NCBI RefSeq assembly: GCF_003315485.1
Contig: NZ_QNSE01000002.1
Location: forward strand, 186,001 to 250,000
Source of the DNA: Marinomonas rhizomae
GTDB lineage: Bacteria > Pseudomonadota > Gammaproteobacteria > Pseudomonadales > Marinomonadaceae
DNA: 64,000 nucleotides
Reading direction: 5' to 3'
The notes under the pieces: generated by a model
Seen by the model: the letters and a program-made list of their open reading frames with translations, nothing else
Databases searched by the model: none
What the model was told of the DNA's origin: nothing
Translations under genes and position numbers: made by a program
Part shown: positions 1 through 64,000 of the stretch, in pieces
Layout of the letters: the number at the start of each line of letters is the position of its first letter
How positions within the stretch are numbered: position 1 is the stretch's first letter

Positions 1-86
1 AGGTTAGTTTAGTATCTGTAGAGCCTCTTAATGTGCCAAATGTTCAAGCGGAGCGTCACATGGTAGTGATGACGCGTAAAGGATAA
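1..86 (+). CDS. rsmG: 16S rRNA (guanine527-N7)-methyltransferase, C-terminal end only
   Basis: An open frame runs from the window edge to a TAA at 84-86. It encodes the last 27 or so residues, including a GERH-like tail (AERHMVVMTRKG) that resembles the end of RsmG/GidB. RsmG methylates G527 of 16S rRNA. The assignment is supported by position: rsmG directly precedes parA in most gammaproteobacteria, and parA begins three bases after this stop. The rest of the gene lies outside the window, so start and length cannot be judged. Confidence 0.8.
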   Translation, partial: VSLVSVEPLNVPNVQAERHMVVMTRKG

Positions 87-89
87 AAC

Positions 90-857
90 ATGGCAAGAAC
101 CATCGCAGTTACCAACCAAAAGGGTGGTGTGGGTAAAACCACCACTTGTGTCAATTTAGCGGCATCATTGGCGGCAATGAAACGTCGAGTATTATTAATC
201 GATTTAGATCCGCAAGGTAATGCGACTACCGGAAGTGGCTTTACCAAAGAAGAGTTAGACACGAGCGTCTATGACGTATTGATTGGTTCTCATGGCGTAA
301 AAGAAGTCATGAAAAAAAGCATGCCTGGAGATTACTGGGTGTTGCCTGCAAATGGTGACTTAACAGGCGCAGAAGTGGTTTTACTAGATTTACCTAGTAA
401 GGAAACCCGCCTACGCGCTGGCCTGTATGAAGTCGACAATGACTTCGACTATATTCTGTTAGATTGCCCACCTGCGTTGAATATGTTGACGGTGAACGCT
501 TTAGCAGCTTCACAAGGTGTATTGATTCCGGTGCAATGTGAATATTACGCGCTAGAAGGGCTAACGGCGTTATTACAAACCATTAATCGTATTACGCAAG
601 CGCTAAATCCATCTCTAGAGGTCGAAGGTATTTTACGAACCATGTATGATCCTCGTCCTAGCTTAACGCATGATGTATCTAGTCAGCTTCATAAGCATTT
701 TGGCGATAAAGTCTATGATACTGTGATTCCTCGTAATATCCGTTTAGCGGAATCACCAAGCTATGGCTTGCCTGTATTGCACTATGAGAAACAGTCTCGT
801 GGTGCTATTGCTTATCTCGCATTAGCGGGTGAGTTTATTCGAAAGGCTGTCGCATAA
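90..857 (+). CDS. parA: Chromosome-partition ATPase ParA (Soj)
   Basis: The 255-residue product is a ParA/MinD-type ATPase that moves the replication origin together with ParB. It has the deviant Walker A motif KGGVGKT at residues 11-17, with the signature lysine at the start, and LLIDLDPQGN as the following beta-strand/switch region. A DNA-binding N-terminal extension is absent, which marks it as the short chromosomal (Soj) type and not the plasmid P1-ParA type. The start lies three bases after the rsmG stop, and parB follows after 45 bases, so rsmG-parA-parB probably form one transcription unit. Length and context are normal for the family. Confidence 0.96.
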   Translation: MARTIAVTNQKGGVGKTTTCVNLAASLAAMKRRVLLIDLDPQGNATTGSGFTKEELDTSVYDVLIGSHGVKEVMKKSMPGDYWVLPANGDLTGAEVVLLDLPSKETRLRAGLYEVDNDFDYILLDCPPALNMLTVNALAASQGVLIPVQCEYYALEGLTALLQTINRITQALNPSLEVEGILRTMYDPRPSLTHDVSSQLHKHFGDKVYDTVIPRNIRLAESPSYGLPVLHYEKQSRGAIAYLALAGEFIRKAVA

Positions 858-902
858 TTACTGTTTTATAAGCACACTTTAATACCAATTAGGGTTAATG
901 AA

Positions 903-1787
903 ATGACGATGAAAAAAAGAGGTCTAGGTCGTGGCTTAGACGCATTATTGGCACCACAATCGACGCCAACCAATGAGGCTGAAAGTGGCTCTGATAGTGA
1001 GCAAATAAAAGGCCTGACTTATTTACCTGTTGAATGGCTTTCTAAGGGGAAATTCCAGCCTCGTCGTGACATGAATCCTGCGCAATTAGAAGATCTTGCG
1101 GCTTCAATTCGTACTCAAGGTATTATGCAGCCTATTGTTGTGCGCCCAAGCGGCCATAATCAATACGAAATTATCGCGGGTGAGCGTCGTTGGCGTGCTG
1201 CTAAATTGGCTGATTTAACCCAAGTTCCTGCTATTGTCCGTCATGTTGAAGATGCCGATGCTGTCGTGCTTGCTTTAATTGAAAATATTCAACGCGAAGA
1301 CCTAAACCCAGTTGAAGAAGCGTTGGCACTACAGCGTTTAGTGGAAGACTTTCATTTAACCCAACAAGAAGTTGCGGATACTGTGGGGAAATCCCGCTCT
1401 ACCGTCGCGAATTTATTACGATTATTAGGGTTAACGCCAGAAGTGCGTCGCTTATTAGAGCATGGTGACATTGAAATGGGTCATGCGCGGGCTTTATTAC
1501 CTTTAGAACATGACAAACAAATTCAAGCAGCCTCACAAGTCGTGACCAAATCTTTGTCTGTTCGCGAGACAGAAAGATTGGTGAAAAGTTTTCAAGCGGT
1601 TGAAAAAAGTGAAGATAGCAAACCTGCCTTGCCAGATTTGAGTGCAGAAGCTGAGCGAATTAGTCAAAAAATTAATGCCGCGGTCAAAATACAACCATCA
1701 GCTAAAGGAAAGGGCAAGTTGGTAATTGAATACCGTAACCCAGAGCACCTAGAACTCTTGGTTAGTGAACTGCTTGCTGGGAAATGA
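903..1787 (+). CDS. parB: Chromosome-partition protein ParB (Spo0J)
   Basis: The 294-residue product is the CTP-dependent DNA clamp that loads at parS sites and works with ParA. Residues 1-14 (KKRGLGRGLDALL) are the conserved N-terminal ParA-stimulating peptide. The CTP-binding domain carries GERRWRA at 93-99, followed by ENIQREDLNP. A helix-turn-helix (QQEVADTVGKSRSTVANLLRLL) and a C-terminal dimerisation segment complete the protein. An AGGG about nine bases upstream supports the ATG at 903; the ATG at 909 is also possible. No parS palindrome was seen in this window, so its cognate sites must lie elsewhere. Confidence 0.96.
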   Translation: MTMKKRGLGRGLDALLAPQSTPTNEAESGSDSEQIKGLTYLPVEWLSKGKFQPRRDMNPAQLEDLAASIRTQGIMQPIVVRPSGHNQYEIIAGERRWRAAKLADLTQVPAIVRHVEDADAVVLALIENIQREDLNPVEEALALQRLVEDFHLTQQEVADTVGKSRSTVANLLRLLGLTPEVRRLLEHGDIEMGHARALLPLEHDKQIQAASQVVTKSLSVRETERLVKSFQAVEKSEDSKPALPDLSAEAERISQKINAAVKIQPSAKGKGKLVIEYRNPEHLELLVSELLAGK

Positions 1788-1859
1788 AGCAATTTGTGAC
1801 AAGTACGCTTTTCTATCTAGACAAGATGGCTTGAAAGTGGTGATGTGGGTCGGTTTAAG

Positions 1860-1888
1860 TTGAACAAGGCCGCCATTACCCATATAAT
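1860..1888 (+). promoter_or_regulatory. Sigma-70 promoter for the atp operon
   Basis: TTGAAC at 1860-1865 and TATAAT at 1883-1888 are separated by exactly 17 bases, close to the sigma-70 consensus. They lie in the 164-base gap between parB and atpI. Transcription would start near 1895, giving a leader of about 57 bases before the atpI ATG. The position at the head of the whole ATP synthase operon makes this its likely main promoter. No experiment is implied. Confidence 0.75.
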
Positions 1889-1951
1889 GCCTCGAATTTT
1901 GTAAATCATCACATTGATTGCACTTTTATAGTGCGAAAAGAGAGTCGGGTA

Positions 1952-2359
1952 ATGGAGACAAAAAAGCCACTAAGCGCCAGTGCAATTATTAGCGCTAAAA
2001 AGAAGGCTATATTTCGTTTCCTTTTATTACAATTATTACTCACTTTTTTGGTTTCTTTGGGAATTTTTTACGTTGCTGGTGGTCTGTATGGGTATTCGTT
2101 TATATTGGGCGCTTTAACCAGCATATTACCGAGTGTTTATATGGCTTGGCGAATCTTTGGTTACAAGGGGACTCGCCCAGCAAAAGATGTTGTTAGATCA
2201 TTCTATCGAGGAGAAGCTGGTAAGTTGGCTATGACAGTGGTTTTGTTGTCGCTGGTTTTTCTTCTGGTAAAACCATTAGCTGCAGGGGCATTCTTTGCAG
2301 GTTTTGGTGGTGCAATTTTGAGCCATTGGCTTAGTCCCATTGTGCTAAGAAATACTTAG
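1952..2359 (+). CDS. atpI: ATP synthase accessory protein I
   Basis: This small, highly hydrophobic protein (about 135 residues from the ATG at 1952) has four predicted membrane segments, including FLLLQLLLTFLVSLGIFYV near the N-terminus and a pair towards the C-terminus. AtpI is a non-essential helper for assembly of the c-ring or for ion supply to Fo. Identification rests on its invariable place directly before atpB and on its hydropathy more than on a strong motif. An in-frame GTG at 1931 would add seven residues. I prefer the ATG because the extra residues are not membrane-like. Confidence 0.85.
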   Translation: METKKPLSASAIISAKKKAIFRFLLLQLLLTFLVSLGIFYVAGGLYGYSFILGALTSILPSVYMAWRIFGYKGTRPAKDVVRSFYRGEAGKLAMTVVLLSLVFLLVKPLAAGAFFAGFGGAILSHWLSPIVLRNT

Positions 2360-2389
2360 TACAATGGGAAATAGGATTTTAATCATTGA

Positions 2390-3256
<867 letters not shown>

Positions 3257-3298
3257 GTGTGTGTTCTTTAAAGTAATATTTTTTTAAACCTTATCTAA

Positions 3299-3580
<282 letters not shown>

Positions 3581-3637
3581 TATTCTGCAAAACTTTGCGG
3601 AAATGATTTTTAAACGACTAAAAGCGAGGGTATTAGC

Positions 3638-4108
3638 GTGAACTTAAATCTCACACTTCTAGGCCAAGCTATATCGTTTGCTATTTTTGTCTGGTTCTGC
3701 ATGAAATATGTGTGGCCACCAGTTATTACTGCGCTCGAAGAGCGCAGTAAAAAAATTGCAGACGGTTTGGAAGCAGCGAACCGTGCTTCACGTGACCTTG
3801 AGTTGGCACAAGAACAAGCCACTCAAATTCTACGTGAAAGCAAAGAGAACGCGGCCGAGATTATTGAACAAGCCAACAAACGTGCGAACCAAATGGTCGA
3901 CGAGGCAAAAGAGCAGGTGATTGCTGATGGCAAACGTCTGCGCGAAGCAGCTCAAGCAGAGATCGAACAAGACGTAATGCGTGCTAAAGAAGCATTGCGT
4001 GCTCAAGTGTCCGTTCTTGCATTTGCTGGTGCCGAGAAGATTTTGGGAGCCACCATTGACGAAAAAGCACATAGCGAGATCGTTGAACAGCTCGCCAAAG
4101 AGCTTTAA
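3638..4108 (+). CDS. atpF: ATP synthase Fo subunit b
   Basis: The 156-residue stator subunit starts with a GTG at 3638. One N-terminal membrane helix ([20 protein letters not shown]) is followed by [18 protein letters not shown], where the long charged, alanine-rich right-handed coiled coil starts and runs to the C-terminus. Length matches the E. coli protein (156 residues). It connects Fo to the delta subunit, whose gene begins 11 bases downstream. Confidence 0.96.
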
Positions 4109-4119
4109 GCGAGGGTCTA

Positions 4120-4656
4120 ATGGCTGAATTAAAAACAGTCGCGCGACCGTACGCTAAAGCGGTTTTCGAAGTTGCTAGAGAGCAAGGTCACATTGTTGAG
4201 TGGGCTGATATGTTAAACGTATTAGCGGCTGTAACGGTTGAACCTAAGCTTGAAAAAGCACTTGGGAATCCAGCTTTTAGTGCGGAAGAGAAGGCAAACG
4301 CTCTAGCGGACGTTTGTGCAGAAGTAACTACAGAACAAGGTAAAGCATTTTTGTTAACCTTAGCTGTGAATAAGCGTTTATCGCTTCTTCCTGCTATTTC
4401 TGAGTTATTTTTACAGTTCAAACTGAATTTCGAAAAAGCCGTAAATGTTCAATTTACGTCTGCATTTGAATTAACAGCAGAACAAACACAAGCATTAGCC
4501 GCTTCACTGACTAAAAAGTTGGACCGTACAGTCAACTTAACCAGTGAAACAGACGCAAGCCTACTTGGTGGCGTGGTTATTCGTACAGGTGACTTAATCA
4601 TCGACGGTTCAGTACGCGGTAAATTAGCGAAACTGGCCGAGGCGATAAACTCCTAG
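4120..4656 (+). CDS. atpH: ATP synthase F1 subunit delta
   Basis: The 178-residue protein links the b-subunit stalk to the top of the alpha3beta3 head (OSCP family). It begins with the family-typical ARPYAKAVFEVA and ends with LLGGVVIRTGDLIIDGSVRGKL, the conserved C-terminal signature. It lies between atpF and atpA, with short gaps on both sides and a start 11 bases after the atpF stop. Confidence 0.96.
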   Translation: MAELKTVARPYAKAVFEVAREQGHIVEWADMLNVLAAVTVEPKLEKALGNPAFSAEEKANALADVCAEVTTEQGKAFLLTLAVNKRLSLLPAISELFLQFKLNFEKAVNVQFTSAFELTAEQTQALAASLTKKLDRTVNLTSETDASLLGGVVIRTGDLIIDGSVRGKLAKLAEAINS

Positions 4657-4694
4657 TGTTTCGTTAAATCGAAACCAGGGTTGAGGAATTTAGC

Positions 4695-6239
4695 ATGCAG
4701 CAACTGAATCCATCTGAGATCAGCGAGATTATCAAGAAGCGCATCGAGAACCTCGATGTATCTTCTGATGCCCAAAATGAGGGCACAATTGTCAGCGTGG
4801 CAGACGGTATCGTTCTGATCCACGGCTTGGCAGATGTTATGTACGGGGAAATGATTGAATTCCCTGGTGGTGTTTACGGTATTGCTTTGAACCTAGAGCG
4901 TGACTCTGTCGGTGCAGTAGTACTTGGTAAATATCAAGACCTTGTAGAAGGTCAAAAAGTAAAATGTACAGGTCGTATATTGGAAGTTCCAATTGGTCCT
5001 GAATTGCTTGGTCGTGTTGTTGACGCATTGGGTAATCCAATCGACGGCAAAGGCGCTATCGATGCAAAGCTAACTGATAAAGTTGAAAAAGTGGCTCCAG
5101 GCGTTATCGAACGTCAGTCCGTTGATCAACCGATTCAAACAGGTTACAAAGCCATTGACGCCATGGTGCCAATTGGTCGTGGTCAACGTGAGTTGATCAT
5201 CGGTGACCGTCAGATTGGTAAGACTGCTCTAGCAATCGATACCATTATTGCTCAGAAAGATTCTGGCATTAAGTGTGTATACGTAGCGATCGGTCAGAAA
5301 CAATCTACAATTGCTAACGTCGTGCGTAAGCTTGAAGAAGCTGGCGCAATGGAATACACCACAGTGGTAGCAGCTGGCGCATCTGATCCAGCAGCAATGC
5401 TTTACATAGCGCCATACACTGGCTGTACTATGGGTGAATATTTCCGTGACCGCGGTGAAGACGCTTTGATCATTTATGATGATTTGACCAAGCAAGCTTG
5501 GGCTTACCGTCAGATCTCTTTGCTTCTTCGTCGTCCGCCAGGTCGTGAAGCCTACCCAGGTGATGTTTTCTATCTTCACTCTCGTCTTCTTGAGCGTGCA
5601 TCTCGTGTAAACGTTGATTACGTAGAGAAATTCACCAATGGTGAAGTGAAAGGCAAAACAGGCTCTTTGACTGCCTTGCCAATCATCGAGACTCAAGGTG
5701 GTGACGTATCTGCATTCGTACCAACCAACGTTATCTCCATCACAGATGGTCAGATATTCTTGGAAACGAGTGCATTTAACGCCGGTATCCGTCCAGCGAT
5801 GAACGCAGGTATTTCTGTATCTCGTGTAGGTGGTGCAGCACAAACTAAGATCGTCAAGAAACTTGGCGGTGGTATTCGTCTTGCATTGGCTCAGTATCGT
5901 GAATTGGCGGCTTTCGCTCAGTTCGCATCTGACCTAGACGAAGCGACTCGTAAGCAGCTAGAGCACGGTAAACAGGTTACTGAACTGATGAAGCAAAAGC
6001 AGTTCTCTCCTATGTCTGTAGCTGATATGGGCGTAGTTCTTTACGCTGCTAATGATGGCTTCCTTGAAGATGTTGAAACAAGCAAAATTGGTAGTTTTGA
6101 AACTGCTTTGTTGGGCTACATGAACAGTGAACACACTGATCTTATGGCTGACATTAACAAAACTGGTAATTTTAACGGCGAGATTGAAGCGACATTTAAA
6201 GCGGCAATCGAGAAGTTTAAAGCGACGCAAACTTGGTAA
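4695..6239 (+). CDS. atpA: ATP synthase F1 subunit alpha
   Basis: The 514-residue non-catalytic nucleotide-binding subunit has Walker A GDRQIGKT at 170-177, the Walker B segment [13 protein letters not shown], and the alpha signature [14 protein letters not shown]. It begins with [10 protein letters not shown], as is usual. The TTGAGGAATTTAGC leader supplies a GAGG ribosome-binding site. Length is one residue from E. coli AtpA (513). A stem-loop follows in the gap before atpG. Confidence 0.98.
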
Positions 6240-6246
6240 TGAGTTT

Positions 6247-6272
6247 GGTGATAAGCGACTAAGCTTGTCACC
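6247..6272 (+). repeat. Intercistronic stem-loop, atpA-atpG
   Basis: GGTGATAAGC (6247-6256) can pair with GCTTGTCACC (6263-6272) around a six-base loop, giving a ten-base-pair stem with one G-U pair in RNA. No T-run follows, so it is unlikely to be an efficient terminator inside the operon. A role in message stability or processing is the simpler guess. Confidence 0.55.
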
Positions 6273-6320
6273 ACTTTCTTGCAGTTTGTGAAATAACATT
6301 CTCACAAGGGCAGTTCTATT

Positions 6321-7181
6321 ATGGCAGTCGGAAAAGAGATACGCACTCAGATTTCGAGCATTAACAATACGCGTAAAATTACTCGTGCTATGGAAAAAGT
6401 AGCTGCAAGTAAAACGCGTAAAGCTCAGGATCGTATGGCCGCTTCTCGTCCGTATGCGGAACGAATTCGCCAAGTAGTTGGTCATTTGGCCAACGCGAAT
6501 CCTGAGTATAAACACCGTTACCTTACCGAACGTGAGGCGAAGCGTGTTGGTTATATCGTAATCTCTTCTGATCGTGGGTTATGTGGTGGTTTGAACGTTA
6601 ACGTGTTCAAAAAAGCCATAAAAGATATGAAACAGTTTGCTGATTCTGGTGTTGAAATCGACATCTGTGCGATCGGCAGCAAAGCCGTTTCTTTCTTTCG
6701 TAACTACGGCGGAAATGTAACAGCAGCCTTCACCGGTTTGGGTGATGCACCAAAAGCTGACTCTTTAGTAGGTAGCGTAAAGGTGATGCTAGACGCATTT
6801 GATGAAGGTCGTATCGATCGTCTTTATGTGGTTTCAAATGAGTTCGTGAATACCATGACTCAAAACCCGACGGTTGAACAACTTTTGCCATTAAAAGCGG
6901 AAGAGAATACAGAGTTACAGCACCACTGGGATTACATTTATGAACCAGAAGCCGTTGAAATTTTGAACGAGTTATTGGTTCGCTATATTGAATCTCAAGT
7001 ATATCAGTCAGTTGTTGAGAACATTGCGTGTGAACAAGCAGCCCGTATGCTTGCGATGAAAAACGCAACGGACAACGCCGGCGATATCATTGATGAATTG
7101 CAGTTGGTGTACAACAAGGCTCGTCAAGCAGCGATTACTCAGGAGATATCTGAGATAGTTAGCGGCGCGGCAGCGGTTTAA
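6321..7181 (+). CDS. atpG: ATP synthase F1 subunit gamma
   Basis: The 286-residue central rotor shaft begins with the typical coiled-coil segment [28 protein letters not shown] and ends with the matching C-terminal helix ([21 protein letters not shown]). [11 protein letters not shown] is the conserved Rossmann-like core motif. An 81-base gap containing a stem-loop separates it from atpA. atpD follows after 29 bases. Confidence 0.97.
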
Positions 7182-7198
7182 GGTATTTAGGTATTTAA

Positions 7199-8587
<1,389 letters not shown>

Positions 8588-8597
8588 CCATCACGCG

Positions 8598-8627
8598 TAG
8601 CAAAAGCGTTGAAAAGCGCTTTTGCTA
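8598..8627 (+). repeat. Intercistronic stem-loop, atpD-atpC
   Basis: TAGCAAAAGCG (8598-8608) pairs perfectly with CGCTTTTGCTA (8617-8627) across an eight-base loop, giving an 11-base-pair stem. There is no T-run after it. It may protect the upstream message or reduce atpC expression relative to atpD, which would suit epsilon (one copy per enzyme) against beta (three copies). Confidence 0.6.
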
Positions 8628-8650
8628 AGTATGACTAAGAGAGGCAACTT

Positions 8651-9070
8651 ATGGCTATCACAGTACACTGCGATATCGTAAGCGCTGAACAAGAGATTTT
8701 TTCCGGTACGGTTCAATCTCTTGTGGCTGCAGGCAGCTATGGCGATTTGGGCATTATGCCTGGTCACGCGCCATTGTTGACGACTCTGCAACCAGGTCCT
8801 GTTCGTGTGGTTAAAGAAAATGGTGACGAAGAGGTAATCTTCGTGTCCGGTGGCTTCCTAGAAGTTCAACCGCACCGCGTCACCGTCTTGGCTAACACAG
8901 CCACTCGTGCAAGAGATCTGGACGAAGAGGCGGCACTAAAAGCTCAGGCACATGCTAAAGAGCTTTTGGCTAACCAAAAACCTGACGTCGACTACACTCG
9001 TGCGACAGTGGAACTAGCAGAAGCTATGGCCCGCTTGCGTACTATTCAACAGTTTCGCGATCATAAATAA
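8651..9070 (+). CDS. atpC: ATP synthase F1 subunit epsilon
   Basis: The 139-residue inhibitory and coupling subunit has an N-terminal beta-sandwich ([39 protein letters not shown]) followed by a C-terminal two-helix arm rich in Ala, Glu and Arg. It is the last gene of the operon. A GAGAGGCAACTT ribosome-binding site lies upstream, and a strong terminator follows within about 30 bases. Confidence 0.96.
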
Positions 9071-9093
9071 GCGCTAATGTTGAGTTTGAAGTC

Positions 9094-9122
9094 AAAAAAA
9101 GCAGCTTTCGAGCTGCTTTTTT
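9094..9122. terminator. Bidirectional intrinsic terminator, atp operon and TrmB-like gene
   Basis: GCAGCT (9101-9106), a TTCG tetraloop and AGCTGC (9111-9116) form a stem flanked by an A-run on the left (9094-9100) and a T-run on the right (9117-9122). It can therefore stop transcripts from both the atp operon and the convergent gene ending at 9152. Confidence 0.85.
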
Positions 9123-9151
9123 ATTGCCAAAATTTTATCTAACTGTTTGTT

Positions 9152-9901
9152 TCAAAGCATCTTCCACAAAGTATCGAAGATGATTTGCTGGGCTTTGGCG
9201 ATGTCTTTAGATTCCAATACCACAGCAGAAGGGAAGTTATTACTCGCCAAAGAAATAATCGCACATTTGGGTGGATAGATAGCAATATAGCTGGCGTCGA
9301 CCGAACCTTCCGTTTTAATCCACTTACGTTCCGATAATTCCGCCTCCTCACCGCCGTCACCAAGGGCGATGACTTTTACATTAATGCCTAGCTTCACCCG
9401 CTGTTTTGTGTAGTTTGGAAATGGGCGATATAAAAAGGGGCGAATCGGTTTAGATGAAAACACGCAATATTCTTTGTGGTCTTGTTGCGACACCACGTTT
9501 AAAATATCGCGTAAAACCCACTCTATGCCATCATCGCCTTCGTAATAACGTACATGGGTTTGATGATAATCTGGCTGCTGCTGATGCAAGTTAGGAATGA
9601 TAGTGTTCTTTAGGTTTTCTATGGTTTTTTCTAAGCGGTTGCGTTTCTCTTCCGCAAGATTTAACAGGATATCTGGGTTTTCAGCGGTAAATAATCGGCG
9701 CTTCCCTTTGGGGAAATAGCTGACGATGCCTTTGCTTTGTAATTGTTTGAGTGACTCATAGGCGGTACCGCGATTGATGCCGCTATGCTCGGCAATATCT
9801 CGTATAGAAGAAGGACCTAGCTTTAGTAGAGTTTGATAAAGTTGAGTTTCTCTTGGCGTCAAACCAAGCATTTCAAAAGCTTGCTGAATCATAGGGCTCA
9901 C
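9152..9901 (-). CDS. TrmB-family transcriptional regulator
   Basis: The first 70 or so residues of this 249-residue protein form a winged helix-turn-helix of the TrmB type: LGLTPRETQLYQTLLKLGPSSIRDIAEHSGINRGTAYESL, then a wing ending in YFPKGKRRLFTAENP. A short coiled coil follows (LNLAEEKRNRLEKTIENLKN). The C-terminal part (about 110-249) is a ligand-domain candidate that I do not recognise in detail; TrmB proteins often sense sugars. No obvious target operon lies next to it: tcdA is divergent and the atp operon convergent. The function is therefore only 'DNA-binding regulator'. Confidence 0.75.
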   Translation of the reverse strand: MSPMIQQAFEMLGLTPRETQLYQTLLKLGPSSIRDIAEHSGINRGTAYESLKQLQSKGIVSYFPKGKRRLFTAENPDILLNLAEEKRNRLEKTIENLKNTIIPNLHQQQPDYHQTHVRYYEGDDGIEWVLRDILNVVSQQDHKEYCVFSSKPIRPFLYRPFPNYTKQRVKLGINVKVIALGDGGEEAELSERKWIKTEGSVDASYIAIYPPKCAIISLASNNFPSAVVLESKDIAKAQQIIFDTLWKML

Positions 9902-10034
9902 AGTACGTGGTGATTATTTATACAGACCTTTGTATGAAAAGGTCTTTTATAGAATGTAGTGCGTATTTTCAGCTTTAAAGAATACACTTATTGGAATAAA
10001 AACGCAGGGAAGAACCCTCTGCGAGGAGAGAAAA

Positions 10035-10814
10035 GTGACAGACGATCAACGATTTGGCGGTATTCGCCGTTTATATGGCGATGCTGCGTATGAGTTTTTT
10101 ACTCAAGCACAGGTTTGTGTCATCGGCATTGGCGGTGTTGGCTCTTGGGCGGCAGAAGCTTTAGCGCGTTCAGGAATTGGTCATATTACATTGATTGATA
10201 TGGACGACGTTTGCATTACTAATATTAACCGCCAAATTCACGCATTAGATGGCAATATTGGTCAATCGAAAGTCGATATCATGGCGGAACGAATCAAGTT
10301 GATTAACCCTGATTGCCAAGTAACCTGTATTGAAGACTTTATTACCCCCGAAAACATCGCTGAGCTGCTGTCTGAGCCGTTTGATTATATTATTGACTGC
10401 ATTGACAGTATCAAACCAAAAGCCGCTCTAATGGCGTGGAGTAAGAGTAATAAGCGTAAAGTCATCACTGTTGGTGGCGCGGGTGGTCAGATCGATCCGA
10501 CGAAAATTCTAATTGGTGACCTTTCAAAAACCGAAAAAGATCCTTTAGCAGCCAAATTACGCAACTTTCTGCGACGCTATTACAACTTTACTCGTAACCC
10601 GAAACGCCGCTTTGATATCGAGTGTGTGTATTCCACTGAACAATTACGCTATCCACAAGGCGACGGCACTGTGTCTCACCAACGTTTAAAAGGCGATACA
10701 GAAACCAAAATGAACTGCGATACCGGCTTTGGGGCGAGCACCGCCGTAACCGCTTCCTTTGCGTTTGTGGCGGTGTCGCGAGTATTGGAAAAGCTGGCAC
10801 AGAAGGCGAATTAG
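10035..10814 (+). CDS. tcdA: tRNA threonylcarbamoyladenosine dehydratase
   Basis: The 259-residue E1/MoeB/ThiF-type enzyme converts t6A37 of ANN-decoding tRNAs to the cyclic form ct6A using ATP. The nucleotide-binding motif GIGGVGSWAAEALARSGIG starts at residue 31, followed by IDMDDVCITNINRQ, the adenylation signature. Length is close to E. coli TcdA/CsdL (268). In E. coli it sits next to csdA and csdE, which supply sulfur relay partners. Here those two genes lie about 8 kb away, beyond a peptide-transport operon. The ribosome-binding site is GCGAGGAGAG, a few bases before a GTG start. Confidence 0.9.
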   Translation: MTDDQRFGGIRRLYGDAAYEFFTQAQVCVIGIGGVGSWAAEALARSGIGHITLIDMDDVCITNINRQIHALDGNIGQSKVDIMAERIKLINPDCQVTCIEDFITPENIAELLSEPFDYIIDCIDSIKPKAALMAWSKSNKRKVITVGGAGGQIDPTKILIGDLSKTEKDPLAAKLRNFLRRYYNFTRNPKRRFDIECVYSTEQLRYPQGDGTVSHQRLKGDTETKMNCDTGFGASTAVTASFAFVAVSRVLEKLAQKAN

Positions 10815-10917
10815 GTGACGATATCAAGCGTGATGGCTTTCCTTAGATATTTTTTATGATGGATAAGCTGGTTTTGCTTATCCAGACATACATCATTTAT
10901 CTGGCCTTAGGTTTCTT

Positions 10918-12672
10918 TCATTGATTCGAAGACAATAACTGATGCACTTCATAAGCGGCTAGAACAGTAGCTGTTTGTACGTCGTGGCCTGTTATGAAAT
11001 GGTCACCATAAATAGTTTCATCTGGGTATTCAGTAATAAGTTGCATAGGAATGTCTTCGGGCTTGCCTTGAGAAATTAGGCAGGGGAAGCTGTTTATAAT
11101 ACGAAAATTTGTTTCTCCAGCATGCTTCCTATACAGCTCAACCTGTTCATTGTTGAAAGCTAATACACCTGGGATTTTAATCAGCTTTAAAGTAACTAGG
11201 TGAACGAATTCTTCAGCATAAGTCGTCCACTTTTCATCCGCACAGTGACGTAATATTAAGAAAAAGCCTTTCGGTATTGTCCACATATCAAAACCACGAG
11301 GTACGTATCCAGAAAGCGGGCGAGTCCATTCATGCGATGGGTAGCCATGCAAGTTTATATGCAACTGTGCTTGGCTTATTTCTCGTGCTTTATGGCGAAT
11401 TTCTTTTTCATAAAATTCGCCTTTTATTCGGTACTCTAAATCATCGCCTAAGGCGGTATAACGAGCCGCATGATGCATATGATGAGGGTTGTCTTTAATC
11501 AATCTCTGGTGCAGAGCGTAGCCATCAGGGTTTTCTAATGGTGAGATAGTAAAGTGGCTGTCTTTCTGTTGATTAAGCACTTGTGCTGCACGAAGCGTTC
11601 CGACCACACCGGTTGTTTCATTAGCGTGTTGTCCGCCACTGATCATAACAGGAAACTCTGTTCCTTTATGATAGCGAGCGCTTACTTTTCGTCCAGTGAC
11701 TGTGTTGGCAGTAAAAGTATCGCCGGTTATTTTAGCCAGCTCTGTTTCTATTTGTTCCATACTGATTGGAGAATCGGCTATTTCTAAATCCTGCTGACCT
11801 GTTGAACCTTGTATTTTATAAGGTCGAGTTTCTACCTTGATGCTTAGAATGTTTTCATCTGTGTAGTTTATCTCTGGGACGATTTGACCAGGCTGTCCCT
11901 CTCTATCATTTGGAAGGTAGCCAGCTTTGATTTTGAACCATTCCTGCAATGAGAAATAAAAATCTTCGTGTAGAGCTTCACTTAAGCTGATCACTTCTTG
12001 TTTGTATTCCAGTGTTTGCGCTTTCCAAGGTAAGCATACTTGGATATTAAGTTCTTCAAAATATGGCTCGCTATCTGTCCAAGTGTATTGCGCAATAGCT
12101 TCCATACCAGCTAAGAACAAAGATTCATAATCAGTGACAAGGTGCTTGTTAAATACGAGTTTACCTTCAGAATCCGTTGTCTTTAGCCAACCTGTTGGTG
12201 ATAGGTGGGTTTGGCCGATAAGATCTAGGTGCAGATGATTAGGGGCAAAAACCTTATGTTGCGTTTGCACTCCTGTCGCTGAGCGTAAAATCACCTCGTA
12301 ACAATCGGCTGATTCTAGGTTGGCAATAAAATGGATATTGGTTTTACCAACTAGAGTAGAAAGAGGATAAGACTCGAGTAAAAAACGCTTCTCTGAAGCC
12401 GCTTTATGCGTAGGGTAATGCACTTCAATTTGAGTGATTTGACTCGATAACACATCAATGTCTTCTAAAAAGAAGTGTAATAGTGGTTTGTAGGCACTGC
12501 GCAGTTTGGCTTTTACTCCGAAATCCAATAGCGCTGCTTCTGCTTGCTGACGATGCTCTTTATCGGCAAATACCCAAGCTTCAATGAGTTGTCCTTGATA
12601 CTCAGGCTTGCCAAACTGTTCTACTAATTGGTGAGTCGTTGGCGTAATAGTGGTGGAGAAAATATGAGTCAT
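10918..12672 (-). CDS. M14-family zinc carboxypeptidase, cytoplasmic
   Basis: The 584-residue protein has an M14-like catalytic domain in its second half. H349 and E352 (HANE, the HxxE zinc ligands) are followed by ENPDGY at 380-385 and a third candidate zinc ligand, H442, in LHGYPSHEW. ITEYPDET near the end is a candidate for the catalytic-Glu segment. Residues 1-310 are a long N-terminal region without a recognised domain. There is no signal peptide, so it probably acts in the cytoplasm. Its start overlaps the stop of the upstream ABC permease gene by four bases, which couples the two. The natural reading is that peptides or amidated amino acids imported by the transporter are trimmed by this enzyme; the substrate is unknown. 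Confidence 0.75.
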   Translation of the reverse strand: MTHIFSTTITPTTHQLVEQFGKPEYQGQLIEAWVFADKEHRQQAEAALLDFGVKAKLRSAYKPLLHFFLEDIDVLSSQITQIEVHYPTHKAASEKRFLLESYPLSTLVGKTNIHFIANLESADCYEVILRSATGVQTQHKVFAPNHLHLDLIGQTHLSPTGWLKTTDSEGKLVFNKHLVTDYESLFLAGMEAIAQYTWTDSEPYFEELNIQVCLPWKAQTLEYKQEVISLSEALHEDFYFSLQEWFKIKAGYLPNDREGQPGQIVPEINYTDENILSIKVETRPYKIQGSTGQQDLEIADSPISMEQIETELAKITGDTFTANTVTGRKVSARYHKGTEFPVMISGGQHANETTGVVGTLRAAQVLNQQKDSHFTISPLENPDGYALHQRLIKDNPHHMHHAARYTALGDDLEYRIKGEFYEKEIRHKAREISQAQLHINLHGYPSHEWTRPLSGYVPRGFDMWTIPKGFFLILRHCADEKWTTYAEEFVHLVTLKLIKIPGVLAFNNEQVELYRKHAGETNFRIINSFPCLISQGKPEDIPMQLITEYPDETIYGDHFITGHDVQTATVLAAYEVHQLLSSNQ

Positions 12673-13520
12673 CGTGAAGTCCTGCCAGTAGGGTCTAGGC
12701 TGTCACGTAGCCAATCACCTAAAAGGTTCAATCCTAGAACGGTTAACAAGATAGCAAGGCCGGGAAAGACGCTGACCCACCAAGCATTTTGAATATAAGT
12801 ACGGCCATCAGCGAGCATGCCACCCCAGCTCGGTGTTAATGGATCTACGCCAAGGCCTAGAAAGGTCAAACTACTCTCTAGCAAGATGTTATTTGCTACA
12901 TTAAGCGTCATTAAAACGATGACAGGACCAATAAGATTAGGCAGTAAGTGACGGAATAGAATATTAAAATGACTCACGCCAATTGCTTGCGCGGACTGAA
13001 TAAACTCACGATCACGAAGAGATAGTACAGAGCCGCGAACCAATCTTGCGTACTGAACCCATTGGGAAATAATTAATAAAAAAATCATATTAGCTAAACC
13101 GCCACCAACAATAGCGATGAAGGTAATAGCCAACAGAATAAAGGGCATTGCTAATTGAACATCCGCAAAACGCATGACAATGACGTCCCAGAACCCACGA
13201 TAGTAACCTGAGACTAAGCCCATAATAACGCCAAAAATGACGGCACCAGCGACAGATAAAAAACCGACCTGGAGAGAAATTTTGCCACCAGAAACAACAC
13301 GAGCCATTACATCTCGGCCTAGAGGATCTGTGCCAAAGAAATGACCAACATGGGTGAACGGTTCTAATAAACGAGCAGATAAGTTTATTTTATCCGCTCC
13401 TTGAAATAAAAAGTCGGAAAACAGCACTAAAAAACAAATCCCTCCTGTTAGTAAAATACCAAGGATAAACTCCAAGTTTTTATAGCGAGAAAAAGAGGCA
13501 CTAAAACGATTCGCTGACAT
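12669..13520 (-). CDS. Peptide/nickel-type ABC transporter permease, DppC-like
   Basis: The 283-residue inner-membrane permease has the DppC layout: an N-terminal membrane helix, a periplasmic loop containing HFFGTDPLGRDVMARV (the conserved FGTDxxGRD motif) and a C-terminal binding-protein-dependent transport domain with the EAA-like segment EFIQSAQAIGVSHFNILFRHLLPN. It follows the DppB-like gene by seven bases and overlaps the downstream carboxypeptidase gene. It is one half of the translocation pore. Confidence 0.93.
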   Translation of the reverse strand: MSANRFSASFSRYKNLEFILGILLTGGICFLVLFSDFLFQGADKINLSARLLEPFTHVGHFFGTDPLGRDVMARVVSGGKISLQVGFLSVAGAVIFGVIMGLVSGYYRGFWDVIVMRFADVQLAMPFILLAITFIAIVGGGLANMIFLLIISQWVQYARLVRGSVLSLRDREFIQSAQAIGVSHFNILFRHLLPNLIGPVIVLMTLNVANNILLESSLTFLGLGVDPLTPSWGGMLADGRTYIQNAWWVSVFPGLAILLTVLGLNLLGDWLRDSLDPTGRTSR

Positions 13521-13527
13521 ATTGTTA

Positions 13528-14451
13528 TTACTCCGTACGAATGCGTGGGTCGATCAAGCCATACGCAATATCAACCAATAGGTTAACGCTAACGATAAGC
13601 ATGGATAGGATAGTGATAACGGCTTGCAGTACAGGGTAGTCACGACCACTTACGGCATCGAAGGCAAGTGTCCCTAGACCTGGCCAATTGAATACGCGTT
13701 CAATAATGACAATCCCGCCTAATAAACCACCAAATTGCAGGCCAAAGTAGGTAATCAATGGAATCGCACAGTTACGTAAAGCGTGTTTGTAGAGCACTTT
13801 ATTTTCGCTAAGCCCTTTTGCTCTTGCGACCATAATGTATTGCGACTGAAGGGTTTCAAGCATAGACGAGCGAACAAGACGAACATTGGTTGCTGTCAAA
13901 ATAATTGCCATTGTAAAAGCGGGCATTAAGAAGCTAGTAAAACCATCCATACCACTTGGTGGTAACCACTGTAGCCAAATAGAAAAAACTAGAACCAACA
14001 TAAGCCCTAACCAAAAATTTGGAAATGACAGACCAATTAACGACAAAATTCGTATAGTTTGATCAGCCCACTTACCTTTTGATACCGCGGCTTTAATACC
14101 CAGGGGAATGGAAATCGCAATGGATATAATCATAACGGATGCTGCAAGCATTAGGGTTGCAGGTAAAGACTTACTGATAAGGTCTGCGACTGGCGTTCCA
14201 CCCATGAAACTACGCCCAAAATCGAAACTAAATAAGCCTTTCAGAAACTCAAAATACTGCACAAAAAAGGGCTTATTAATGCCTAGTGCTTCTCGAATTA
14301 ACATCAGATCGGCTTCGGTTACACTACCTGCGCCTTGAGTCAGCATAAGAGCTGGGTCTCCTGTTAGACGTATAGCAAAAGCAACGATTAGGGTAACTGC
14401 TAGCAATACAAATACGGCTTGCAGAAATCGTTTCATTAAAAAGTTCGCCAT
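13528..14451 (-). CDS. Peptide/nickel-type ABC transporter permease, DppB-like
   Basis: From the ATG at 14451 the product is 307 residues, normal for DppB-type permeases. An AAGGA ribosome-binding site six bases upstream decides this start over a longer frame beginning at 14505. The N-terminus MANFLMKRFLQAVFVLLAVT and the motif RLTGDPA are family-typical, and the EAA loop reads YIMVARAKGLSENKVLYKHALRN. Six membrane segments are expected. It pairs with the DppC-like protein encoded seven bases downstream. Confidence 0.93.
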   Translation of the reverse strand: MANFLMKRFLQAVFVLLAVTLIVAFAIRLTGDPALMLTQGAGSVTEADLMLIREALGINKPFFVQYFEFLKGLFSFDFGRSFMGGTPVADLISKSLPATLMLAASVMIISIAISIPLGIKAAVSKGKWADQTIRILSLIGLSFPNFWLGLMLVLVFSIWLQWLPPSGMDGFTSFLMPAFTMAIILTATNVRLVRSSMLETLQSQYIMVARAKGLSENKVLYKHALRNCAIPLITYFGLQFGGLLGGIVIIERVFNWPGLGTLAFDAVSGRDYPVLQAVITILSMLIVSVNLLVDIAYGLIDPRIRTE

Positions 14452-14543
14452 GACTTTTCCTTTTAAAAACAATGAGCATTGCTCGTCGATTAATCGACTG
14501 AGCAATGCTGTTTACTTTAGTGAGCTAAGAGAGGTGGAAGAGC

Positions 14544-16073
14544 TTATTCGACGGTTACATCGGTTAAGCGCAAACGGCTATCAGGTACAGGTGTGAAGTT
14601 TTTAACTCTTTTAGATACACCAAAAATAGCATTGAGACTGTACAACGGCATTTCCAAGGCTCTGTTTGCCGTGTAGTTAGCAATGGACTGAAGAATTTCT
14701 AGGCGCTTAGCACGATCCGTAATAGAGCGTTGAGACTCTAATTGTTTGTCTAGTGCTGGGTCACTGTCGTATGGATTCCATTTTTCGCCTGTGTGGTACA
14801 TGAAATACGCCGTATTGTCATAATCCAGTGTCCAACCACCCCAAGATTGTTGGAACATTTCGCCAGTCTTGCCTGCCGGAATAATGTCATTGAGTAATAC
14901 GTTGGTTTCATAAGGCTTAATCGTGGCGTTTAGGCCGATAATTTGTAGGTAACTAGCAACGGCCTGAGAAACTTCATTAAACGTGGCGTTATTACCACGG
15001 ATATCGATTTGTATTTTAGTACCAGGTTTAATGCCTGCTTGTTTAAGAAGTTGCATGGCTTTATTTGGATCATAAGGTAGCGGAGCCATTGATGGGTCGT
15101 CACCAAACGAAATAGCACTTTGGAAACTGGCAATTTGAGCGGCTTGGCCTCCTAAAATAGAATCAATGATTGCCTGACGATCGACACCATAAATTAATGC
15201 TTTCCGGACTTTTTCGTCTTTGGTAATGCCATTTTTAGTATTGAAACGTAATGCGTATACCGTTGGACTGATGGTGGTAATTACTTCAAGGTTCGGGTTT
15301 TTTTCGATAGTGGTAATCATACCAATTGGGATAGTTGGCGGAATAACCAAATCTACGCGTCCAGATTGTAGCTCAGCAACTGCCGTAGAAGGCTCGCTGA
15401 TAAAGCGGTAGTTGAGGTTGGTTAATTTCGGTGCACCACCCCAATGATCTGCATAGGCTTCTAATTTAATACCCACTTTTGGCTCATAAGAGGAGAATTT
15501 AAATGGCCCAGTGCCAACCGGATGTGTGTTGAAAAAATCTTCACCTTTTTCTTGAATGTATTTGGGCGGTACTATCATGGCACCATAACCGGCAAGCTTG
15601 GTAAGTAATACAGGATCCGCTGCTTTTAGATGGAAGTCGACGGTATAGTCATCAATGACTTCGACAGAATCAATCGCTGAATAATTGGAACGCTGAGGGC
15701 CTTTTTTACCTTCATTCCCCATTAAGCGATCAAAGGTAAATTTCACGGCCGCAGCGTTAAAATCTTCACCGTCGTGGAATTTAACATCTTGACGTAATGT
15801 AAAACGAATACGTTTGCTATCGTCGAGTTGCTCCCAAGAGGTAGCAAGTCCCGGCTGCAATTTTAGGTCTGGACCACGATAGGTTAAGCCATCGTAGATG
15901 TTTGTCGCAACGGAAGCCCAATTTACCAAAAAGGTATCAATTGGGTCCCAACTTCCCGGATCTTGTGGTGAAGATACGGTTAATGTGCTGGCAAAGCTTA
16001 AGCTTGCTGCCGTTAGACTACTGGTAATAGCAAGGGCTTTTAATGCCCCCCCTAATGTTCTTTTACTGTTCAT
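14544..16073 (-). CDS. Periplasmic peptide-binding protein, SBP_bac_5 family
   Basis: The 509-residue protein has a Sec signal peptide (MNSKRTLGGALKALAITSSLTAASLSFAS) and then the family-5 solute-binding fold. DPGSWDPIDTF, WEQLDDSKRIRFTLRQDVKFHDGEDFNAAAVKFTFDR and the HPVGTGPFKF signature are all recognisable. Such proteins carry di- or oligopeptides, nickel or glutathione to DppBC-like permeases. It is the second gene of the operon, 46 bases after the fused ATPase gene. The ligand cannot be read from sequence alone. Confidence 0.92.
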   Translation of the reverse strand: MNSKRTLGGALKALAITSSLTAASLSFASTLTVSSPQDPGSWDPIDTFLVNWASVATNIYDGLTYRGPDLKLQPGLATSWEQLDDSKRIRFTLRQDVKFHDGEDFNAAAVKFTFDRLMGNEGKKGPQRSNYSAIDSVEVIDDYTVDFHLKAADPVLLTKLAGYGAMIVPPKYIQEKGEDFFNTHPVGTGPFKFSSYEPKVGIKLEAYADHWGGAPKLTNLNYRFISEPSTAVAELQSGRVDLVIPPTIPIGMITTIEKNPNLEVITTISPTVYALRFNTKNGITKDEKVRKALIYGVDRQAIIDSILGGQAAQIASFQSAISFGDDPSMAPLPYDPNKAMQLLKQAGIKPGTKIQIDIRGNNATFNEVSQAVASYLQIIGLNATIKPYETNVLLNDIIPAGKTGEMFQQSWGGWTLDYDNTAYFMYHTGEKWNPYDSDPALDKQLESQRSITDRAKRLEILQSIANYTANRALEMPLYSLNAIFGVSKRVKNFTPVPDSRLRLTDVTVE

Positions 16074-16119
16074 TTTTCAACTCTCCGTTCTTTTGTGATA
16101 GTTGGATAAACTGTTATTT

Positions 16120-17952
16120 TTATGGTGCGTCAGCAACAAAATGCCCTGGCGCGATTTCTTTGTGTGGAAGGATCCGAGGTTCGTCTCCTACTCGTCTAAC
16201 AGGGCTTGGAATTTCGCCATTTAGGCGACCTAAATCTCGTTTAATGGTTGGGTCAGCAATTGGCACAGCGCTAAGTAAACGTTGCGTGTAAGGGTGAGAA
16301 GGTGTTTCCAAAATTTGTTGGCGAGAACCTAATTCAGCTACTTGACCAAGATATAGAACAGCCACGCGATGGCTCATTTTCTCGACAACAGCCATATCGT
16401 GACTAATAAATAAATACGCGATACCGTGCTCTTCTTGTAGCTCCATAAAGAGGTTAATAATCTGTGCTTGAATAGATACATCAAGTGCTGATAAAGCCTC
16501 GTCGGCAATAATTAACTTTGGATTTGAGGCGAGCGCTCGAGCAATACAGATACGTTGACGTTGGCCACCTGAAAACTGATGAGGATAACGTTTGGCATGT
16601 TCAGCGGTTAACCCAACCCGCTCTAATAGCTCATGGACTCTTTTCTGAATATTCTTTTCTCCACGAATCAAATCGTGAGTTTTGATAGGTTCAGCAATCG
16701 AGAAGCCAATTGTTTTTCTTGGGTCAAGAGACGCCAAAGGATCTTGGAAAATGTATTGTATTTCCTGACGTAAGCGCTGTTTATCGGCTTTACTCATTGT
16801 GGCAAAGGGATTGCCTTCAAAGCTAATGTCACCGCTGGTGGCTTTTTGTAACTGTTGAATGGTTCGACCTATTGTTGACTTGCCGGAACCTGATTCGCCG
16901 ACAAGAGCGAGAGTCTCACCGCGAAAAATATCGAAGCTGACTTTTTCTACCGCATGGACACGATGAGTAACACCGCCAAAAAAGCCTTTCTTACTATCAA
17001 ATCGAGTGACTAAATCTCGTACGGATAAAAGCGGACCATCCTTATATAAAGCTGTATCCTGTGTTTTTTCTTCACCTATTAAACGTGGCGTTTCTCCATC
17101 CATCACTGTAATTGGAAAGCGCTTCGGAAATGCTTCACCTGCCATACTTCCTAGCTTTGGAACCGCTGATAATAAGGCTTTGGTATACGGGTGTTGAGGG
17201 GTGGCAAACAGGTCTTTTACTGCGCCTTGTTCTACCTTTTTACCTTTCCACATTACTACAACATCATCCGCAATTTCTGCAACGACACCCATATCATGAG
17301 TGATAAAAATCACTGCCATGTCGAGTTCCTGTTGAAGGTCATGAAGAATGGTCAAAATTTGCGCTTGGATTGTGACATCAAGAGCCGTGGTCGGCTCGTC
17401 CGCAATGAGGACTTTTGGCCTGCATGCTAACGCCATAGCGATCATTACTCGTTGTCTCATGCCACCAGATAGCTGATGAGGATAACGCTTGAGCATATCT
17501 TCAGCATCAGGAAGACGAACCATTTTTAATAATTTGACACTTTCTTCTAATGCTTCGGCTTTGGAAACTTTTTTATGTAAAGACAGGGATTCTGAAATTT
17601 GATCGCCAATGGTAAAAACTGGGTTTAGCGAGGTCATTGGCTCTTGAAAGATCATCGCAATGTCTTTACCACGTATTGAGCGCATTTCTTTTTGTGAAAG
17701 TGAGAGAAGATCCACTTCTCCCTTATCAGTGGAGAAGAGTATGCGTCCAGTAGGATAGCTAGCACCAGTATTTTCGGCTAAGCGCATAATGGATTGAGAC
17801 GTAACAGATTTTCCTGACCCAGACTCCCCAACGATGGCGAGTGTTCGGCCTGCCATGACAGAGAAATTAAGATTATCAATAACGCGAGATTGACCGAATT
17901 CCACCGATAAATTTTCGACGGTCAGTATTGGAGCGGATGAGATATCTGTCAC
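16120..17952 (-). CDS. Fused DppD-DppF-type ABC ATPase
   Basis: Two complete ABC ATPase domains are joined in one 610-residue chain, as in GsiA/YliA. The first has Walker A GESGSGKS at 42-49 and LSGGMRQRV; the second has another GESGSGKS and FSGGQRQRI, each with a matching ADE Walker B. Each half ends with an oligopeptide-ATPase C-terminal segment ([12 protein letters not shown] and [12 protein letters not shown]). It is the first gene of the operon (ATPase, binding protein, two permeases, carboxypeptidase). The start is a GTG at 17952 with AAGGA seven bases upstream. A divergent LysR gene lies 206 bases away. Confidence 0.93.
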
Positions 17953-18158
17953 TAAATAATCCTTACTATCAAGATGCGTTCGGCACAGGCGCTTTAGTTA
18001 AATCACCACCTGTTAAGTGAGTGTTTGGAAAACTACCTAAGCTATTTTTAAAGTTCTTATTCTTTACCTACTTTCATAATGTTTATTTAATGTGATGACT
18101 TCCACTTATATTATCGTATGCTTAATAAATAAATGTTATTGAATTCGAAGGTTGTTGT

Positions 18159-19085
18159 ATGAAATTCAGACAGGTAGAGGCATTTCGTTACATCATGTTG
18201 CGAGGAACAACGGCCGCAGCGGCGGCTGAAATGCATGTTTCTCAGCCTGCAGTAAGCCGTTTACTTAGCGATCTTGAGCATTCGTTAGGTTTTTCGTTGT
18301 TTGATCGTCGCAAAGGTCGTTTACACCCAACTCATGAAGCCGCTGAATTTTTCCGTTCCGTCGAGGAAAGCTTTTTGGGACTTGAAAAGTTGGAATCGGT
18401 AGCATCAAAAATTCGTACCCGAACGCCAAGTGAATTAAAAATCGCAAGTACATCCGCGATTGCGACTTCCTTATTGCCGCTCGCTTTGCAGGAGCATAAA
18501 AAATTCTTTCCTGAGGAACACGTTACTATTCATACGGATAGCATGGCTGAGTTGGTTATGAAGCTACAGACTAATTCGGTTGATTTAGCAATAGGATTGG
18601 AATTGCCTCAACTAATCGGTATCGAGCGAGAGTTCATTGGCAATGCTCGGTTTGTTTTCGCGGCTCGATCGGATCATCCATTAGCTAAAAAAGAAACGAT
18701 TTGTGCACACGATTTAATTGGAGAAACGGTATTGACCGTAGTCGACAATTCGCCTGTTTATTGGAGTGAGCTAGGTGGTGTATTAAGCTCGGTTAAGTCT
18801 CAGATTAAACAACGAATTATGATAGACACATCTCACACTGGCTATGCCATGATTGCGGCTGGTTTAGCTGTAGCGGTATTAGAGCCTTTTGCAGCGCGAG
18901 TTTGGGAAGGGAATGGTGTGGTCATTCGTCCGTTTGAACCAGCTATTTATTATCCTTATGGACTGGCCTATCCAACAAATACACGGCAACATAAGTCTCT
19001 ATTTAGTTTTACTCAGTCTATTCAAAAGGTTGCTAAAAATATGCGCGAGTTTGATAACGATTGTGTGGTCATGCAAAAACAATAA
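18159..19085 (+). CDS. LysR-family transcriptional regulator
   Basis: The 308-residue protein begins with a LysR winged helix-turn-helix (MKFRQVEAFRYIMLRGTTAAAAAEMHVSQPAVSRLLSDLE), then a type-2 periplasmic-binding-like effector domain from about residue 92. It is transcribed away from the peptide-transporter operon across a 206-base intergenic region. This is the classic arrangement for a LysR protein controlling its divergent neighbour. GAAGG upstream of the ATG is a good ribosome-binding site. The inducer is unknown; an amino acid or peptide fits the context. Confidence 0.9.
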   Translation: MKFRQVEAFRYIMLRGTTAAAAAEMHVSQPAVSRLLSDLEHSLGFSLFDRRKGRLHPTHEAAEFFRSVEESFLGLEKLESVASKIRTRTPSELKIASTSAIATSLLPLALQEHKKFFPEEHVTIHTDSMAELVMKLQTNSVDLAIGLELPQLIGIEREFIGNARFVFAARSDHPLAKKETICAHDLIGETVLTVVDNSPVYWSELGGVLSSVKSQIKQRIMIDTSHTGYAMIAAGLAVAVLEPFAARVWEGNGVVIRPFEPAIYYPYGLAYPTNTRQHKSLFSFTQSIQKVAKNMREFDNDCVVMQKQ

Positions 19086-19096
19086 GCCCAATGTCA

Positions 19097-19504
19097 TTAC
19101 AAAGTGTTGATTTTACTCAAAATCGCCAATACGCCATTGGTTCTCGAGCTGGTTAGATAACTTGATAAGTTAAGTTCCGCCAGCTCTGCTGTTAAATCCA
19201 TTTTCTGAATATCCACGAGTGTTTTTCCTTCTACCAAACTCAATATAGCAACGAGCACACCACGCATGAGTTTGGCGTCGCTGTCGGCTTTGAAATATCG
19301 TAGGCCATCTTTTTCTTCAATGATTAGCCAAACCGCGCTTTCACAGCCTTTTACTTTGTTTTCTTCGGTTTTTTCTTCAGTAGGCAATCTTGGTAGTGTT
19401 TTGCTTAATGTCACCAAGGTTTTGAAGGTTTCTTCTTTACTACGGCAAGCTTGCAGCTGGGCTTTTATGTTTACTGGCTTTTGTTGTCCTAAAGAGTCTG
19501 TCAT
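19097..19504 (-). CDS. csdE: SufE-family sulfur acceptor, CsdE-like
   Basis: The 135-residue protein accepts persulfide sulfur from a cysteine desulfurase. The catalytic Cys54 lies in the family motif VKGCESAVW, and the C-terminal half keeps the ARTNGVxA-type end (LTSSRTNGVLAIL). Its gene starts six bases after the stop of the cysteine desulfurase gene, so the two are co-expressed. Its end converges with the LysR gene across only 11 bases. CsdE rather than SufE is preferred because no sufBCD genes are present and tcdA is in the same region. Confidence 0.87.
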   Translation of the reverse strand: MTDSLGQQKPVNIKAQLQACRSKEETFKTLVTLSKTLPRLPTEEKTEENKVKGCESAVWLIIEEKDGLRYFKADSDAKLMRGVLVAILSLVEGKTLVDIQKMDLTAELAELNLSSYLTSSRTNGVLAILSKINTL

Positions 19505-19510
19505 TACTTG

Positions 19511-20728
19511 TTACTCGTCGTTTAATAGATCGATGGCTTCTAGAAGAACATCGCAGAAGCGGTTGGCTTCTTCCATGGTGTTGTAGCAGGCGAAAGAGGC
19601 TCGTAAGGTTCCTGCTACGCCAAGTTGCGCCATTAATGGATGGGCACAGTGACTGCCAGCTCGAACCGCTACGCCTTGGCTATCTAGATAAGCATTCAAA
19701 TCCAAAATATGAATATTGGGTACACTTAGGGATACTAATGTGGTGTTTTTTTCTGGCGAATATATGTCAATGCCACCTTCTTTTTGAAGGCGCGAATAGA
19801 CATGCGAGGCTAGTGATTGTTCCCAAGCTAATAAGGCGAGACGATCTTGAGCGTTAAGAAAATCACACGCTGCCGCCAAGCCAATCACACCTTCAATGTG
19901 TGGTGTTCCAGCTTCTAGACGGTAAGGCAGCACATTAAATTCAGTGGCTTGATACGAAACATGGCGCACCATTTCGCCGCCGGTTTGGTACGGCAGTAGA
20001 ATTTCTAGAGCATGGCTTTTACCGTATAAAACGCCAATACCTGTCGGTCCATACATTTTGTGGCCAGAGAAAACATAGAAGTCACAGTCTAATGCCTGAA
20101 CATCAACAGGGTGGTGAGCCACCGCTTGGGCGCCATCGACAAGAGTAAAAGCACCTTGTTGCTTGGCATAATTAAGCATTGTTGGCAGCGGTGTGCTTAC
20201 GCCGATGGCGTTGGAAATTTGTGTTGCCGCAAAAATGCGTGTTCTATCAGTGAAGTAGTGGCCAAATTCGGGTTCCCATTTGCCGTTGGACGTTAATGGC
20301 AGAATGCGCAATCGTGCGCCAGTGCGAAAGGCCAATTGCTGCCAAGGCACAAGGTTAGCGTGATGTTCTAAACTGGTAATGAGAATTTCGTCGCCTTTCT
20401 CGAGTAAGTGCTCTAAGCCAAAGGCAACTGTATTGATGGCTTCTGTTGTACCTTTAGTCCAAATTATATGGCTTTGTTCAGGCGCGTTTATAAAGCTTGC
20501 TACAGTGTCGCGGGCTTGTTCAAAACGATTGGTGGCTCGATCACTAAGGAAGTGCGCGCCACGATGAACATTGGCATTGAAGCTTAGATAATAACCTTGA
20601 ATAGCATCCAATACAGATAACGGCTTTTGTGTCGTGGCAGCATTATCTAAATAAGTTAAAGGGTGATCGTAGGCTTGCTGCGACAGGATAGGGAAAAGGG
20701 GGCGAAGCGAGGAAGGATCAAAAGCCAT
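19511..20728 (-). CDS. csdA: Cysteine desulfurase, CsdA/SufS type
   Basis: This 405-residue PLP enzyme removes sulfur from cysteine and hands it to the SufE-type partner encoded next. The PLP lysine is Lys224 in SGHKMYGPTG. The catalytic Cys361 is in the group II motif RAGSHCAHP, which has a short extended lobe. YLDNAATTQKP near residue 27 is the family N-terminal signature. The regulator gene at 20936 is divergent. Pairing with csdE, and tcdA lying 8 kb away on the other strand, support the CsdA assignment over SufS. Confidence 0.88.
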   Translation of the reverse strand: MAFDPSSLRPLFPILSQQAYDHPLTYLDNAATTQKPLSVLDAIQGYYLSFNANVHRGAHFLSDRATNRFEQARDTVASFINAPEQSHIIWTKGTTEAINTVAFGLEHLLEKGDEILITSLEHHANLVPWQQLAFRTGARLRILPLTSNGKWEPEFGHYFTDRTRIFAATQISNAIGVSTPLPTMLNYAKQQGAFTLVDGAQAVAHHPVDVQALDCDFYVFSGHKMYGPTGIGVLYGKSHALEILLPYQTGGEMVRHVSYQATEFNVLPYRLEAGTPHIEGVIGLAAACDFLNAQDRLALLAWEQSLASHVYSRLQKEGGIDIYSPEKNTTLVSLSVPNIHILDLNAYLDSQGVAVRAGSHCAHPLMAQLGVAGTLRASFACYNTMEEANRFCDVLLEAIDLLNDE

Positions 20729-20935
20729 GGATACTCTACTTTATGTTTGAACAATGAGCTGATTTCAACCGATGATAGATTGATTAAAAGCGATGTAATC
20801 AGCCTTAAATTGATGAAATTGTACCTGAACTCCCACCAAAATCGTGAATTATTGGGCTTTTACTTGCGTTTTTTCAAGACAACTATAATGATTGATAACA
20901 GATACTAGATGACAAACTAGAAAAGGTACAAAACG

Positions 20936-22510
20936 GTGGCGGATTTTTTATATAAGGGTGTAGTGGATTGGTTCTTGGATCAGATGTCACAGGAGGCTAT
21001 TGCGCCTGGTGACAAGATGCCATCCTTACGAGCTTTATCGAAACAATTGGGTCTGAGCTTAAATACGGTGATACATGGTTATGAGTTGCTGAGCGAAGAC
21101 CACTGGATCGAATCTCGCCCTAAATCAGGTTACTTTGTTTGTCATCGCAGCGAGACTAAACCTGCGCTGTTATTGGCGGGTGAGGCTTTACGTGAGCTCG
21201 CTAACGATGGGACTAAGCCGGCCTGGTCATGTCTTGCCCACCGTGCTGCCTTGGTGGATCAAAGTGATGTTTTTTTAAGCTCCGCAGCACGTCAGGAGGA
21301 AGAGCATTTACCTGTATTAGGCAAAGGTCATTTGTTGGCTCGTGAAGCTGTGAGTGAACATTTAAAAGGGCTTGGTATCAAAGCGCATGCATCACATCTT
21401 TGGTTAGGGCGTTCGCCTTTGACAATGTTTACTCAAACGGTGCAAACCCTGACCCAACGAGGCGATAATGTATTGGTGCTAACGCCTTGTGACCCTAGAA
21501 TCACGACGACATTACAAAGTTTAGGGCGGCAAGTTATCGCTCTAACCGCTGGCGAGCGTGGCGCTGATTTAGATCTGGTGATTCGTTGTTTACGAGATAA
21601 ATCCATTCGTTTGATTGTATTACCGGGGCAGTTCTCATTCCCTGCTGGTCAGTTGGTGAGTAATTTAAGCTTGCGTCGTTGGTTGGCGATTATTGAAGAA
21701 ACCAAGTTACCAGTCATTGAGTGGGACTTGTGCTCACATTTAGCGTATCGCGCTGGCTCTATGATGACCTATAAATCATTGGACTCTTCCGACCATATTG
21801 TTTATATCGGTGGCGTGGAATCAAAAGGTGTAGATTGCTCTGCAAGCTGGTGTTTGCCAGGTAATCACCAGACTTTATTGGAAGGGGCCTTTTTAGGTGC
21901 AGATATGGCGTTGAGTGATGCGCAACAAATGGCTTTGACTGATGCATTACAGTCAAATAGTAAGCGCTCATTAATGAAACGCGCTAGAGATGTTTGGGCG
22001 AATTCAGAACGCGTAAAAGCGCATTTGGAAACATGTCTTGGCGAGCATGTCAGTTTTGCGGCTAGCAAAGGCGGAATGTCACTTTGGATGCGTTTGTCTA
22101 AGCCATTAGAGATTTCCAGCATGACCGCCTTGTTAGCCAGTTTTCGTCATGCGATCGTGCCCGGCGCTTTAGTAAGCCATGAAGCGGATGCGAATTATTG
22201 GCTAGCAGTTAACGTGACGCTAGACGATGTGGAGCCTTTAGCAAAAGCTTTGGCGGAGCATTTAGTCGTTGATGAAGTTGAGCCGATTATTGAGTCGCTA
22301 GAAGCTGCCATAGAAGAAACCGAAGAACAATCTGTAGAAATTCTTGACCCTGCGGAAGCCGTGGAAGAAAACGAGCAAACAGAAGAGCTTATCGAAGCGA
22401 TAGAAAGTGATTTAGGGCAGCCTGAGAAGGAGGCTAAAAAGTCCCGTAATACCACAACTGAACCGCTTTATAACCCGATGTTGGATCTGATCAACCACGA
22501 TTTTGGTTAA
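20936..22510 (+). CDS. MocR-type GntR regulator with acidic tail
   Basis: The 524-residue protein starts with a GntR winged helix-turn-helix (residues 1-75; GDKMPSLRALSKQLGLSLNTVIHGYELL), joined to an aminotransferase-I-like domain. A lysine in the position of the PLP lysine is present (Lys297 in GGVESKGVDCSASW), so cofactor binding is plausible. The last 85 or so residues are very rich in Glu (for example EETEEQSVEILDPAEAVEENE) and end in NPMLDLINHDFG. The start is a GTG at 20936. It is divergent from csdA by 207 bases; the effector and targets are unknown. Confidence 0.82.
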   Translation: MADFLYKGVVDWFLDQMSQEAIAPGDKMPSLRALSKQLGLSLNTVIHGYELLSEDHWIESRPKSGYFVCHRSETKPALLLAGEALRELANDGTKPAWSCLAHRAALVDQSDVFLSSAARQEEEHLPVLGKGHLLAREAVSEHLKGLGIKAHASHLWLGRSPLTMFTQTVQTLTQRGDNVLVLTPCDPRITTTLQSLGRQVIALTAGERGADLDLVIRCLRDKSIRLIVLPGQFSFPAGQLVSNLSLRRWLAIIEETKLPVIEWDLCSHLAYRAGSMMTYKSLDSSDHIVYIGGVESKGVDCSASWCLPGNHQTLLEGAFLGADMALSDAQQMALTDALQSNSKRSLMKRARDVWANSERVKAHLETCLGEHVSFAASKGGMSLWMRLSKPLEISSMTALLASFRHAIVPGALVSHEADANYWLAVNVTLDDVEPLAKALAEHLVVDEVEPIIESLEAAIEETEEQSVEILDPAEAVEENEQTEELIEAIESDLGQPEKEAKKSRNTTTEPLYNPMLDLINHDFG

Positions 22511-22530
22511 ACAGAGTCGAAGTAATTCAA

Positions 22531-22553
22531 GGCGCTATGACAGCGCCTTTTTT
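22531..22553 (+). terminator. Intrinsic terminator after the MocR-type gene
   Basis: GGCGCT (22531-22536) and AGCGCC (22542-22547) form a short GC-rich stem followed by six T residues (22548-22553). The hairpin overlaps the last codons of the convergent DsbA-family gene, whose stop lies at 22535-22537. Confidence 0.75.
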
Positions 22554-23161
22554 ATCGCATTTAGCATGTTTATATGGTCTTTGTAATCTAAGGGAATAGG
22601 TATGAGCCTATCTCCAATCAGTAAGGCCAGAGATGGAAATGAGTTCAAGCCAAGGCGCCGAGCGAGCTCTATTTCTTCTTCCAGTAAATGTTCATTTTGC
22701 ACATGCTGCATGCTCTTTTGAAAACCATCGGCATTCATGCCTATTTGTTCAGCGCATTCAATTAAGGTATTAATATCTGATGGGTTTTTGGCTTTTAGAT
22801 AATATGCCTCTTGGATGGCGTGATACATCTCTTCTTCTAAGCCTGTGTCTCTGGCGACATAGCAGGCTCTGCAGGCCGGATACGTTGAGCGTCGCGGTGC
22901 GGCTGTTCTCCAGAAGTCGAAGTTAAATTCCGTACCTAGAGTGTTTTGAATATTCTTCCATGTTGCTTCTAGTTTGCCTTTCATTTCATCTGGCATGGCA
23001 ATATCAGAATCAATCGCAAGACCACCCAGCATGGGTTGAATAGCTAATTGATCTGCATCGACCAAATCTTGTAGTGCTTTTTGTAGCTTGGTCCAAGTCG
23101 GGCGAAATCCCCAACACCAGCTGCACATTGGGTCGTAGCAGTAAATCAGTGTGGCAGTCAT
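22535..23161 (-). CDS. DsbA-family thioredoxin-fold oxidoreductase
   Basis: The 208-residue protein has the thioredoxin-fold active site CSWC at residues 13-16 in YCYDPMCSWCWGFRP, followed by an all-helical insertion and a cis-Pro region (LNSFPSLALLIG). This is the layout of the FrnE/2-hydroxychromene-isomerase-like DsbA group. There is no signal peptide, so it is expected in the cytoplasm, unlike DsbA itself. It could reduce or isomerise disulfides or act on glutathione conjugates; the substrate is not evident. It is a single gene between two terminators. Confidence 0.85.
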   Translation of the reverse strand: MTATLIYCYDPMCSWCWGFRPTWTKLQKALQDLVDADQLAIQPMLGGLAIDSDIAMPDEMKGKLEATWKNIQNTLGTEFNFDFWRTAAPRRSTYPACRACYVARDTGLEEEMYHAIQEAYYLKAKNPSDINTLIECAEQIGMNADGFQKSMQHVQNEHLLEEEIELARRLGLNSFPSLALLIGDRLIPIPLDYKDHINMLNAIKKALS

Positions 23162-23268
23162 GGATAGATCCTATAAAGATAGAAAAAAGCGAGTCCATAA
23201 GGTAACAGTCTTTTTAGTTAGAAAACAGTAACTATCAAAACAACAAACAAAAAAGGATAGGCACAAAA

Positions 23269-23303
23269 AAAACGGCTTCAACACTCAAGTTGAAGCCGTT
23301 TTT
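23269..23303. terminator. Intrinsic terminator after the aromatic aminotransferase gene
   Basis: A 14-base-pair stem (23269-23282 with 23289-23302) around a six-base loop is flanked by A and T runs on both sides. It can end the minus-strand aminotransferase transcript and would also work in the other direction. Confidence 0.85.
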
Positions 23304-23335
23304 GTTGAATCGCATAATGCTGACTAAATGTGAGC

Positions 23336-24532
23336 CTAGCCCTTTAAAATTGCAGCGATAGCATCACAAAGAGGTTCCATGTTGTCATGCGTCATACCTG
23401 CAACACTAATACGTCCTGAACCAACAATATAAATACCGTACTCTTTACGTAGCTGGGCCACTTGATCTGGTGTTAGACCAGAAAAAGAGAACATGCCTTG
23501 TTGCTGCGATATAAATGAGAAATCTTGGTTAACGCCTTTGATGCGAAGAGTATTTACAAACAAGCTACGCATTTCATGAATGCGAGTTCGCATGGCTTTT
23601 ACTTCATTTTCCCATAGAGCGTAAAGCTCAGGGTCATTCAGAATCTCGGCAACAACGGCGGAACCGTGAGAAGGTGGGTTGGAATAATTAGTACGAATAC
23701 AGCGTTTGATCTGTGTGAAGACGGTTTCAGCTTGCTCGGCTGTTTCGCACAAAACTGTCAAAGCGCCAACGCGTTCGTTGTATAGACCGAAATTCTTCGA
23801 GAACGAACTGGCAATGAGCATCTCTGGCACGTGCTCTAAGAAAGTACGTAAGCCCTGAGCATCTTCTTGTACGCCTTGACCAAAACCTTGGTAAGCAAAG
23901 TCAAACAATGGCAAGAAGCCTTGTTTGCTGCATAGCTTCGCTAATTGATACCACTGTTCTGGCGTTGGATCTATGCCAGTTGGGTTGTGACAGCAACCAT
24001 GAAACAACACCACATCACCCTCAGGAACTTGAGACAAACTGGCAAGCATGGCTTCAAAGTCTAAAGATTTGTTATCAGCATCGTAGTAAGCGTAGCTGCC
24101 AACTTCTAACCCAACGGATTGAAAGACCGACTGATGGTTAGCCCAAGTTGGATTACTTACCCAAATAGTTGCTTCTGGTAAGTGTTTTTTTATGAATTCT
24201 GCTGCGACGCGTAATGCGCCTGTACCGCCAGGAGTGTGGGCTGTTTGAGCAAGCTGTTTGGTAATAATATTGTGGTTTTTACCAAATAAAAGCGTTTGCA
24301 CGGCAGATCGATAAGCGGGTGCGCCTTCGATACTTAAATAGCTTTTGGTTTTTTCTTGAGTCAACAAACGTTCTTCTGCTTGTTTGACTGATTGTAAGAT
24401 AGGCGTATTGCCTAGTTCATCTTTGTAAACGCCAACACCCAAATTAATTTTATTGGGATTTTGATCTTTTTTGTAAGCGTCATTCAGACCAAGAATTGGA
24501 TCTGCCGGAGCAGCTTGAATATGTTCAAACAT
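23336..24532 (-). CDS. tyrB: Aromatic/aspartate aminotransferase
   Basis: The 398-residue class I aminotransferase has the PLP lysine Lys246 in [15 protein letters not shown] and the substrate-binding segment [13 protein letters not shown]. The opening [22 protein letters not shown] is shared by AspC and TyrB. It interconverts aromatic amino acids, aspartate or glutamate with their 2-oxo acids. Sequence alone does not separate TyrB from AspC firmly, so the symbol is tentative. It is a single gene with its own terminator downstream. Confidence 0.85.
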
Positions 24533-24831
24533 GGTAACTCCCCCAAGAGGGTTATTTTCTTTTTTTATTATGGATTAGAAGATATAAAAATCAGACCGTA
24601 TGGTACTCCAACACGTGAGTAACCGCTATAAGTTGGCGAAAAAGGGCAAGAATTAACTATATAAAACGTCGTCGCTTATTATAAATAAAGCCGTTTCTGA
24701 GGGCGAAAGAGTAATGTCACAACGCTTTGGTTGCTGAATGGAGAGTTGTGGAGTGAAAAAGATACTCGACCTAACTCGATAGCTAGGTCGTACTTAGTTC
24801 ACTATGACGCTCAATTAATCAGGCGGTGACG
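24533..24831. other. Intergenic region upstream of the aminotransferase gene
   Basis: About 300 bases without a credible gene. It holds the presumed promoter of the minus-strand aminotransferase gene and a stem of CGACCTA (24767-24773) with TAGGTCG (24784-24790). Read on the minus strand, a short T-run follows that stem, so it is a plausible terminator for the small gene at 24832-25026. I see no RNA gene here. Confidence 0.5.
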
Positions 24832-25026
24832 TTAATCGTCCCAGCCGTTTGAGATGTCGTGGTGCAAACGTTTTTCTTCTAAATGCTGCTCAATGGCACG
24901 CCTAGCTTTTAGCATACGTGCCGCGTCTTCCTTCTGATTACGCTCTTTTGTTTCATTATCCAAGCTAATGGAAGCATGCATTATGTCGGTTTTTACTTCA
25001 GTTAATGTTTCCGCAAAATCGCTCAT
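24832..25026 (-). CDS. Small charged protein, PA3496-like (tentative)
   Basis: From the ATG at 25026 the product is 64 residues, hydrophilic and helical, with KEDAARMLKARRAIEQHLEEKRLHHDISNGWDD at its end. The RRAIExxxExKRL pattern recalls a family of short gammaproteobacterial proteins of unknown role often labelled PA3496 family. I recall this from memory and have not verified it. A GGGTATAACG leader (AGGG eight bases before the ATG) supports this start over the longer frame from 25056. There is no signal peptide or membrane segment. It is divergent from uvrD. Confidence 0.6.
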   Translation of the reverse strand: MSDFAETLTEVKTDIMHASISLDNETKERNQKEDAARMLKARRAIEQHLEEKRLHHDISNGWDD

Positions 25027-25210
25027 CGTTATACCCTTTTGGACGTTCGACGACATTGAAGTGCATAGATCACTGTCATCGACAGTTAAAAAAAGTCAAA
25101 ATAGACAGACAACGTATTTTCAAGCTAATAAAAAACCCAAATAGATTAAAAATCAATCTATTTTTACGCGTTTTTTGTGACAAATTTATTAATTATTATG
25201 GCGGAATGTA

Positions 25211-27424
25211 ATGGACGTTTCTTTTATCCTCGACTCATTGAATGACAAACAGCGTGAAGCCGTCGCAGCGCCTCTGCAGAATAGCCTTGTTTTGGCTGGC
25301 GCTGGGTCAGGAAAAACCCGAGTCCTAGTGCACCGTATCGCCTGGTTGATGCATGCTTACGAGTTATCGCCTTACAGCCTGATGGCCGTAACTTTTACCA
25401 ACAAAGCTGCTCGTGAGATGCAAGGTCGTATTGAACAGTTAGTGGGAGTTCCGCCACAAGGCATGTGGGTTGGTACTTTCCACGGTCTGGCGCATCGGTT
25501 ATTGCGTGCTCATTGGCGTGATGCTGGACTAAAAGAAAACTTCCAGATCATGGACAGTGACGATCAGCTGCGATTAATCAAACGCATCATGCGTGAGCTG
25601 AATATCGACGATACTCGCTGGCCGCCAAAGCAAGTTTCTTGGTTTATTAATGCACAAAAAGATGAAGGCCGCCGTGCGGCTCATGTTCCAGACAGTCACG
25701 ACCCTTTCTCAAAAGGCATGCGCGAGCTTTATTATCATTATGAAGAAGCCTGTGAACGTGGCGGATTATTGGATTTCGGCGAATTGTTATTGCGTGCACA
25801 CGAACTGATGCTGAGTACGCCTGCGTTGTTGCGTCATTATCAAGACCGATTTCGCCATGTGTTGGTGGACGAGTTTCAAGATACCAACACCATTCAATAC
25901 GCGTGGTTGCGCATCATGGTGGGCAGTGAAGGTACGATTACGGCGGTGGGCGATGATGACCAGTCTATTTATGGCTGGCGTGGCGCGAAAATTGAAAATA
26001 TTCAAAACTTCACCAAAGATTTTAAAGACGTAGGCACCATACGTTTGGAGCAAAACTACCGCTCAACAGGTCACATTCTTAAAGCAGCCAATGGCTTGAT
26101 TAAACACAATGATGATCGTTTGGGGAAGGAACTTTGGACAGACAGCGGCGAAGGCGATCCAATCTCGCTTTATGCAGGTTTTAACGAGCAGGACGAAGCT
26201 CGTTTTATCATCGGTATTATCAAACAATGGCGCGATAAGGGAACCTCTTTGACTGACATGGCGATTCTTTATCGCTCCAATGCACAGTCTCGTGTTATTG
26301 AGGAATGCCTAGTTAGGGAACAGATTGCTTATAGAATTTACGGTGGACACAGATTCTATGATCGTCTTGAGATCAAAAATGCCTTGGCTTACGCGCGTTT
26401 GGCGCTCGACCCAAATGATGACGGCGCGATGGAACGAGTGATCAACGTGCCACCTCGCGGTATTGGTGAGCGTAGCATTGGTACTTTGCGTGAAATCGCT
26501 CGTGATAACGGCTGTTCTATGTGGCAAGCCGCGCAGGAAGTAGTGCGTCAGTCCTTGATGCCCGGTCGTGCGACCAATGCGATTAAGGTATTTTTACACC
26601 TCATTGAAGGCTTGAGCACGACTGTGCAGCAACCGGATCTGAACCTGAATGATATTTTCGAGCAGATTATTGAAGAAGCGGGCTTGATTCCTTTCCATGA
26701 GAAAGAAAAAGGCGAGAAGGGCGAAGCGCGTATCGAAAACTTAAAAGAGTTGGTTGGTGCGGCTGGTGGATTCAGTTGGAGTGATGAAGACGAAGAATTT
26801 AGCTCGCCGCTAATGGCGTTCTTGGATAAAGCGGTATTGGATGCAGGCGATGCGCAAGCGGATGAATACCAAGACGCGGTGCAGCTGATGACATTGCATT
26901 CGGCGAAAGGTCTAGAGTTCCCATTGGTGTTCTTAACGGGTGTAGAAGAAAATATTTTCCCAAACAAGATGTCTTTTGAAGAACCAGGTCGACTCGAAGA
27001 AGAACGTCGTCTTTGCTACGTGGGCATTACTCGCGCGATGGAAAAACTGTACATCACCTATGCGGAATCTCGTCGTTTGTTCGGTAGTGAATCGTTTAAC
27101 AGTCCTTCGCGCTTTATCAAAGAGTTGCCACCGGAATGCTTAGAAGAAGTACGTCTTCGCTCTCAAGTCAGCCGTCCTGTGTCTTTGCAGCGTCCTGATT
27201 ACAATTTTGAAAAGAACAAACTGCAAAACAGTAATGTGTTAAACAGTTATAAAGCGCCAGAAGTCACGGTGAATATGGGCGATCGAGTGAATCATCCGGT
27301 GTTTGGTGAAGGTTTGGTAATCAACTACGAAGGCCAAGGCCCACAAGCACGCGTTCAGGTTAACTTCGACGACGAAGGCACCAAATGGCTGGTATTGTCG
27401 TTTGCTAAACTGGAAGTGCTATAG
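25211..27424 (+). CDS. uvrD: DNA helicase II
   Basis: The 737-residue superfamily 1A 3'-5' helicase acts in mismatch repair and nucleotide-excision repair. The opening MDVSFILDSLNDKQREAVAAP is close to E. coli UvrD rather than Rep. Walker A is GAGSGKT at 30-36. Motif II is VDEFQDTN, motif III GDDDQSIYGWRGA and motif VI YVGITRAMEKL. The C-terminal Tudor-like segment that binds RNA polymerase is present (VNMGDRVNHPVFGEGLVINYEG). Length is close to E. coli (720). It is a single gene. Confidence 0.96.
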   Translation: MDVSFILDSLNDKQREAVAAPLQNSLVLAGAGSGKTRVLVHRIAWLMHAYELSPYSLMAVTFTNKAAREMQGRIEQLVGVPPQGMWVGTFHGLAHRLLRAHWRDAGLKENFQIMDSDDQLRLIKRIMRELNIDDTRWPPKQVSWFINAQKDEGRRAAHVPDSHDPFSKGMRELYYHYEEACERGGLLDFGELLLRAHELMLSTPALLRHYQDRFRHVLVDEFQDTNTIQYAWLRIMVGSEGTITAVGDDDQSIYGWRGAKIENIQNFTKDFKDVGTIRLEQNYRSTGHILKAANGLIKHNDDRLGKELWTDSGEGDPISLYAGFNEQDEARFIIGIIKQWRDKGTSLTDMAILYRSNAQSRVIEECLVREQIAYRIYGGHRFYDRLEIKNALAYARLALDPNDDGAMERVINVPPRGIGERSIGTLREIARDNGCSMWQAAQEVVRQSLMPGRATNAIKVFLHLIEGLSTTVQQPDLNLNDIFEQIIEEAGLIPFHEKEKGEKGEARIENLKELVGAAGGFSWSDEDEEFSSPLMAFLDKAVLDAGDAQADEYQDAVQLMTLHSAKGLEFPLVFLTGVEENIFPNKMSFEEPGRLEEERRLCYVGITRAMEKLYITYAESRRLFGSESFNSPSRFIKELPPECLEEVRLRSQVSRPVSLQRPDYNFEKNKLQNSNVLNSYKAPEVTVNMGDRVNHPVFGEGLVINYEGQGPQARVQVNFDDEGTKWLVLSFAKLEVL

Positions 27425-27441
27425 GCTTTAAGTATTCGAGG

Positions 27442-27468
27442 GATCACCTGCATAGATTGTAGGTGATC
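27442..27468 (+). terminator. Stem-loop after uvrD
   Basis: GATCACCT (27442-27449) pairs with AGGTGATC (27461-27468). Only a weak T-containing sequence follows (TCTTC), so as an intrinsic terminator it is marginal. Its right arm runs directly into the longer inverted repeat that starts at 27466. Confidence 0.5.
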
Positions 27469-27557
27469 TCTTCACGTTTACCCAATTTGCTTGCGCCAGT
27501 CTCCCCTCGTACCTCGGGTGCGACGCGTCAGTGCAAATTAGGTAAACGTGAAGAGAT
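27466..27557. repeat. 92-bp element with 25-bp inverted ends
   Basis: The 25 bases at 27466-27490 are the reverse complement of 27533-27557 with a single mismatch. They enclose a 42-base GC-richer centre (27491-27532). The element lies between uvrD and a DUF2971 gene at the edge of a small accessory patch. It could be a miniature mobile or REP-like repeat, or a strong transcription barrier. Only one copy was seen in this window, and no transposase is present. Confidence 0.7.
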
Positions 27558-27562
27558 TAAAC

Positions 27563-28465
27563 TCATTTATATTCATTGAAAAAAACTTCGAATCGATCTG
27601 GATCCTTTTCCGCTTTCACTGTTCTCAAAAATTTCTGATCGTAAGAGCTCCAAAATATTTTTGGATCTGAATCTTGAAGTGATTGCTTTAATGCATCTAT
27701 TTTGGTGTTTAAACCTAAGATTAATTTATTTAAGCTTCGGGGAGCGAGTGTAATGCCAAAAATAAAACCGTTTTCATTGCTATTTCTAAAAACATCCTCC
27801 CAAAAACTGTTGTCGAGAACAATGCTTCCCTCAAATAGAGTACTGGCGTTAAAAATACCATTTTCTATTTTTGGGCTATCGATGCCTTTTTGCTTTAATA
27901 GCGCCATACCTTCTTCGTTTTTAGTGTCGACATACACTCTATTGGCGCTAGTAAAAGGGATGATATATCGCCACTCCTTTTCGTACATCCATTCGTCGGA
28001 TTTTGTTAAGTAGTAGTGTTTCGAAATTTCTTGAACAGAGGTCGCCATAAATGAACCATTATAAGGACGCTTTTTTCGGTAATTAACTTTGTCGAACATT
28101 GCATCAGAGCTTGTTGCTATGTGGGCTACATTGAATAATTGAAAAGGATCTAATTTATCAATATCCAATTCTATTACAATGCCTTGATGATCTTCAGCAT
28201 AGTGAGACCACATCAATAGGTTATCTGGTGATTCGGTTAATGAAATAACACCATGTCCATCCATAAATTCACTTAATTTTCTAGCAAAACCATTTCCTAA
28301 AGGGTTGTTATGCGCTATAGCAAGTTGCCCTAGTGATTGTGTAGTTGTTTCAGTGATAGAAACTTCAAAGGGGTCGTTTAGTCCTGACCTTGGTGTGATC
28401 CTTAACCAAGGGTCTTCTAGGAACTTTGGAGAAACGGATTTTGATAAATATTTATATAATTTCAT
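27563..28465 (-). CDS. DUF2971-family protein
   Basis: The 300-residue soluble protein begins KLYKYLSKSVSPKFLEDPWLRITPRSGLNDPFEVS and continues with LTESPDNLLMWSHYAEDHQGIVIELD and KSDEWMYEKEWRYI. These are the recurring blocks of DUF2971 proteins (LYKY, NDPFE, MWSHYA..H.G, YEKEWR). The biochemical role is unknown to me; members are patchily distributed and often near mobile or defence genes. It lies just downstream of a toxin-antitoxin pair on the same strand (70 bases away) and next to an inverted-repeat element, which suggests acquisition as accessory DNA. Confidence 0.8.
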   Translation of the reverse strand: MKLYKYLSKSVSPKFLEDPWLRITPRSGLNDPFEVSITETTTQSLGQLAIAHNNPLGNGFARKLSEFMDGHGVISLTESPDNLLMWSHYAEDHQGIVIELDIDKLDPFQLFNVAHIATSSDAMFDKVNYRKKRPYNGSFMATSVQEISKHYYLTKSDEWMYEKEWRYIIPFTSANRVYVDTKNEEGMALLKQKGIDSPKIENGIFNASTLFEGSIVLDNSFWEDVFRNSNENGFIFGITLAPRSLNKLILGLNTKIDALKQSLQDSDPKIFWSSYDQKFLRTVKAEKDPDRFEVFFNEYK

Positions 28466-28535
28466 AGCTAGGACGGTTACCCCAAAAATATATTTATAAG
28501 AAGTCTAATTTAGGAAAACTATGGTTACTGTAGGT

Positions 28536-28817
28536 TTAACGTTCACCCTCAAGTCCATGCCAGACACGAAGTACGATGATTGTTTCTTTGTGAATGGAAT
28601 AACGCACAATGTAATTGCCAAATACCATATCTCTTACTGTTTCTGGCGACGGCGCTAATTTAACGGTAGTCCCGACATGAGGGAAATCCACGAGTAGGTT
28701 TACTTTATTAATAAGTTCTTGTGCTACTCGTAACGCTGAATTTGGGTTGTGTTTGGCTATAAAATCACGCAACCGTTTTAAGTCGTTAATGGCTTCTTCC
28801 GTGTAAACCAGTTTCAT
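28536..28817 (-). CDS. ParE/RelE-superfamily toxin
   Basis: The 93-residue protein has the ParE-type fold signature: LVYTEEAINDLKRLRDFIAKHNPNSALRVAQELI, then a FPHVGTTV turn and the C-terminal strand pair YIVRYSIHKETIIVLRVWHGLEGER. ParE members poison DNA gyrase and RelE members cleave mRNA on the ribosome. The RVWHG ending and the long first helix favour ParE. The ATG shares a base with the stop of the antitoxin gene (TAATG), the usual translational coupling. Confidence 0.87.
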   Translation of the reverse strand: MKLVYTEEAINDLKRLRDFIAKHNPNSALRVAQELINKVNLLVDFPHVGTTVKLAPSPETVRDMVFGNYIVRYSIHKETIIVLRVWHGLEGER

Positions 28818-29086
28818 TATTTTACCCTCGGTGCATCCTGTTCGTTATCTGTTCCCCAGCTGTTTAGCCATTCGTGAACTTCTTCATCCGCAACTACTTT
28901 TCCTTTTGCAGCGGATTCCATCGCCTCTAGAGTTTGTTGCCAACGTTCTTGTTCTAACTGCTGTTTTTCAAGATATTCAACTAGAGCCTGATTGATTATC
29001 CAACCTTTGCTGCGTTGTAGTTTTTTGGCAAAAATCTCTAAGCGCTGTTCAGTATCATCTTGTAGTCTTACTGTCGTGACACTCAT
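28817..29086 (-). CDS. Ribbon-helix-helix antitoxin
   Basis: The 89-residue protein opens with a ribbon-helix-helix domain (VTTVRLQDDTEQRLEIFAKKLQRSKGWIINQALVEYLEKQ, residues 3-42) that should bind the operator as a dimer. An acidic C-terminal tail follows (EEVHEWLNSWGTDNEQDA), likely to wrap the toxin. It is the first gene of a two-gene toxin-antitoxin operon, with the ParE-like toxin gene overlapping its stop. Autoregulation at the AT-rich upstream region (29087-29228) is expected from the family. Confidence 0.85.
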   Translation of the reverse strand: MSVTTVRLQDDTEQRLEIFAKKLQRSKGWIINQALVEYLEKQQLEQERWQQTLEAMESAAKGKVVADEEVHEWLNSWGTDNEQDAPRVK

Positions 29087-29228
29087 ATCATTTACACTCT
29101 CGTTTATAATTTAAAATACACTGTAATACATTATAGTTTAGTTTGTATTTTTTTTAATTGCGGCAAATTTTTTAAATTGGCTGTAGACTATTTAGAGTTG
29201 TAAGTATTTAGTTATTTAGGAGTGTGGC

Positions 29229-30296
29229 ATGGCGATTCGTGTTGGTTTGATTGGTTTTGGTTTGTCTGGGCGGGTGTTTCATGTGCCTTTTGTGATGAAT
29301 GATCCTGACATGACGATGACGTATGTTTGCAGTTCGAAGGCGGGTGAGGTGAGAGCTATTTTGCCTGATGTATCTGTGGTGTCGTCTGCGGAATCTGTGT
29401 TTGCGGCGCCAGATGTGGATTTAGTGGTCATTACGACACCAAATGCATTGCATTTTGATCAGGCAAAACAAGCGTTGGAAAGTGGTAAGCATGTGTTGCT
29501 GGAAAAGCCGTCTGTTACTCGTTTATCTCAAATAGAAGCGTTATGTGACTTAGCAAGACAAAAAGGTTTGGTGTTTTGTGTGTATCAAAATCGCCGCTTT
29601 GATGGCGATTTTTTGCGTCTTAAAGCCTTAATTGAAAGTGGTGAGTTGGGCGAATTGAAGCATTTGGATTCTCGCTTTGATCGTTTTCGTCCAAGAGCAC
29701 AAGCGCGTTGGCGTGAAGAGCCTGGTGTCGGCACTGGCATTTTTTGGGATTTAGGGCCGCATATTCTAGATCAGGCATTGAATTTATTTGGGCCGCCGAA
29801 GTGGCTGCATGCCAGTATTGATAAGTTACGTGATGGTAGTCAAACCCACGACTGGTTTGAAGTGGAGCTAGGCTACGATGATAAGCGTATCCGCTTAGCA
29901 TCTACGCCATTTGAAGCGGGTGACATGCGCCGTTTCAATGCACGATTTACGAAAGGTAGCTGGCAATGTGTGGGGTTAGATCCGCAAGAAGAGGCGCTAC
30001 GAGCAGGGCAAATGCCATGGGATGTTAGTTTTCCTTCGAAAGCGACTCAGCAAAAAATCACTCGTTTTGTCGCCCATTCTCAAGAGGATATTGAAAGTAT
30101 CCAAGAAACGGCGACACAAGGTGATTATACGGCTTTTTATGCGCAGTTACGTAATGCGATTCTTGGCAAGGGTGAGGCTCCTGTTGCCATGGAACATGCT
30201 TGTCAGTTGATTTATTTAATCTGCTTGGCGGAACAATCTGCTGAAAGCGGTCAGCGTATGTCTTGGAGCTATACGCTAAATACCTCTGGCGAGTAA
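29229..30296 (+). CDS. Gfo/Idh/MocA-family NAD(P)-dependent oxidoreductase
   Basis: The 355-residue protein has the N-terminal Rossmann motif GLIGFGLSGRVFHVPF, then the dinucleotide/substrate motif LLEKPSVT (about residue 93) and the active-site histidine region WDLGPHILDQALNLFG. Family members oxidise sugars, inositols or related polyols at a secondary hydroxyl. The FGLSGRVFHVPF form is that of the YdgJ/YhhX-like subgroup. No sugar genes lie nearby, so the substrate is open. A TTAGGAG ribosome-binding site precedes the ATG, and a terminator follows at 30359. Confidence 0.88.
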   Translation: MAIRVGLIGFGLSGRVFHVPFVMNDPDMTMTYVCSSKAGEVRAILPDVSVVSSAESVFAAPDVDLVVITTPNALHFDQAKQALESGKHVLLEKPSVTRLSQIEALCDLARQKGLVFCVYQNRRFDGDFLRLKALIESGELGELKHLDSRFDRFRPRAQARWREEPGVGTGIFWDLGPHILDQALNLFGPPKWLHASIDKLRDGSQTHDWFEVELGYDDKRIRLASTPFEAGDMRRFNARFTKGSWQCVGLDPQEEALRAGQMPWDVSFPSKATQQKITRFVAHSQEDIESIQETATQGDYTAFYAQLRNAILGKGEAPVAMEHACQLIYLICLAEQSAESGQRMSWSYTLNTSGE

Positions 30297-30358
30297 ATTA
30301 GTCACGAGAAATTGCAAAAAAGGGTTGAGCAAGATTCCGACAATTCTTATCATCTTTT

Positions 30359-30395
30359 GCCCTTTTAATGTTTTCTGCGTTAAAAGGGCATTTTT
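30359..30395 (+). terminator. Intrinsic terminator after the Gfo/Idh/MocA gene
   Basis: GCCCTTTTAA (30359-30368) pairs with TTAAAAGGGC (30380-30389), followed by a T-run at 30391-30395. This separates the dehydrogenase gene from the binding-protein array. Confidence 0.85.
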
Positions 30396-30569
30396 CTGTC
30401 TGATCTTATAATAAAAAGGCAATAATAGACGGCATTTAGTTGGCGCTTTTATTGATCCGAATTCCATGGATGGTGCTGTTTTTTCATCGCTATCCCATGT
30501 CTCAGACACATTTCATCTAGATTAAATATCTAAGTTGTTAAAAAGTAACTGGCTCCCTGAGGGAAAATA

Positions 30570-31682
30570 ATGCGTAATTTAATGGTATTGGGCAAATTGG
30601 CGTTTGCTGGTTTGTTTGCTTTGTCTTTGGTCGCTTGTGGCGGATCAGAGAAAACAGAAGAAACCGCAAAGGTTGATAAAAAAGTAGAAACGATTCATTG
30701 GAAAATGGTCACCACTTGGCCAAAAAACTTTCCAGGTCTGGGTACTGCAGCTGAAGAATTAGCGAAAAACATTACAAAAATGTCTAACGGACGTTTAGAT
30801 ATTAAAGTTTATGCTGCAGGTGAGTTGGTTCCTGCATTAGAAGTTTTTGATGCGGTCTCTCGTGGTACGGCGGAAATTGGCCATAGTACGGCCTATTATT
30901 GGAAGGGTAAGGCTCCAGCGGTGCAGTTCTTTTCGTCTGTGCCTTTTGGTATGACGGCACAAGAATTTAATGCTTGGATTGAATACGGTGGTGGCTTAAA
31001 ACTGTGGGAAGAAGTGTATGCACCCTTTAATATTATACCTATGGCTGTTGGTAATACAGGCGCGCAAATGGGCGGTTGGTTTAACAAAGAAATCAATTCT
31101 CTAGCAGACTTCCAAGGCTTGAAAGTACGCATGCCTGGTCTGGGTGGCGAAGTGTTGAAAAAAGTAGGCGCGGTGACGGTTAACCTTCCAGGTAGCGAAA
31201 TGTTTACGGCACTTCAAACCGGTACGATTGATGCCACTGAGTGGGTGGGTCCTTATAATGACCTAGCATTTGGCTTGTACAAAGCGGCAAAATACTATTA
31301 TTACCCAGGTTGGCAAGAGCCAGGCTCTGCGGTTGAAGCGCTGATCAACAAAGATGCTTTCAATGCATTGCCAGACGATCTACAAGAGGTTGTTCGCTCA
31401 GCTGCACAACAAGCGAACTTGAATATGTTGAGCGAGTTTACTGCGCGTAATAATGCCGCCTTGAAGACTTTGGTCGATGAACATCATGTTATTTTGAAGA
31501 AGTTCCCGAAAGACCTTTTGGAAGCTTTGCGTGTAGCGTCTGATGAAACACAAAAAGAAGTGGCAGCTAACGACCCAATGAGCCAAAAAGTTTATGATTC
31601 GTTTACTGATTTTTTAACATCGGTTAGCGAGTGGCATGACATTTCTGAGCGTGCGTTTATTAATGCTCGCGCAACGGACTAA
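30570..31682 (+). CDS. TRAP transporter solute-binding lipoprotein, paralogue 1
   Basis: The 370-residue DctP-type binding protein has a lipoprotein signal ending in SLVACGGS, so it should be lipid-anchored at Cys23. The mature part carries the motifs of the TakP/FcbT1-like branch: WKMVTTWPKNFPGLG, YAAGELVPALEVFDAVSRG, the substrate-arginine segment GLKVRMPGLGGEVL and TGTIDATEWVGPYND. These proteins bind 2-oxo acids and other carboxylates for a sodium-driven DctQM permease. It is the first of four tandem paralogues and the most divergent at GMTAQEFNAWIEYGGG. CTGAGGGAAAATA is the ribosome-binding region. Confidence 0.92.
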   Translation: MRNLMVLGKLAFAGLFALSLVACGGSEKTEETAKVDKKVETIHWKMVTTWPKNFPGLGTAAEELAKNITKMSNGRLDIKVYAAGELVPALEVFDAVSRGTAEIGHSTAYYWKGKAPAVQFFSSVPFGMTAQEFNAWIEYGGGLKLWEEVYAPFNIIPMAVGNTGAQMGGWFNKEINSLADFQGLKVRMPGLGGEVLKKVGAVTVNLPGSEMFTALQTGTIDATEWVGPYNDLAFGLYKAAKYYYYPGWQEPGSAVEALINKDAFNALPDDLQEVVRSAAQQANLNMLSEFTARNNAALKTLVDEHHVILKKFPKDLLEALRVASDETQKEVAANDPMSQKVYDSFTDFLTSVSEWHDISERAFINARATD

Positions 31683-31714
31683 TGAGCTCGATTTAAAGAA
31701 CTAGTGAAACCAAC

Positions 31715-31744
31715 AAGCCCTGTTGTTGATTGATAACAGGGCTT
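31715..31744 (+). terminator. Intrinsic terminator after paralogue 1
   Basis: AAGCCCTGTT (31715-31724) pairs with AACAGGGCTT (31735-31744), followed by a T-rich stretch (ATTTTATTTTTT). Paralogue 1 is therefore probably a single-gene transcript. Confidence 0.85.
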
Positions 31745-31839
31745 ATTTTATTTTTTGTTTTTTTACTTTCTGATGAAAGAAAAAATGTTAAGTAAAGCGC
31801 TAATTTCCAGTGCAATTCATCTATTAGTGAGTACCGTGA

Positions 31840-32949
31840 ATGAACAAAATAAATATGTGGGTCAAAGCTTTTTTGGTTGGTCTCATGATGACGACTTTGG
31901 TTTCCTGTGGTGGATCTGAAGAGAAAGATACTGCAAAAGTTGAGAAAAAAGTCGATGTAATTCATTGGAAAATGGTAACGACTTGGCCGAAAAATGCTCC
32001 AGGTGTCGGAACAGGAGCGGAAACACTCGCTAAGAATATTAAAGAGATGTCGAACGGCCGTTTGGATATTAAAGTGTATGCTGCTGGTGAGCTTGTTCCT
32101 GCATTGGAAGTATTTGATGCGGTATCTCGTGGTACCGCGCAAATGGGCCATGGTTCTGCGTACTACTGGAAAGGAAAAGTACCGGCTGCACAGTTTTTTT
32201 CTACCGTTCCGTTTGGTTTTACAGCGCAAGAGTTTAATGCTTGGGTTGCTTATGGCGGAGGCTTAGAACTGTGGGAAGAAATCTATGCTCCGTTTAACTT
32301 AATTCCTATGGTAGCTGGTAATGCTGGCGTGCAAATGGGGGGATGGTTTAATAAAGAAATTAATTCGTTAGCCGATTTCCAAGGCTTGAAAATGCGTATG
32401 CCAGGGTTAGGTGGAGAAGTACTGAAAAAAGTCGGTGCATCGCCTATTACTTTACCTGCTAGCGAAGTTTTCACCGCGCTTCAAACTGGGACAATCGATG
32501 CTACAGAATGGGTTGGGCCTTATAACGATCTTGCGTTTGGTTTGTATAAAGCGGCTAAATATTATTACTACCCGGGCTGGCATGAGCCAGGCTCAGCGGT
32601 TGAAGCTATTTTTAACAAAGATGCTTTTGACGCGTTACCAAAAGATTTAAAAGCCATTGTGCACTCTGCAGCTCAACAAGCTAATTTAGACATGATCAAT
32701 GAGTTTACGGCACGTAATAATGCCGCTTTGCAAACCTTGGTAAATGAGCATCATGTGATTCTTAAGCCTTTCCCTCGTGACTTGTTAGAGGCGCTCAAAA
32801 AAGCGTCTGCCGAGACCCTAGAAGAAGTGGCCGCGAGTGATCCTGAAAGTAAAAAAGTCTATGAGTCATTCAAGAACTTTTTAGCCCCAGTAAGTGAATG
32901 GCATGATGTGTCTGAGCGTGCCTACATCAATGCGCGAGCAGATGACTAA
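31840..32949 (+). CDS. TRAP transporter solute-binding lipoprotein, paralogue 2
   Basis: This 369-residue tandem paralogue has the lipobox TLVSCGGS and the same block order as its neighbours. Differences lie at likely pocket positions (GHGSAYYW, GASPITLPASEVFTAL, MVAGNAGVQ). Its synonymous codon choice differs more from copies 1, 3 and 4 than those do from each other. The upstream region is short: a GCAATTCAT stretch like that in the copy 3 and 4 promoters lies only about 20 bases before the ATG, so the leader seen in the others is missing. The reading frame is intact and all motifs are kept. Confidence 0.92.
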   Translation: MNKINMWVKAFLVGLMMTTLVSCGGSEEKDTAKVEKKVDVIHWKMVTTWPKNAPGVGTGAETLAKNIKEMSNGRLDIKVYAAGELVPALEVFDAVSRGTAQMGHGSAYYWKGKVPAAQFFSTVPFGFTAQEFNAWVAYGGGLELWEEIYAPFNLIPMVAGNAGVQMGGWFNKEINSLADFQGLKMRMPGLGGEVLKKVGASPITLPASEVFTALQTGTIDATEWVGPYNDLAFGLYKAAKYYYYPGWHEPGSAVEAIFNKDAFDALPKDLKAIVHSAAQQANLDMINEFTARNNAALQTLVNEHHVILKPFPRDLLEALKKASAETLEEVAASDPESKKVYESFKNFLAPVSEWHDVSERAYINARADD

Positions 32950-32986
32950 GCGCTCCGCCTTTTAAAACGTCTAGTTAGTACTTCTT

Positions 32987-33019
32987 AAAGCTCCGTTATC
33001 TTTGATAGCGGGGCTTTTT
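32987..33019 (+). terminator. Intrinsic terminator after paralogue 2
   Basis: The 14 bases at 32987-33000 pair with 33004-33017 (two G-U pairs in RNA) around a three-base loop, and the stem ends in a T-run. The sequence is clearly related to the terminator after paralogue 3, which suggests both derive from one duplicated unit. Confidence 0.85.
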
Positions 33020-33074
33020 GCTTTCCTGAAACAGTCATTAAAAATAGCCAAAAGAAATAAATATCAAAAAGGTC

Positions 33075-33103
33075 TTGAGCGCTGGCGGCGCAATTCATAC
33101 TAT
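33075..33103 (+). promoter_or_regulatory. Sigma-70 promoter of paralogue 3
   Basis: TTGAGC (33075-33080) and TACTAT (33098-33103) are 17 bases apart. The block GCAATTCATACTATT around the -10 element recurs exactly in front of paralogue 4, at the same spacing from an identical -35. The rest of the spacer differs between the two copies, which suggests selection on the promoter elements. Confidence 0.65.
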
Positions 33104-33249
33104 TCAGTACACTTCGTGCATATAATATGAATTTCGGGTTCGAATTTTATCCTTAATTAAGGTTCTTACTCCTACACAAGTAGGGTTGTGTTGTTTGTTA
33201 TATGCACGCTAAGTTCAACAAAAATAACTAGTCTCCTGAGGGATAATCA

Positions 33250-34359
33250 ATGATAACAATAAAATCGTGGGGCAAACTGGCGTTGGTCGGTTTGGCTGCT
33301 GCTACCTTGGTAGCGTGTGGTGGATCAGAAGAAAAAGAAGCGGCAAAAGTAGAAAAAAAAGCTGAGGTGATTAACTGGAAAATGGTCACTACTTGGCCTA
33401 AAAACTTTCCTGGTTTGGGGACCGGAGCTGAAAATTTAGCAAAAAGCATTAATGAGATGTCCAATGGCCGCATTAATGTCAAAGTGTATGCGGCAGGCGA
33501 GTTGGTTCCTGCTTTAGAAGTGTTTGATGCGGTGTCTCGTGGTACCGCTCAAATGGGCCACGGTGCTGCTTATTACTGGAAAGGTAAAGCGCCAGCCGCA
33601 CAATTCTTCACGGCGGTACCGTTTGGCTTCACGGCGCAAGAAATTAATTCGTGGATTCATCACGGTGGTGGTTTAAAACTGTGGGAAGAAATTTATGCCC
33701 CTTTTAATTTGATTCCAATGGCAGCGGGTAATACGGGTGTACAAATGGGCGGGTGGTTCAATAAAGAGATTAACTCTTTGGCGGACTTCCAAGGCTTAAA
33801 AATGCGTATTCCTGGCCTAGGCGGCGAAGTCTTGAAGAAAGTGGGCGGTACACCAATTAACCTTCCCGGCGGCGAAATCTTTACGGCTCTACAATCAGGC
33901 ACTATCGATGCAACAGAGTGGGTGGGTCCTTATAACGATCTAGCATTTGGCTTGTACAAAGCGGCTAAATACTACTACTACCCTGGTTGGCATGAGCCTG
34001 GTTCTACGATGGAAGCGATTTACAACAAGGAAGCGTTCGAAGCCTTGCCAAAAGATTTACAGCTGATCGTACGTGCGGCTACTCGCCAAGCCAATGCTGA
34101 AATGTTAGATGAGTTTACTGCGTTGAATAATTCTGCATTGCAGACATTGGTCAATGAACACAACGTCATCTTAAAACCTTTCCCTGATGACGTGTTGCTG
34201 GCTCTGAAAAAAGCCTCCGCGGAAACACTGGAAGAAGTGGCAGCAGCCGATCCATTAAGCCAGAAGGTCTACGATTCGTTCAAAGACTTTGGTGCAAAAG
34301 TAAGAGCGTGGCATGAAGTGTCAGAACGCGCTTATATCAATGCACGTGAATTGAATTAA
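33250..34359 (+). CDS. TRAP transporter solute-binding lipoprotein, paralogue 3
   Basis: The 369-residue third copy has the lipobox TLVACGGS. Diagnostic blocks are kept (WKMVTTWPKNFPGLG, ATEWVGPYND), with the arginine in GLKMRIPGLGGEVL. It differs from copy 4 mostly at synonymous sites. The exception is 34000-34090, where the two genes are almost identical, which looks like recent gene conversion. The ATG follows CCTGAGGGATAATCA, the same translation-start leader as copy 4 in its last part. It has its own promoter at 33075 and its own terminator. Confidence 0.92.
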   Translation: MITIKSWGKLALVGLAAATLVACGGSEEKEAAKVEKKAEVINWKMVTTWPKNFPGLGTGAENLAKSINEMSNGRINVKVYAAGELVPALEVFDAVSRGTAQMGHGAAYYWKGKAPAAQFFTAVPFGFTAQEINSWIHHGGGLKLWEEIYAPFNLIPMAAGNTGVQMGGWFNKEINSLADFQGLKMRIPGLGGEVLKKVGGTPINLPGGEIFTALQSGTIDATEWVGPYNDLAFGLYKAAKYYYYPGWHEPGSTMEAIYNKEAFEALPKDLQLIVRAATRQANAEMLDEFTALNNSALQTLVNEHNVILKPFPDDVLLALKKASAETLEEVAAADPLSQKVYDSFKDFGAKVRAWHEVSERAYINARELN

Positions 34360-34402
34360 GCGCCTTTAATCTTTTTCGATTTGAACTAACTTATTGACCT
34401 GT

Positions 34403-34437
34403 AAAGCTCTGCTATCGCCGATAGCAGAGCTTTTTAT
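34403..34437 (+). terminator. Intrinsic terminator after paralogue 3
   Basis: A perfect 14-base-pair stem (34403-34416 with 34420-34433) encloses a GCC loop and ends in TTTTTATTT. It is a close relative of the terminator at 32987-33019. Confidence 0.9.
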
Positions 34438-34483
34438 TTAGAGAAGATTACTGTTTTAACTGAAAAATAAAATTAAAAAAGGC

Positions 34484-34512
34484 TTGAGCCTTGATATTGC
34501 AATTCATACTAT
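34484..34512 (+). promoter_or_regulatory. Sigma-70 promoter of paralogue 4
   Basis: TTGAGC (34484-34489), a 17-base spacer and TACTAT (34507-34512) match the promoter of paralogue 3 element for element. The leader from the -10 to the ATG is about 125 bases. No riboswitch-like fold was recognised in it. Confidence 0.65.
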
Positions 34513-34636
34513 TAAAAAGGCGTGGCAAATAAGCTATGACTATAGAGTTGGTTGGTCGACTCGGCTTTGCTTCGTTCATTGCAGTAAGCAAAGGTATATA
34601 TAAAAATAAAGCTATTCAGTCTTTTAGGGATAATCA

Positions 34637-35746
34637 ATGAGCACAATAAAAATGTGGGGAAAACTGGCATTAGTCGGTTTAACGGCGGCAAGCTTAGTTG
34701 CTTGTGGTGGATCAGAAGAAAAAGTAACGGCAAAGGCTGAGAAAGCGGCAGATGTTATTCACTGGAAAATGGTCACAACATGGCCGAAAAATTTTCCAGG
34801 GTTAGGTACAGCGGCAGAACATTTAGCGGAAAATATTACCGCAATGTCCAATGGGCGCTTAGTGGTAAAAGTGTACGCTGCAGGTGAACTGGTTCCTGCG
34901 TTGGAAGTGTTTGATGCGGTGTCTCGTGGTACTGCACAAGTTGGTCATGGCGGTGCTTTTTACTGGAAAGGCAAAGCTCCAGCGGCACAGTTTTTCTCCG
35001 CCGTACCTTTTGGTTTTACCGCACAAGAAATGAACTCATGGCTTCATTATGGTGGTGGCCTGAAGTTGTGGGAAGAGACTTACGCCCCTTTTAATCTTAT
35101 CCCAATGGCAGCAGGTAATACTGGGGTGCAAATGGGGGGGTGGTTCAATAAAGAGATCAATTCCCTTGCAGACTTCCAAGGCTTAAAAATGCGTCTGCCA
35201 GGTTTAGGTGGTGAAGTGCTGAAAAAAGTAGGTGGTACACCCGTTAACTTGCCGGGTAGTGAAATCTTCACCGCATTGCAAACAGGTACTATTGATGCAA
35301 CAGAGTGGGTGGGTCCATACAACGATTTAGCATTTGGCTTGTACAAAGCGGCCAAATTCTACTACTACCCAGGTTGGCATGAGCCGGGTTCTACGATGGA
35401 AGCGATTTACAACAAGGAAGCGTTCGAAGCCTTACCAAAAGATCTACAGCTGATCGTACGTGCGGCAACTCGCCAAGTGAGTGCTGATATGCTGGATGAA
35501 TTTACCGCGCGTAACAATGCCGCGTTAGAAACGCTAGTGAATGAACATCATGTGGCTTTGAAACCATTTCCAAAAGAAGTATTGGTGGCATTGAAAAAAG
35601 CCTCTGCTGAAACGTTAGATGAAGTAGCTGCCGCGGATCCAATGAGCCAAAAAGTCTACAACTCGTTTAAAGACTTCAATAGTAAAGTCAGAGCATGGCA
35701 CGAAGTGTCTGAGAGGGCTTTTATCAATGCTCGTGAGCTTGAGTAA
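34637..35746 (+). CDS. TRAP transporter solute-binding lipoprotein, paralogue 4
   Basis: The 369-residue fourth copy has the lipobox SLVACGGS and the substrate-arginine segment GLKMRLPGLGGEVL. It has GHGGAFYW where copies 2 and 3 have a Ser or Ala and a Tyr, and KFYYYPGW where the others have KYYYYPGW. These changes near the expected ligand cleft could alter specificity. All family motifs remain, so it should be functional. A strong bidirectional terminator separates it from the convergent tctA gene. Confidence 0.92.
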   Translation: MSTIKMWGKLALVGLTAASLVACGGSEEKVTAKAEKAADVIHWKMVTTWPKNFPGLGTAAEHLAENITAMSNGRLVVKVYAAGELVPALEVFDAVSRGTAQVGHGGAFYWKGKAPAAQFFSAVPFGFTAQEMNSWLHYGGGLKLWEETYAPFNLIPMAAGNTGVQMGGWFNKEINSLADFQGLKMRLPGLGGEVLKKVGGTPVNLPGSEIFTALQTGTIDATEWVGPYNDLAFGLYKAAKFYYYPGWHEPGSTMEAIYNKEAFEALPKDLQLIVRAATRQVSADMLDEFTARNNAALETLVNEHHVALKPFPKEVLVALKKASAETLDEVAAADPMSQKVYNSFKDFNSKVRAWHEVSERAFINARELE

Positions 35747-35780
35747 TTCTTAACTTAGCTTTCTTAAATGACAAATACTA

Positions 35781-35819
35781 AAAAAGTCTTCATGGTTAGA
35801 TTGACCATGAAGACTTTTT
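35781..35819. terminator. Bidirectional terminator between paralogue 4 and tctA
   Basis: A perfect 16-base-pair stem (35781-35796 with 35804-35819) around a seven-base loop begins with an A-run and ends with a T-run. It serves the two convergent genes. Confidence 0.9.
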
Positions 35820-35848
35820 AGGTAAACGAGTTTAGTTAGTCTCGCTCA

Positions 35849-37336
35849 TTATTTTTTAAACTTTTTGATCAGCTTAGGAGCAACTAGTGCGGCTACGGTT
35901 GCGATCGCTAAGATATAAGTCATGGTGCCGTTAAGTAAGATAGACCAATTACCACCACTGATAGACAGTGCGCGACGTAAGTTTTCTTCCAATACTTCGC
36001 CGAGAACCAAGCCCAAGATCACGGGGGCTAAGGAGAAGCCTAGCTTACGTAGAATGAAGGCAAAAATACCTAAACCAATCATGAAGAATAAGTCGAACGA
36101 ATCGCCATGGATGGAGTAGATGCCAACGAATGTAAGCATGACAATTATTGGGACTAGGTAAGACTGCTTAATAGACAGCAAGCGAACAAATAAACCAATA
36201 AGCGGCAAGTTCATAATAAGCAACGCAATGTTACCAATGAACATAGAGGCAATTAGACCCCAAGCAATTTGTGGTTGTTGTTCAAATAATAGTGGACCTG
36301 GTGTGATGTTAAACATCAACAACGCGCCTAATAGAATCGCTGTGGTACCACTACCTGGAATACCCAATGTCAACATAGGTAGCATAGAACCTGCTGCAGA
36401 GGCATTGTTTGCCGCTTCTGGAGCGGCAAGACCACGAATGTCGCCTTCCCCAAAGTGTTCGTTGTTGCCTTCTGCGAAGCGTTTTTCTGTGCCGTACGCT
36501 ACTGCACTCGCAATAGAAGCCCCTGTACCTGGTAAAACACCAATTAAAAAGCCAGATAAAGTAGAGCGTAATACTACCCATTTAACGGCTAGCATATCAG
36601 ACAGACTCACAAAGCTTTTGCCAACAGGAGTCATCTTTAAGTCGTTACGTGCCCAGCTTTCAAGAAGAATCAGTACTTCACTGATGGCAAACATACCAAT
36701 AACGACGACCAAAAAGTCTACGCCATCGAACAAGTTTGGAATGCCCATGGTGAAACGCAGAATGCCTGTACCTGAATCGATACCAATGGTTGCTAGTAGT
36801 AAACCAATTACTACACCAACGATGGTTTTGATTGGACGTTTGCCGACCATAGTTGCCAAACACGTGAAGGCAAAGATCATCAACCAAACATACTCAGATG
36901 GACCAAATTCAATAGCTAAGCGGCTAAGTAATGGTGCAAAAATCACCATAAGCAACAAGGCGCCCATACTGCCAAAGAATGAGGAAACGGCAGATAATGC
37001 TAATGCTCTACCACCTTCACCGCGCTTTGCCATAGGATAACCATCTAAAGTGGTCATGATGGCGCCAGCGTCACCTGGTACGTTGAGCAAAATACTGGAA
37101 ATACGACCACCGTATTCGGCACCGTAATAAACCCCTGCCAACATGATCAGGGCTGACTCAGGTGGTAAACCGATGGAGTAGGCCAAAGGTAATAAAATGG
37201 CAACACCATTGATTGGCCCAATACCGGGTAGTGAACCGATTAACGTACCAAAAAAACAACCTGCTAGAACCAGCCCCAAGTTAATCGGGGTCAGGGCTAC
37301 TGAGAAGCCTATCGATAGAAAATGTAATACGTCCAT
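35849..37336 (-). CDS. tctA: Tripartite tricarboxylate transporter, large permease TctA
   Basis: The 495-residue permease has about eleven membrane segments. It keeps the TctA signature near the N-terminus (GTLIGSLPGIGPINGVAILLPLAY) and its internal repeat (LIGVLPGTGASIASAVAYGTEKR), with LGIPGSGTTAILLGAL in the second half. It forms the channel of a binding-protein-dependent, ion-driven carboxylate transporter; citrate is the classic substrate. It overlaps the tctB stop by one base and is the last gene of tctCBA. Confidence 0.94.
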   Translation of the reverse strand: MDVLHFLSIGFSVALTPINLGLVLAGCFFGTLIGSLPGIGPINGVAILLPLAYSIGLPPESALIMLAGVYYGAEYGGRISSILLNVPGDAGAIMTTLDGYPMAKRGEGGRALALSAVSSFFGSMGALLLMVIFAPLLSRLAIEFGPSEYVWLMIFAFTCLATMVGKRPIKTIVGVVIGLLLATIGIDSGTGILRFTMGIPNLFDGVDFLVVVIGMFAISEVLILLESWARNDLKMTPVGKSFVSLSDMLAVKWVVLRSTLSGFLIGVLPGTGASIASAVAYGTEKRFAEGNNEHFGEGDIRGLAAPEAANNASAAGSMLPMLTLGIPGSGTTAILLGALLMFNITPGPLLFEQQPQIAWGLIASMFIGNIALLIMNLPLIGLFVRLLSIKQSYLVPIIVMLTFVGIYSIHGDSFDLFFMIGLGIFAFILRKLGFSLAPVILGLVLGEVLEENLRRALSISGGNWSILLNGTMTYILAIATVAALVAPKLIKKFKK

Positions 37337-37779
37337 TAGAAGATGTCTCCGAAAAGTAGGCCTGTTGGAACGTTAAGCTCCATCACATCGGCTAATAGGA
37401 AATAGCTGACTAAACTTAAAGCAAGAGCATAAAAAAAGGCTTTCAGAGGTTTTTCACCAAATAACCAGCTAAAAATGGCACCCACAATAGTAGTTGCAAC
37501 AATGAAACCTGCTTCTTCAAATAAGAAGGCATATACCACCATAAGTACAAGACCACTGATAATTTTAATCAGCACATCTTTACGTGGTAACCAAGCGTTA
37601 GCATCAGGCTTTACAATTAGGCGTACGCTACAGATAGCGAGCACGATAGATAGAATGATAGGGAATGCCTTGGGACCAAGGGGTTCATACTGAAACGGGA
37701 CGTTAAAATGATAAGCTGTCCAGGCGATTAGCCCGGACAGTACCAATAATGCGCCCGCAAAAATGCGGTCATATAACAT
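37336..37779 (-). CDS. tctB: Tripartite tricarboxylate transporter, small permease TctB
   Basis: The 147-residue protein has four predicted membrane helices. It includes the FNVPFQYEPLGPKAFPIILSIVLAICSVRL region typical of TctB (the xGPxxFP motif). TctB is the small, poorly conserved membrane subunit that works with TctA. It lies 24 bases downstream of tctC and is translationally linked to tctA. Confidence 0.9.
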   Translation of the reverse strand: MLYDRIFAGALLVLSGLIAWTAYHFNVPFQYEPLGPKAFPIILSIVLAICSVRLIVKPDANAWLPRKDVLIKIISGLVLMVVYAFLFEEAGFIVATTIVGAIFSWLFGEKPLKAFFYALALSLVSYFLLADVMELNVPTGLLFGDIF

Positions 37780-37803
37780 GTTATCGCCTCAATTAACGAC
37801 GTA

Positions 37804-38781
37804 TTATTGAATTAAGCCAGCTTCTTTCGCTAGACCGCGCATGAAGCCAACGCGCTCTTTGATGTAGCTCTCTAACGCTGGACCAGACATAGTGAATGGC
37901 ACTAGGTTTTGATCTGCAACGGCTTTTTGGAAAGCTGGATTGTTGTAGGCTTTTTTGAATTGATCGGCCCAGTAATTGTAGGCTTCATCAGATACTTTGG
38001 GCCCTAAGTAGTAACCACGAAGAATCGTCCATTCTGCGTCGAAACCTTGCTCAATAGCGGTAGGGTATTTAGAGAATTCACCTTTTAAGCGCTCTGGAGA
38101 CATGATGCCAAGCACTTTTATTTTGCCTGCTTCAAGTAAGCCTTTCATTTCGCCTACATCACCTGGGTATACTTTGATGTGACCACCCAATAGGGCTGCG
38201 CTTGCTTCACCGCCCCCTTCATAAGCAACGTAACGCATTTTCTTAGGATCTACACCAGCAGATTTAACGACAATGGCGGCTTTCATCCAATCTTGGCTAC
38301 CGACACCACCACCAGCACCTAAGACGAATTTGCTTGGGTCTTTTTTGATGTCGTCAACCAATTCTTTAAGATTGTTCCATGGTGCATCAGCACGAACCAT
38401 GATAGCACCGTAGTCAACACCTGCTGTACCAACCCAACGAGCATCGTTCTCGTCTAGGCCTTGTCCAAATTTACCTTGAGCGATGTTAAGCAAAGATCCA
38501 GAGCTAAAAGCGACTAGTTTGTTTGGGTCATCTGGCGTAGTGGAGTTTATGTAGTTGTAAGCGACTGCACCGACACCACCTGGCATGAAGGTTACTGCCA
38601 TAGGAATGTCTGTTAGGCCTGCGTTGGCAAAACCTGTAGAAAGGATACGGCAGGTTAAATCAAAACCACCACCTGGTTTAGCAGGAGCAATACAAGTTGG
38701 TTTATTTGGTTCAAAAGCACTGGCGTTTAGGGCAGCGGTAAGGCCGCCGACCAACAATAGGGAGGCAATTTTGGCTTTCAT
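37804..38781 (-). CDS. tctC: Tripartite tricarboxylate transporter, binding protein TctC
   Basis: This 325-residue Bug-family periplasmic binding protein has a signal peptide (MKAKIASLLLVGGLTAALNASAFE). CIAPAKPGGGFDLTCRIL is the conserved Bug carboxylate-binding loop, and VTFMPGGVGAVAYNYI and FVLGAGGGVGSQDW are further family blocks. It delivers a di- or tricarboxylate to TctAB. The gene is divergent from tctD, whose product probably controls it. Confidence 0.94.
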   Translation of the reverse strand: MKAKIASLLLVGGLTAALNASAFEPNKPTCIAPAKPGGGFDLTCRILSTGFANAGLTDIPMAVTFMPGGVGAVAYNYINSTTPDDPNKLVAFSSGSLLNIAQGKFGQGLDENDARWVGTAGVDYGAIMVRADAPWNNLKELVDDIKKDPSKFVLGAGGGVGSQDWMKAAIVVKSAGVDPKKMRYVAYEGGGEASAALLGGHIKVYPGDVGEMKGLLEAGKIKVLGIMSPERLKGEFSKYPTAIEQGFDAEWTILRGYYLGPKVSDEAYNYWADQFKKAYNNPAFQKAVADQNLVPFTMSGPALESYIKERVGFMRGLAKEAGLIQ

Positions 38782-38817
38782 TTATTATTCTCCAAATTTC
38801 TTTTTGTTTTATTTTGC

Positions 38818-38833
38818 TGTACAAGGTTGTACA
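38818..38833. promoter_or_regulatory. Paired TGTACA operator candidate, tctC-tctD
   Basis: TGTACA occurs twice (38818-38823 and 38828-38833), separated by four bases. The ten-base period is one helical turn, which is typical for binding of an OmpR-class response-regulator dimer. It lies in the 115-base region between the divergent tctC and tctD genes, so TctD is the natural candidate. It lies upstream of tctC, within about 50 bases of its start. Confidence 0.5.
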
Positions 38834-38896
38834 GGAGTGAGCAAAGTTACTCCTTTAAACTGACACTAACCTGACAAGAAGAGATAGGGTTCCGTC

Positions 38897-39565
38897 ATGC
38901 GTATGTTATTAATTGAAGACAACGAGAGTTTGGCCGACTCGATTCGTGTGTATTTCAGGAATTTAGGTCATCCTATTGATTGGATTGGTTCAGTTGAAAA
39001 AGCCGAAGCGAGTCTGTCTTTTGACTACTTTGATTTGTTGATTTTAGACATAAATTTACCTGGCAAAAGTGGCTTCCAACTATTGCAGAGCTTACGTAGC
39101 AAGGGTAATCGCATCCCTGTTTTGGTACTAACTGCTCGTACTGAAGTGGATGACAGAGTTAGTGCTTTAGACTTTGGAGCTGATGATTATTTGGCAAAAC
39201 CTTTTGATTTTCGTGAGCTAGCGGCTCGTTGTCGTGCGCTTTATCGACGTGAACGAGGTGGCGCGAGTAACGAAATACAGTGTGGTAATTTAGTGTATGA
39301 CTTGGCGGCACATTCGGCCAAAGTGAATAATGTCACTTTAGATTTACGACCAAGAGAGCTGCAATTGTTGGAGCTTTTTCTGAAAAATCTGGATCGTGTG
39401 CTCACTAAAGATGACATCTCCAATCGGCTCTACAGCTACGATGAAGCCTATACCCCCAATGCCATTGAACAAACCCTAACACGTTTAAGAAAACAGTTGG
39501 ACGGCTCGACTTTGATCATCAAAACCATTCGTGGCTTAGGGTATTTGGCCCATGTCGATGACTGA
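38897..39565 (+). CDS. tctD: Response regulator TctD, OmpR family
   Basis: The 222-residue protein has a receiver domain with phospho-acceptor Asp51 (FDLLILDINLPGKSG) and the KPF loop. A C-terminal winged helix follows (LRPRELQLLELFLKNLDRVLTKDDISNRLYSYDEAYTPNAIEQTLTRLRKQL). Next to tctCBA and overlapping a TctE-type kinase gene, it is expected to activate the carboxylate transporter when the substrate is present. An AGGG ribosome-binding site precedes the ATG. Confidence 0.93.
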   Translation: MRMLLIEDNESLADSIRVYFRNLGHPIDWIGSVEKAEASLSFDYFDLLILDINLPGKSGFQLLQSLRSKGNRIPVLVLTARTEVDDRVSALDFGADDYLAKPFDFRELAARCRALYRRERGGASNEIQCGNLVYDLAAHSAKVNNVTLDLRPRELQLLELFLKNLDRVLTKDDISNRLYSYDEAYTPNAIEQTLTRLRKQLDGSTLIIKTIRGLGYLAHVDD

Positions 39566-40943
39566 GAAAAGCTATTCAATCCGTTCCCGAATGTTAGGTC
39601 GTTCAGCTTTGTTGCTGCTGTCTATTTTTCTAATTTTAAGTCTGGGCGTTTGGCACTATGCTCGTCAATCCGCCAATTATTCTTACGACCGACTGCTCAA
39701 TAGTGCCAGCTTGTCTATTATGGAAGGTTTGCACGTTTACGATAAACAAGTGGATTTAGATTTGCCTTATGCGGCGTTTGAAATGATGCAGCTTGCCGAT
39801 GAAGATAAGGTGTTTTATCAGGCGTTAGGTACACAAGGCGAGCTGATTACCGGTTATCCAGACATGCCTTTGCCTAATGAACTTAACGAAGATTCGGCTA
39901 TCGCTTTTTATAATGCGCATTATTTATCTGAAGAGGTGCGTGTGGTAATTCGCCATAAAAGGCTATCAGAGCCAGTGGTGTCTGGTTGGGTCACTGTGGT
40001 GCTGGCGCAAACGCTTAGAGCGCGGCATAAGATGATGAATGAGATTCTATACCGAAGCTTCGCTGTACTGTTTGGTATTATGGCTTGTGTAATGATTGTC
40101 TTGTGGGTGGCGATTAATCGTGCTCTTGAACCGCTGAGTTCAATCTCTAAAAGTTTGGCTTCTCACTCGCTACTTTCTGCTGAACCCATTCGGCCGACAC
40201 CGATTCAAGAAGTATCGCCATTAGTAAGTGCGATCAATGATTATCAAGCGCAGCTGTTATCCAACTTAGCTGTGATGAAACGTTTTATTGCCGATGCTAG
40301 TCATCAAATTCGTACTGCACAAAGTGCGACTCAAGCTCAATTAGACATTGCTAGCCAAAGCGAAAATTTAGCGGATTTGCCAGAACATTTAAGTAAAATT
40401 CGACAAGAGCATGAACGTTTGACACGTTTAACCAATCAGTTGCTAACTCACGCTATGGTGGTGCATCGAGGTGATACGGTGGTTACCGAGCAAATGGATA
40501 TCGAAGATGTTATGAAGAAACTATTAACAGAATGCGTGCGAGACAATGCCCATCGTATGATAGATTTTTCTTACCAATGCGAGCAGCAACTACCTTTGTT
40601 TATGGGCGATTCCATTAGCTTACGAGAAGCCGTTCGTAACCTCTTGGATAACGCAATTTATTACGGTCCTGAGGAGAATCAGATTGAGATTTGTCTACAA
40701 ATGGATGCCTCATGTATTGATATTATTATTGACGATGCTGGTTCAGGCATTCCTATTGAATGGAGAGAAAAAGCATTAGAACGTTTTCAGCGCTTGGAAA
40801 ATGGACTTAATGGTTCAGGTCTTGGTCTGTCTATTGTGACCAGTGTAGCAGAAGCTCATGGCGGTAAATTTTTCTTGGAAGACAGCCCCTTAGGTGGGCT
40901 TCGGGCAAGAATATGCCTGCCAAAAGAGAGGACGTTATGCTGA
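39552..40943 (+). CDS. tctE: Sensor histidine kinase TctE
   Basis: The 463-residue kinase has membrane segments at about 18-36 and 168-190 with a periplasmic TctE-type domain between them. His251 sits in DASHQIRTAQSA, and the ATPase domain has NLLDNAIYYGP, DDAGSGIP and GSGLGLSIV. The usual proline five residues after the phospho-histidine is replaced by Ala256. The gene overlaps tctD by 14 bases, and its end overlaps the next gene's start by seven bases. It probably senses the tricarboxylate substrate, directly or through a binding protein. Confidence 0.92.
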   Translation: MSMTEKSYSIRSRMLGRSALLLLSIFLILSLGVWHYARQSANYSYDRLLNSASLSIMEGLHVYDKQVDLDLPYAAFEMMQLADEDKVFYQALGTQGELITGYPDMPLPNELNEDSAIAFYNAHYLSEEVRVVIRHKRLSEPVVSGWVTVVLAQTLRARHKMMNEILYRSFAVLFGIMACVMIVLWVAINRALEPLSSISKSLASHSLLSAEPIRPTPIQEVSPLVSAINDYQAQLLSNLAVMKRFIADASHQIRTAQSATQAQLDIASQSENLADLPEHLSKIRQEHERLTRLTNQLLTHAMVVHRGDTVVTEQMDIEDVMKKLLTECVRDNAHRMIDFSYQCEQQLPLFMGDSISLREAVRNLLDNAIYYGPEENQIEICLQMDASCIDIIIDDAGSGIPIEWREKALERFQRLENGLNGSGLGLSIVTSVAEAHGGKFFLEDSPLGGLRARICLPKERTLC

Positions 40944-42004
40944 AGCGAATGAGCTTTTTATTGATATCCTTGATCATGATTGCGAGTAAGGTTATTGCTG
41001 AAACACCCACATTACCAACTGTATGGGAAGCAGATAGATTAACCATATACAGTGCAACGGATTTAAAAGCAATCTTCCCTGTATTAGAGGCTTTTAAAAC
41101 ACAAAATCCTAATATAAAACTAGAATATCGCGAATTTAATACTCAAGAGCTAGATCGTGCCATTAGAGCTAAACCGTTAGAGGATCAGCCTGATGTGGTA
41201 ATTAGCTCGGCCATGGACCTGCAGGTTCGCTTGGTGAATGATGGGTATGCGCAGCCAGTATTAGGTGAAGCCGTTATAGGTTTACCTAGTTGGGCTAATT
41301 GGCGTAATGAAGTCATTGGCTTTACCTACGAGCCGATTGTTTTTGTTTACAACAAGCTAGCTTTTCAAGGGAAAGCGGTTCCTCTTACCCATGAATCATT
41401 GGCGAGCACCATGCGTATCGAGGATAGTTTTTTTGCTCATAAAGTTGGCTCTTATGATGCTCGCCGTTCAGGGATTGGCTATTTAGTAGCAACGCAAGAT
41501 GAAGTGACATCAAGCATTAGTGGCCGCTTACAAGAAAGCTTGGGACGTGCTCGTACTAAGGTTTATGGCCAAACGGCAAGCTTATTAGATGATATTGCCA
41601 CTGGTGAGTTGATCTTTGGTTACAACCTTTTAGGATCCTATTCTTTTGCTCGTGAAAAACGAGACAATCGTATTGGTGTAGTGATTCCTCAGGACTATGC
41701 TTTAGTAGTGAGTCGTGCTGCGTTTATTTCCAAACAAGCTAAGCATGTTTCCAATGCCCAGCGCTTTGTGAATTTCTTGATATCTAAGGAAGGGCAGGGT
41801 GTGATCGCGAAAAAAAGTGAGCTGGTGGCTTTATTCCCGGATATTGATGATTTGGTATCTCAGCAAGATACACAAGATCAAACGATTAACTTTCATCCCA
41901 TTCCGTTAGGGCCAGCTTTGATGGTATATCTTGATGACTCGAAGCGCCGACGTTTTATTAAAGCGTGGGAAAACGCCTTGCTATCCATTAACGAAGATCA
42001 GTAA
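40937..42004 (+). CDS. Orphan periplasmic binding protein, ABC Fe3+-type fold
   Basis: From the ATG at 40937 (preceded by GAGAGGACGTT) the product has 355 residues with a signal peptide ending in VIAE. LTIYSATDLKAIFPVLEAFKTQNPNIKLEYREFNTQEL is the start of a type-2 binding protein like those for iron or spermidine. No ABC permease or ATPase gene is near. Its start lies inside the end of tctE, so it is translated with tctDE. I infer a role as an accessory sensor for TctE; ordinary transport with distant partners is the alternative. Confidence 0.8.
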   Translation: MLKRMSFLLISLIMIASKVIAETPTLPTVWEADRLTIYSATDLKAIFPVLEAFKTQNPNIKLEYREFNTQELDRAIRAKPLEDQPDVVISSAMDLQVRLVNDGYAQPVLGEAVIGLPSWANWRNEVIGFTYEPIVFVYNKLAFQGKAVPLTHESLASTMRIEDSFFAHKVGSYDARRSGIGYLVATQDEVTSSISGRLQESLGRARTKVYGQTASLLDDIATGELIFGYNLLGSYSFAREKRDNRIGVVIPQDYALVVSRAAFISKQAKHVSNAQRFVNFLISKEGQGVIAKKSELVALFPDIDDLVSQQDTQDQTINFHPIPLGPALMVYLDDSKRRRFIKAWENALLSINEDQ

Positions 42005-42025
42005 CACGAGCATAAATGGCAAAAA

Positions 42026-42057
42026 AACAGCCCTTTTTGTTGCCAAGAAGGGCTGTT
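42026..42057. terminator. Bidirectional terminator after the orphan binding protein gene
   Basis: AACAGCCCTT (42026-42035) pairs with AAGGGCTGTT (42048-42057), with an A-run before it and a T-containing run after it. It separates this gene from the convergent putA operon. Confidence 0.85.
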
Positions 42058-42087
42058 ATTTTATGAACGAGCTCTTTCGAACGCGTT

Positions 42088-42771
42088 TTAGTCGTTCATG
42101 CTACCCAATTCAAGCAGTGTCGCGTTGCCACCGATCGCTGTTGTGTTGTTGGACACGGTGCGTTCAGTAACAAAGCGTAGAACATAGTGTGGTTTGGCAA
42201 TCACGCTTAAATTTTTTGCATCGGTTTCTTCAACCAATTGGCAAATTAAGCCGCTTTTTGCTGTAAGACGTTGGCTTAGCTGTTGAGCTTGAGCTGAGTC
42301 GCAAAGCGTTGCGATACCTGCAAGGTGATTAGCTTCGATCAAAGAATCTTGCGCGGACTCTGCAATGTTTTGCACAACACCTTCTGCGACAACTGGTGCA
42401 ATCATGTCCATGATCTCTTGGCCAGCTAGCCCCACTGTAATGACTGGGTTACCGGCAATCAGCGCAGCAAACACTTGGCCAACTAAACCTATTTTTGCCA
42501 TATCACCTTCAAGAGAAGACATGCAAAGAAACACGCCACGGCCTTGGTTAGACAGTTCATTACGCTCGCCAGTTGGTCCTGGCATAACGCGTGTTTCAGC
42601 AATAGATTGCTTCGCGTTGTCAATTTGCCAAGCGGCCATTTTGCGTTGTGCTTCCGGGAAAGCGTTTAAGGCTTTTTGCAGTTTTTCTGCTCGGCCATTG
42701 ACGCCAAGTTTGTCCCATGCTTCGAAGACTTTCTGAGCGACCTGAATTTGGATAGGTTGTACGATTGTCAT
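42088..42771 (-). CDS. Separate PutA C-terminal ALDH-superfamily domain
   Basis: The 227-residue protein matches in outline the C-terminal ALDH-superfamily domain found at the end of long (type B) PutA proteins. It has GPTGERNELSNQGRGVFLC, then GQVFAALIAGNPVIT, and ends in TERTVSNNTTAIGGNATLLELGS, like the PutA C-terminus. It lacks a catalytic cysteine. The gene starts 14 bases after the putA stop with its own GGGGAG ribosome-binding site, so it is co-expressed with putA. In fused proteins this domain closes the substrate-channelling tunnel; here it would have to do so as a separate chain. Confidence 0.8.
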   Translation of the reverse strand: MTIVQPIQIQVAQKVFEAWDKLGVNGRAEKLQKALNAFPEAQRKMAAWQIDNAKQSIAETRVMPGPTGERNELSNQGRGVFLCMSSLEGDMAKIGLVGQVFAALIAGNPVITVGLAGQEIMDMIAPVVAEGVVQNIAESAQDSLIEANHLAGIATLCDSAQAQQLSQRLTAKSGLICQLVEETDAKNLSVIAKPHYVLRFVTERTVSNNTTAIGGNATLLELGSMND

Positions 42772-42785
42772 AATAATGTCTCCCC

Positions 42786-45700
42786 TTAAAGGTCTTGCTC
42801 AATAGCGAAGCGTTGAAGGTAATGTGGACCGCCTGCTTTTGGTCCTGTGCCGGATAAACCTTGTCCGCCGAAAGGCTGAACGCCAACCACTGCGCCAACT
42901 TGGTCACGGTTGATGTAAAGGTTACCAACGCGAGCACGACTAGCGATACGAGCACAAGTGGTTTCGTTACGGCTATGAACACCCATAGTTAAACCAAAGC
43001 CTGAGTTGTTGATGGTGTCGATGATCTTATCCAAGTCGCGTGCTTTGTAGCGTACAACGTGGAGGATAGGGCCAAATTTCTCATCTGTTAGCTGATCAAT
43101 ACTGCTGATTTCAAATGCCGTTGGTGCAACAAAAGTACCGTTTTTTGCGAAGTCTGGCAGTTCTGCTTGGGCTATCAACTTGCTTTCTTTGGTCATGCGT
43201 TCGATGTGTTCAAGCAACATGTCTTGAGCTTTCTTATCGATAACCGGACCCACGTCTGTGCTGTGCAGGTAAGGCAAACCAACGGTTTGTTCTTGCATGG
43301 CACCTTTGATCATAGGAATAACGCGGTCTGCAATGTCTGCTTGCACGAACAACACGCGCAATGCAGAACAACGCTGACCGGCAGACGCAAACGCTGAACG
43401 CACGGCATCACGCACTACTTGTTCAGGCAAAGATGTTGAATCAACCAACATCGCGTTTTGGCCGCCTGTTTCGGCAATGACTGGCACTGGCGCAACGCCA
43501 CGAGCAGCCAAAGTACGATTAATCAATTGTGCTGTGCCAGTAGAACCTGTGAAGGCAAGACCGGCAATGCGTTTGTCGCTCGTCAGAGGAGCACCAACGG
43601 TGGCGCCGTCGCCTGGCAATAGGTGAAGTACGTCAGTTGGAACGCCTGCTTGGTGGAGCATTTCAATAGCGCGGAAAGCGATCAAGCTGGTTTGCTCAGC
43701 CGGTTTGGCAACCACTGTGTTACCAACGACAAGAGCGGCAACGACTTGGCCTGTAAAGATCGCCAGTGGGAAGTTCCATGGGCTGATACAAGTGAATACG
43801 CCGCGGCCATTGAGCTTGGCTTGTTTTTCTTGGCCTAAGAAATCTGTGTAGCTGGTTGGATTGGCAAAGTGGCTACGGGCTTGTTGCGCGTAGTAGCGAC
43901 AAAAGTCCACGGCTTCACGTACTTCGTCAATGCTGTCTTGAATTGTTTTACCCGCTTCACGGTGGCAAAGTGCCATCAGTTCCGCGTAGTTTTCTTCCAT
44001 CAAGTCGGCTACTTTATCTAGGCAATCAGCACGCTCTGTCGCTGGACGTGCAGACCAGGCAGGGAAGGCCGCTTCAGCAAGGTCAATTGCCTTGGTGACG
44101 GTTGCAGCGTCTGCCCAGTCGATTTGACCTGCTGTTTGGCTGTGGTCGTAAGGGCTGTCGACAGAATGCGTTTGACCGGTTGCTACTTTCTCGCCACCAA
44201 CGATTGGGAAGGCACGCCATTGGGTGTCTTGTCCCATGAAGGTATCAATTTTGGCTTTGAACGGCGTCCATTCAGAATCAATTTCGATGTTTGGACCAAA
44301 GGAGTTCTTACGGTCGTCAAATAAACCAGAAGGCAAGCTGATATGTGGATTCGCCAAGGTTTTACGGCTTTCAAGCGTCGTTACTGGGTGGTCAATCAAC
44401 TCAGAAACGGGATAACTAGCGTCGATCAAACGATGAACGAATGAGCTGTTAGCCCCGTTTTCTAGCAAACGACGAACCAAGTAAGGAAGCAAATCTTTGT
44501 GGCTACCTACAGGTGCATAAATACGAACGCATATATTGCTGTCTTTGATCAAGCGGTTGTAAAGCGCATCACCCATACCGTGTAGACGTTGAAATTCGAA
44601 TTCTTCTGTCGTCGCGCCTAGTTGCTTGGCGATGCAGCTAATGGTGGCGATTGTGTGTGCGTTGTGGCTTGCAAACTGCGGGAATATGTTTGCACGAGTA
44701 TGCTCGCTCAATAAGAAATGCGCACACGCCAAGTAAGAAACATCAGTGGATTCTTTGCGGGTATAAACTGGGTAGCCGTTGATGCCGCGTTGTTGGCAAA
44801 GTTTGATTTCAGAATCCCAGTAAGCGCCTTTTACAAGACGCACAGGTACACGGTCGCCTTGTTCTTTAGAAAGGGCTGCCAACCACACCAAAACCGGTAG
44901 TGCGCGCTTAGAATAAGCCTGAACAACAAGGCCGAATAAGCCCCAACCTTTCGTACATTCGTCACGATAAAGTTTTTCGAATAAATGCAAAGACAGCTCG
45001 AGACGGTCAGCTTCTTCTGCATCTATGGTGATGCCGACGTTCAACGAGCGCGCTTTGATGATCAAGCTTTTTACGCTGTCGAAAAGCTCTGTCATTACAC
45101 GGTCTTCACAACCGACTTCGTAACGTGGGTGTAGTGCAGACAGCTTGATAGAAATAGTTGGGCGGTGTCCTTTGCTGTAGGTGTCTTTGCCTACAGATTC
45201 TACGGCTTTCATATAAGACGTTAGATACTTATCAGCATCAGCTGCGGTTAGTGCCGCTTCACCCAACATGTCGAAAGAGTAGGTGTAGCCTTTGTCGCGG
45301 TAGCTTTTGCCACGAGACAAGGCTTCTTCAATACTGCGACCTAGAACAAACTGGTGTCCCATGATTTTCATTGCTTGGTTCATCGCTTTACGAATCACAG
45401 GTTCAGAAACACGGTTTACCATGCGGTTTACTAAGTTCGCTGGTGTACCGTCTTTGTTCTCGTCCATCGTGACGATTTTGCCCGTCAACAATAAACCCCA
45501 AGTAGACGCATTAACGAAGAAAGAGTCCGAGTTTTTAGCGTGAGATGCCCAATCGGCAACGCTCAAGCGGTCTTTGATAAAAGCATCAGCGGTTTCTTTG
45601 TCCGGCACACGCATTAGAGCTTCAGCTAAGCACATCAGCAAGATGCCTTCTTTGGTGTCTAGGCTGTATTCCAATAACAAGGCGTCAATCATTGACATGC

Positions 45701-45908
45701 TATCGTCGTCTTTGCGGACGTCGGCAATCAAATTGGCAGCGGCATTGGTTTGGTTTTCTAGCTCGCCTTCAGTCGGTTTAGCTAAAGGTAATAACTCATT
45801 TAACCACTTCTCTTCATCCATATTATAAAGAGGGGAAATGAGCTGCCACAATTCATTGAGTGGACGCTGAATGAAGTTAGGCTGTAACACCTCAATCGCT
45901 TTAAACAT
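42786..45908 (-). CDS. putA: Bifunctional proline dehydrogenase / P5C dehydrogenase
   Basis: From the ATG at 45908 (GGGAGA upstream) the product is 1040 residues. The N-terminal half is the FAD proline dehydrogenase barrel (RLVKGAYWDSEIK; YAPVGSHKDLLPYLVRRLLENGANSSFVH). The second half is the NAD-dependent glutamate-semialdehyde dehydrogenase (ETGGQN; ASAGQRCSALR with the catalytic Cys). It turns proline into glutamate. The ribbon-helix-helix domain of E. coli PutA is missing, so it is not its own repressor. The chain stops after GGPHYLQRFAIEQDL, right at the end of the dehydrogenase domain. The usual C-terminal domain is the next gene. Confidence 0.95.
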   Translation of the reverse strand: MFKAIEVLQPNFIQRPLNELWQLISPLYNMDEEKWLNELLPLAKPTEGELENQTNAAANLIADVRKDDDSMSMIDALLLEYSLDTKEGILLMCLAEALMRVPDKETADAFIKDRLSVADWASHAKNSDSFFVNASTWGLLLTGKIVTMDENKDGTPANLVNRMVNRVSEPVIRKAMNQAMKIMGHQFVLGRSIEEALSRGKSYRDKGYTYSFDMLGEAALTAADADKYLTSYMKAVESVGKDTYSKGHRPTISIKLSALHPRYEVGCEDRVMTELFDSVKSLIIKARSLNVGITIDAEEADRLELSLHLFEKLYRDECTKGWGLFGLVVQAYSKRALPVLVWLAALSKEQGDRVPVRLVKGAYWDSEIKLCQQRGINGYPVYTRKESTDVSYLACAHFLLSEHTRANIFPQFASHNAHTIATISCIAKQLGATTEEFEFQRLHGMGDALYNRLIKDSNICVRIYAPVGSHKDLLPYLVRRLLENGANSSFVHRLIDASYPVSELIDHPVTTLESRKTLANPHISLPSGLFDDRKNSFGPNIEIDSEWTPFKAKIDTFMGQDTQWRAFPIVGGEKVATGQTHSVDSPYDHSQTAGQIDWADAATVTKAIDLAEAAFPAWSARPATERADCLDKVADLMEENYAELMALCHREAGKTIQDSIDEVREAVDFCRYYAQQARSHFANPTSYTDFLGQEKQAKLNGRGVFTCISPWNFPLAIFTGQVVAALVVGNTVVAKPAEQTSLIAFRAIEMLHQAGVPTDVLHLLPGDGATVGAPLTSDKRIAGLAFTGSTGTAQLINRTLAARGVAPVPVIAETGGQNAMLVDSTSLPEQVVRDAVRSAFASAGQRCSALRVLFVQADIADRVIPMIKGAMQEQTVGLPYLHSTDVGPVIDKKAQDMLLEHIERMTKESKLIAQAELPDFAKNGTFVAPTAFEISSIDQLTDEKFGPILHVVRYKARDLDKIIDTINNSGFGLTMGVHSRNETTCARIASRARVGNLYINRDQVGAVVGVQPFGGQGLSGTGPKAGGPHYLQRFAIEQDL

Positions 45909-46220
45909 GGTTGGATTCTCCCGCGTTAATATAAAAAACGACATGGTTTTTTATGAAGGCCGCATATTGTTATAGAGCATTAAGCATTTTTCTGACTACT
46001 TTTCACTCTGCTGAATCAAAAAAATGCATGTCTGGATAATGCTGACACTTTAGTGACAGAAGGGATAAATTGTCTTTCGAAAAAATCGTTTTTTTTTATA
46101 AGAAAGTCCGACAGCATAAGAATAAAGAGGGCGCTGATTTATTCTTGTGCAAATGATTAGGGGAAACGATAGCAATGCTTATAAATGGGGCGTTTAATGA
46201 TTTTATATGGAGAAAGAGAA
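45909..46220. other. putA upstream region
   Basis: This 312-base AT-rich gap holds no credible gene. It must contain the putA promoter on the minus strand; a TATAAC hexamer at 45969-45974 (minus strand) lies about 60 bases before the start, but I see no convincing -35 partner. The AraC gene ends at its far side. No palindromic operator of note was recognised. Confidence 0.4.
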
Positions 46221-46994
46221 TCAGCGCGTACCAAATTGCTTTTGGTACTTCAGTGGCGTAATGCCAAGGGTTTGAGAAAATACATTGGTCATAGCGCTTT
46301 GACTAGAAAATCCACACATTTCGGCCACTTGAATAGGGGGGAAGCCTTCGGCGAGCAAGCTTTGAGCACGTTCTAAACGTTTGCGCATTAAGTATTGGTG
46401 TGGGGTCATGCCAGTTCGGTCTTTAAAGCGTTCGTGAAATTGGCTAACACTCAAAAAGCAGAAGTTTGCTAACTGATCGATATGAACACGGCGGGATAAA
46501 TTTAGTTCGATAAATTGGTCGAGTTTATCAATATCAAGATGATTGCCACGAGAGCGGACATCTTTATTGTTGATTTGATGGCGAATAGCGCTTAATAAGG
46601 TATTACCGCAAGCGCGAGCCAAGGTCATATCATTTGGGTATTGTTGCAATTCACCAGATAAAGCAGAGGCTAAGATCTGTAAACGCGGATTTAGCTGAAA
46701 ATATGCTGCTTGGTCAAACAAACGAGATACGACTTCGTATTCTTCGTCGGTAATACTTTTTTGCGGCGGAACAGGTAGATTGACTACCATGATGCGATTT
46801 TCCCCTAGGCCTGCAAACGCATGACTGTTCTCAGACGGAAGGATACAGCCTTCGCCAGTATGCAGTTGCTTGCCTTTGCCTTCTATATCGAAATCGGTAT
46901 TGCCATCTAGCACAACGACCAATTGGTGGTAATCGTGATCGTGCGTGTCCGCTTCGGCAGGTAGGCTGAAAACATCGGAATCAGACTTAGTCAA
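46221..46994 (-). CDS. AraC-family transcriptional regulator
   Basis: The 257-residue protein has an N-terminal cupin sensor (HDHDYHQLVVVLDGNTDFDIEGKGKQLHTGEGCILPSENSHAF) and a C-terminal double helix-turn-helix. Motifs there include RRVHIDQLANFCFLSVSQFHERFKDRTGMTPHQYLMRKRLERAQSLL and IQVAEMCGFSSQSAMTNVFSQTLGITPLKY. It reads toward putA on the same strand. Because this PutA lacks a DNA-binding domain, an AraC-type proline-responsive activator (as PruR in Pseudomonas) would fit. That link is inferred from position only. Confidence 0.87.
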   Translation of the reverse strand: MTKSDSDVFSLPAEADTHDHDYHQLVVVLDGNTDFDIEGKGKQLHTGEGCILPSENSHAFAGLGENRIMVVNLPVPPQKSITDEEYEVVSRLFDQAAYFQLNPRLQILASALSGELQQYPNDMTLARACGNTLLSAIRHQINNKDVRSRGNHLDIDKLDQFIELNLSRRVHIDQLANFCFLSVSQFHERFKDRTGMTPHQYLMRKRLERAQSLLAEGFPPIQVAEMCGFSSQSAMTNVFSQTLGITPLKYQKQFGTR

Positions 46995-47134
46995 AATGAG
47001 CCTTTTGAATAAACATAAGTAAGAAAGTATAGCGGCCTTAGGGCAGCTTTAGTAGCGTATTTTTGTGAAGATATCGGATTTTACCGTATGAAGAGTATCT
47101 TTATTGCGAATAAAGAAGCAGGTGAAAAGATAAG

Positions 47135-47171
47135 AAAAGACGGCACTTGATGTTATTAAGCACCGTCTTTT
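47135..47171. terminator. Intrinsic terminator after the quinone oxidoreductase gene
   Basis: AAAAGACGG (47135-47143) pairs with CCGTCTTTT (47163-47171), with further imperfect pairing inside. Runs of A and T at its ends let it act in either direction. Confidence 0.75.
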
Positions 47172-47186
47172 CGTACTGGTTGGGTA

Positions 47187-48146
47187 CTAGCTTATGCGGA
47201 TAACAAGGTTGCCCAACGCTCCCGATTTTAAAACATCTTCGTGAGCTTGAGCCAATTCGGTAAGCGGGTAGCTATGACGAATAACGGGCTTGAGGACACC
47301 TTTTTCAAACAATGGCCGCAAAGATTTTGCAATCAAGGCCAGCTCGACAGGTTTTACATTGGCTAATGCCACACCGACGACAGAGGCATCACGCGCCATT
47401 AAGTCACGAGGGTTAACCTCGACTGTGCCTCGGTTGCCCACAACCGCCACACAACCACCAAAAGCCAAGGCTTTTAAATCCTGATCTAAATTGTGATTAG
47501 CGAGCATTTCGATGACGATATCAAAGCCAGTTTCTAATGATTGATAAGGTGTAAGGTGATCAGCATCATTGTGCATAATGACGTTAGTCACGCCTTGCTG
47601 ACGCAATAAATCTGCACCGGCAGGGGTGCCTGAACTGGCAACCACTTCCATTCCCGCGGCTAATGCTAATTGCACTGTGGCAAGACCTACAGCGCCGGTT
47701 GCGCCATGTACTAATACCTTGTCACCGGCTTTGCCGTTGGCACGACCAAACAAGGCTCGGTGAGCGGTAGTATAAGGAATACCAATACACGCACCTTCTT
47801 CGAAAGATAAAGCATCCGCCAAAGGATAGGTATGAGTTGCAGCACAAGCAGCAAACTCCGCAGAAGAACCGCTTAGATTGCGACTAAAATACACACGCTG
47901 ACCAATTTCGAAGCCAGTGACATTAGAACCGAGTTCAACAATCGTACCCGCACCATCAGAACCAGGCGTATGCGGGAAAGTGGTTGAATAGTTATTGGTG
48001 CCAGAGCGAATATAAGTGTCTACAGGGTTGACGCCTGCCGCACCGACTTGAACCAAAATTTGGTCTTCATTGATGCTTGGTTTTGGAGCATCAGCCAGCG
48101 ATAAATCGCTGGCTGGGCCGTAGTCTGTGATTTGCATTGCTTTCAT
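47187..48146 (-). CDS. NADPH:quinone oxidoreductase, zeta-crystallin type
   Basis: This 319-residue medium-chain dehydrogenase/reductase lacks the zinc ligands. It keeps GAAGVNPVDTYIRSG, PHTPGSDGAGTIVELG and the nucleotide-binding VLVHGATGAVGLATVQLALAAG. Zeta-crystallin-like enzymes reduce quinones or other carbonyl compounds with NADPH. It lies 57 bases downstream of dctM on the same strand, so co-transcription is possible but not certain. No specific substrate is suggested by the context. Confidence 0.87.
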   Translation of the reverse strand: MKAMQITDYGPASDLSLADAPKPSINEDQILVQVGAAGVNPVDTYIRSGTNNYSTTFPHTPGSDGAGTIVELGSNVTGFEIGQRVYFSRNLSGSSAEFAACAATHTYPLADALSFEEGACIGIPYTTAHRALFGRANGKAGDKVLVHGATGAVGLATVQLALAAGMEVVASSGTPAGADLLRQQGVTNVIMHNDADHLTPYQSLETGFDIVIEMLANHNLDQDLKALAFGGCVAVVGNRGTVEVNPRDLMARDASVVGVALANVKPVELALIAKSLRPLFEKGVLKPVIRHSYPLTELAQAHEDVLKSGALGNLVIRIS

Positions 48147-48203
48147 GTTTTTATCCTAACTTAATGAGTTCTGTTTTTGTTATTTCAAAAGTTATGTCTT
48201 AGA

Positions 48204-49592
48204 TCAGTCTGCATAGACTTGTTCAGGCAGCCAAGTCGCTAGATCTGGCCAAATGGATAACATGATTAGTACTAACACCTGAATAAGAATAAAAGGTAAA
48301 ACCCCTTTATAAATAGACTGAGTTTTCAGTTCTGGCGGCGCTACGCCACGCAAGTAAAATAGCGCAAATCCGAATGGTGGAGTGAGGAATGATGTTTGTA
48401 AATTAATGGCCATCATAATACCCAACCACACTGGATCTAAGCCCATTGCTAACAATACTGGCGCAACAATAGGTACAACCACAAAAGTGATTTCTATGAA
48501 GTCTAGAATGAAGCCAAGGAAGAACATTAGCAACATCACGACGATCATTGCGCCAACAACGCCACCAGGAAGTTGTGAGAAGAAGTCTTGAATCAACTCT
48601 TCGCCACCAAAGCCACGGAACACCAATGAAAATAAAGATGCACCGATCAGAATCATGAACACCATGCAGGTGACTTTTGTGGTCGAGTACACTGCATCTT
48701 TTAAGGTTGGGAAGCTTAACTTGCCACTTCCTAGAGCTAGCAACGCCGCACCTAGTGCGCCAACACCTGCTGCTTCAGTTGGTGTGGCAATACCGCTAAG
48801 AATTGACCCCAATACAGCAAAGATAAGCACCAAAGGTGGCACCAAGCCTTTAAGTAGTTGAACGGCTAAAGACTCTGTTGAGCCATTGCGCAATTCGTCA
48901 CGAGGAACCGCGGGTGCTTTGTGCGGCTGCAACCAAGCGACCATGATGACGTAAAGAATATAAAGCCCAACTAAAATTAAGCCAGGAATCAAGGCACCAA
49001 CAAACAAATCTCCTACAGAGATGGTTTTAGGAGAGAAAATGCCCATTTCCAATTGCGCTTTTTGATACGCATTGGACATCACATCGCCTAACAGAACCAA
49101 TGCGATGGATGGTGGAATGATTTGACCTAACGTACCTGTCGCACAAATAGTCCCTGCGGCTAAAGCTGGATCGTAGCCGCGACGCAGCATGGTGGGTAAC
49201 GAAATCATACCCATAGTTACCACGGTTGCACCCACAATACCGGTACTTGCCGCCAGTAACATACCTACTAAAATAACCGAAATACCCAAGCCACCACGTA
49301 ACGTACCAAACAGCATCGCCATGGAGTCGAGTAGTTTTTCTGCCAATTTTGATTTTTCGAGCAAAACACCCATTAGGACAAAAAGCGGGACAGCGATCAG
49401 CGTTTCATTGCCGATGATACCGAACAAACGGTTTGGCAAAGCCTCCAAAAAGACACCATCAAAAGTGCCGAACATGGAGCCTACAGCGGCAAAAATAAGC
49501 GCCGTACCACCTAGAGAAAATGCGACAGGGTAACCAAATAACAAGCAGACACAAACGCCGGCAAAGAGCCATAAAGGAATAAATTCAGCCAT
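48204..49592 (-). CDS. dctM: TRAP transporter large permease
   Basis: The 462-residue protein has about twelve membrane segments. Its key blocks are LFGYPVAFSLGGTALIFA, LLAASTGIVGATVVTMGMISLPTMLRRGYDPALAAGTICATGTLGQIIPPSI and DFIEITFVVVPIVAPVLLAMGLDPVWLGIMMAINLQTSFLTPPFGFALFYLRG. These are characteristic of the DctM branch once labelled 'mannitol/chloroaromatic' and used with TakP/FcbT1-like binding proteins. It is the sodium-driven channel subunit. It abuts dctQ, but no binding-protein gene is next to the pair. Confidence 0.93.
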   Translation of the reverse strand: MAEFIPLWLFAGVCVCLLFGYPVAFSLGGTALIFAAVGSMFGTFDGVFLEALPNRLFGIIGNETLIAVPLFVLMGVLLEKSKLAEKLLDSMAMLFGTLRGGLGISVILVGMLLAASTGIVGATVVTMGMISLPTMLRRGYDPALAAGTICATGTLGQIIPPSIALVLLGDVMSNAYQKAQLEMGIFSPKTISVGDLFVGALIPGLILVGLYILYVIMVAWLQPHKAPAVPRDELRNGSTESLAVQLLKGLVPPLVLIFAVLGSILSGIATPTEAAGVGALGAALLALGSGKLSFPTLKDAVYSTTKVTCMVFMILIGASLFSLVFRGFGGEELIQDFFSQLPGGVVGAMIVVMLLMFFLGFILDFIEITFVVVPIVAPVLLAMGLDPVWLGIMMAINLQTSFLTPPFGFALFYLRGVAPPELKTQSIYKGVLPFILIQVLVLIMLSIWPDLATWLPEQVYAD

Positions 49593-50128
49593 TAGTTTTG
49601 TCCTTTAGCATGTCTAGTAATGGGGGAACGCGCCGCAGTTACCACACCAATATTTTTCAAAATATCCGCAGAACCTTGAATGATCATGCTCACCATCATG
49701 ATAGGAATAAGCGTTTTTAGCAGATACACAAAAGGTAAACCGCCAGGCTCTGGAGAGGTTTCCAGTACACGCCACGAAGCACTCACATAATCTAGGCTTA
49801 AATAGGCGGTATAAAGTGTGAATGGCAAAAGGAAGAAAATGCCGCCAATGATATTTACCCATGCTTTTTTAGTGACAGAAAAATCACGATAAAAAACATC
49901 AACACGTACGTGCTCATCATCTTTAAAGGTATAGGCCGCTCCTAACATAAAGACCGTTGCATGCATATAAAGCACGGACTCTTGTAGTGCGATCGCACCA
50001 ATATCAAAGCCATAACGCAAAAGCACGATGAGACAGGTAAACAGCATCATCGCTAACGTAAGCCAAGCAACGCATCGCCCCATATAATGGGAAATCGCCT
50101 CAGCCGAACTGACTAGTTTGTTTAACAT
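49592..50128 (-). CDS. dctQ: TRAP transporter small permease
   Basis: From the ATG at 50128 the product has about 178 residues and four membrane helices. LSLDYVSASWRVLETSPEPGGLPFVYLLKTLIPIMMVSMIIQGSADILKN is the conserved C-terminal half of the DctQ branch paired with TakP-like systems. A GTG at 50140 gives four extra residues. The stop overlaps the dctM start by one base. A stem-loop at 50332-50358 lies upstream. Confidence 0.88.
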   Translation of the reverse strand: MLNKLVSSAEAISHYMGRCVAWLTLAMMLFTCLIVLLRYGFDIGAIALQESVLYMHATVFMLGAAYTFKDDEHVRVDVFYRDFSVTKKAWVNIIGGIFFLLPFTLYTAYLSLDYVSASWRVLETSPEPGGLPFVYLLKTLIPIMMVSMIIQGSADILKNIGVVTAARSPITRHAKGQN

Positions 50129-50331
50129 TAAAATACCCACAGTTTTTAATCATTTTTATCGGAAGTTTAGCGAGGCCACAGTGCCTATAAAATCCGGACA
50201 GTTAGTCTATTGGATAACGCCACTCTTGGGAATATTACAGATGGCTTGAAAGGCAAGTTAGAAGGTATTTACAGGAAATTGAGCGTTTTTTTCGAGTAAA
50301 ACAGTGAGCGATGATTCACTGTATGTCAGAA

Positions 50332-50358
50332 AACAGACACGACGTTGCCGTGTCTGTT
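50332..50358 (-). terminator. Stem-loop after the NCS2-like permease gene
   Basis: AACAGACACG (50332-50341) pairs with CGTGTCTGTT (50349-50358) around a seven-base loop. On the minus strand a short T-run (TTTTCTG) follows. It should at least partly separate the permease operon from dctQM. Confidence 0.65.
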
Positions 50359-50369
50359 TATTGAAAGTA

Positions 50370-51737
50370 TTACTTAGTTTGGTCTTTTACAAAGGTTGTG
50401 TCTTTTTCACCTTTAAAGAAATCACGACCGTATACCAAAAGACAAAGTACTACACCAACGGCGAATGCCCATGTAGCACCACGAGTGGCTAGTACTGCAG
50501 CAACGATACCTGCGATACCAAGATCGCGTTGTGATCTGGCTTCCATAATACCGATTTTCACCGATACATAACCCTGAATGAGCAAGGTTAACGCCAGTGC
50601 TACGCCTAGGATTGGTTGCACGAGAGTAACAATTGGCATGAATAACAAGCCAGTGTTGGTTCCCCAGCGGAATGAGCCTGCACCACCAAAGATGGAGTTC
50701 ATGGCTTTCTTGCCCTGGCTGAAACGCTCTGTGATAACTACGTGCATAGCCGCCCAAAGAGGTCCACACATTGTTACATCGGGCCCAAGAATCGACATTG
50801 CTGAGTTTCTTGCACCAAAAATCATGTGTGCACGGTCTGGGCTGTAATCGATTTTTTCATCGGAACGAACTAGATCAGCTTCATCCAAAATCGCTTTGCT
50901 TTGTAGCACGTCACCAAATAGTACGATGTACGCTGCTAAAACTGTCGGAACAGCAGTAACAAACATCATTATTGGTGGCATGCCTAGACCGAACACGGTG
51001 TACTCTTTCCAAAGAGTAACAAAATCTGGAGAAGAGAAGCCCCACTGAATCTCAGGCCAAGAAGTCTCACCAACCGTTGGTGCAATAAGAATCGCTAGAA
51101 CGATGATTGGGAAGATACCGAGCTTTCCGATCATATTAAACAAAGCATTGTTTTGTTTTAGTGCTGCAAAATGACGTGAAAATATCACATAAAAAGCCAC
51201 ACCCACTGCAAGCGTGATGGTTACAGGGTAGGTATCAAAACGGCCATCGACTTTAAATACCGCCATAACCGCCGCAATCCCTGCACCGATGATGATGCCG
51301 GATTTTATGGCCTGTGGAATGAGTGATACGACTCTGTGTGCCAACCCCGAGGCCCCGATAAAAATGGCAAACACCCCTAACAGTAGTTGGAATGAGACGA
51401 GAGCGTATATTCGTTCAGGCCCTTCTGGGAAGGTCGAGCAATATGCCATGAGTAGTGGGATAGCGGGAGTAATCCAGCCTGGAACGACAGGGTCGCCTAA
51501 TAAATGGTGTAACAAATAGAACAAGCCATTAAGCATGACGACGGCCAATGCTACTTCGAATGGCATACCGAGTAGTTCGGTCATTAGTGGGATAGCGGCT
51601 AAATCGACCGCACACATTATGAGGCCTTGAAAGTAATCTGGCCACTCAAAACGATAATGGACAAAAGGCAGCCTGACTTTAAAAGGTCCCATCTTCCAAT
51701 AGGGCGTTTCTTGGCCATCAATGCGTTCTTCTCTCAT
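50370..51737 (-). CDS. NCS2/SLC23-like membrane permease
   Basis: The 455-residue protein has about twelve membrane segments. LGDPVVPGWITPAIPLL and the IPQAIKSGIIIGAGIAAVMAVFK segment resemble the nucleobase-ascorbate transporter (NCS2) fold, but the classical QH and NAT signature motifs are not evident. I place it as a distant solute carrier 23-like permease with unknown substrate. It is 64 bases after the iron-type alcohol dehydrogenase gene on the same strand. Import of that operon's substrate is the obvious guess. Confidence 0.65.
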   Translation of the reverse strand: MREERIDGQETPYWKMGPFKVRLPFVHYRFEWPDYFQGLIMCAVDLAAIPLMTELLGMPFEVALAVVMLNGLFYLLHHLLGDPVVPGWITPAIPLLMAYCSTFPEGPERIYALVSFQLLLGVFAIFIGASGLAHRVVSLIPQAIKSGIIIGAGIAAVMAVFKVDGRFDTYPVTITLAVGVAFYVIFSRHFAALKQNNALFNMIGKLGIFPIIVLAILIAPTVGETSWPEIQWGFSSPDFVTLWKEYTVFGLGMPPIMMFVTAVPTVLAAYIVLFGDVLQSKAILDEADLVRSDEKIDYSPDRAHMIFGARNSAMSILGPDVTMCGPLWAAMHVVITERFSQGKKAMNSIFGGAGSFRWGTNTGLLFMPIVTLVQPILGVALALTLLIQGYVSVKIGIMEARSQRDLGIAGIVAAVLATRGATWAFAVGVVLCLLVYGRDFFKGEKDTTFVKDQTK

Positions 51738-51800
51738 GAGTTTTTCCTTTTATTTTTTTAGTTATTAGCCTCACCTGTATGGGGCGAGGGTTGTGTTAAA

Positions 51801-52967
51801 TTAAAAAGCTGCTTGATATAACGCTAATGCATCGTCTTCGGTGACGGGAACGGGATTGTTGCCGAGCAAGCGAGTTTGTAACATGGCGTCTTTAGCAAGC
51901 GTTGGCAGGCTTTCCTCGGTGACACCAACATCTTGTAGGCGTTGTGGTGCACCAGACTCATTCATCAGTTTTTGCATGAAATCAACGAATTTCGCTGAGC
52001 GTATTTCTACTTCTTCTTCTGACGAACCCAGCACGACATCGGCAAGTTCTGCGTACAATGGCGCCGCAACGGCCATGTTGTAGCGTAATACCGGACCAAG
52101 CATGAGTGCGTTTGTTAAGCCATGAGGTAAGTGATAATGACCGCCCAATGGATAAGCGAGAGCATGAACGGCAGCAACTGGGCTATTGGAGAAGGCTTGC
52201 CCTGCTAAGTTTGCTCCCAACAACATGGCTTCACGAGCCGCGCGGTTTTGTCCATCTTGACAAGCTGTGACGAGGTTTTTGCTTAGCAAGCGTAAAGCCT
52301 CTTTTGCCAATGCATCAGACAATGGGTTTTTAAGATGTACTGAGGTGTATGCTTCTATAGCGTGAACCATCGCATCAATGCCGGTTGCCGCGGTTGGCAA
52401 CGCAGGAAGCCCGACAGTTAATTCTGCATCCAACAAAACACGGTCTGCGTATAATTGCTGAGATACCACCCCCATTTTAGTGGTTTCGCCTGTGGTAAGA
52501 ATGGTGATATTGGTTACTTCTGACCCTGTGCCTGCTGTGGTAGGAACTTGTACCAATGGTGTTCGAGTTCCTGTGACATTGCCAATACCGTACAGCTCAG
52601 ACAGTGGTTGTTCTGATGTCAGCATAACCGCAACGAGTTTGGCGATGTCCATTGACGACCCGCCACCCAAGCCTAGAACGATATCAGCATGGCTCTTTTT
52701 ACCTTGTTCAACACACGCCATTAACACATGTTCTGGTGGATCTGCGACTACATCGTCAAAAACGGTCACTGTGAAGCCGTGTTTTTTTAGCGAGTCTTTG
52801 GTTTGCTCTAATAGACCGCTTTCGTTCAAGAATTTGTCAGTGACGATTAATAAGTTACGTTCTTTGAACCACTCACTAAGTAATTCGCCAAGACGTTTTG
52901 CGCCACCCCATTCAAGGTGCATGGAACCAGGTGCATTAAAAGAAAAAGGTTTGATGCCATCAGTCAT
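51801..52967 (-). CDS. Iron-containing alcohol dehydrogenase (possible 4-hydroxybutyrate dehydrogenase)
   Basis: The 388-residue group III dehydrogenase has the NAD loop GGGSSMD at 101-107. Candidate iron ligands are Asp198, His202, His268 and His282 (in GIDAMVHAIEAYTS and VHALAYPLGGHYHLPHG). Members oxidise short alcohols, diols or 4-hydroxybutyrate. It lies directly after a succinate-semialdehyde dehydrogenase gene, so oxidation of 4-hydroxybutyrate to succinic semialdehyde would give a complete two-step route to succinate. Ethanol or another alcohol, with an aldehyde dehydrogenase, is the alternative. Confidence 0.85.
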   Translation of the reverse strand: MTDGIKPFSFNAPGSMHLEWGGAKRLGELLSEWFKERNLLIVTDKFLNESGLLEQTKDSLKKHGFTVTVFDDVVADPPEHVLMACVEQGKKSHADIVLGLGGGSSMDIAKLVAVMLTSEQPLSELYGIGNVTGTRTPLVQVPTTAGTGSEVTNITILTTGETTKMGVVSQQLYADRVLLDAELTVGLPALPTAATGIDAMVHAIEAYTSVHLKNPLSDALAKEALRLLSKNLVTACQDGQNRAAREAMLLGANLAGQAFSNSPVAAVHALAYPLGGHYHLPHGLTNALMLGPVLRYNMAVAAPLYAELADVVLGSSEEEVEIRSAKFVDFMQKLMNESGAPQRLQDVGVTEESLPTLAKDAMLQTRLLGNNPVPVTEDDALALYQAAF

Positions 52968-53007
52968 AATGATCTCCTATTTATTGTTGTTGGCTACGGT
53001 TTTTGGC

Positions 53008-54447
53008 TTAGAGGGCACTGCATACGTATTTCATTTCGAGATATTCTTCGATGCCATATTTAGAGCCTTCACGACCAAGACCTGACTGTTTTACGCCACC
53101 GAAAGGCGCGACTTCGTTTGAAATCAATCCTGTGTTGTGACCGACCATGCCGTATTCAAGTGCTTCTGATACGCGGATCATGCGGCCGTGATCGCGGGTA
53201 TAGAAATACGCAGCAAGTCCAAAAATCGTATCGTTGGCCATGGCAATGGCTTCCTCTTCGGTATCAAAGGCAAACAACGGCGCCATCGGGCCAAAAGTTT
53301 CTTCTTGTGCGACTTTCATCTCAGCCGTAACGCCGGTCAAAATCGCTGGCTGTAGGAATAGCCCACCCAAGCGATCACCACCAAAAGCAAGTGTCGCGCC
53401 TTTGCTGACGGCGTCTTGGATGTGATCTTCTACTTTAGTGATGGCTTTTTCTTCGATCATTGGACCAATGTCGTTGCCAGCTTCAACACCGCTACCGACT
53501 TTTAAAGCTTTGACTTTTTCGGTCAGCTTGGCGGTAAATGCCTCGTAAACACCGCGCTGGACTAAGATTCGGTTAGCACAAACACAAGTTTGTCCTGCAT
53601 TACGATATTTAGACGCCATAGCGCCTTCGACAGCTTTATCCAAATCTGCATCATCAAAGACAATAAAGGGTGCGTTGCCGCCCAGTTCTAAAGAGACTTT
53701 CTTGATGGTCTGTGCGCATTGAGCCATCAATAAACGACCGACTTCCGTTGATCCAGTGAAAGATAATTTGCTAACAACTTGGCTGTCGGTAAGAACCTTG
53801 CCCAGTTTACTAGCAGAGCCTGTGATGACTTGAAAAACCCCATCGGGAATACCAGCGCGTTGTGCTAATTCGCCAATGGCTAATGCTGTCAGTGGTGTTA
53901 GGTCCGCAGGGCGAACGATCATAGAACAGCCTGCTGCCAGTGCTGGCGCAGCTTTGCGTGTAATCATCGCCGCTGGAAAGTTCCATGGCGTAATCGCGGC
54001 GGTAACACCGATAGGTTGACGGATAACGGTCAGTCTCTGGTCGGCGCGAGGTGCTGGAATGGTGTCGCCATAAATGCGTTTTGCTTCTTCTGCAAACCAT
54101 TCAATGAAAGAGGCAGCGTAGCCAATTTCGCCTTTTGCTTCCGCTAACGGCTTGCCTTGTTCAGTGGTCATCAATAGAGCTAGATCGTCGGTGTTTTCGA
54201 TCATTAGCTCAAACCAGCGCTTTAGGATGACTGAACGTTCTTTTGCTGTAAGCGCTGCCCATTTTTTTTGCGCAATACGAGAGGCTTCGATAACGGCAGG
54301 GATTTCCTCTGGGGAAAGATGAGGAATGTTTGCGATGACATCACCGGTTGCAGGGTTGGTGACAGGATGTGTTGTTTTGGCTTTAGCTTCGACCCACTCA
54401 CCATTCACTAAACAATGAGCTTTTAGAAGTGACATGTCTTTTAACAT
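53008..54447 (-). CDS. gabD: NAD(P)-dependent succinate-semialdehyde dehydrogenase
   Basis: From the ATG at 54447 (AAGGTG just upstream) the product has 479 residues. Catalytic Glu254 is in SLELGGNAP and Cys288 in NAGQTCVCANR. WNFPAAMITRKAAPALAAGC and FGGVKQSGLGREGSKYGIEEYLEMKY are typical for the SSADH branch. It oxidises succinic semialdehyde to succinate. It is the first gene of an operon with the iron-type alcohol dehydrogenase and a permease, under a sigma-54 promoter at 54671-54687. No gabT lies nearby, which favours an entry route other than GABA. Confidence 0.88.
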   Translation of the reverse strand: MLKDMSLLKAHCLVNGEWVEAKAKTTHPVTNPATGDVIANIPHLSPEEIPAVIEASRIAQKKWAALTAKERSVILKRWFELMIENTDDLALLMTTEQGKPLAEAKGEIGYAASFIEWFAEEAKRIYGDTIPAPRADQRLTVIRQPIGVTAAITPWNFPAAMITRKAAPALAAGCSMIVRPADLTPLTALAIGELAQRAGIPDGVFQVITGSASKLGKVLTDSQVVSKLSFTGSTEVGRLLMAQCAQTIKKVSLELGGNAPFIVFDDADLDKAVEGAMASKYRNAGQTCVCANRILVQRGVYEAFTAKLTEKVKALKVGSGVEAGNDIGPMIEEKAITKVEDHIQDAVSKGATLAFGGDRLGGLFLQPAILTGVTAEMKVAQEETFGPMAPLFAFDTEEEAIAMANDTIFGLAAYFYTRDHGRMIRVSEALEYGMVGHNTGLISNEVAPFGGVKQSGLGREGSKYGIEEYLEMKYVCSAL

Positions 54448-54670
54448 GAGTATCACCTTTATATTGGTTATTTTTAAGACGCTCTGTTTTTGTCGTTGCT
54501 AGGGTCACAAGGGATCCATAAACAGATGACGAACACGTCATTGCTCATTAGAAATAATCAAATAAGAGGCCGCTCAAGTTGCTGGGAGGGCTTGTGAGAT
54601 AGGATGGCATTTATAGTAATGCGCGCTCTTATTATTTTTTTACTAAGAACAATGTTGCTTCTTAGCTAAG

Positions 54671-54687
54671 AGCAATCAGGATGCCAG
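54671..54687 (-). promoter_or_regulatory. Sigma-54 promoter upstream of gabD
   Basis: On the minus strand the sequence CTGGCATCCTGATTGCT has the invariant -24 GG and -12 GC separated by exactly ten bases, and agrees with TGGCAYRN4TTGCW at most other positions. The predicted start is near 54660, giving a leader of about 210 bases to the gabD ATG. An NtrC-class activator is encoded in the adjoining operon. Confidence 0.75.
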
Positions 54688-54759
54688 TTTTTTAAATATA
54701 TCTATCTATTTGATAAATATATAAAAATTCATTCCCTCATTTGTTTTTACGAGAAGTTT

Positions 54760-54808
54760 GAGCGGTTATCGATCACAATGATCGATGTTTTTTGATCGGT
54801 AACCGCTC
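54760..54808. promoter_or_regulatory. Nested palindrome, candidate enhancer and operon end
   Basis: The 16 bases at 54760-54775 are the reverse complement of 54793-54808 with one mismatch. Within the left part, CGATCA-CAA-TGATCG (54770-54784) is a second inverted repeat. The block sits 75-125 bases upstream of the sigma-54 -24 element, the usual place for activator binding. It also lies just after the stop of the binding-protein gene and could act as a weak terminator there. No strong T-run follows. Confidence 0.55.
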
Positions 54809-54814
54809 GAAAAA

Positions 54815-56050
54815 TTAGTGTGATAGACGACGATCAGGATAATAAACCGACCAGTTATGCAACAAACGTGCAGCGGGGGGAAGGGAGGTGTCTTTAGTTG
54901 AGGTCCCGATGGAAATTACTTGCTGAAGTTGGTGGGTGTTTGCATCCATGTAAGACGAAAAACCAGTGGGATCTTCGGGAAGTTTAATCACTAGGTTTTC
55001 GAGGACGGTTTGCAATTCTTCATTAGTTGCATCGACCCCCGCAAGGTGAACGGCCTCGGCAATACTCATTATACCTGAATACGCCCCTTCGGCAGCGTAA
55101 GAAGGGTAACGTCCACTTAGCTCATAGAAACGTGATACAAACCACTGATTGAATACTGTATCTGGCCAATTGTTATGATGGCGGGAAGCTAAAATGAGTC
55201 CTTCGGGCATATCTTCACCCAATGCGGCAAGGACTTCAAAGTTAGCGCCAGTGTCGAAATTGGCAAAGTGAGCATGTTGGAAAAGCTTGGCGCTATTGGC
55301 TTGCTGAATAAAGGTGACGAGGTCACCACCCCACATGGCATTCACGATTAAATCAGTCGGCTTTTCGAGCAATGCCTGAATGAAGGTCACATAGTTTGGT
55401 TCATAAAGTTTGGGCCATAGAGTGGTGACAATTTCATAGTTTACTTGTTGTTGTTTCAGTGCTTTTTCTAAATCGTCCCACATGGTGTAGCCGTATTCAT
55501 AGTCTGGGCCAATATAAGAAATTCTAATCGGTTTATCTGCAGAGGATGAGAAATGCTCACGGATATATTTTGCTCCGGCCAGCATACTTTGTTGGGTGTT
55601 ATTGCTGACTCGAAAGTATAGCGGACGCTTCCCCGAACCTGTCATCCGCGACGAAGCGTGATCCGTGCCAATAAAAAAGACGTCTTCTTGCTCTGCAACT
55701 TGGGCAACTTGCCACGCAATCGATGAATTCACCACGCCACAAATAAAGCGCGTCTGATGATCTCTTACTAATTCTTTTACCAAGCGTGTGGCCCGTGAGG
55801 CTTTCGATCTTGAATCTTCAATAATGATTTTTAAACTAGGGTAGTCATCCGTCTTGTCTGCTAATTTTTCTAATGCCAGTTGGATACCTATTTTGCTGTC
55901 TTCCCCATACAGGCCACCACGACCAGTAAGAGGAAAAAGACAGCCGATATTTACATCCGCCTTATCTTGGTGACCAAGCACTATCTCCGCTTGGTTGTTT
56001 GTCGCTGTGAAACACCCTAATAGGGTGAGTAACCAGGTTAATTTTTTCAT
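54815..56050 (-). CDS. Periplasmic binding protein, urea/amide/branched-chain amino acid type
   Basis: The 411-residue protein has a signal peptide (MKKLTWLLTLLGCFTATNNQAE) and the Peripla_BP fold of the AmiC/FmdD/urea group. VNIGCLFPLTGRGGLYGEDSKIGIQLALEKL opens the fold, and FICGVVNSSIAWQVAQVAEQEDVFFIGTDHASSRMTGS and the SYIGPDYEYGYTMWDDLEKALK hinge follow. No permease or ATPase genes are near. It is the third gene after a histidine kinase and an NtrC-type regulator, starting 30 bases after the latter. A role as ligand-binding partner of the kinase is more likely than transport. Confidence 0.82.
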   Translation of the reverse strand: MKKLTWLLTLLGCFTATNNQAEIVLGHQDKADVNIGCLFPLTGRGGLYGEDSKIGIQLALEKLADKTDDYPSLKIIIEDSRSKASRATRLVKELVRDHQTRFICGVVNSSIAWQVAQVAEQEDVFFIGTDHASSRMTGSGKRPLYFRVSNNTQQSMLAGAKYIREHFSSSADKPIRISYIGPDYEYGYTMWDDLEKALKQQQVNYEIVTTLWPKLYEPNYVTFIQALLEKPTDLIVNAMWGGDLVTFIQQANSAKLFQHAHFANFDTGANFEVLAALGEDMPEGLILASRHHNNWPDTVFNQWFVSRFYELSGRYPSYAAEGAYSGIMSIAEAVHLAGVDATNEELQTVLENLVIKLPEDPTGFSSYMDANTHQLQQVISIGTSTKDTSLPPAARLLHNWSVYYPDRRLSH

Positions 56051-56080
56051 AAGAGTGTTCTTATTGTTATTTTTCTGAGT

Positions 56081-57427
56081 TTAAAGGTCGATATGAAGTC
56101 TCTGTATTCTGCGTTTTAGCGCGTGTCGAGAGATACCTAGCTGTTCGGCTGCAAGGCCTTTTCTACCACCGCATTGGCTTAAAGCACTTAAAATCAGCTC
56201 TCGCTCTTTATTCTCTACCACTGAGGAGTAATTGGAATCCTCTGTTCTTGACGACGCTGGGTTTTGTTTGTACTCATTGGGTAAGTGTTTTGGCATGGCC
56301 GTTTGGCCTGGATACAAAATAGTAATGCGTTCGACTAAGTTTTTTAATTCTCGAATATTGCCTGGCCAAGGGTAGGTTTTAAGCTGCGAGATAACATCAT
56401 CGCTCCATATTGGAGGTTTACACCCTTCTTGTTTTGCAAACTGCTCACTGAAGAAGTTGACCAATAAAGCAATGTCACTGGTTCTGTCACTTAGCGCTGG
56501 GGCACTAATAGGAACCACGTTGAGACGGTAGTATAAATCGGCGCGGAAAGCACCGGCATCAACGGCTTCTTTAAGGTCTTTGTTGGTGGCGGCAATAACC
56601 ACGACATTGGCTTTACGCTCTTTCCCTCCACCAATAGATCGATAAACGCGGTTCTCTAGAAACGTCAGTAATTTTGCTTGAATGGCTAGTGGCATTTCGC
56701 CAATTTCATCTAAGAACAATGTGCCATTATCTGCCAGTGAGATCAGGCCATCTCGCTTCTGTACAGATCCTGTATAGGCTCCACGTTCGGCTCCAAACAG
56801 TTCAGCTTCGATAAGCTGTTCAGGTAGTGCAGCACAGTTTATTTCGATAAAAGGGGCGTCATTAAAGCGGATGTCATGTAGGCTGCGTGCGATTAAGGCT
56901 TTTCCTGTGCCGGATTGGCCTGAGATCAAAATGGTTTTTGCCGCACTGTTTCCAATCTGCTCGATCATCTCCCGAAGTTGCTGGATGTTATGACTGTTAC
57001 CAATAATTCGTTGAGTATGAATTTGCTTAGAGCGTAAAAAACGCAATTCTTTTGATAGCCTTTGTTGTTCACCGCAGCGCTTAATTAGTAGCTCTAGTTC
57101 GTCAATATCAAACGGTTTGGTGATGTAGTCGAGCGCGCCTTCTTTTACTGCTTTTACTGCGGTTCTGGTATCCCCATGCGCAGAAATCATGATGACAGGC
57201 GTGTCAGGAGATAGGGCTTTTAATTGTGCAAGGACATCTAGTCCAGATTGATCTGGCAGTCCTAAATCCAATAATACGACGTCTGGCGCTAAGGTGGTGA
57301 ATGTTTTTATGCCTTCGTTTCCTGAATACGCAGCATGGAGGCCAATGTTTTGGTCATTGAGAGAAAATTGGATGCTGCGAACCAAGTTAGGCTCATCGTC
57401 TATTACCAAAACGGTTAGGCTACTCAT
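56081..57427 (-). CDS. NtrC-class sigma-54-dependent response regulator
   Basis: The 448-residue protein has a receiver domain (phospho-acceptor Asp54), an AAA+ activator domain (Walker A from Gly170 with Lys176; LFLDEIGEMP) and a C-terminal Fis-like helix-turn-helix (GGRKGLAAEQLGISRHALKRRI). The sigma-54 contact loop reads GAYTGS at 216-221 instead of GAFTGA. The gene overlaps the upstream kinase gene by eight bases. Its most likely target is the adjacent gabD operon, which has a sigma-54 promoter. Confidence 0.92.
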   Translation of the reverse strand: MSSLTVLVIDDEPNLVRSIQFSLNDQNIGLHAAYSGNEGIKTFTTLAPDVVLLDLGLPDQSGLDVLAQLKALSPDTPVIMISAHGDTRTAVKAVKEGALDYITKPFDIDELELLIKRCGEQQRLSKELRFLRSKQIHTQRIIGNSHNIQQLREMIEQIGNSAAKTILISGQSGTGKALIARSLHDIRFNDAPFIEINCAALPEQLIEAELFGAERGAYTGSVQKRDGLISLADNGTLFLDEIGEMPLAIQAKLLTFLENRVYRSIGGGKERKANVVVIAATNKDLKEAVDAGAFRADLYYRLNVVPISAPALSDRTSDIALLVNFFSEQFAKQEGCKPPIWSDDVISQLKTYPWPGNIRELKNLVERITILYPGQTAMPKHLPNEYKQNPASSRTEDSNYSSVVENKERELILSALSQCGGRKGLAAEQLGISRHALKRRIQRLHIDL

Positions 57428-59114
57428 ATTTATCTTCTTCTATCCGGTCATTTTGAAAATGTAGTTGAACTTTTGTACCCGTATTTTCCTGGCTTTCAAT
57501 GGAAAGCTGTGCATTGTTGGACTTGGCTAATACATGACAGATTGCTAACCCTAATCCTGTACCAGCAGACTTTGTTGTAAAGAAAGGTTCTGATACACGT
57601 GGCATGAGTGAGGCCGGAATGCCTTTACCATTGTCAATGACGGATAAAATAACTTGCCCATTTTGCTTGGTGCCAAGTAAGGTAATTTGTCCTCCTTCTG
57701 GAGGCATTGCCTGAATCGCGTTCAGTATTAAGTTCATTAAAATCTGTCGAATATGAGACAAATCGGCGGTTATCTCAAATAAGGGGTCACAGTCTAGCGC
57801 AATCCCAACCTTTTGTTTTCTCGCTGACGCGTTGATCAGCGCTCGTATACCTTCTAATAGCTCCAACAAGCTTATTTTTTCTAATTTCGGTTGTGTCGGC
57901 CGAGCAAAGTTTAGCAAGTTTTCAATGACACGATTAACACGTTCTATTTCTTCTTCGACCATCACCAGCATTTCGTTATGCTGAGGATTGGATTCTCGTT
58001 TAATTAACGTTTGTATCGTCATGCGAATAATAGTCAGTGGGTTACGAATATCATGAGCTAATCCGGCTGCCAGTTGACCCAAGGAAGCCTGTCGTTCCAT
58101 TTCAACTGATGCCTGAATAACATGATGCAGTTGTAAACGCATGCGATCAATGGCTAAGGTTAGCCGCTTTAACTCCGTTCCCGGCTGCAGTGGCACAGGG
58201 GAGTCTAAATCACCTGCGGCGATGCTTTCTACGCGATCAATCAGTTTGTCTAACTGTCGGTTCAAGCGCTTTGAAATATACCAATGCAGCAGTAATAGAC
58301 CTGCGGCCGTAAATAGCACCAATAGAATTAACCAGTAACGCATCTCGGCACTTGGTGGACTCGAAAGGTCTTTATTTTGACGCAGTTTTAGCGACCAGTT
58401 TGGCAATAACTCATAACGGGTGTTAATGCTGGCGTTTTTGTCTACAGGCTGACCGACAATATCAAATAAACGATCGCCAGGAACGTCTAAGAAGGGCGTA
58501 TAAGTGCCATCGCTACCAAGTAGCTTGGGTATAGCGGCTAGCGAGTTAAAGCGCAGAATGATGCCAATATATGGTGCTTGCTCAATAGCAAAGCTACTGG
58601 TGTTAATTTGTTTTAATAATAAGACGGAGGAAGGACGGTTAAAAGAATAGGTTTCTGGGCCATAAATGCCTGCGTCTTCAAATTGTGTTACTGGGTAGAT
58701 AAGGGACTGATCGTAGCGATTTTGCGAGTAAGCATATTCTGGAAAACTCCATAAATATTGTTTGTGCTGATCAAAAAATGCAATGCCATAGACATTTTGT
58801 AAGTCAGTTTGAATTCTGAGCAAGGTTTGCAATTCAGTAGACAACGACTGCGCGCCATCAAGGGTATAAATTTTGGGGTTGTCTAATTCATCGGCCAAGA
58901 CATCAAGTTGGTAAAGGCGTTCACGAAGATTGGCCTGGAATTCATTTTGAACGGTGGCGACACGTGTACTTAATTGTTCACTCGATATTTTTATTACCAA
59001 CTGATTCAGATAAGTATCATAGAGGCCAGAAAACGCTAATAAGGGTACGAGCGCCACGACTAAGGACAATAATAAATAACGATTGGATAAGCGTTTGTTT
59101 TGACTTTTGAACAA
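57420..59114 (-). CDS. Sensor histidine kinase, NtrB/DctB-like
   Basis: The 564-residue kinase has membrane helices at about 12-30 and 260-280 around a 230-residue periplasmic sensor of probable Cache type. A HAMP domain, a HisKA domain with His354 in GLAHDIRNPLT and an ATPase domain (NLILNAIQAMP, DNGKGIP, GTGLGLAIC) follow. It resembles DctB-class kinases that sense carboxylates and drive sigma-54 activators. It is the first gene of the kinase-regulator-binding protein operon and is divergent from pstS. Confidence 0.9.
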   Translation of the reverse strand: MFKSQNKRLSNRYLLLSLVVALVPLLAFSGLYDTYLNQLVIKISSEQLSTRVATVQNEFQANLRERLYQLDVLADELDNPKIYTLDGAQSLSTELQTLLRIQTDLQNVYGIAFFDQHKQYLWSFPEYAYSQNRYDQSLIYPVTQFEDAGIYGPETYSFNRPSSVLLLKQINTSSFAIEQAPYIGIILRFNSLAAIPKLLGSDGTYTPFLDVPGDRLFDIVGQPVDKNASINTRYELLPNWSLKLRQNKDLSSPPSAEMRYWLILLVLFTAAGLLLLHWYISKRLNRQLDKLIDRVESIAAGDLDSPVPLQPGTELKRLTLAIDRMRLQLHHVIQASVEMERQASLGQLAAGLAHDIRNPLTIIRMTIQTLIKRESNPQHNEMLVMVEEEIERVNRVIENLLNFARPTQPKLEKISLLELLEGIRALINASARKQKVGIALDCDPLFEITADLSHIRQILMNLILNAIQAMPPEGGQITLLGTKQNGQVILSVIDNGKGIPASLMPRVSEPFFTTKSAGTGLGLAICHVLAKSNNAQLSIESQENTGTKVQLHFQNDRIEEDKYE

Positions 59115-59266
59115 CTTAGTAGGCTCTTTTAATGGCGTAATATCTGGCTATGTTACAGCGATTAAAATGGTATGGACAAAGAAACTTCTTGTTAACACCC
59201 GTCACTGACGCACTCCTTCTTAAAGGTCGCTAATTTATTTTTGAAATATTTCATTGTTTAACATTA

Positions 59267-59290
59267 CTGTCACATAACTTTTCTATAGTA
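59267..59290 (+). promoter_or_regulatory. Pho-box-like promoter of pstS
   Basis: CTGTCAC (59267-59273), ATAA and a poorer second repeat (CTTTTCT, 59278-59284) match the PhoB box pattern. They run into TATAGT (59285-59290), a likely -10. Phosphate-starvation control by PhoB is expected for pstS. The second repeat is weak, so the exact box limits are uncertain. Confidence 0.5.
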
Positions 59291-59357
59291 CAAAACATCG
59301 AACGAGCTATGGGCAGTTGCTCATAAATATTTGACTATAACCACTGAGGTTTATGTG

Positions 59358-60326
59358 ATGAAAAAACTAGTTGCAGGTTTAGCGATGACAGCGGCAGTAG
59401 GCGTTTCTGTTAACGCTTTTGCAGATGTTGATTCAAATTTGATGTCTTACAGCAAAGCAAGTGGCGTTTCTGGCAATATTTCAAGTGTTGGCTCTGACAC
59501 ATTAGCAAACTTGATGACACTTTGGGCAGAAGACTTCAAACGTCTTTACCCTAACGTGAACATCCAGATTCAAGCGGCTGGTTCTTCTACTGCGCCACCA
59601 GCATTGACTGAAGGCACTTCAAACTTCGGCCCTATGTCTCGTACAATGAAAGACAAAGAAATCGCAGCGTTTGAGAAAAAATACGGCTACAAGCCAACAG
59701 CGATTCCAGTAGCTATCGATGCTCTAGCGGTTTTCGTACATAAAGATAACCCAATCAAAGGTTTGTCTCTGCCTGAAGTGGATGCGATCTTCTCTTCTAC
59801 CCGTAAAGGTGGACACAGCGAAGACATCACTAACTGGGGCAAAGCAGGTCTGACTGGTGCTTGGGCGAACCGTGATATTCAAATCTTTGGTCGTAACTCA
59901 GTATCCGGTACATATGGTTACTTTAAAAAGCACGCGCTTTTCAAAGGTGACTTCAAAAACTCTGTAAACGAGCAACCAGGTTCTGCTTCTGTTGTTCAGT
60001 CTGTTTCTACTTCTCTTAACGGTATTGGTTACTCTGGTATTGGTTACAAAACGTCTTCTGTTCGTGCGGTTGCTTTAGCGAAGAAAGAAGGTGGCAAGTT
60101 TATCGATGCAACTGTTGAAAACGCAGCAACGGGTAAATACCCACTGTCTCGTTTCCTTTACGTTTACGTAAACAAAGCCCCTAATAAGCCGCTTGCACCA
60201 CTACAACGTGAATTCGTTAAAATGGTACTTTCTAAAATGGGTCAAGAGGTTGTCGTAAAAGACGGTTATGTTCCTCTTCCAGCGAAAGTAGCGAGTAAGT
60301 ACCTTAAAGATCTAGGTATTAACTAA
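59358..60326 (+). CDS. pstS: Phosphate-binding protein PstS
   Basis: From the ATG at 59358 (GAGG eight bases upstream) the product has 322 residues with a signal peptide ([23 protein letters not shown]). [56 protein letters not shown] and [18 protein letters not shown] are the phosphate-ligand loops of PstS. It delivers phosphate to PstCA. Codon usage is strongly biased, as for highly expressed genes. A terminator-like stem follows, so pstS can be made in excess over the membrane subunits. Confidence 0.94.
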
Positions 60327-60360
60327 GTAACGCTGTAGCGAGCTACGAATTAGATGCTAA

Positions 60361-60390
60361 AAGTAGGAGGGCCGAAACGCTCTCCTACTT
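60361..60390 (+). terminator. Stem-loop after pstS
   Basis: AAGTAGGAG (60361-60369) pairs with CTCCTACTT (60382-60390), and TGCTTTCTTC follows. The T-run is interrupted, so it would act as a partial terminator, attenuating pstC relative to pstS. Confidence 0.65.
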
Positions 60391-60405
60391 TGCTTTCTTC
60401 GTAGG

Positions 60406-60435
60406 CTGTCACACTACTGTCACATAAAATGTCAC
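60406..60435 (+). promoter_or_regulatory. Pho-box repeats upstream of pstC
   Basis: CTGTCAC at 60406-60412 and again at 60417-60423 are separated by four bases, which is the exact PhoB box geometry. A third copy, ATGTCAC, lies at 60429-60435. They stand between the pstS stem-loop and pstC, so pstCA probably has a second phosphate-controlled promoter of its own. Confidence 0.7.
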
Positions 60436-60448
60436 ACAACAAAGATGA

Positions 60449-62716
60449 ATGCGGATGACTAAATCAACTGACCATCAGATGCCAGAACTGGATTTCAACA
60501 CGCCAGCTTTAAAGCGTCATAGAAAAATTCGCGCCCTGAAAGACCGTATGGCTGGAATGGGTATCGCAGTCGGAGGCAGCAGTGTCATTCTTGCTGTGCT
60601 TTTGATCTGTTTCTATTTACTTTATGAAGTTGCGCCTTTGTTCTCAAGCGCCTCTATTGAACCTGAAGCTAACTATAGTTTACCCGCGGCAGATCAAGGT
60701 GAGAGTTTATACCTGACCACGGAAGAGCAAGCGGAAGTCGGTATGCGAGTGGCGAGTAATGGCAGTATTGTCTTTTTCTCCGTTGCTGATGGCAGTGTGA
60801 TTAACACCGTAAAAAATCTTCGTGCTGAAAAAGTCACCGCCTTTGCGGTTGAGTCGGATACCAGTCGTTTGATGGCATTTGGTTACGAAGATGGTAAAGC
60901 GTTAATCGTCAAACATGATTACAAAACTTCTTACCCAGATGGAAAGCGTAAAATCACGCCAGTGGTTGAATATCCGTATGGCGAAGAAGCGATTGATGTC
61001 GCTAATTTCTCGATTAATCAATTAACGCTCCGCGATGGTAGCGACAGTTTAACCATAGCGGCGATTGGCGATTCCAATAGTGCGATTACTAAAGTCACGA
61101 AAGACGTTAATTTCATCACAGATGAAGTTGAGTTGAGTGAGCAGAGCGAGCCATTGCCTTTCGTGCCAGATGTGGCCAGCATGCTACTTAGTGGTGATCA
61201 GCGTTATCTCTATGTTGCGACTCGTTCAGGTGCTATGAGTGAATTTGATCTACGAGATTTCGATAACATCGCGCTTAAAGATGAAATAGCACTGCTTAAA
61301 GACGCCGATACCAAGCTGGTTTCGATGACGTATTTGCTGGGTAAGTCGTCTATCATGGTGGCAGACTCGTCAGGTCGAGTGAGTCAGTGGTTTAATGTTC
61401 GTGACGATGCTACAAATGAAGAGAAACTGACCTTTATTCGTGACGTGAAACAACCTGTTGCTTTAGTTGATTTGGCAATGGAACAGCGCCGTAAAGGCTT
61501 TGCGACATTGGATGAGCGTGGCTTGGTTGCTATCTACAATGCTACATCAACTCGTCAAGTACTGAACGAAAAACTGAGCGATAACAATGCTCGACTTATT
61601 AGCTTTGCTCCTCGCGCTAACGGTCTGTTGCTGGAAGATGATAAAGGGTTACACTTCTTTCATGTAGACAATGAACATCCAGAAGTTTCCTGGTCTTCTT
61701 TGTGGGGCAAGGTATGGTACGAGGGTTATCAAGAGCCGACCTATACTTGGCAATCGTCAGCGGCAAATAATGATTTCGAGCCTAAATACAGCTTGATGCC
61801 ATTAGCGTTTGGTACTTTAAAAGCCGCATTTTATGCGATGTTGATGGCGGTGCCATTGGCAATTTGTGGTGCAATTTATACCGCTTACTTTATGGCTCCA
61901 GCATTACGTCGCAAAATCAAACCTGTGATTGAGTTGATGGAAGCCTTGCCTACGGTTATTTTGGGTTTCTTAGCCGGTCTGTTCTTTGCGCCTTTCTTGG
62001 AAGAAAATCTTGCCGCGACCTTTAGTATTTTCGTTGTTCTTCCGGTTGGCATCCTATTGTTTGCTTATATTTGGTCTCGTTTGCCTCAGCAAATTCGTTG
62101 GATGGTGCCTGAAGGTTGGCAGCCATTATTGCTGATTCCTGTCATCGTCTTCTTAGCTTGGCTCTGTTTGGCGATGAGCCCAATCATTGAGTTGAACTTC
62201 TTTGATGGCAACATCCGTGGCTGGATTACTCATGATCTTGGTATTACTTTTGACCAACGTAACGCGCTAGTCGTTGGCTTTGCGATGGGCTTTGCGGTCA
62301 TTCCGACTATCTTCTCTATTACCGAGGATGCCATCTTTAGTGTGCCAAAAGCGTTAACTCAAGGTTCATTAGCGTTGGGTGCGACGTATTGGCAAACTAT
62401 GACTCGTGTTGTTCTACCAACAGCGAGCCCTGGTATCTTCTCGGCCATCATGATTGGTATGGGCCGTGCTGTCGGTGAAACCATGATTGTATTGATGGCA
62501 ACGGGTAATACCCCAATTATGGATTTCAATATCTTCGAAGGCATGCGGACACTAGCGGCTAACTTAGCGGTGGAAGTTCCTGAATCTGAAGTGGGCAGCT
62601 CTCACTATCGTATCTTGTTCTTAGCGGCGTTTGTGCTCTTTATCTTCACTTTCGTGGTGAACACAATCGCTGAAACCGTGCGTCAGCACCTACGCAAAAA
62701 ATACGGGTCGCTATAA
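60449..62716 (+). CDS. pstC: Phosphate ABC transporter permease PstC, long form
   Basis: The 755-residue protein has one N-terminal membrane helix (about 33-58), then about 390 residues of beta-rich, probably periplasmic sequence. The permease domain proper runs from about residue 455 (LMPLAFGTLKAAFYAMLMAVPLAICGAIYTAYFM, ELMEALPTVILGFLAGLFFAP, LGATYWQTMTRVVLPTASPGIFSAIMIGMGRAVGETM). E. coli PstC has about 319 residues; the long form is common in pseudomonads and marine gammaproteobacteria. The pstA ATG overlaps its stop by one base. Confidence 0.92.
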   Translation: MRMTKSTDHQMPELDFNTPALKRHRKIRALKDRMAGMGIAVGGSSVILAVLLICFYLLYEVAPLFSSASIEPEANYSLPAADQGESLYLTTEEQAEVGMRVASNGSIVFFSVADGSVINTVKNLRAEKVTAFAVESDTSRLMAFGYEDGKALIVKHDYKTSYPDGKRKITPVVEYPYGEEAIDVANFSINQLTLRDGSDSLTIAAIGDSNSAITKVTKDVNFITDEVELSEQSEPLPFVPDVASMLLSGDQRYLYVATRSGAMSEFDLRDFDNIALKDEIALLKDADTKLVSMTYLLGKSSIMVADSSGRVSQWFNVRDDATNEEKLTFIRDVKQPVALVDLAMEQRRKGFATLDERGLVAIYNATSTRQVLNEKLSDNNARLISFAPRANGLLLEDDKGLHFFHVDNEHPEVSWSSLWGKVWYEGYQEPTYTWQSSAANNDFEPKYSLMPLAFGTLKAAFYAMLMAVPLAICGAIYTAYFMAPALRRKIKPVIELMEALPTVILGFLAGLFFAPFLEENLAATFSIFVVLPVGILLFAYIWSRLPQQIRWMVPEGWQPLLLIPVIVFLAWLCLAMSPIIELNFFDGNIRGWITHDLGITFDQRNALVVGFAMGFAVIPTIFSITEDAIFSVPKALTQGSLALGATYWQTMTRVVLPTASPGIFSAIMIGMGRAVGETMIVLMATGNTPIMDFNIFEGMRTLAANLAVEVPESEVGSSHYRILFLAAFVLFIFTFVVNTIAETVRQHLRKKYGSL

Positions 62717-64000
62717 TGAGTAATCAAATGAAAATGAAGAAAAAATCCGTATCCGAATGGGTCAAATCTGGTGATCCATGGGTGTGGCTAAATGCCGGAG
62801 CTGTGGCGATTTCTGTCATCATGGTTGTCGGTTTGTTATTACTGATTGCGGTACGTGGTCTAGGGCATTTTTGGCCTGCTGATGTGGTTGAAACACATTA
62901 TGCTTTACCTGGTGATTCTGCATATAACCTTGTTGCAGAACGGGTTGAAAGCGTGGAAGTACCGGCTGCTCAGTTGCGTGAAGCGGGTATTGATATTCCA
63001 GATCAACATCAGCTGATGCAACGTACTTTGATGAAAACCGGTAACCGGGATGTATACGGTTCGGATTTTCGTTGGGTTATCGATGAATATTTAACGGATA
63101 CTAAACGTCCTGAAATGCTATTTACGGCGGAACGTCGTGAATGGGGTAACTTATACGGTTATCTGAAGGCGGTGAAAGAAGATGGCAACATCATTTCTGA
63201 AACTACTGATCTGACGCCAACCGAGTCAGCATTAGCGACGTGGAATACGTTTGAGAAGAGTATTGAGCGTGCAGCGGTTATTTTCGATGAGATCCATGAG
63301 ATCGAGAAAAAAGACATTGGTAAGATCAACTACGCTCTTGAGCGTATTCGTCTTGAGCAACGTCGTTTAGAGCTAGAAGGTAAGTTAACGCCAGCTGCCT
63401 CCGCCGATCTTGCGACAGAGCGTGGTCAATACGACGAAGAGTACAAAGGGCTTCAGCAAAGCCTAATCGACCTTTATGCTCAGATCAATCGTGATACCTT
63501 CATTGTTCAAGTGATGGACGGAACAGAGCATGAAATGCCAGTGGCAAAAATTGTTCATGCCTTCCGCCCTAATTCGATGAACATAGCTCAGAAGATGAGC
63601 TTCTACTTCACTAAGTTGTGGGAGTTCTTATCAGATGAGCCTCGTGAAGCGAATACAGAAGGTGGTGTGTTCCCTGCTATTTTCGGTACCGTGATGATGG
63701 TGTTGCTGATGACAGTGATAGTGACGCCATTTGGTGTGATCGCTGCGGTTTATCTGCGTGAATATGCGTCCCAAGGCTGGGTTACTCGCATTATTCGTAT
63801 CGCCGTGAACAACTTAGCGGGCGTGCCTTCCATCGTTTACGGTGTGTTTGGTTTAGGCTTCTTTATTTACTTCCTAGGGTCAGGTATTGACCAAGCTTTC
63901 TTCCCAGAAGCTTTGCCATCACCGACCTTTGGTACCGGTGGTTTGATGTGGGCGTCTATAACGCTAGCGTTATTGACTGTGCCTGTGGTTATTGTGGCAA
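62716..64000 (+). CDS. pstA: Phosphate ABC transporter permease PstA, long form (cut by window end)
   Basis: An open frame from the ATG at 62716 runs off the window after 428 codons. It starts with a membrane helix (AGAVAISVIMVVGLLLLIAVRGLGHFWP), then about 270 residues of charged, partly coiled-coil sequence. The permease core follows with GVFPAIFGTVMMVLLMTVIVTPFGVIAAVYLREYA and NNLAGVPSIVYGVFGLGFFIYF. This is the long PstA usually found with a long PstC. The gene overlaps pstC by one base. The 3' end, and presumably pstB and phoU, lie beyond the window. Confidence 0.92.
   Translation, partial: MSNQMKMKKKSVSEWVKSGDPWVWLNAGAVAISVIMVVGLLLLIAVRGLGHFWPADVVETHYALPGDSAYNLVAERVESVEVPAAQLREAGIDIPDQHQLMQRTLMKTGNRDVYGSDFRWVIDEYLTDTKRPEMLFTAERREWGNLYGYLKAVKEDGNIISETTDLTPTESALATWNTFEKSIERAAVIFDEIHEIEKKDIGKINYALERIRLEQRRLELEGKLTPAASADLATERGQYDEEYKGLQQSLIDLYAQINRDTFIVQVMDGTEHEMPVAKIVHAFRPNSMNIAQKMSFYFTKLWEFLSDEPREANTEGGVFPAIFGTVMMVLLMTVIVTPFGVIAAVYLREYASQGWVTRIIRIAVNNLAGVPSIVYGVFGLGFFIYFLGSGIDQAFFPEALPSPTFGTGGLMWASITLALLTVPVVIVA

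What the first reader, a model, noticed from the sequence alone, without database searches (positions are those of the whole stretch)
30570..35746. Four tandem, intact TRAP solute-binding lipoproteins without membrane subunits
Four consecutive genes of 369-370 codons encode the same TakP/FcbT1-like binding protein with all motifs kept, but no dctQ or dctM lies beside them. A normal TRAP operon has one binding protein per permease. Residue changes cluster at probable ligand-contact blocks (GHSTAYYW, GHGSAYYW, GHGAAYYW, GHGGAFYW), so the array may widen the substrate range of a shared permease. The expansion is seen directly; the purpose is inference.
Basis: partly seen in the sequence, partly recalled or inferred. 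Interest (0 to 1): 0.75.

Follow-up and report, generated by a model that had tools for sequence, protein, structure and literature searches.

The report
Four binding proteins share one transporter
A marine bacterium carries four near-copies of one nutrient-catching protein that very probably feed a single membrane importer a few genes away; such parts are usually paired one-to-one, so the locus is a good test of whether this kind of importer can be given several interchangeable catchers.

Summary
In detail: four intact DctP-family (TakP-like) lipoproteins lie in tandem at 30570-35746, and no dctQM touches them. It has no binding protein beside it and is the only such non-fused permease in the genome. 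Co-occurrence in the genus (of 48 genomes 40 have both, 7 neither, 1 incomplete genome dctM only) and neighbourhood elsewhere (61 of 112 genomes convergent within 3 kb; eight named-genome loci with both in one same-strand cluster) make it the likely cognate permease. The array has 1-4 copies in 40 genomes. 51 of 53 spacers hold terminators, so the copies are separate transcription units. The residues that bind 2-oxo acid and cation in TakP are kept in all 94 array proteins (one backbone contact is W or F). Cavity-wall residues differ between paralogue groups, F99 of the fourth being found in no other group, but the excess of wall changes is statistically weak. Best reading: a 2-oxo-acid TRAP importer with a tandem set of binding proteins on one QM. 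Sharing is inferred, well supported; a widened substrate range is plausible and untested.

The parts
30570..31682 (+). SBP copy 1 (group A): DctP-family lipoprotein, wall residues L47 T97 Y99 T153 V245 (TakP numbers)
31715..31744 (+). intrinsic terminator after copy 1
   Evidence: dG -19.0
31840..32949 (+). SBP copy 2 (group B): wall residues V47 S97 Y99 A153 V245
32987..33017 (+). intrinsic terminator after copy 2
33075..33103 (+). promoter-like TTGAGC-N17-TACTAT before copy 3, also before the G032 orthologue; 8 of 12 consensus matches, below the cut-off of the scan
33250..34359 (+). SBP copy 3 (group C): wall residues L47 A97 Y99 T153 M245
34403..34433 (+). intrinsic terminator after copy 3
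34484..34512 (+). promoter-like TTGAGC-N17-TACTAT before copy 4; 8 of 12 consensus matches, below the cut-off of the scan
   Evidence: read by eye from the letters
34637..35746 (+). SBP copy 4 (group D): wall residues L47 G97 F99 T153 M245
   Evidence: AlphaFold2 model
35781..35819. terminator after copy 4 (listed on the minus strand, found on the plus strand)
48204..49592 (-). dctM (462 aa), the unpaired permease taken here as the partner of the array
49592..50140 (-). dctQ (182 aa), GTG start, upstream of dctM

Best explanation
The array and the dctQM at 48204-50140 are one TRAP importer of the TakP type (2-oxo acids such as pyruvate and longer monocarboxylic 2-oxo acids, bound together with a cation). 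A single ancestral binding-protein gene, which faced the dctQM genes, was duplicated in tandem inside the genus, and other genes lie between the two parts there. Four lipoprotein binding proteins, each on its own transcript, dock on one QM. Shown: the genes, the pairing in other genomes, the within-genus expansion, own terminators, kept ligand- and cation-binding residues, and cavity-wall residues fixed in several paralogue groups. Inferred: that all four dock on this QM, that the ligand is a 2-oxo acid, and that the wall changes (T/S, A or G at 97; Y or F at 99; L, V or M at 47; T or A at 153; V or M at 245) tune which side chains fit, with separate promoters deciding which copy is used.
For: Genome bookkeeping: 25 of 29 DctP genes have a DctM within 3 kb and only the four array genes do not. 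Of 24 non-fused DctM genes only the window's lacks a DctP; the 5 long fused DctM each sit beside a TAXI binding protein. Genus: array SBP in 40 of 48, orphan-type DctM in 41 of 48, both absent in the same 7; Fisher p 1e-7, not corrected for kinship. On one contig in 38 of 40, convergent in 38 of 38, 6.1-23.9 kb apart (coordinates). Order: of 112 genomes with both rows printed, 90 on one contig, 63 within 3 kb, 61 of these convergent. In 38 of 80 named-genome loci that hold both genes, 30 are convergent and 8 are same-strand clusters: six SBP-dctQ-dctM (Grimontia, Photobacterium x2, Enterovibrio x2, Aliivibrio) and two dctQ-dctM-SBP (Shewanella, Paraferrimonas). Nearest own-genome paralogues of SBP and DctM lie in one canonical operon, C10:83344-86336 (the next DctM is close behind, 50% against 53%). 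Tree: 94 array genes in one clade, SH-aLRT 99. Terminators in 51 of 53 spacers against 1 of 53 shuffled. Contacts. Fold of copy 4: the 14 best PDB chains are TakP-like, including 2hzl and 7ug8, titled as 2-oxo-acid binders.
Against: No binding, docking or expression data exist. Wall enrichment is weak (p 0.13; 0.023, 0.12 and 0.36 one-sided, uncorrected), and position 97 also varies among single-copy relatives (A in 15, G in 7 of 22). Pairing is not universal: in the order, by my reading, 177 of 293 have both, 9 the SBP alone, 11 the DctM alone; 22 of 112 have them on different contigs and 12 more than 40 kb apart; 16 of 80 named loci with 10 kb on both sides show no DctM. Eight of 40 genomes have one copy and copy number changes often, which fits loose duplication. 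c3 and c4 share a conversion-like tract.
Confidence: 0.63

Rival explanations
1. Subdivision by regulation or dosage: the four SBPs bind the same 2-oxo acids and serve the same QM, but their separate promoters answer different conditions or raise total capture capacity. The wall changes are near-neutral.
For: Terminators after every window copy and promoter-like sites before copies 3 and 4; direct contacts do not vary except W/F at a backbone contact; low dN/dS in four of six pairs; weak wall enrichment; G97 also in 7 of 22 single-copy relatives or paralogues.
Against: Wall residues are fixed inside paralogue groups: 97G with 99F in 11 of 11 group D and in none of the other 83 array proteins; F99 in none of 22 outside rows; 153A in 11 of 11 group B and no other array protein.
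Confidence: 0.27
2. Only one copy serves the window's QM. Others dock on a second TRAP permease, such as the paralogous operon at G000:C10:83344, or act as ligand sensors rather than importers.
For: Cross-docking between close TRAP systems has been proposed for DctP and IctQM in Pseudomonas aeruginosa (PMC12599236, Discussion passage read); the paralogous DctM is 53% identical.
Against: That operon has its own SBP, only 43-46% identical to the array; array copies are far closer to one another (75-87%), and array and window-type DctM are present or absent together in 47 of 48 genomes.
Confidence: 0.07
3. Transient, near-neutral tandem duplication kept by chance: copies come and go and have no distinct role.
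For: Array size 1-4 in 40 genomes; one decayed copy (G023_2, two in-frame stops).
Against: 93 of 94 copies are open; in the four window pairs where it could be estimated dN/dS is 0.05-0.10 with dS near saturation, so they were held under selection for a long time.
Confidence: 0.03

Closest known systems
TakPQM (Rhodobacter sphaeroides 2-oxo-acid TRAP; PDB 2hzk/2hzl)
   Same: SBP family, fold, the six ligand/cation positions (W/F at 215), long C-terminal helix predicted for copy 4 (335-367)
   Different: TakP has dctQ- and dctM-like genes immediately downstream (Gonin 2007, passage read); here one to four SBP lipoproteins, convergent to and apart from dctQM, each with its own terminator
IctPQM / DctPQM of Pseudomonas aeruginosa
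   Same: the only TRAP case met in my searches where a second SBP is proposed to serve one QM
   Different: there as cross-talk between two full systems (PMC12599236 Discussion passage); here a tandem array with one QM
Multi-SBP ABC transporters and orphan Bug/TctC proteins of TTT systems
   Same: several binding proteins for few permeases (PMC5812351 passages; Thomas 2010 cited in PMC12599236, not read)
   Different: other transporter families; most Bug genes are described as orphans without membrane genes nearby

Membership tests
TRAP SBP, DctP family (PF03480) | profile match over the curated cut-off | tested here: met
   four of four, 197-212 bits against 23.4
TakP-type 2-oxo-acid SBP | Tyr100, Gln156, Arg177, Glu214, Trp215 backbone, Glu240 | tested here: met
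   Y, Q, R, E, E in 94 of 94 array proteins; 215 is W in 76 and F in 18
TakP-type 2-oxo-acid SBP | nearest solved fold is TakP-like | tested here: met
   ranks 1-14 are chains of 2hzk/2hzl, 7ug8, 4pet, 5cm6, 4yic, 4yzz at 38-42% identity, TM (target) 0.88-0.91; model mean pLDDT 78.5; copy 4 only
TakP-type 2-oxo-acid SBP | binds 2-oxo acids with a cation | not testable with these tools
   needs protein
TakP-type 2-oxo-acid SBP | helix-swapped dimer | tested here: inconclusive
   long C-terminal helix predicted; dimer not modelled
complete TRAP transporter | small and large membrane subunit for the SBP | tested here: met
   dctQ and dctM at 48204-50140 by Pfam, linked to the SBP by gene pairing in other genomes; docking itself not tested
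canonical TRAP operon | one SBP per QM, co-directional | tested here: not met
   four SBPs, opposite strand, 12.5 kb from dctM, own terminators

The most novel reading that the evidence does not exclude
A combinatorial TRAP importer: four separately expressed binding proteins with graded cavities (T, S, A, G at one wall position, and F for Y beside it in the last), perhaps also able to mix as helix-swapped heterodimers, all serve one QM. Lineages of the genus would set their 2-oxo-acid range by adding or dropping SBP genes without touching the permease.
Probability: 0.37. Interest if true: 0.65.

Novelty: new variant of a known kind. Interest (0 to 1): 0.5.

Why it matters
In TRAP transporters an SBP and its membrane part are held to be usually unique partners (PMC12599236, passage read). 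A natural series of one to four paralogous SBPs with one QM, in 40 genomes of one genus, offers a ready test: does TRAP allow exchangeable SBPs as some ABC importers do, and which SBP surface must stay fixed for docking while the cavity changes? It also warns that TRAP SBPs that look like orphans may have their permease on the opposite strand some genes away.

Tried and rejected
Rejected: that the array has no permease; that a TAXI system could be the partner (each of the 5 fused DctM has its own TAXI SBP nearby); that the adjacent TctABC could be the partner (it has its own TctC and TTT is another family, a judgement from knowledge; and the full TTT block was found in only 5 of the 40 fetched loci and the window, with parts at the edge of 3 more); that the array is one operon (terminators).

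Led nowhere: literature for tandem or multiple SBPs on one TRAP permease gave no described case in this library. That is a statement about those searches only: the library lacks most subscription journals, and of the hits I read only the passages named in the report. One search found no passage; passages of PMC12632250 and PMC11668362 did not bear on it.

Limits: print only the best rows, and searches scored at most 5 or 6 candidates per genome. In one search I entered 114 SBP and 132 DctM rows; 13 printed SBP rows (my count) and some DctM rows without a printed partner, and all same-genus rows, were left out before the count. In one search, 42 of 80 loci showed no DctM in the fetched DNA; 26 of these lack a full 10 kb on both sides and 16 have it (one of the 16 is L209, a Marinomonas whose DctM is about 12 kb away). 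Group membership was read off the tree, which uses the same sequences, and 39 of the 94 genes were left out of the four groups. One search used a pattern that was too strict and was replaced. One search failed and was replaced. In the alignment, 14 of the 22 outgroup and paralogue rows were wrong reading frames; searches used that alignment. I rebuilt it with correct rows and the counts and p values given here came out the same. The paper lists A213 as a wall residue where the chain has T.
Full report
WHAT IS THERE. Four ORFs at 30570-31682, 31840-32949, 33250-34359 and 34637-35746 (+) encode DctP-family binding proteins of 370/369/369/369 aa. All four begin with a lipoprotein signal ending in CG. 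They are 76-87% identical over the mature part; dN/dS is 0.05-0.10 in the four of six pairs where dS could be estimated (1.5-2.8, near saturation), and could not be estimated for c2-c3 and c2-c4. I read this as old copies held by selection. Spacers are 157, 300 and 277 bases and each carries a strong terminator; a fourth follows the last gene.

The same window holds dctQ (49592-50140) and dctM (48204-49592) on the minus strand, by Pfam. Genome-wide there are 29 DctP matches. I paired them by place with the DctM matches (31 rows: 24 non-fused genes, one of them split into two rows; 5 long fused genes; 1 weak row of 28.5 bits that I set aside). 25 DctP have a DctM within 3 kb; the four array genes do not. 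Of the 24 non-fused DctM, matched by 24 DctQ, only the window's lacks a DctP. The five long fused DctM each lie beside a TAXI-family SBP. So the array and this dctQM are the only unpaired TRAP parts found in the genome (34 contigs, rated 100% complete).

CO-OCCURRENCE. In 48 genomes of the genus, array-type SBPs (69% identity or more to copy 3) are in 40 and window-type DctM (85% or more) in 41; 7 genomes lack both, and the one with DctM alone is 77% complete. Fisher p is 1e-7 without correction for kinship. In 38 of 40 genomes at least one array gene shares a contig with dctM; all 38 are convergent, 6.1-23.9 kb apart, median 7.6 kb. Between them lie a proline-utilisation gene (my reading of the sequence), an AraC-type regulator and a quinone-reductase-like gene in most loci that reach so far, with a TctABC/two-component block in some.

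PAIRING IN OTHER GENERA. In 293 genomes of the order (drawn evenly, 118 genera, at least 13 of our genus among them) the SBP is in 186 and the DctM in 188 at the thresholds used. By my reading of the two tables 177 have both, 9 the SBP alone, 11 the DctM alone. Outside the genus 9 of 177 genomes with the SBP had more than one match. Of 112 genomes with both rows printed, 90 have them on one contig, 63 within 3 kb, and 61 of those are convergent, typically about 0.6 kb apart; 22 are on different contigs and 12 more than 40 kb apart. In 80 loci of named genomes, 38 hold both genes: 30 convergent, 8 on the same strand; of the 42 without DctM, 16 have 10 kb on both sides. Six of the eight same-strand loci read SBP-dctQ-dctM (Grimontia, two Photobacterium, two Enterovibrio, Aliivibrio) and two read dctQ-dctM-SBP (Shewanella, Paraferrimonas). 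Two cluster layouts and a convergent layout join the same SBP and QM types. I take this as strong evidence of cognate partners.

EXPANSION. 94 array genes from 40 genomes were extracted: 8 genomes with one, 14 with two, 14 with three, 4 with four. 93 are open; G023_2 has two in-frame stops. All 94 form one clade against orthologues of the order (SH-aLRT 99, quick method), so the duplications happened within the genus. The nine genomes outside the genus with more than one match were looked at: seven (of two families) have the second copy far away or on another contig, G232 has a separate tandem pair with one copy broken, and G219 a broken piece 3.8 kb off. A Halothiobacillaceae bin, L233, has a tandem pair. 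So tandem SBPs are not strictly unique to this genus, but arrays of three or four were seen only there. In G025, G038 and G039 a 3.5-kb stretch interrupts the array.

TRANSCRIPTION. 51 of 53 spacers inside arrays hold a hairpin with a T-run, against 1 of 53 after mononucleotide shuffling; 41 of 41 last genes (40 genomes, G013 in two pieces) are followed by one. Copies 3 and 4 have promoter-like sites of 8 of 12 matches, below the cut-off of the general scan, which itself found fewer promoter-like sites than its shuffles (6 against 9.4). Promoters are therefore inferred.

LIGAND SITE. In TakP the six binding residues are Tyr100, Gln156, Arg177, Glu214, Trp215 (backbone) and Glu240, and the cavity is lined by F40, I47, V97, Y99, T153, A212, A213, P243 and V245 (PMC1839085: sections 5 and 7 and passages read). 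In 94 of 94 proteins Y, Q, R, E and E are kept, and 215 is W in 76 and F in 18. Walls in the window copies: c1 L T Y T V, c2 V S Y A V, c3 L A Y T M, c4 L G F T M for positions 47, 97, 99, 153 and 245. By group: D has 97G and 99F in 11 of 11, C has 97A and 99Y in 16 of 16, B has 153A and 47V/M in 11 of 11, A has 97T/S in 17 of 17. In 22 rows outside the array, 21 from the order and one paralogue, 97 is A in 15 and G in 7, and 99 is Y in 22: F99 is special to group D, G97 is not. Statistics are modest: in the window copies 5 of 9 walls and 0 of 6 contacts vary against 96 of 319 columns (p 0.13 and 0.18); D against C 2 walls in 9 disjoint columns (one-sided p 0.023), B against A 2 in 22 (p 0.12), A+B against C+D 1 in 15 (p 0.36), uncorrected (repeated on a clean alignment). 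The AlphaFold2 model of copy 4 (mean pLDDT 78.5) is nearest to 5cm6, 4pet, 4yzz, 2hzl and 7ug8; the titles of 2hzl and 7ug8 name 2-oxo-acid binding. That 4pet and 5cm6 are pyruvate complexes is recalled, not seen, since their titles were cut.

HOW IT PROBABLY WORKS. Periplasmic 2-oxo acids are caught with a cation by one of four lipoproteins and handed to the one QM. Which acids are caught depends on which copies are expressed and on their cavity walls. The first clause is family knowledge; the rest is inference. Rivals are division of labour by regulation or dosage (0.27), other partners (0.07) and near-neutral duplication (0.03).

KNOWN OR NEW. Every component is a known kind. What differs is four SBPs per QM, their separate transcripts and their distance. 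A 2025 paper calls SBP-membrane pairing in TRAP usually unique and proposes one case of cross-use (PMC12599236, Discussion passage). My searches showed no described TRAP array of this kind in the open-access library. I call it a new variant of a known kind.

Noticed in passing
33880-34120 and 35267-35507: Copies 3 and 4 share a conversion-like tract, up to 97% identical per 90 bases with a 47-base exact run, against 79% overall; the same stretch in G032 reaches 88%.
   Followed up: partly
G000:C6:55164-57351 (L019, L022) and G000:C10:51124-53230 (L021, L024): Two more TRAP loci of the same genome have two tandem DctP genes before one QM; the pairs are 72% and 48% identical. Multi-SBP TRAP loci may be a habit of this genome.
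   Followed up: partly
42088-42771 (-): A 227-aa ORF after the putA-like gene (1052 aa) with no Pfam match at E 0.001, found beside putA in 34 of 40 fetched loci (the other six are short stretches) at 46-97% identity; it reads like a detached aldehyde-dehydrogenase-like tail of PutA (the likeness is my reading).
   Followed up: partly
50370-51737 (-): A 455-aa membrane permease-like protein upstream of dctQ with no Pfam match at E 0.001.
   Followed up: no
35849-42004: A TctABC-type transporter, a response regulator and kinase, and an ABC-type binding protein form a block that lies between array and dctQM in some genomes of the genus and not in others.
   Followed up: partly
L188:4384-7867 (G025), likewise G038 and G039: A 3.5-kb insert splits the array of three genomes; in G025 it holds a GntR/MocR-like regulator and two aldolase-like ORFs by my reading of the translations.
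   Followed up: partly
array SBPs: Residues after the lipobox cysteine are Gly-Gly in 90 of 91 scored proteins. By the E. coli sorting rule (recalled) this would favour the outer membrane, odd for a binding protein that serves an inner-membrane permease.
   Followed up: no
L208 / G023:C18:261169: One array copy is decaying (two TAG) in the genome matched to Marinomonas phaeophyticola.
   Followed up: no
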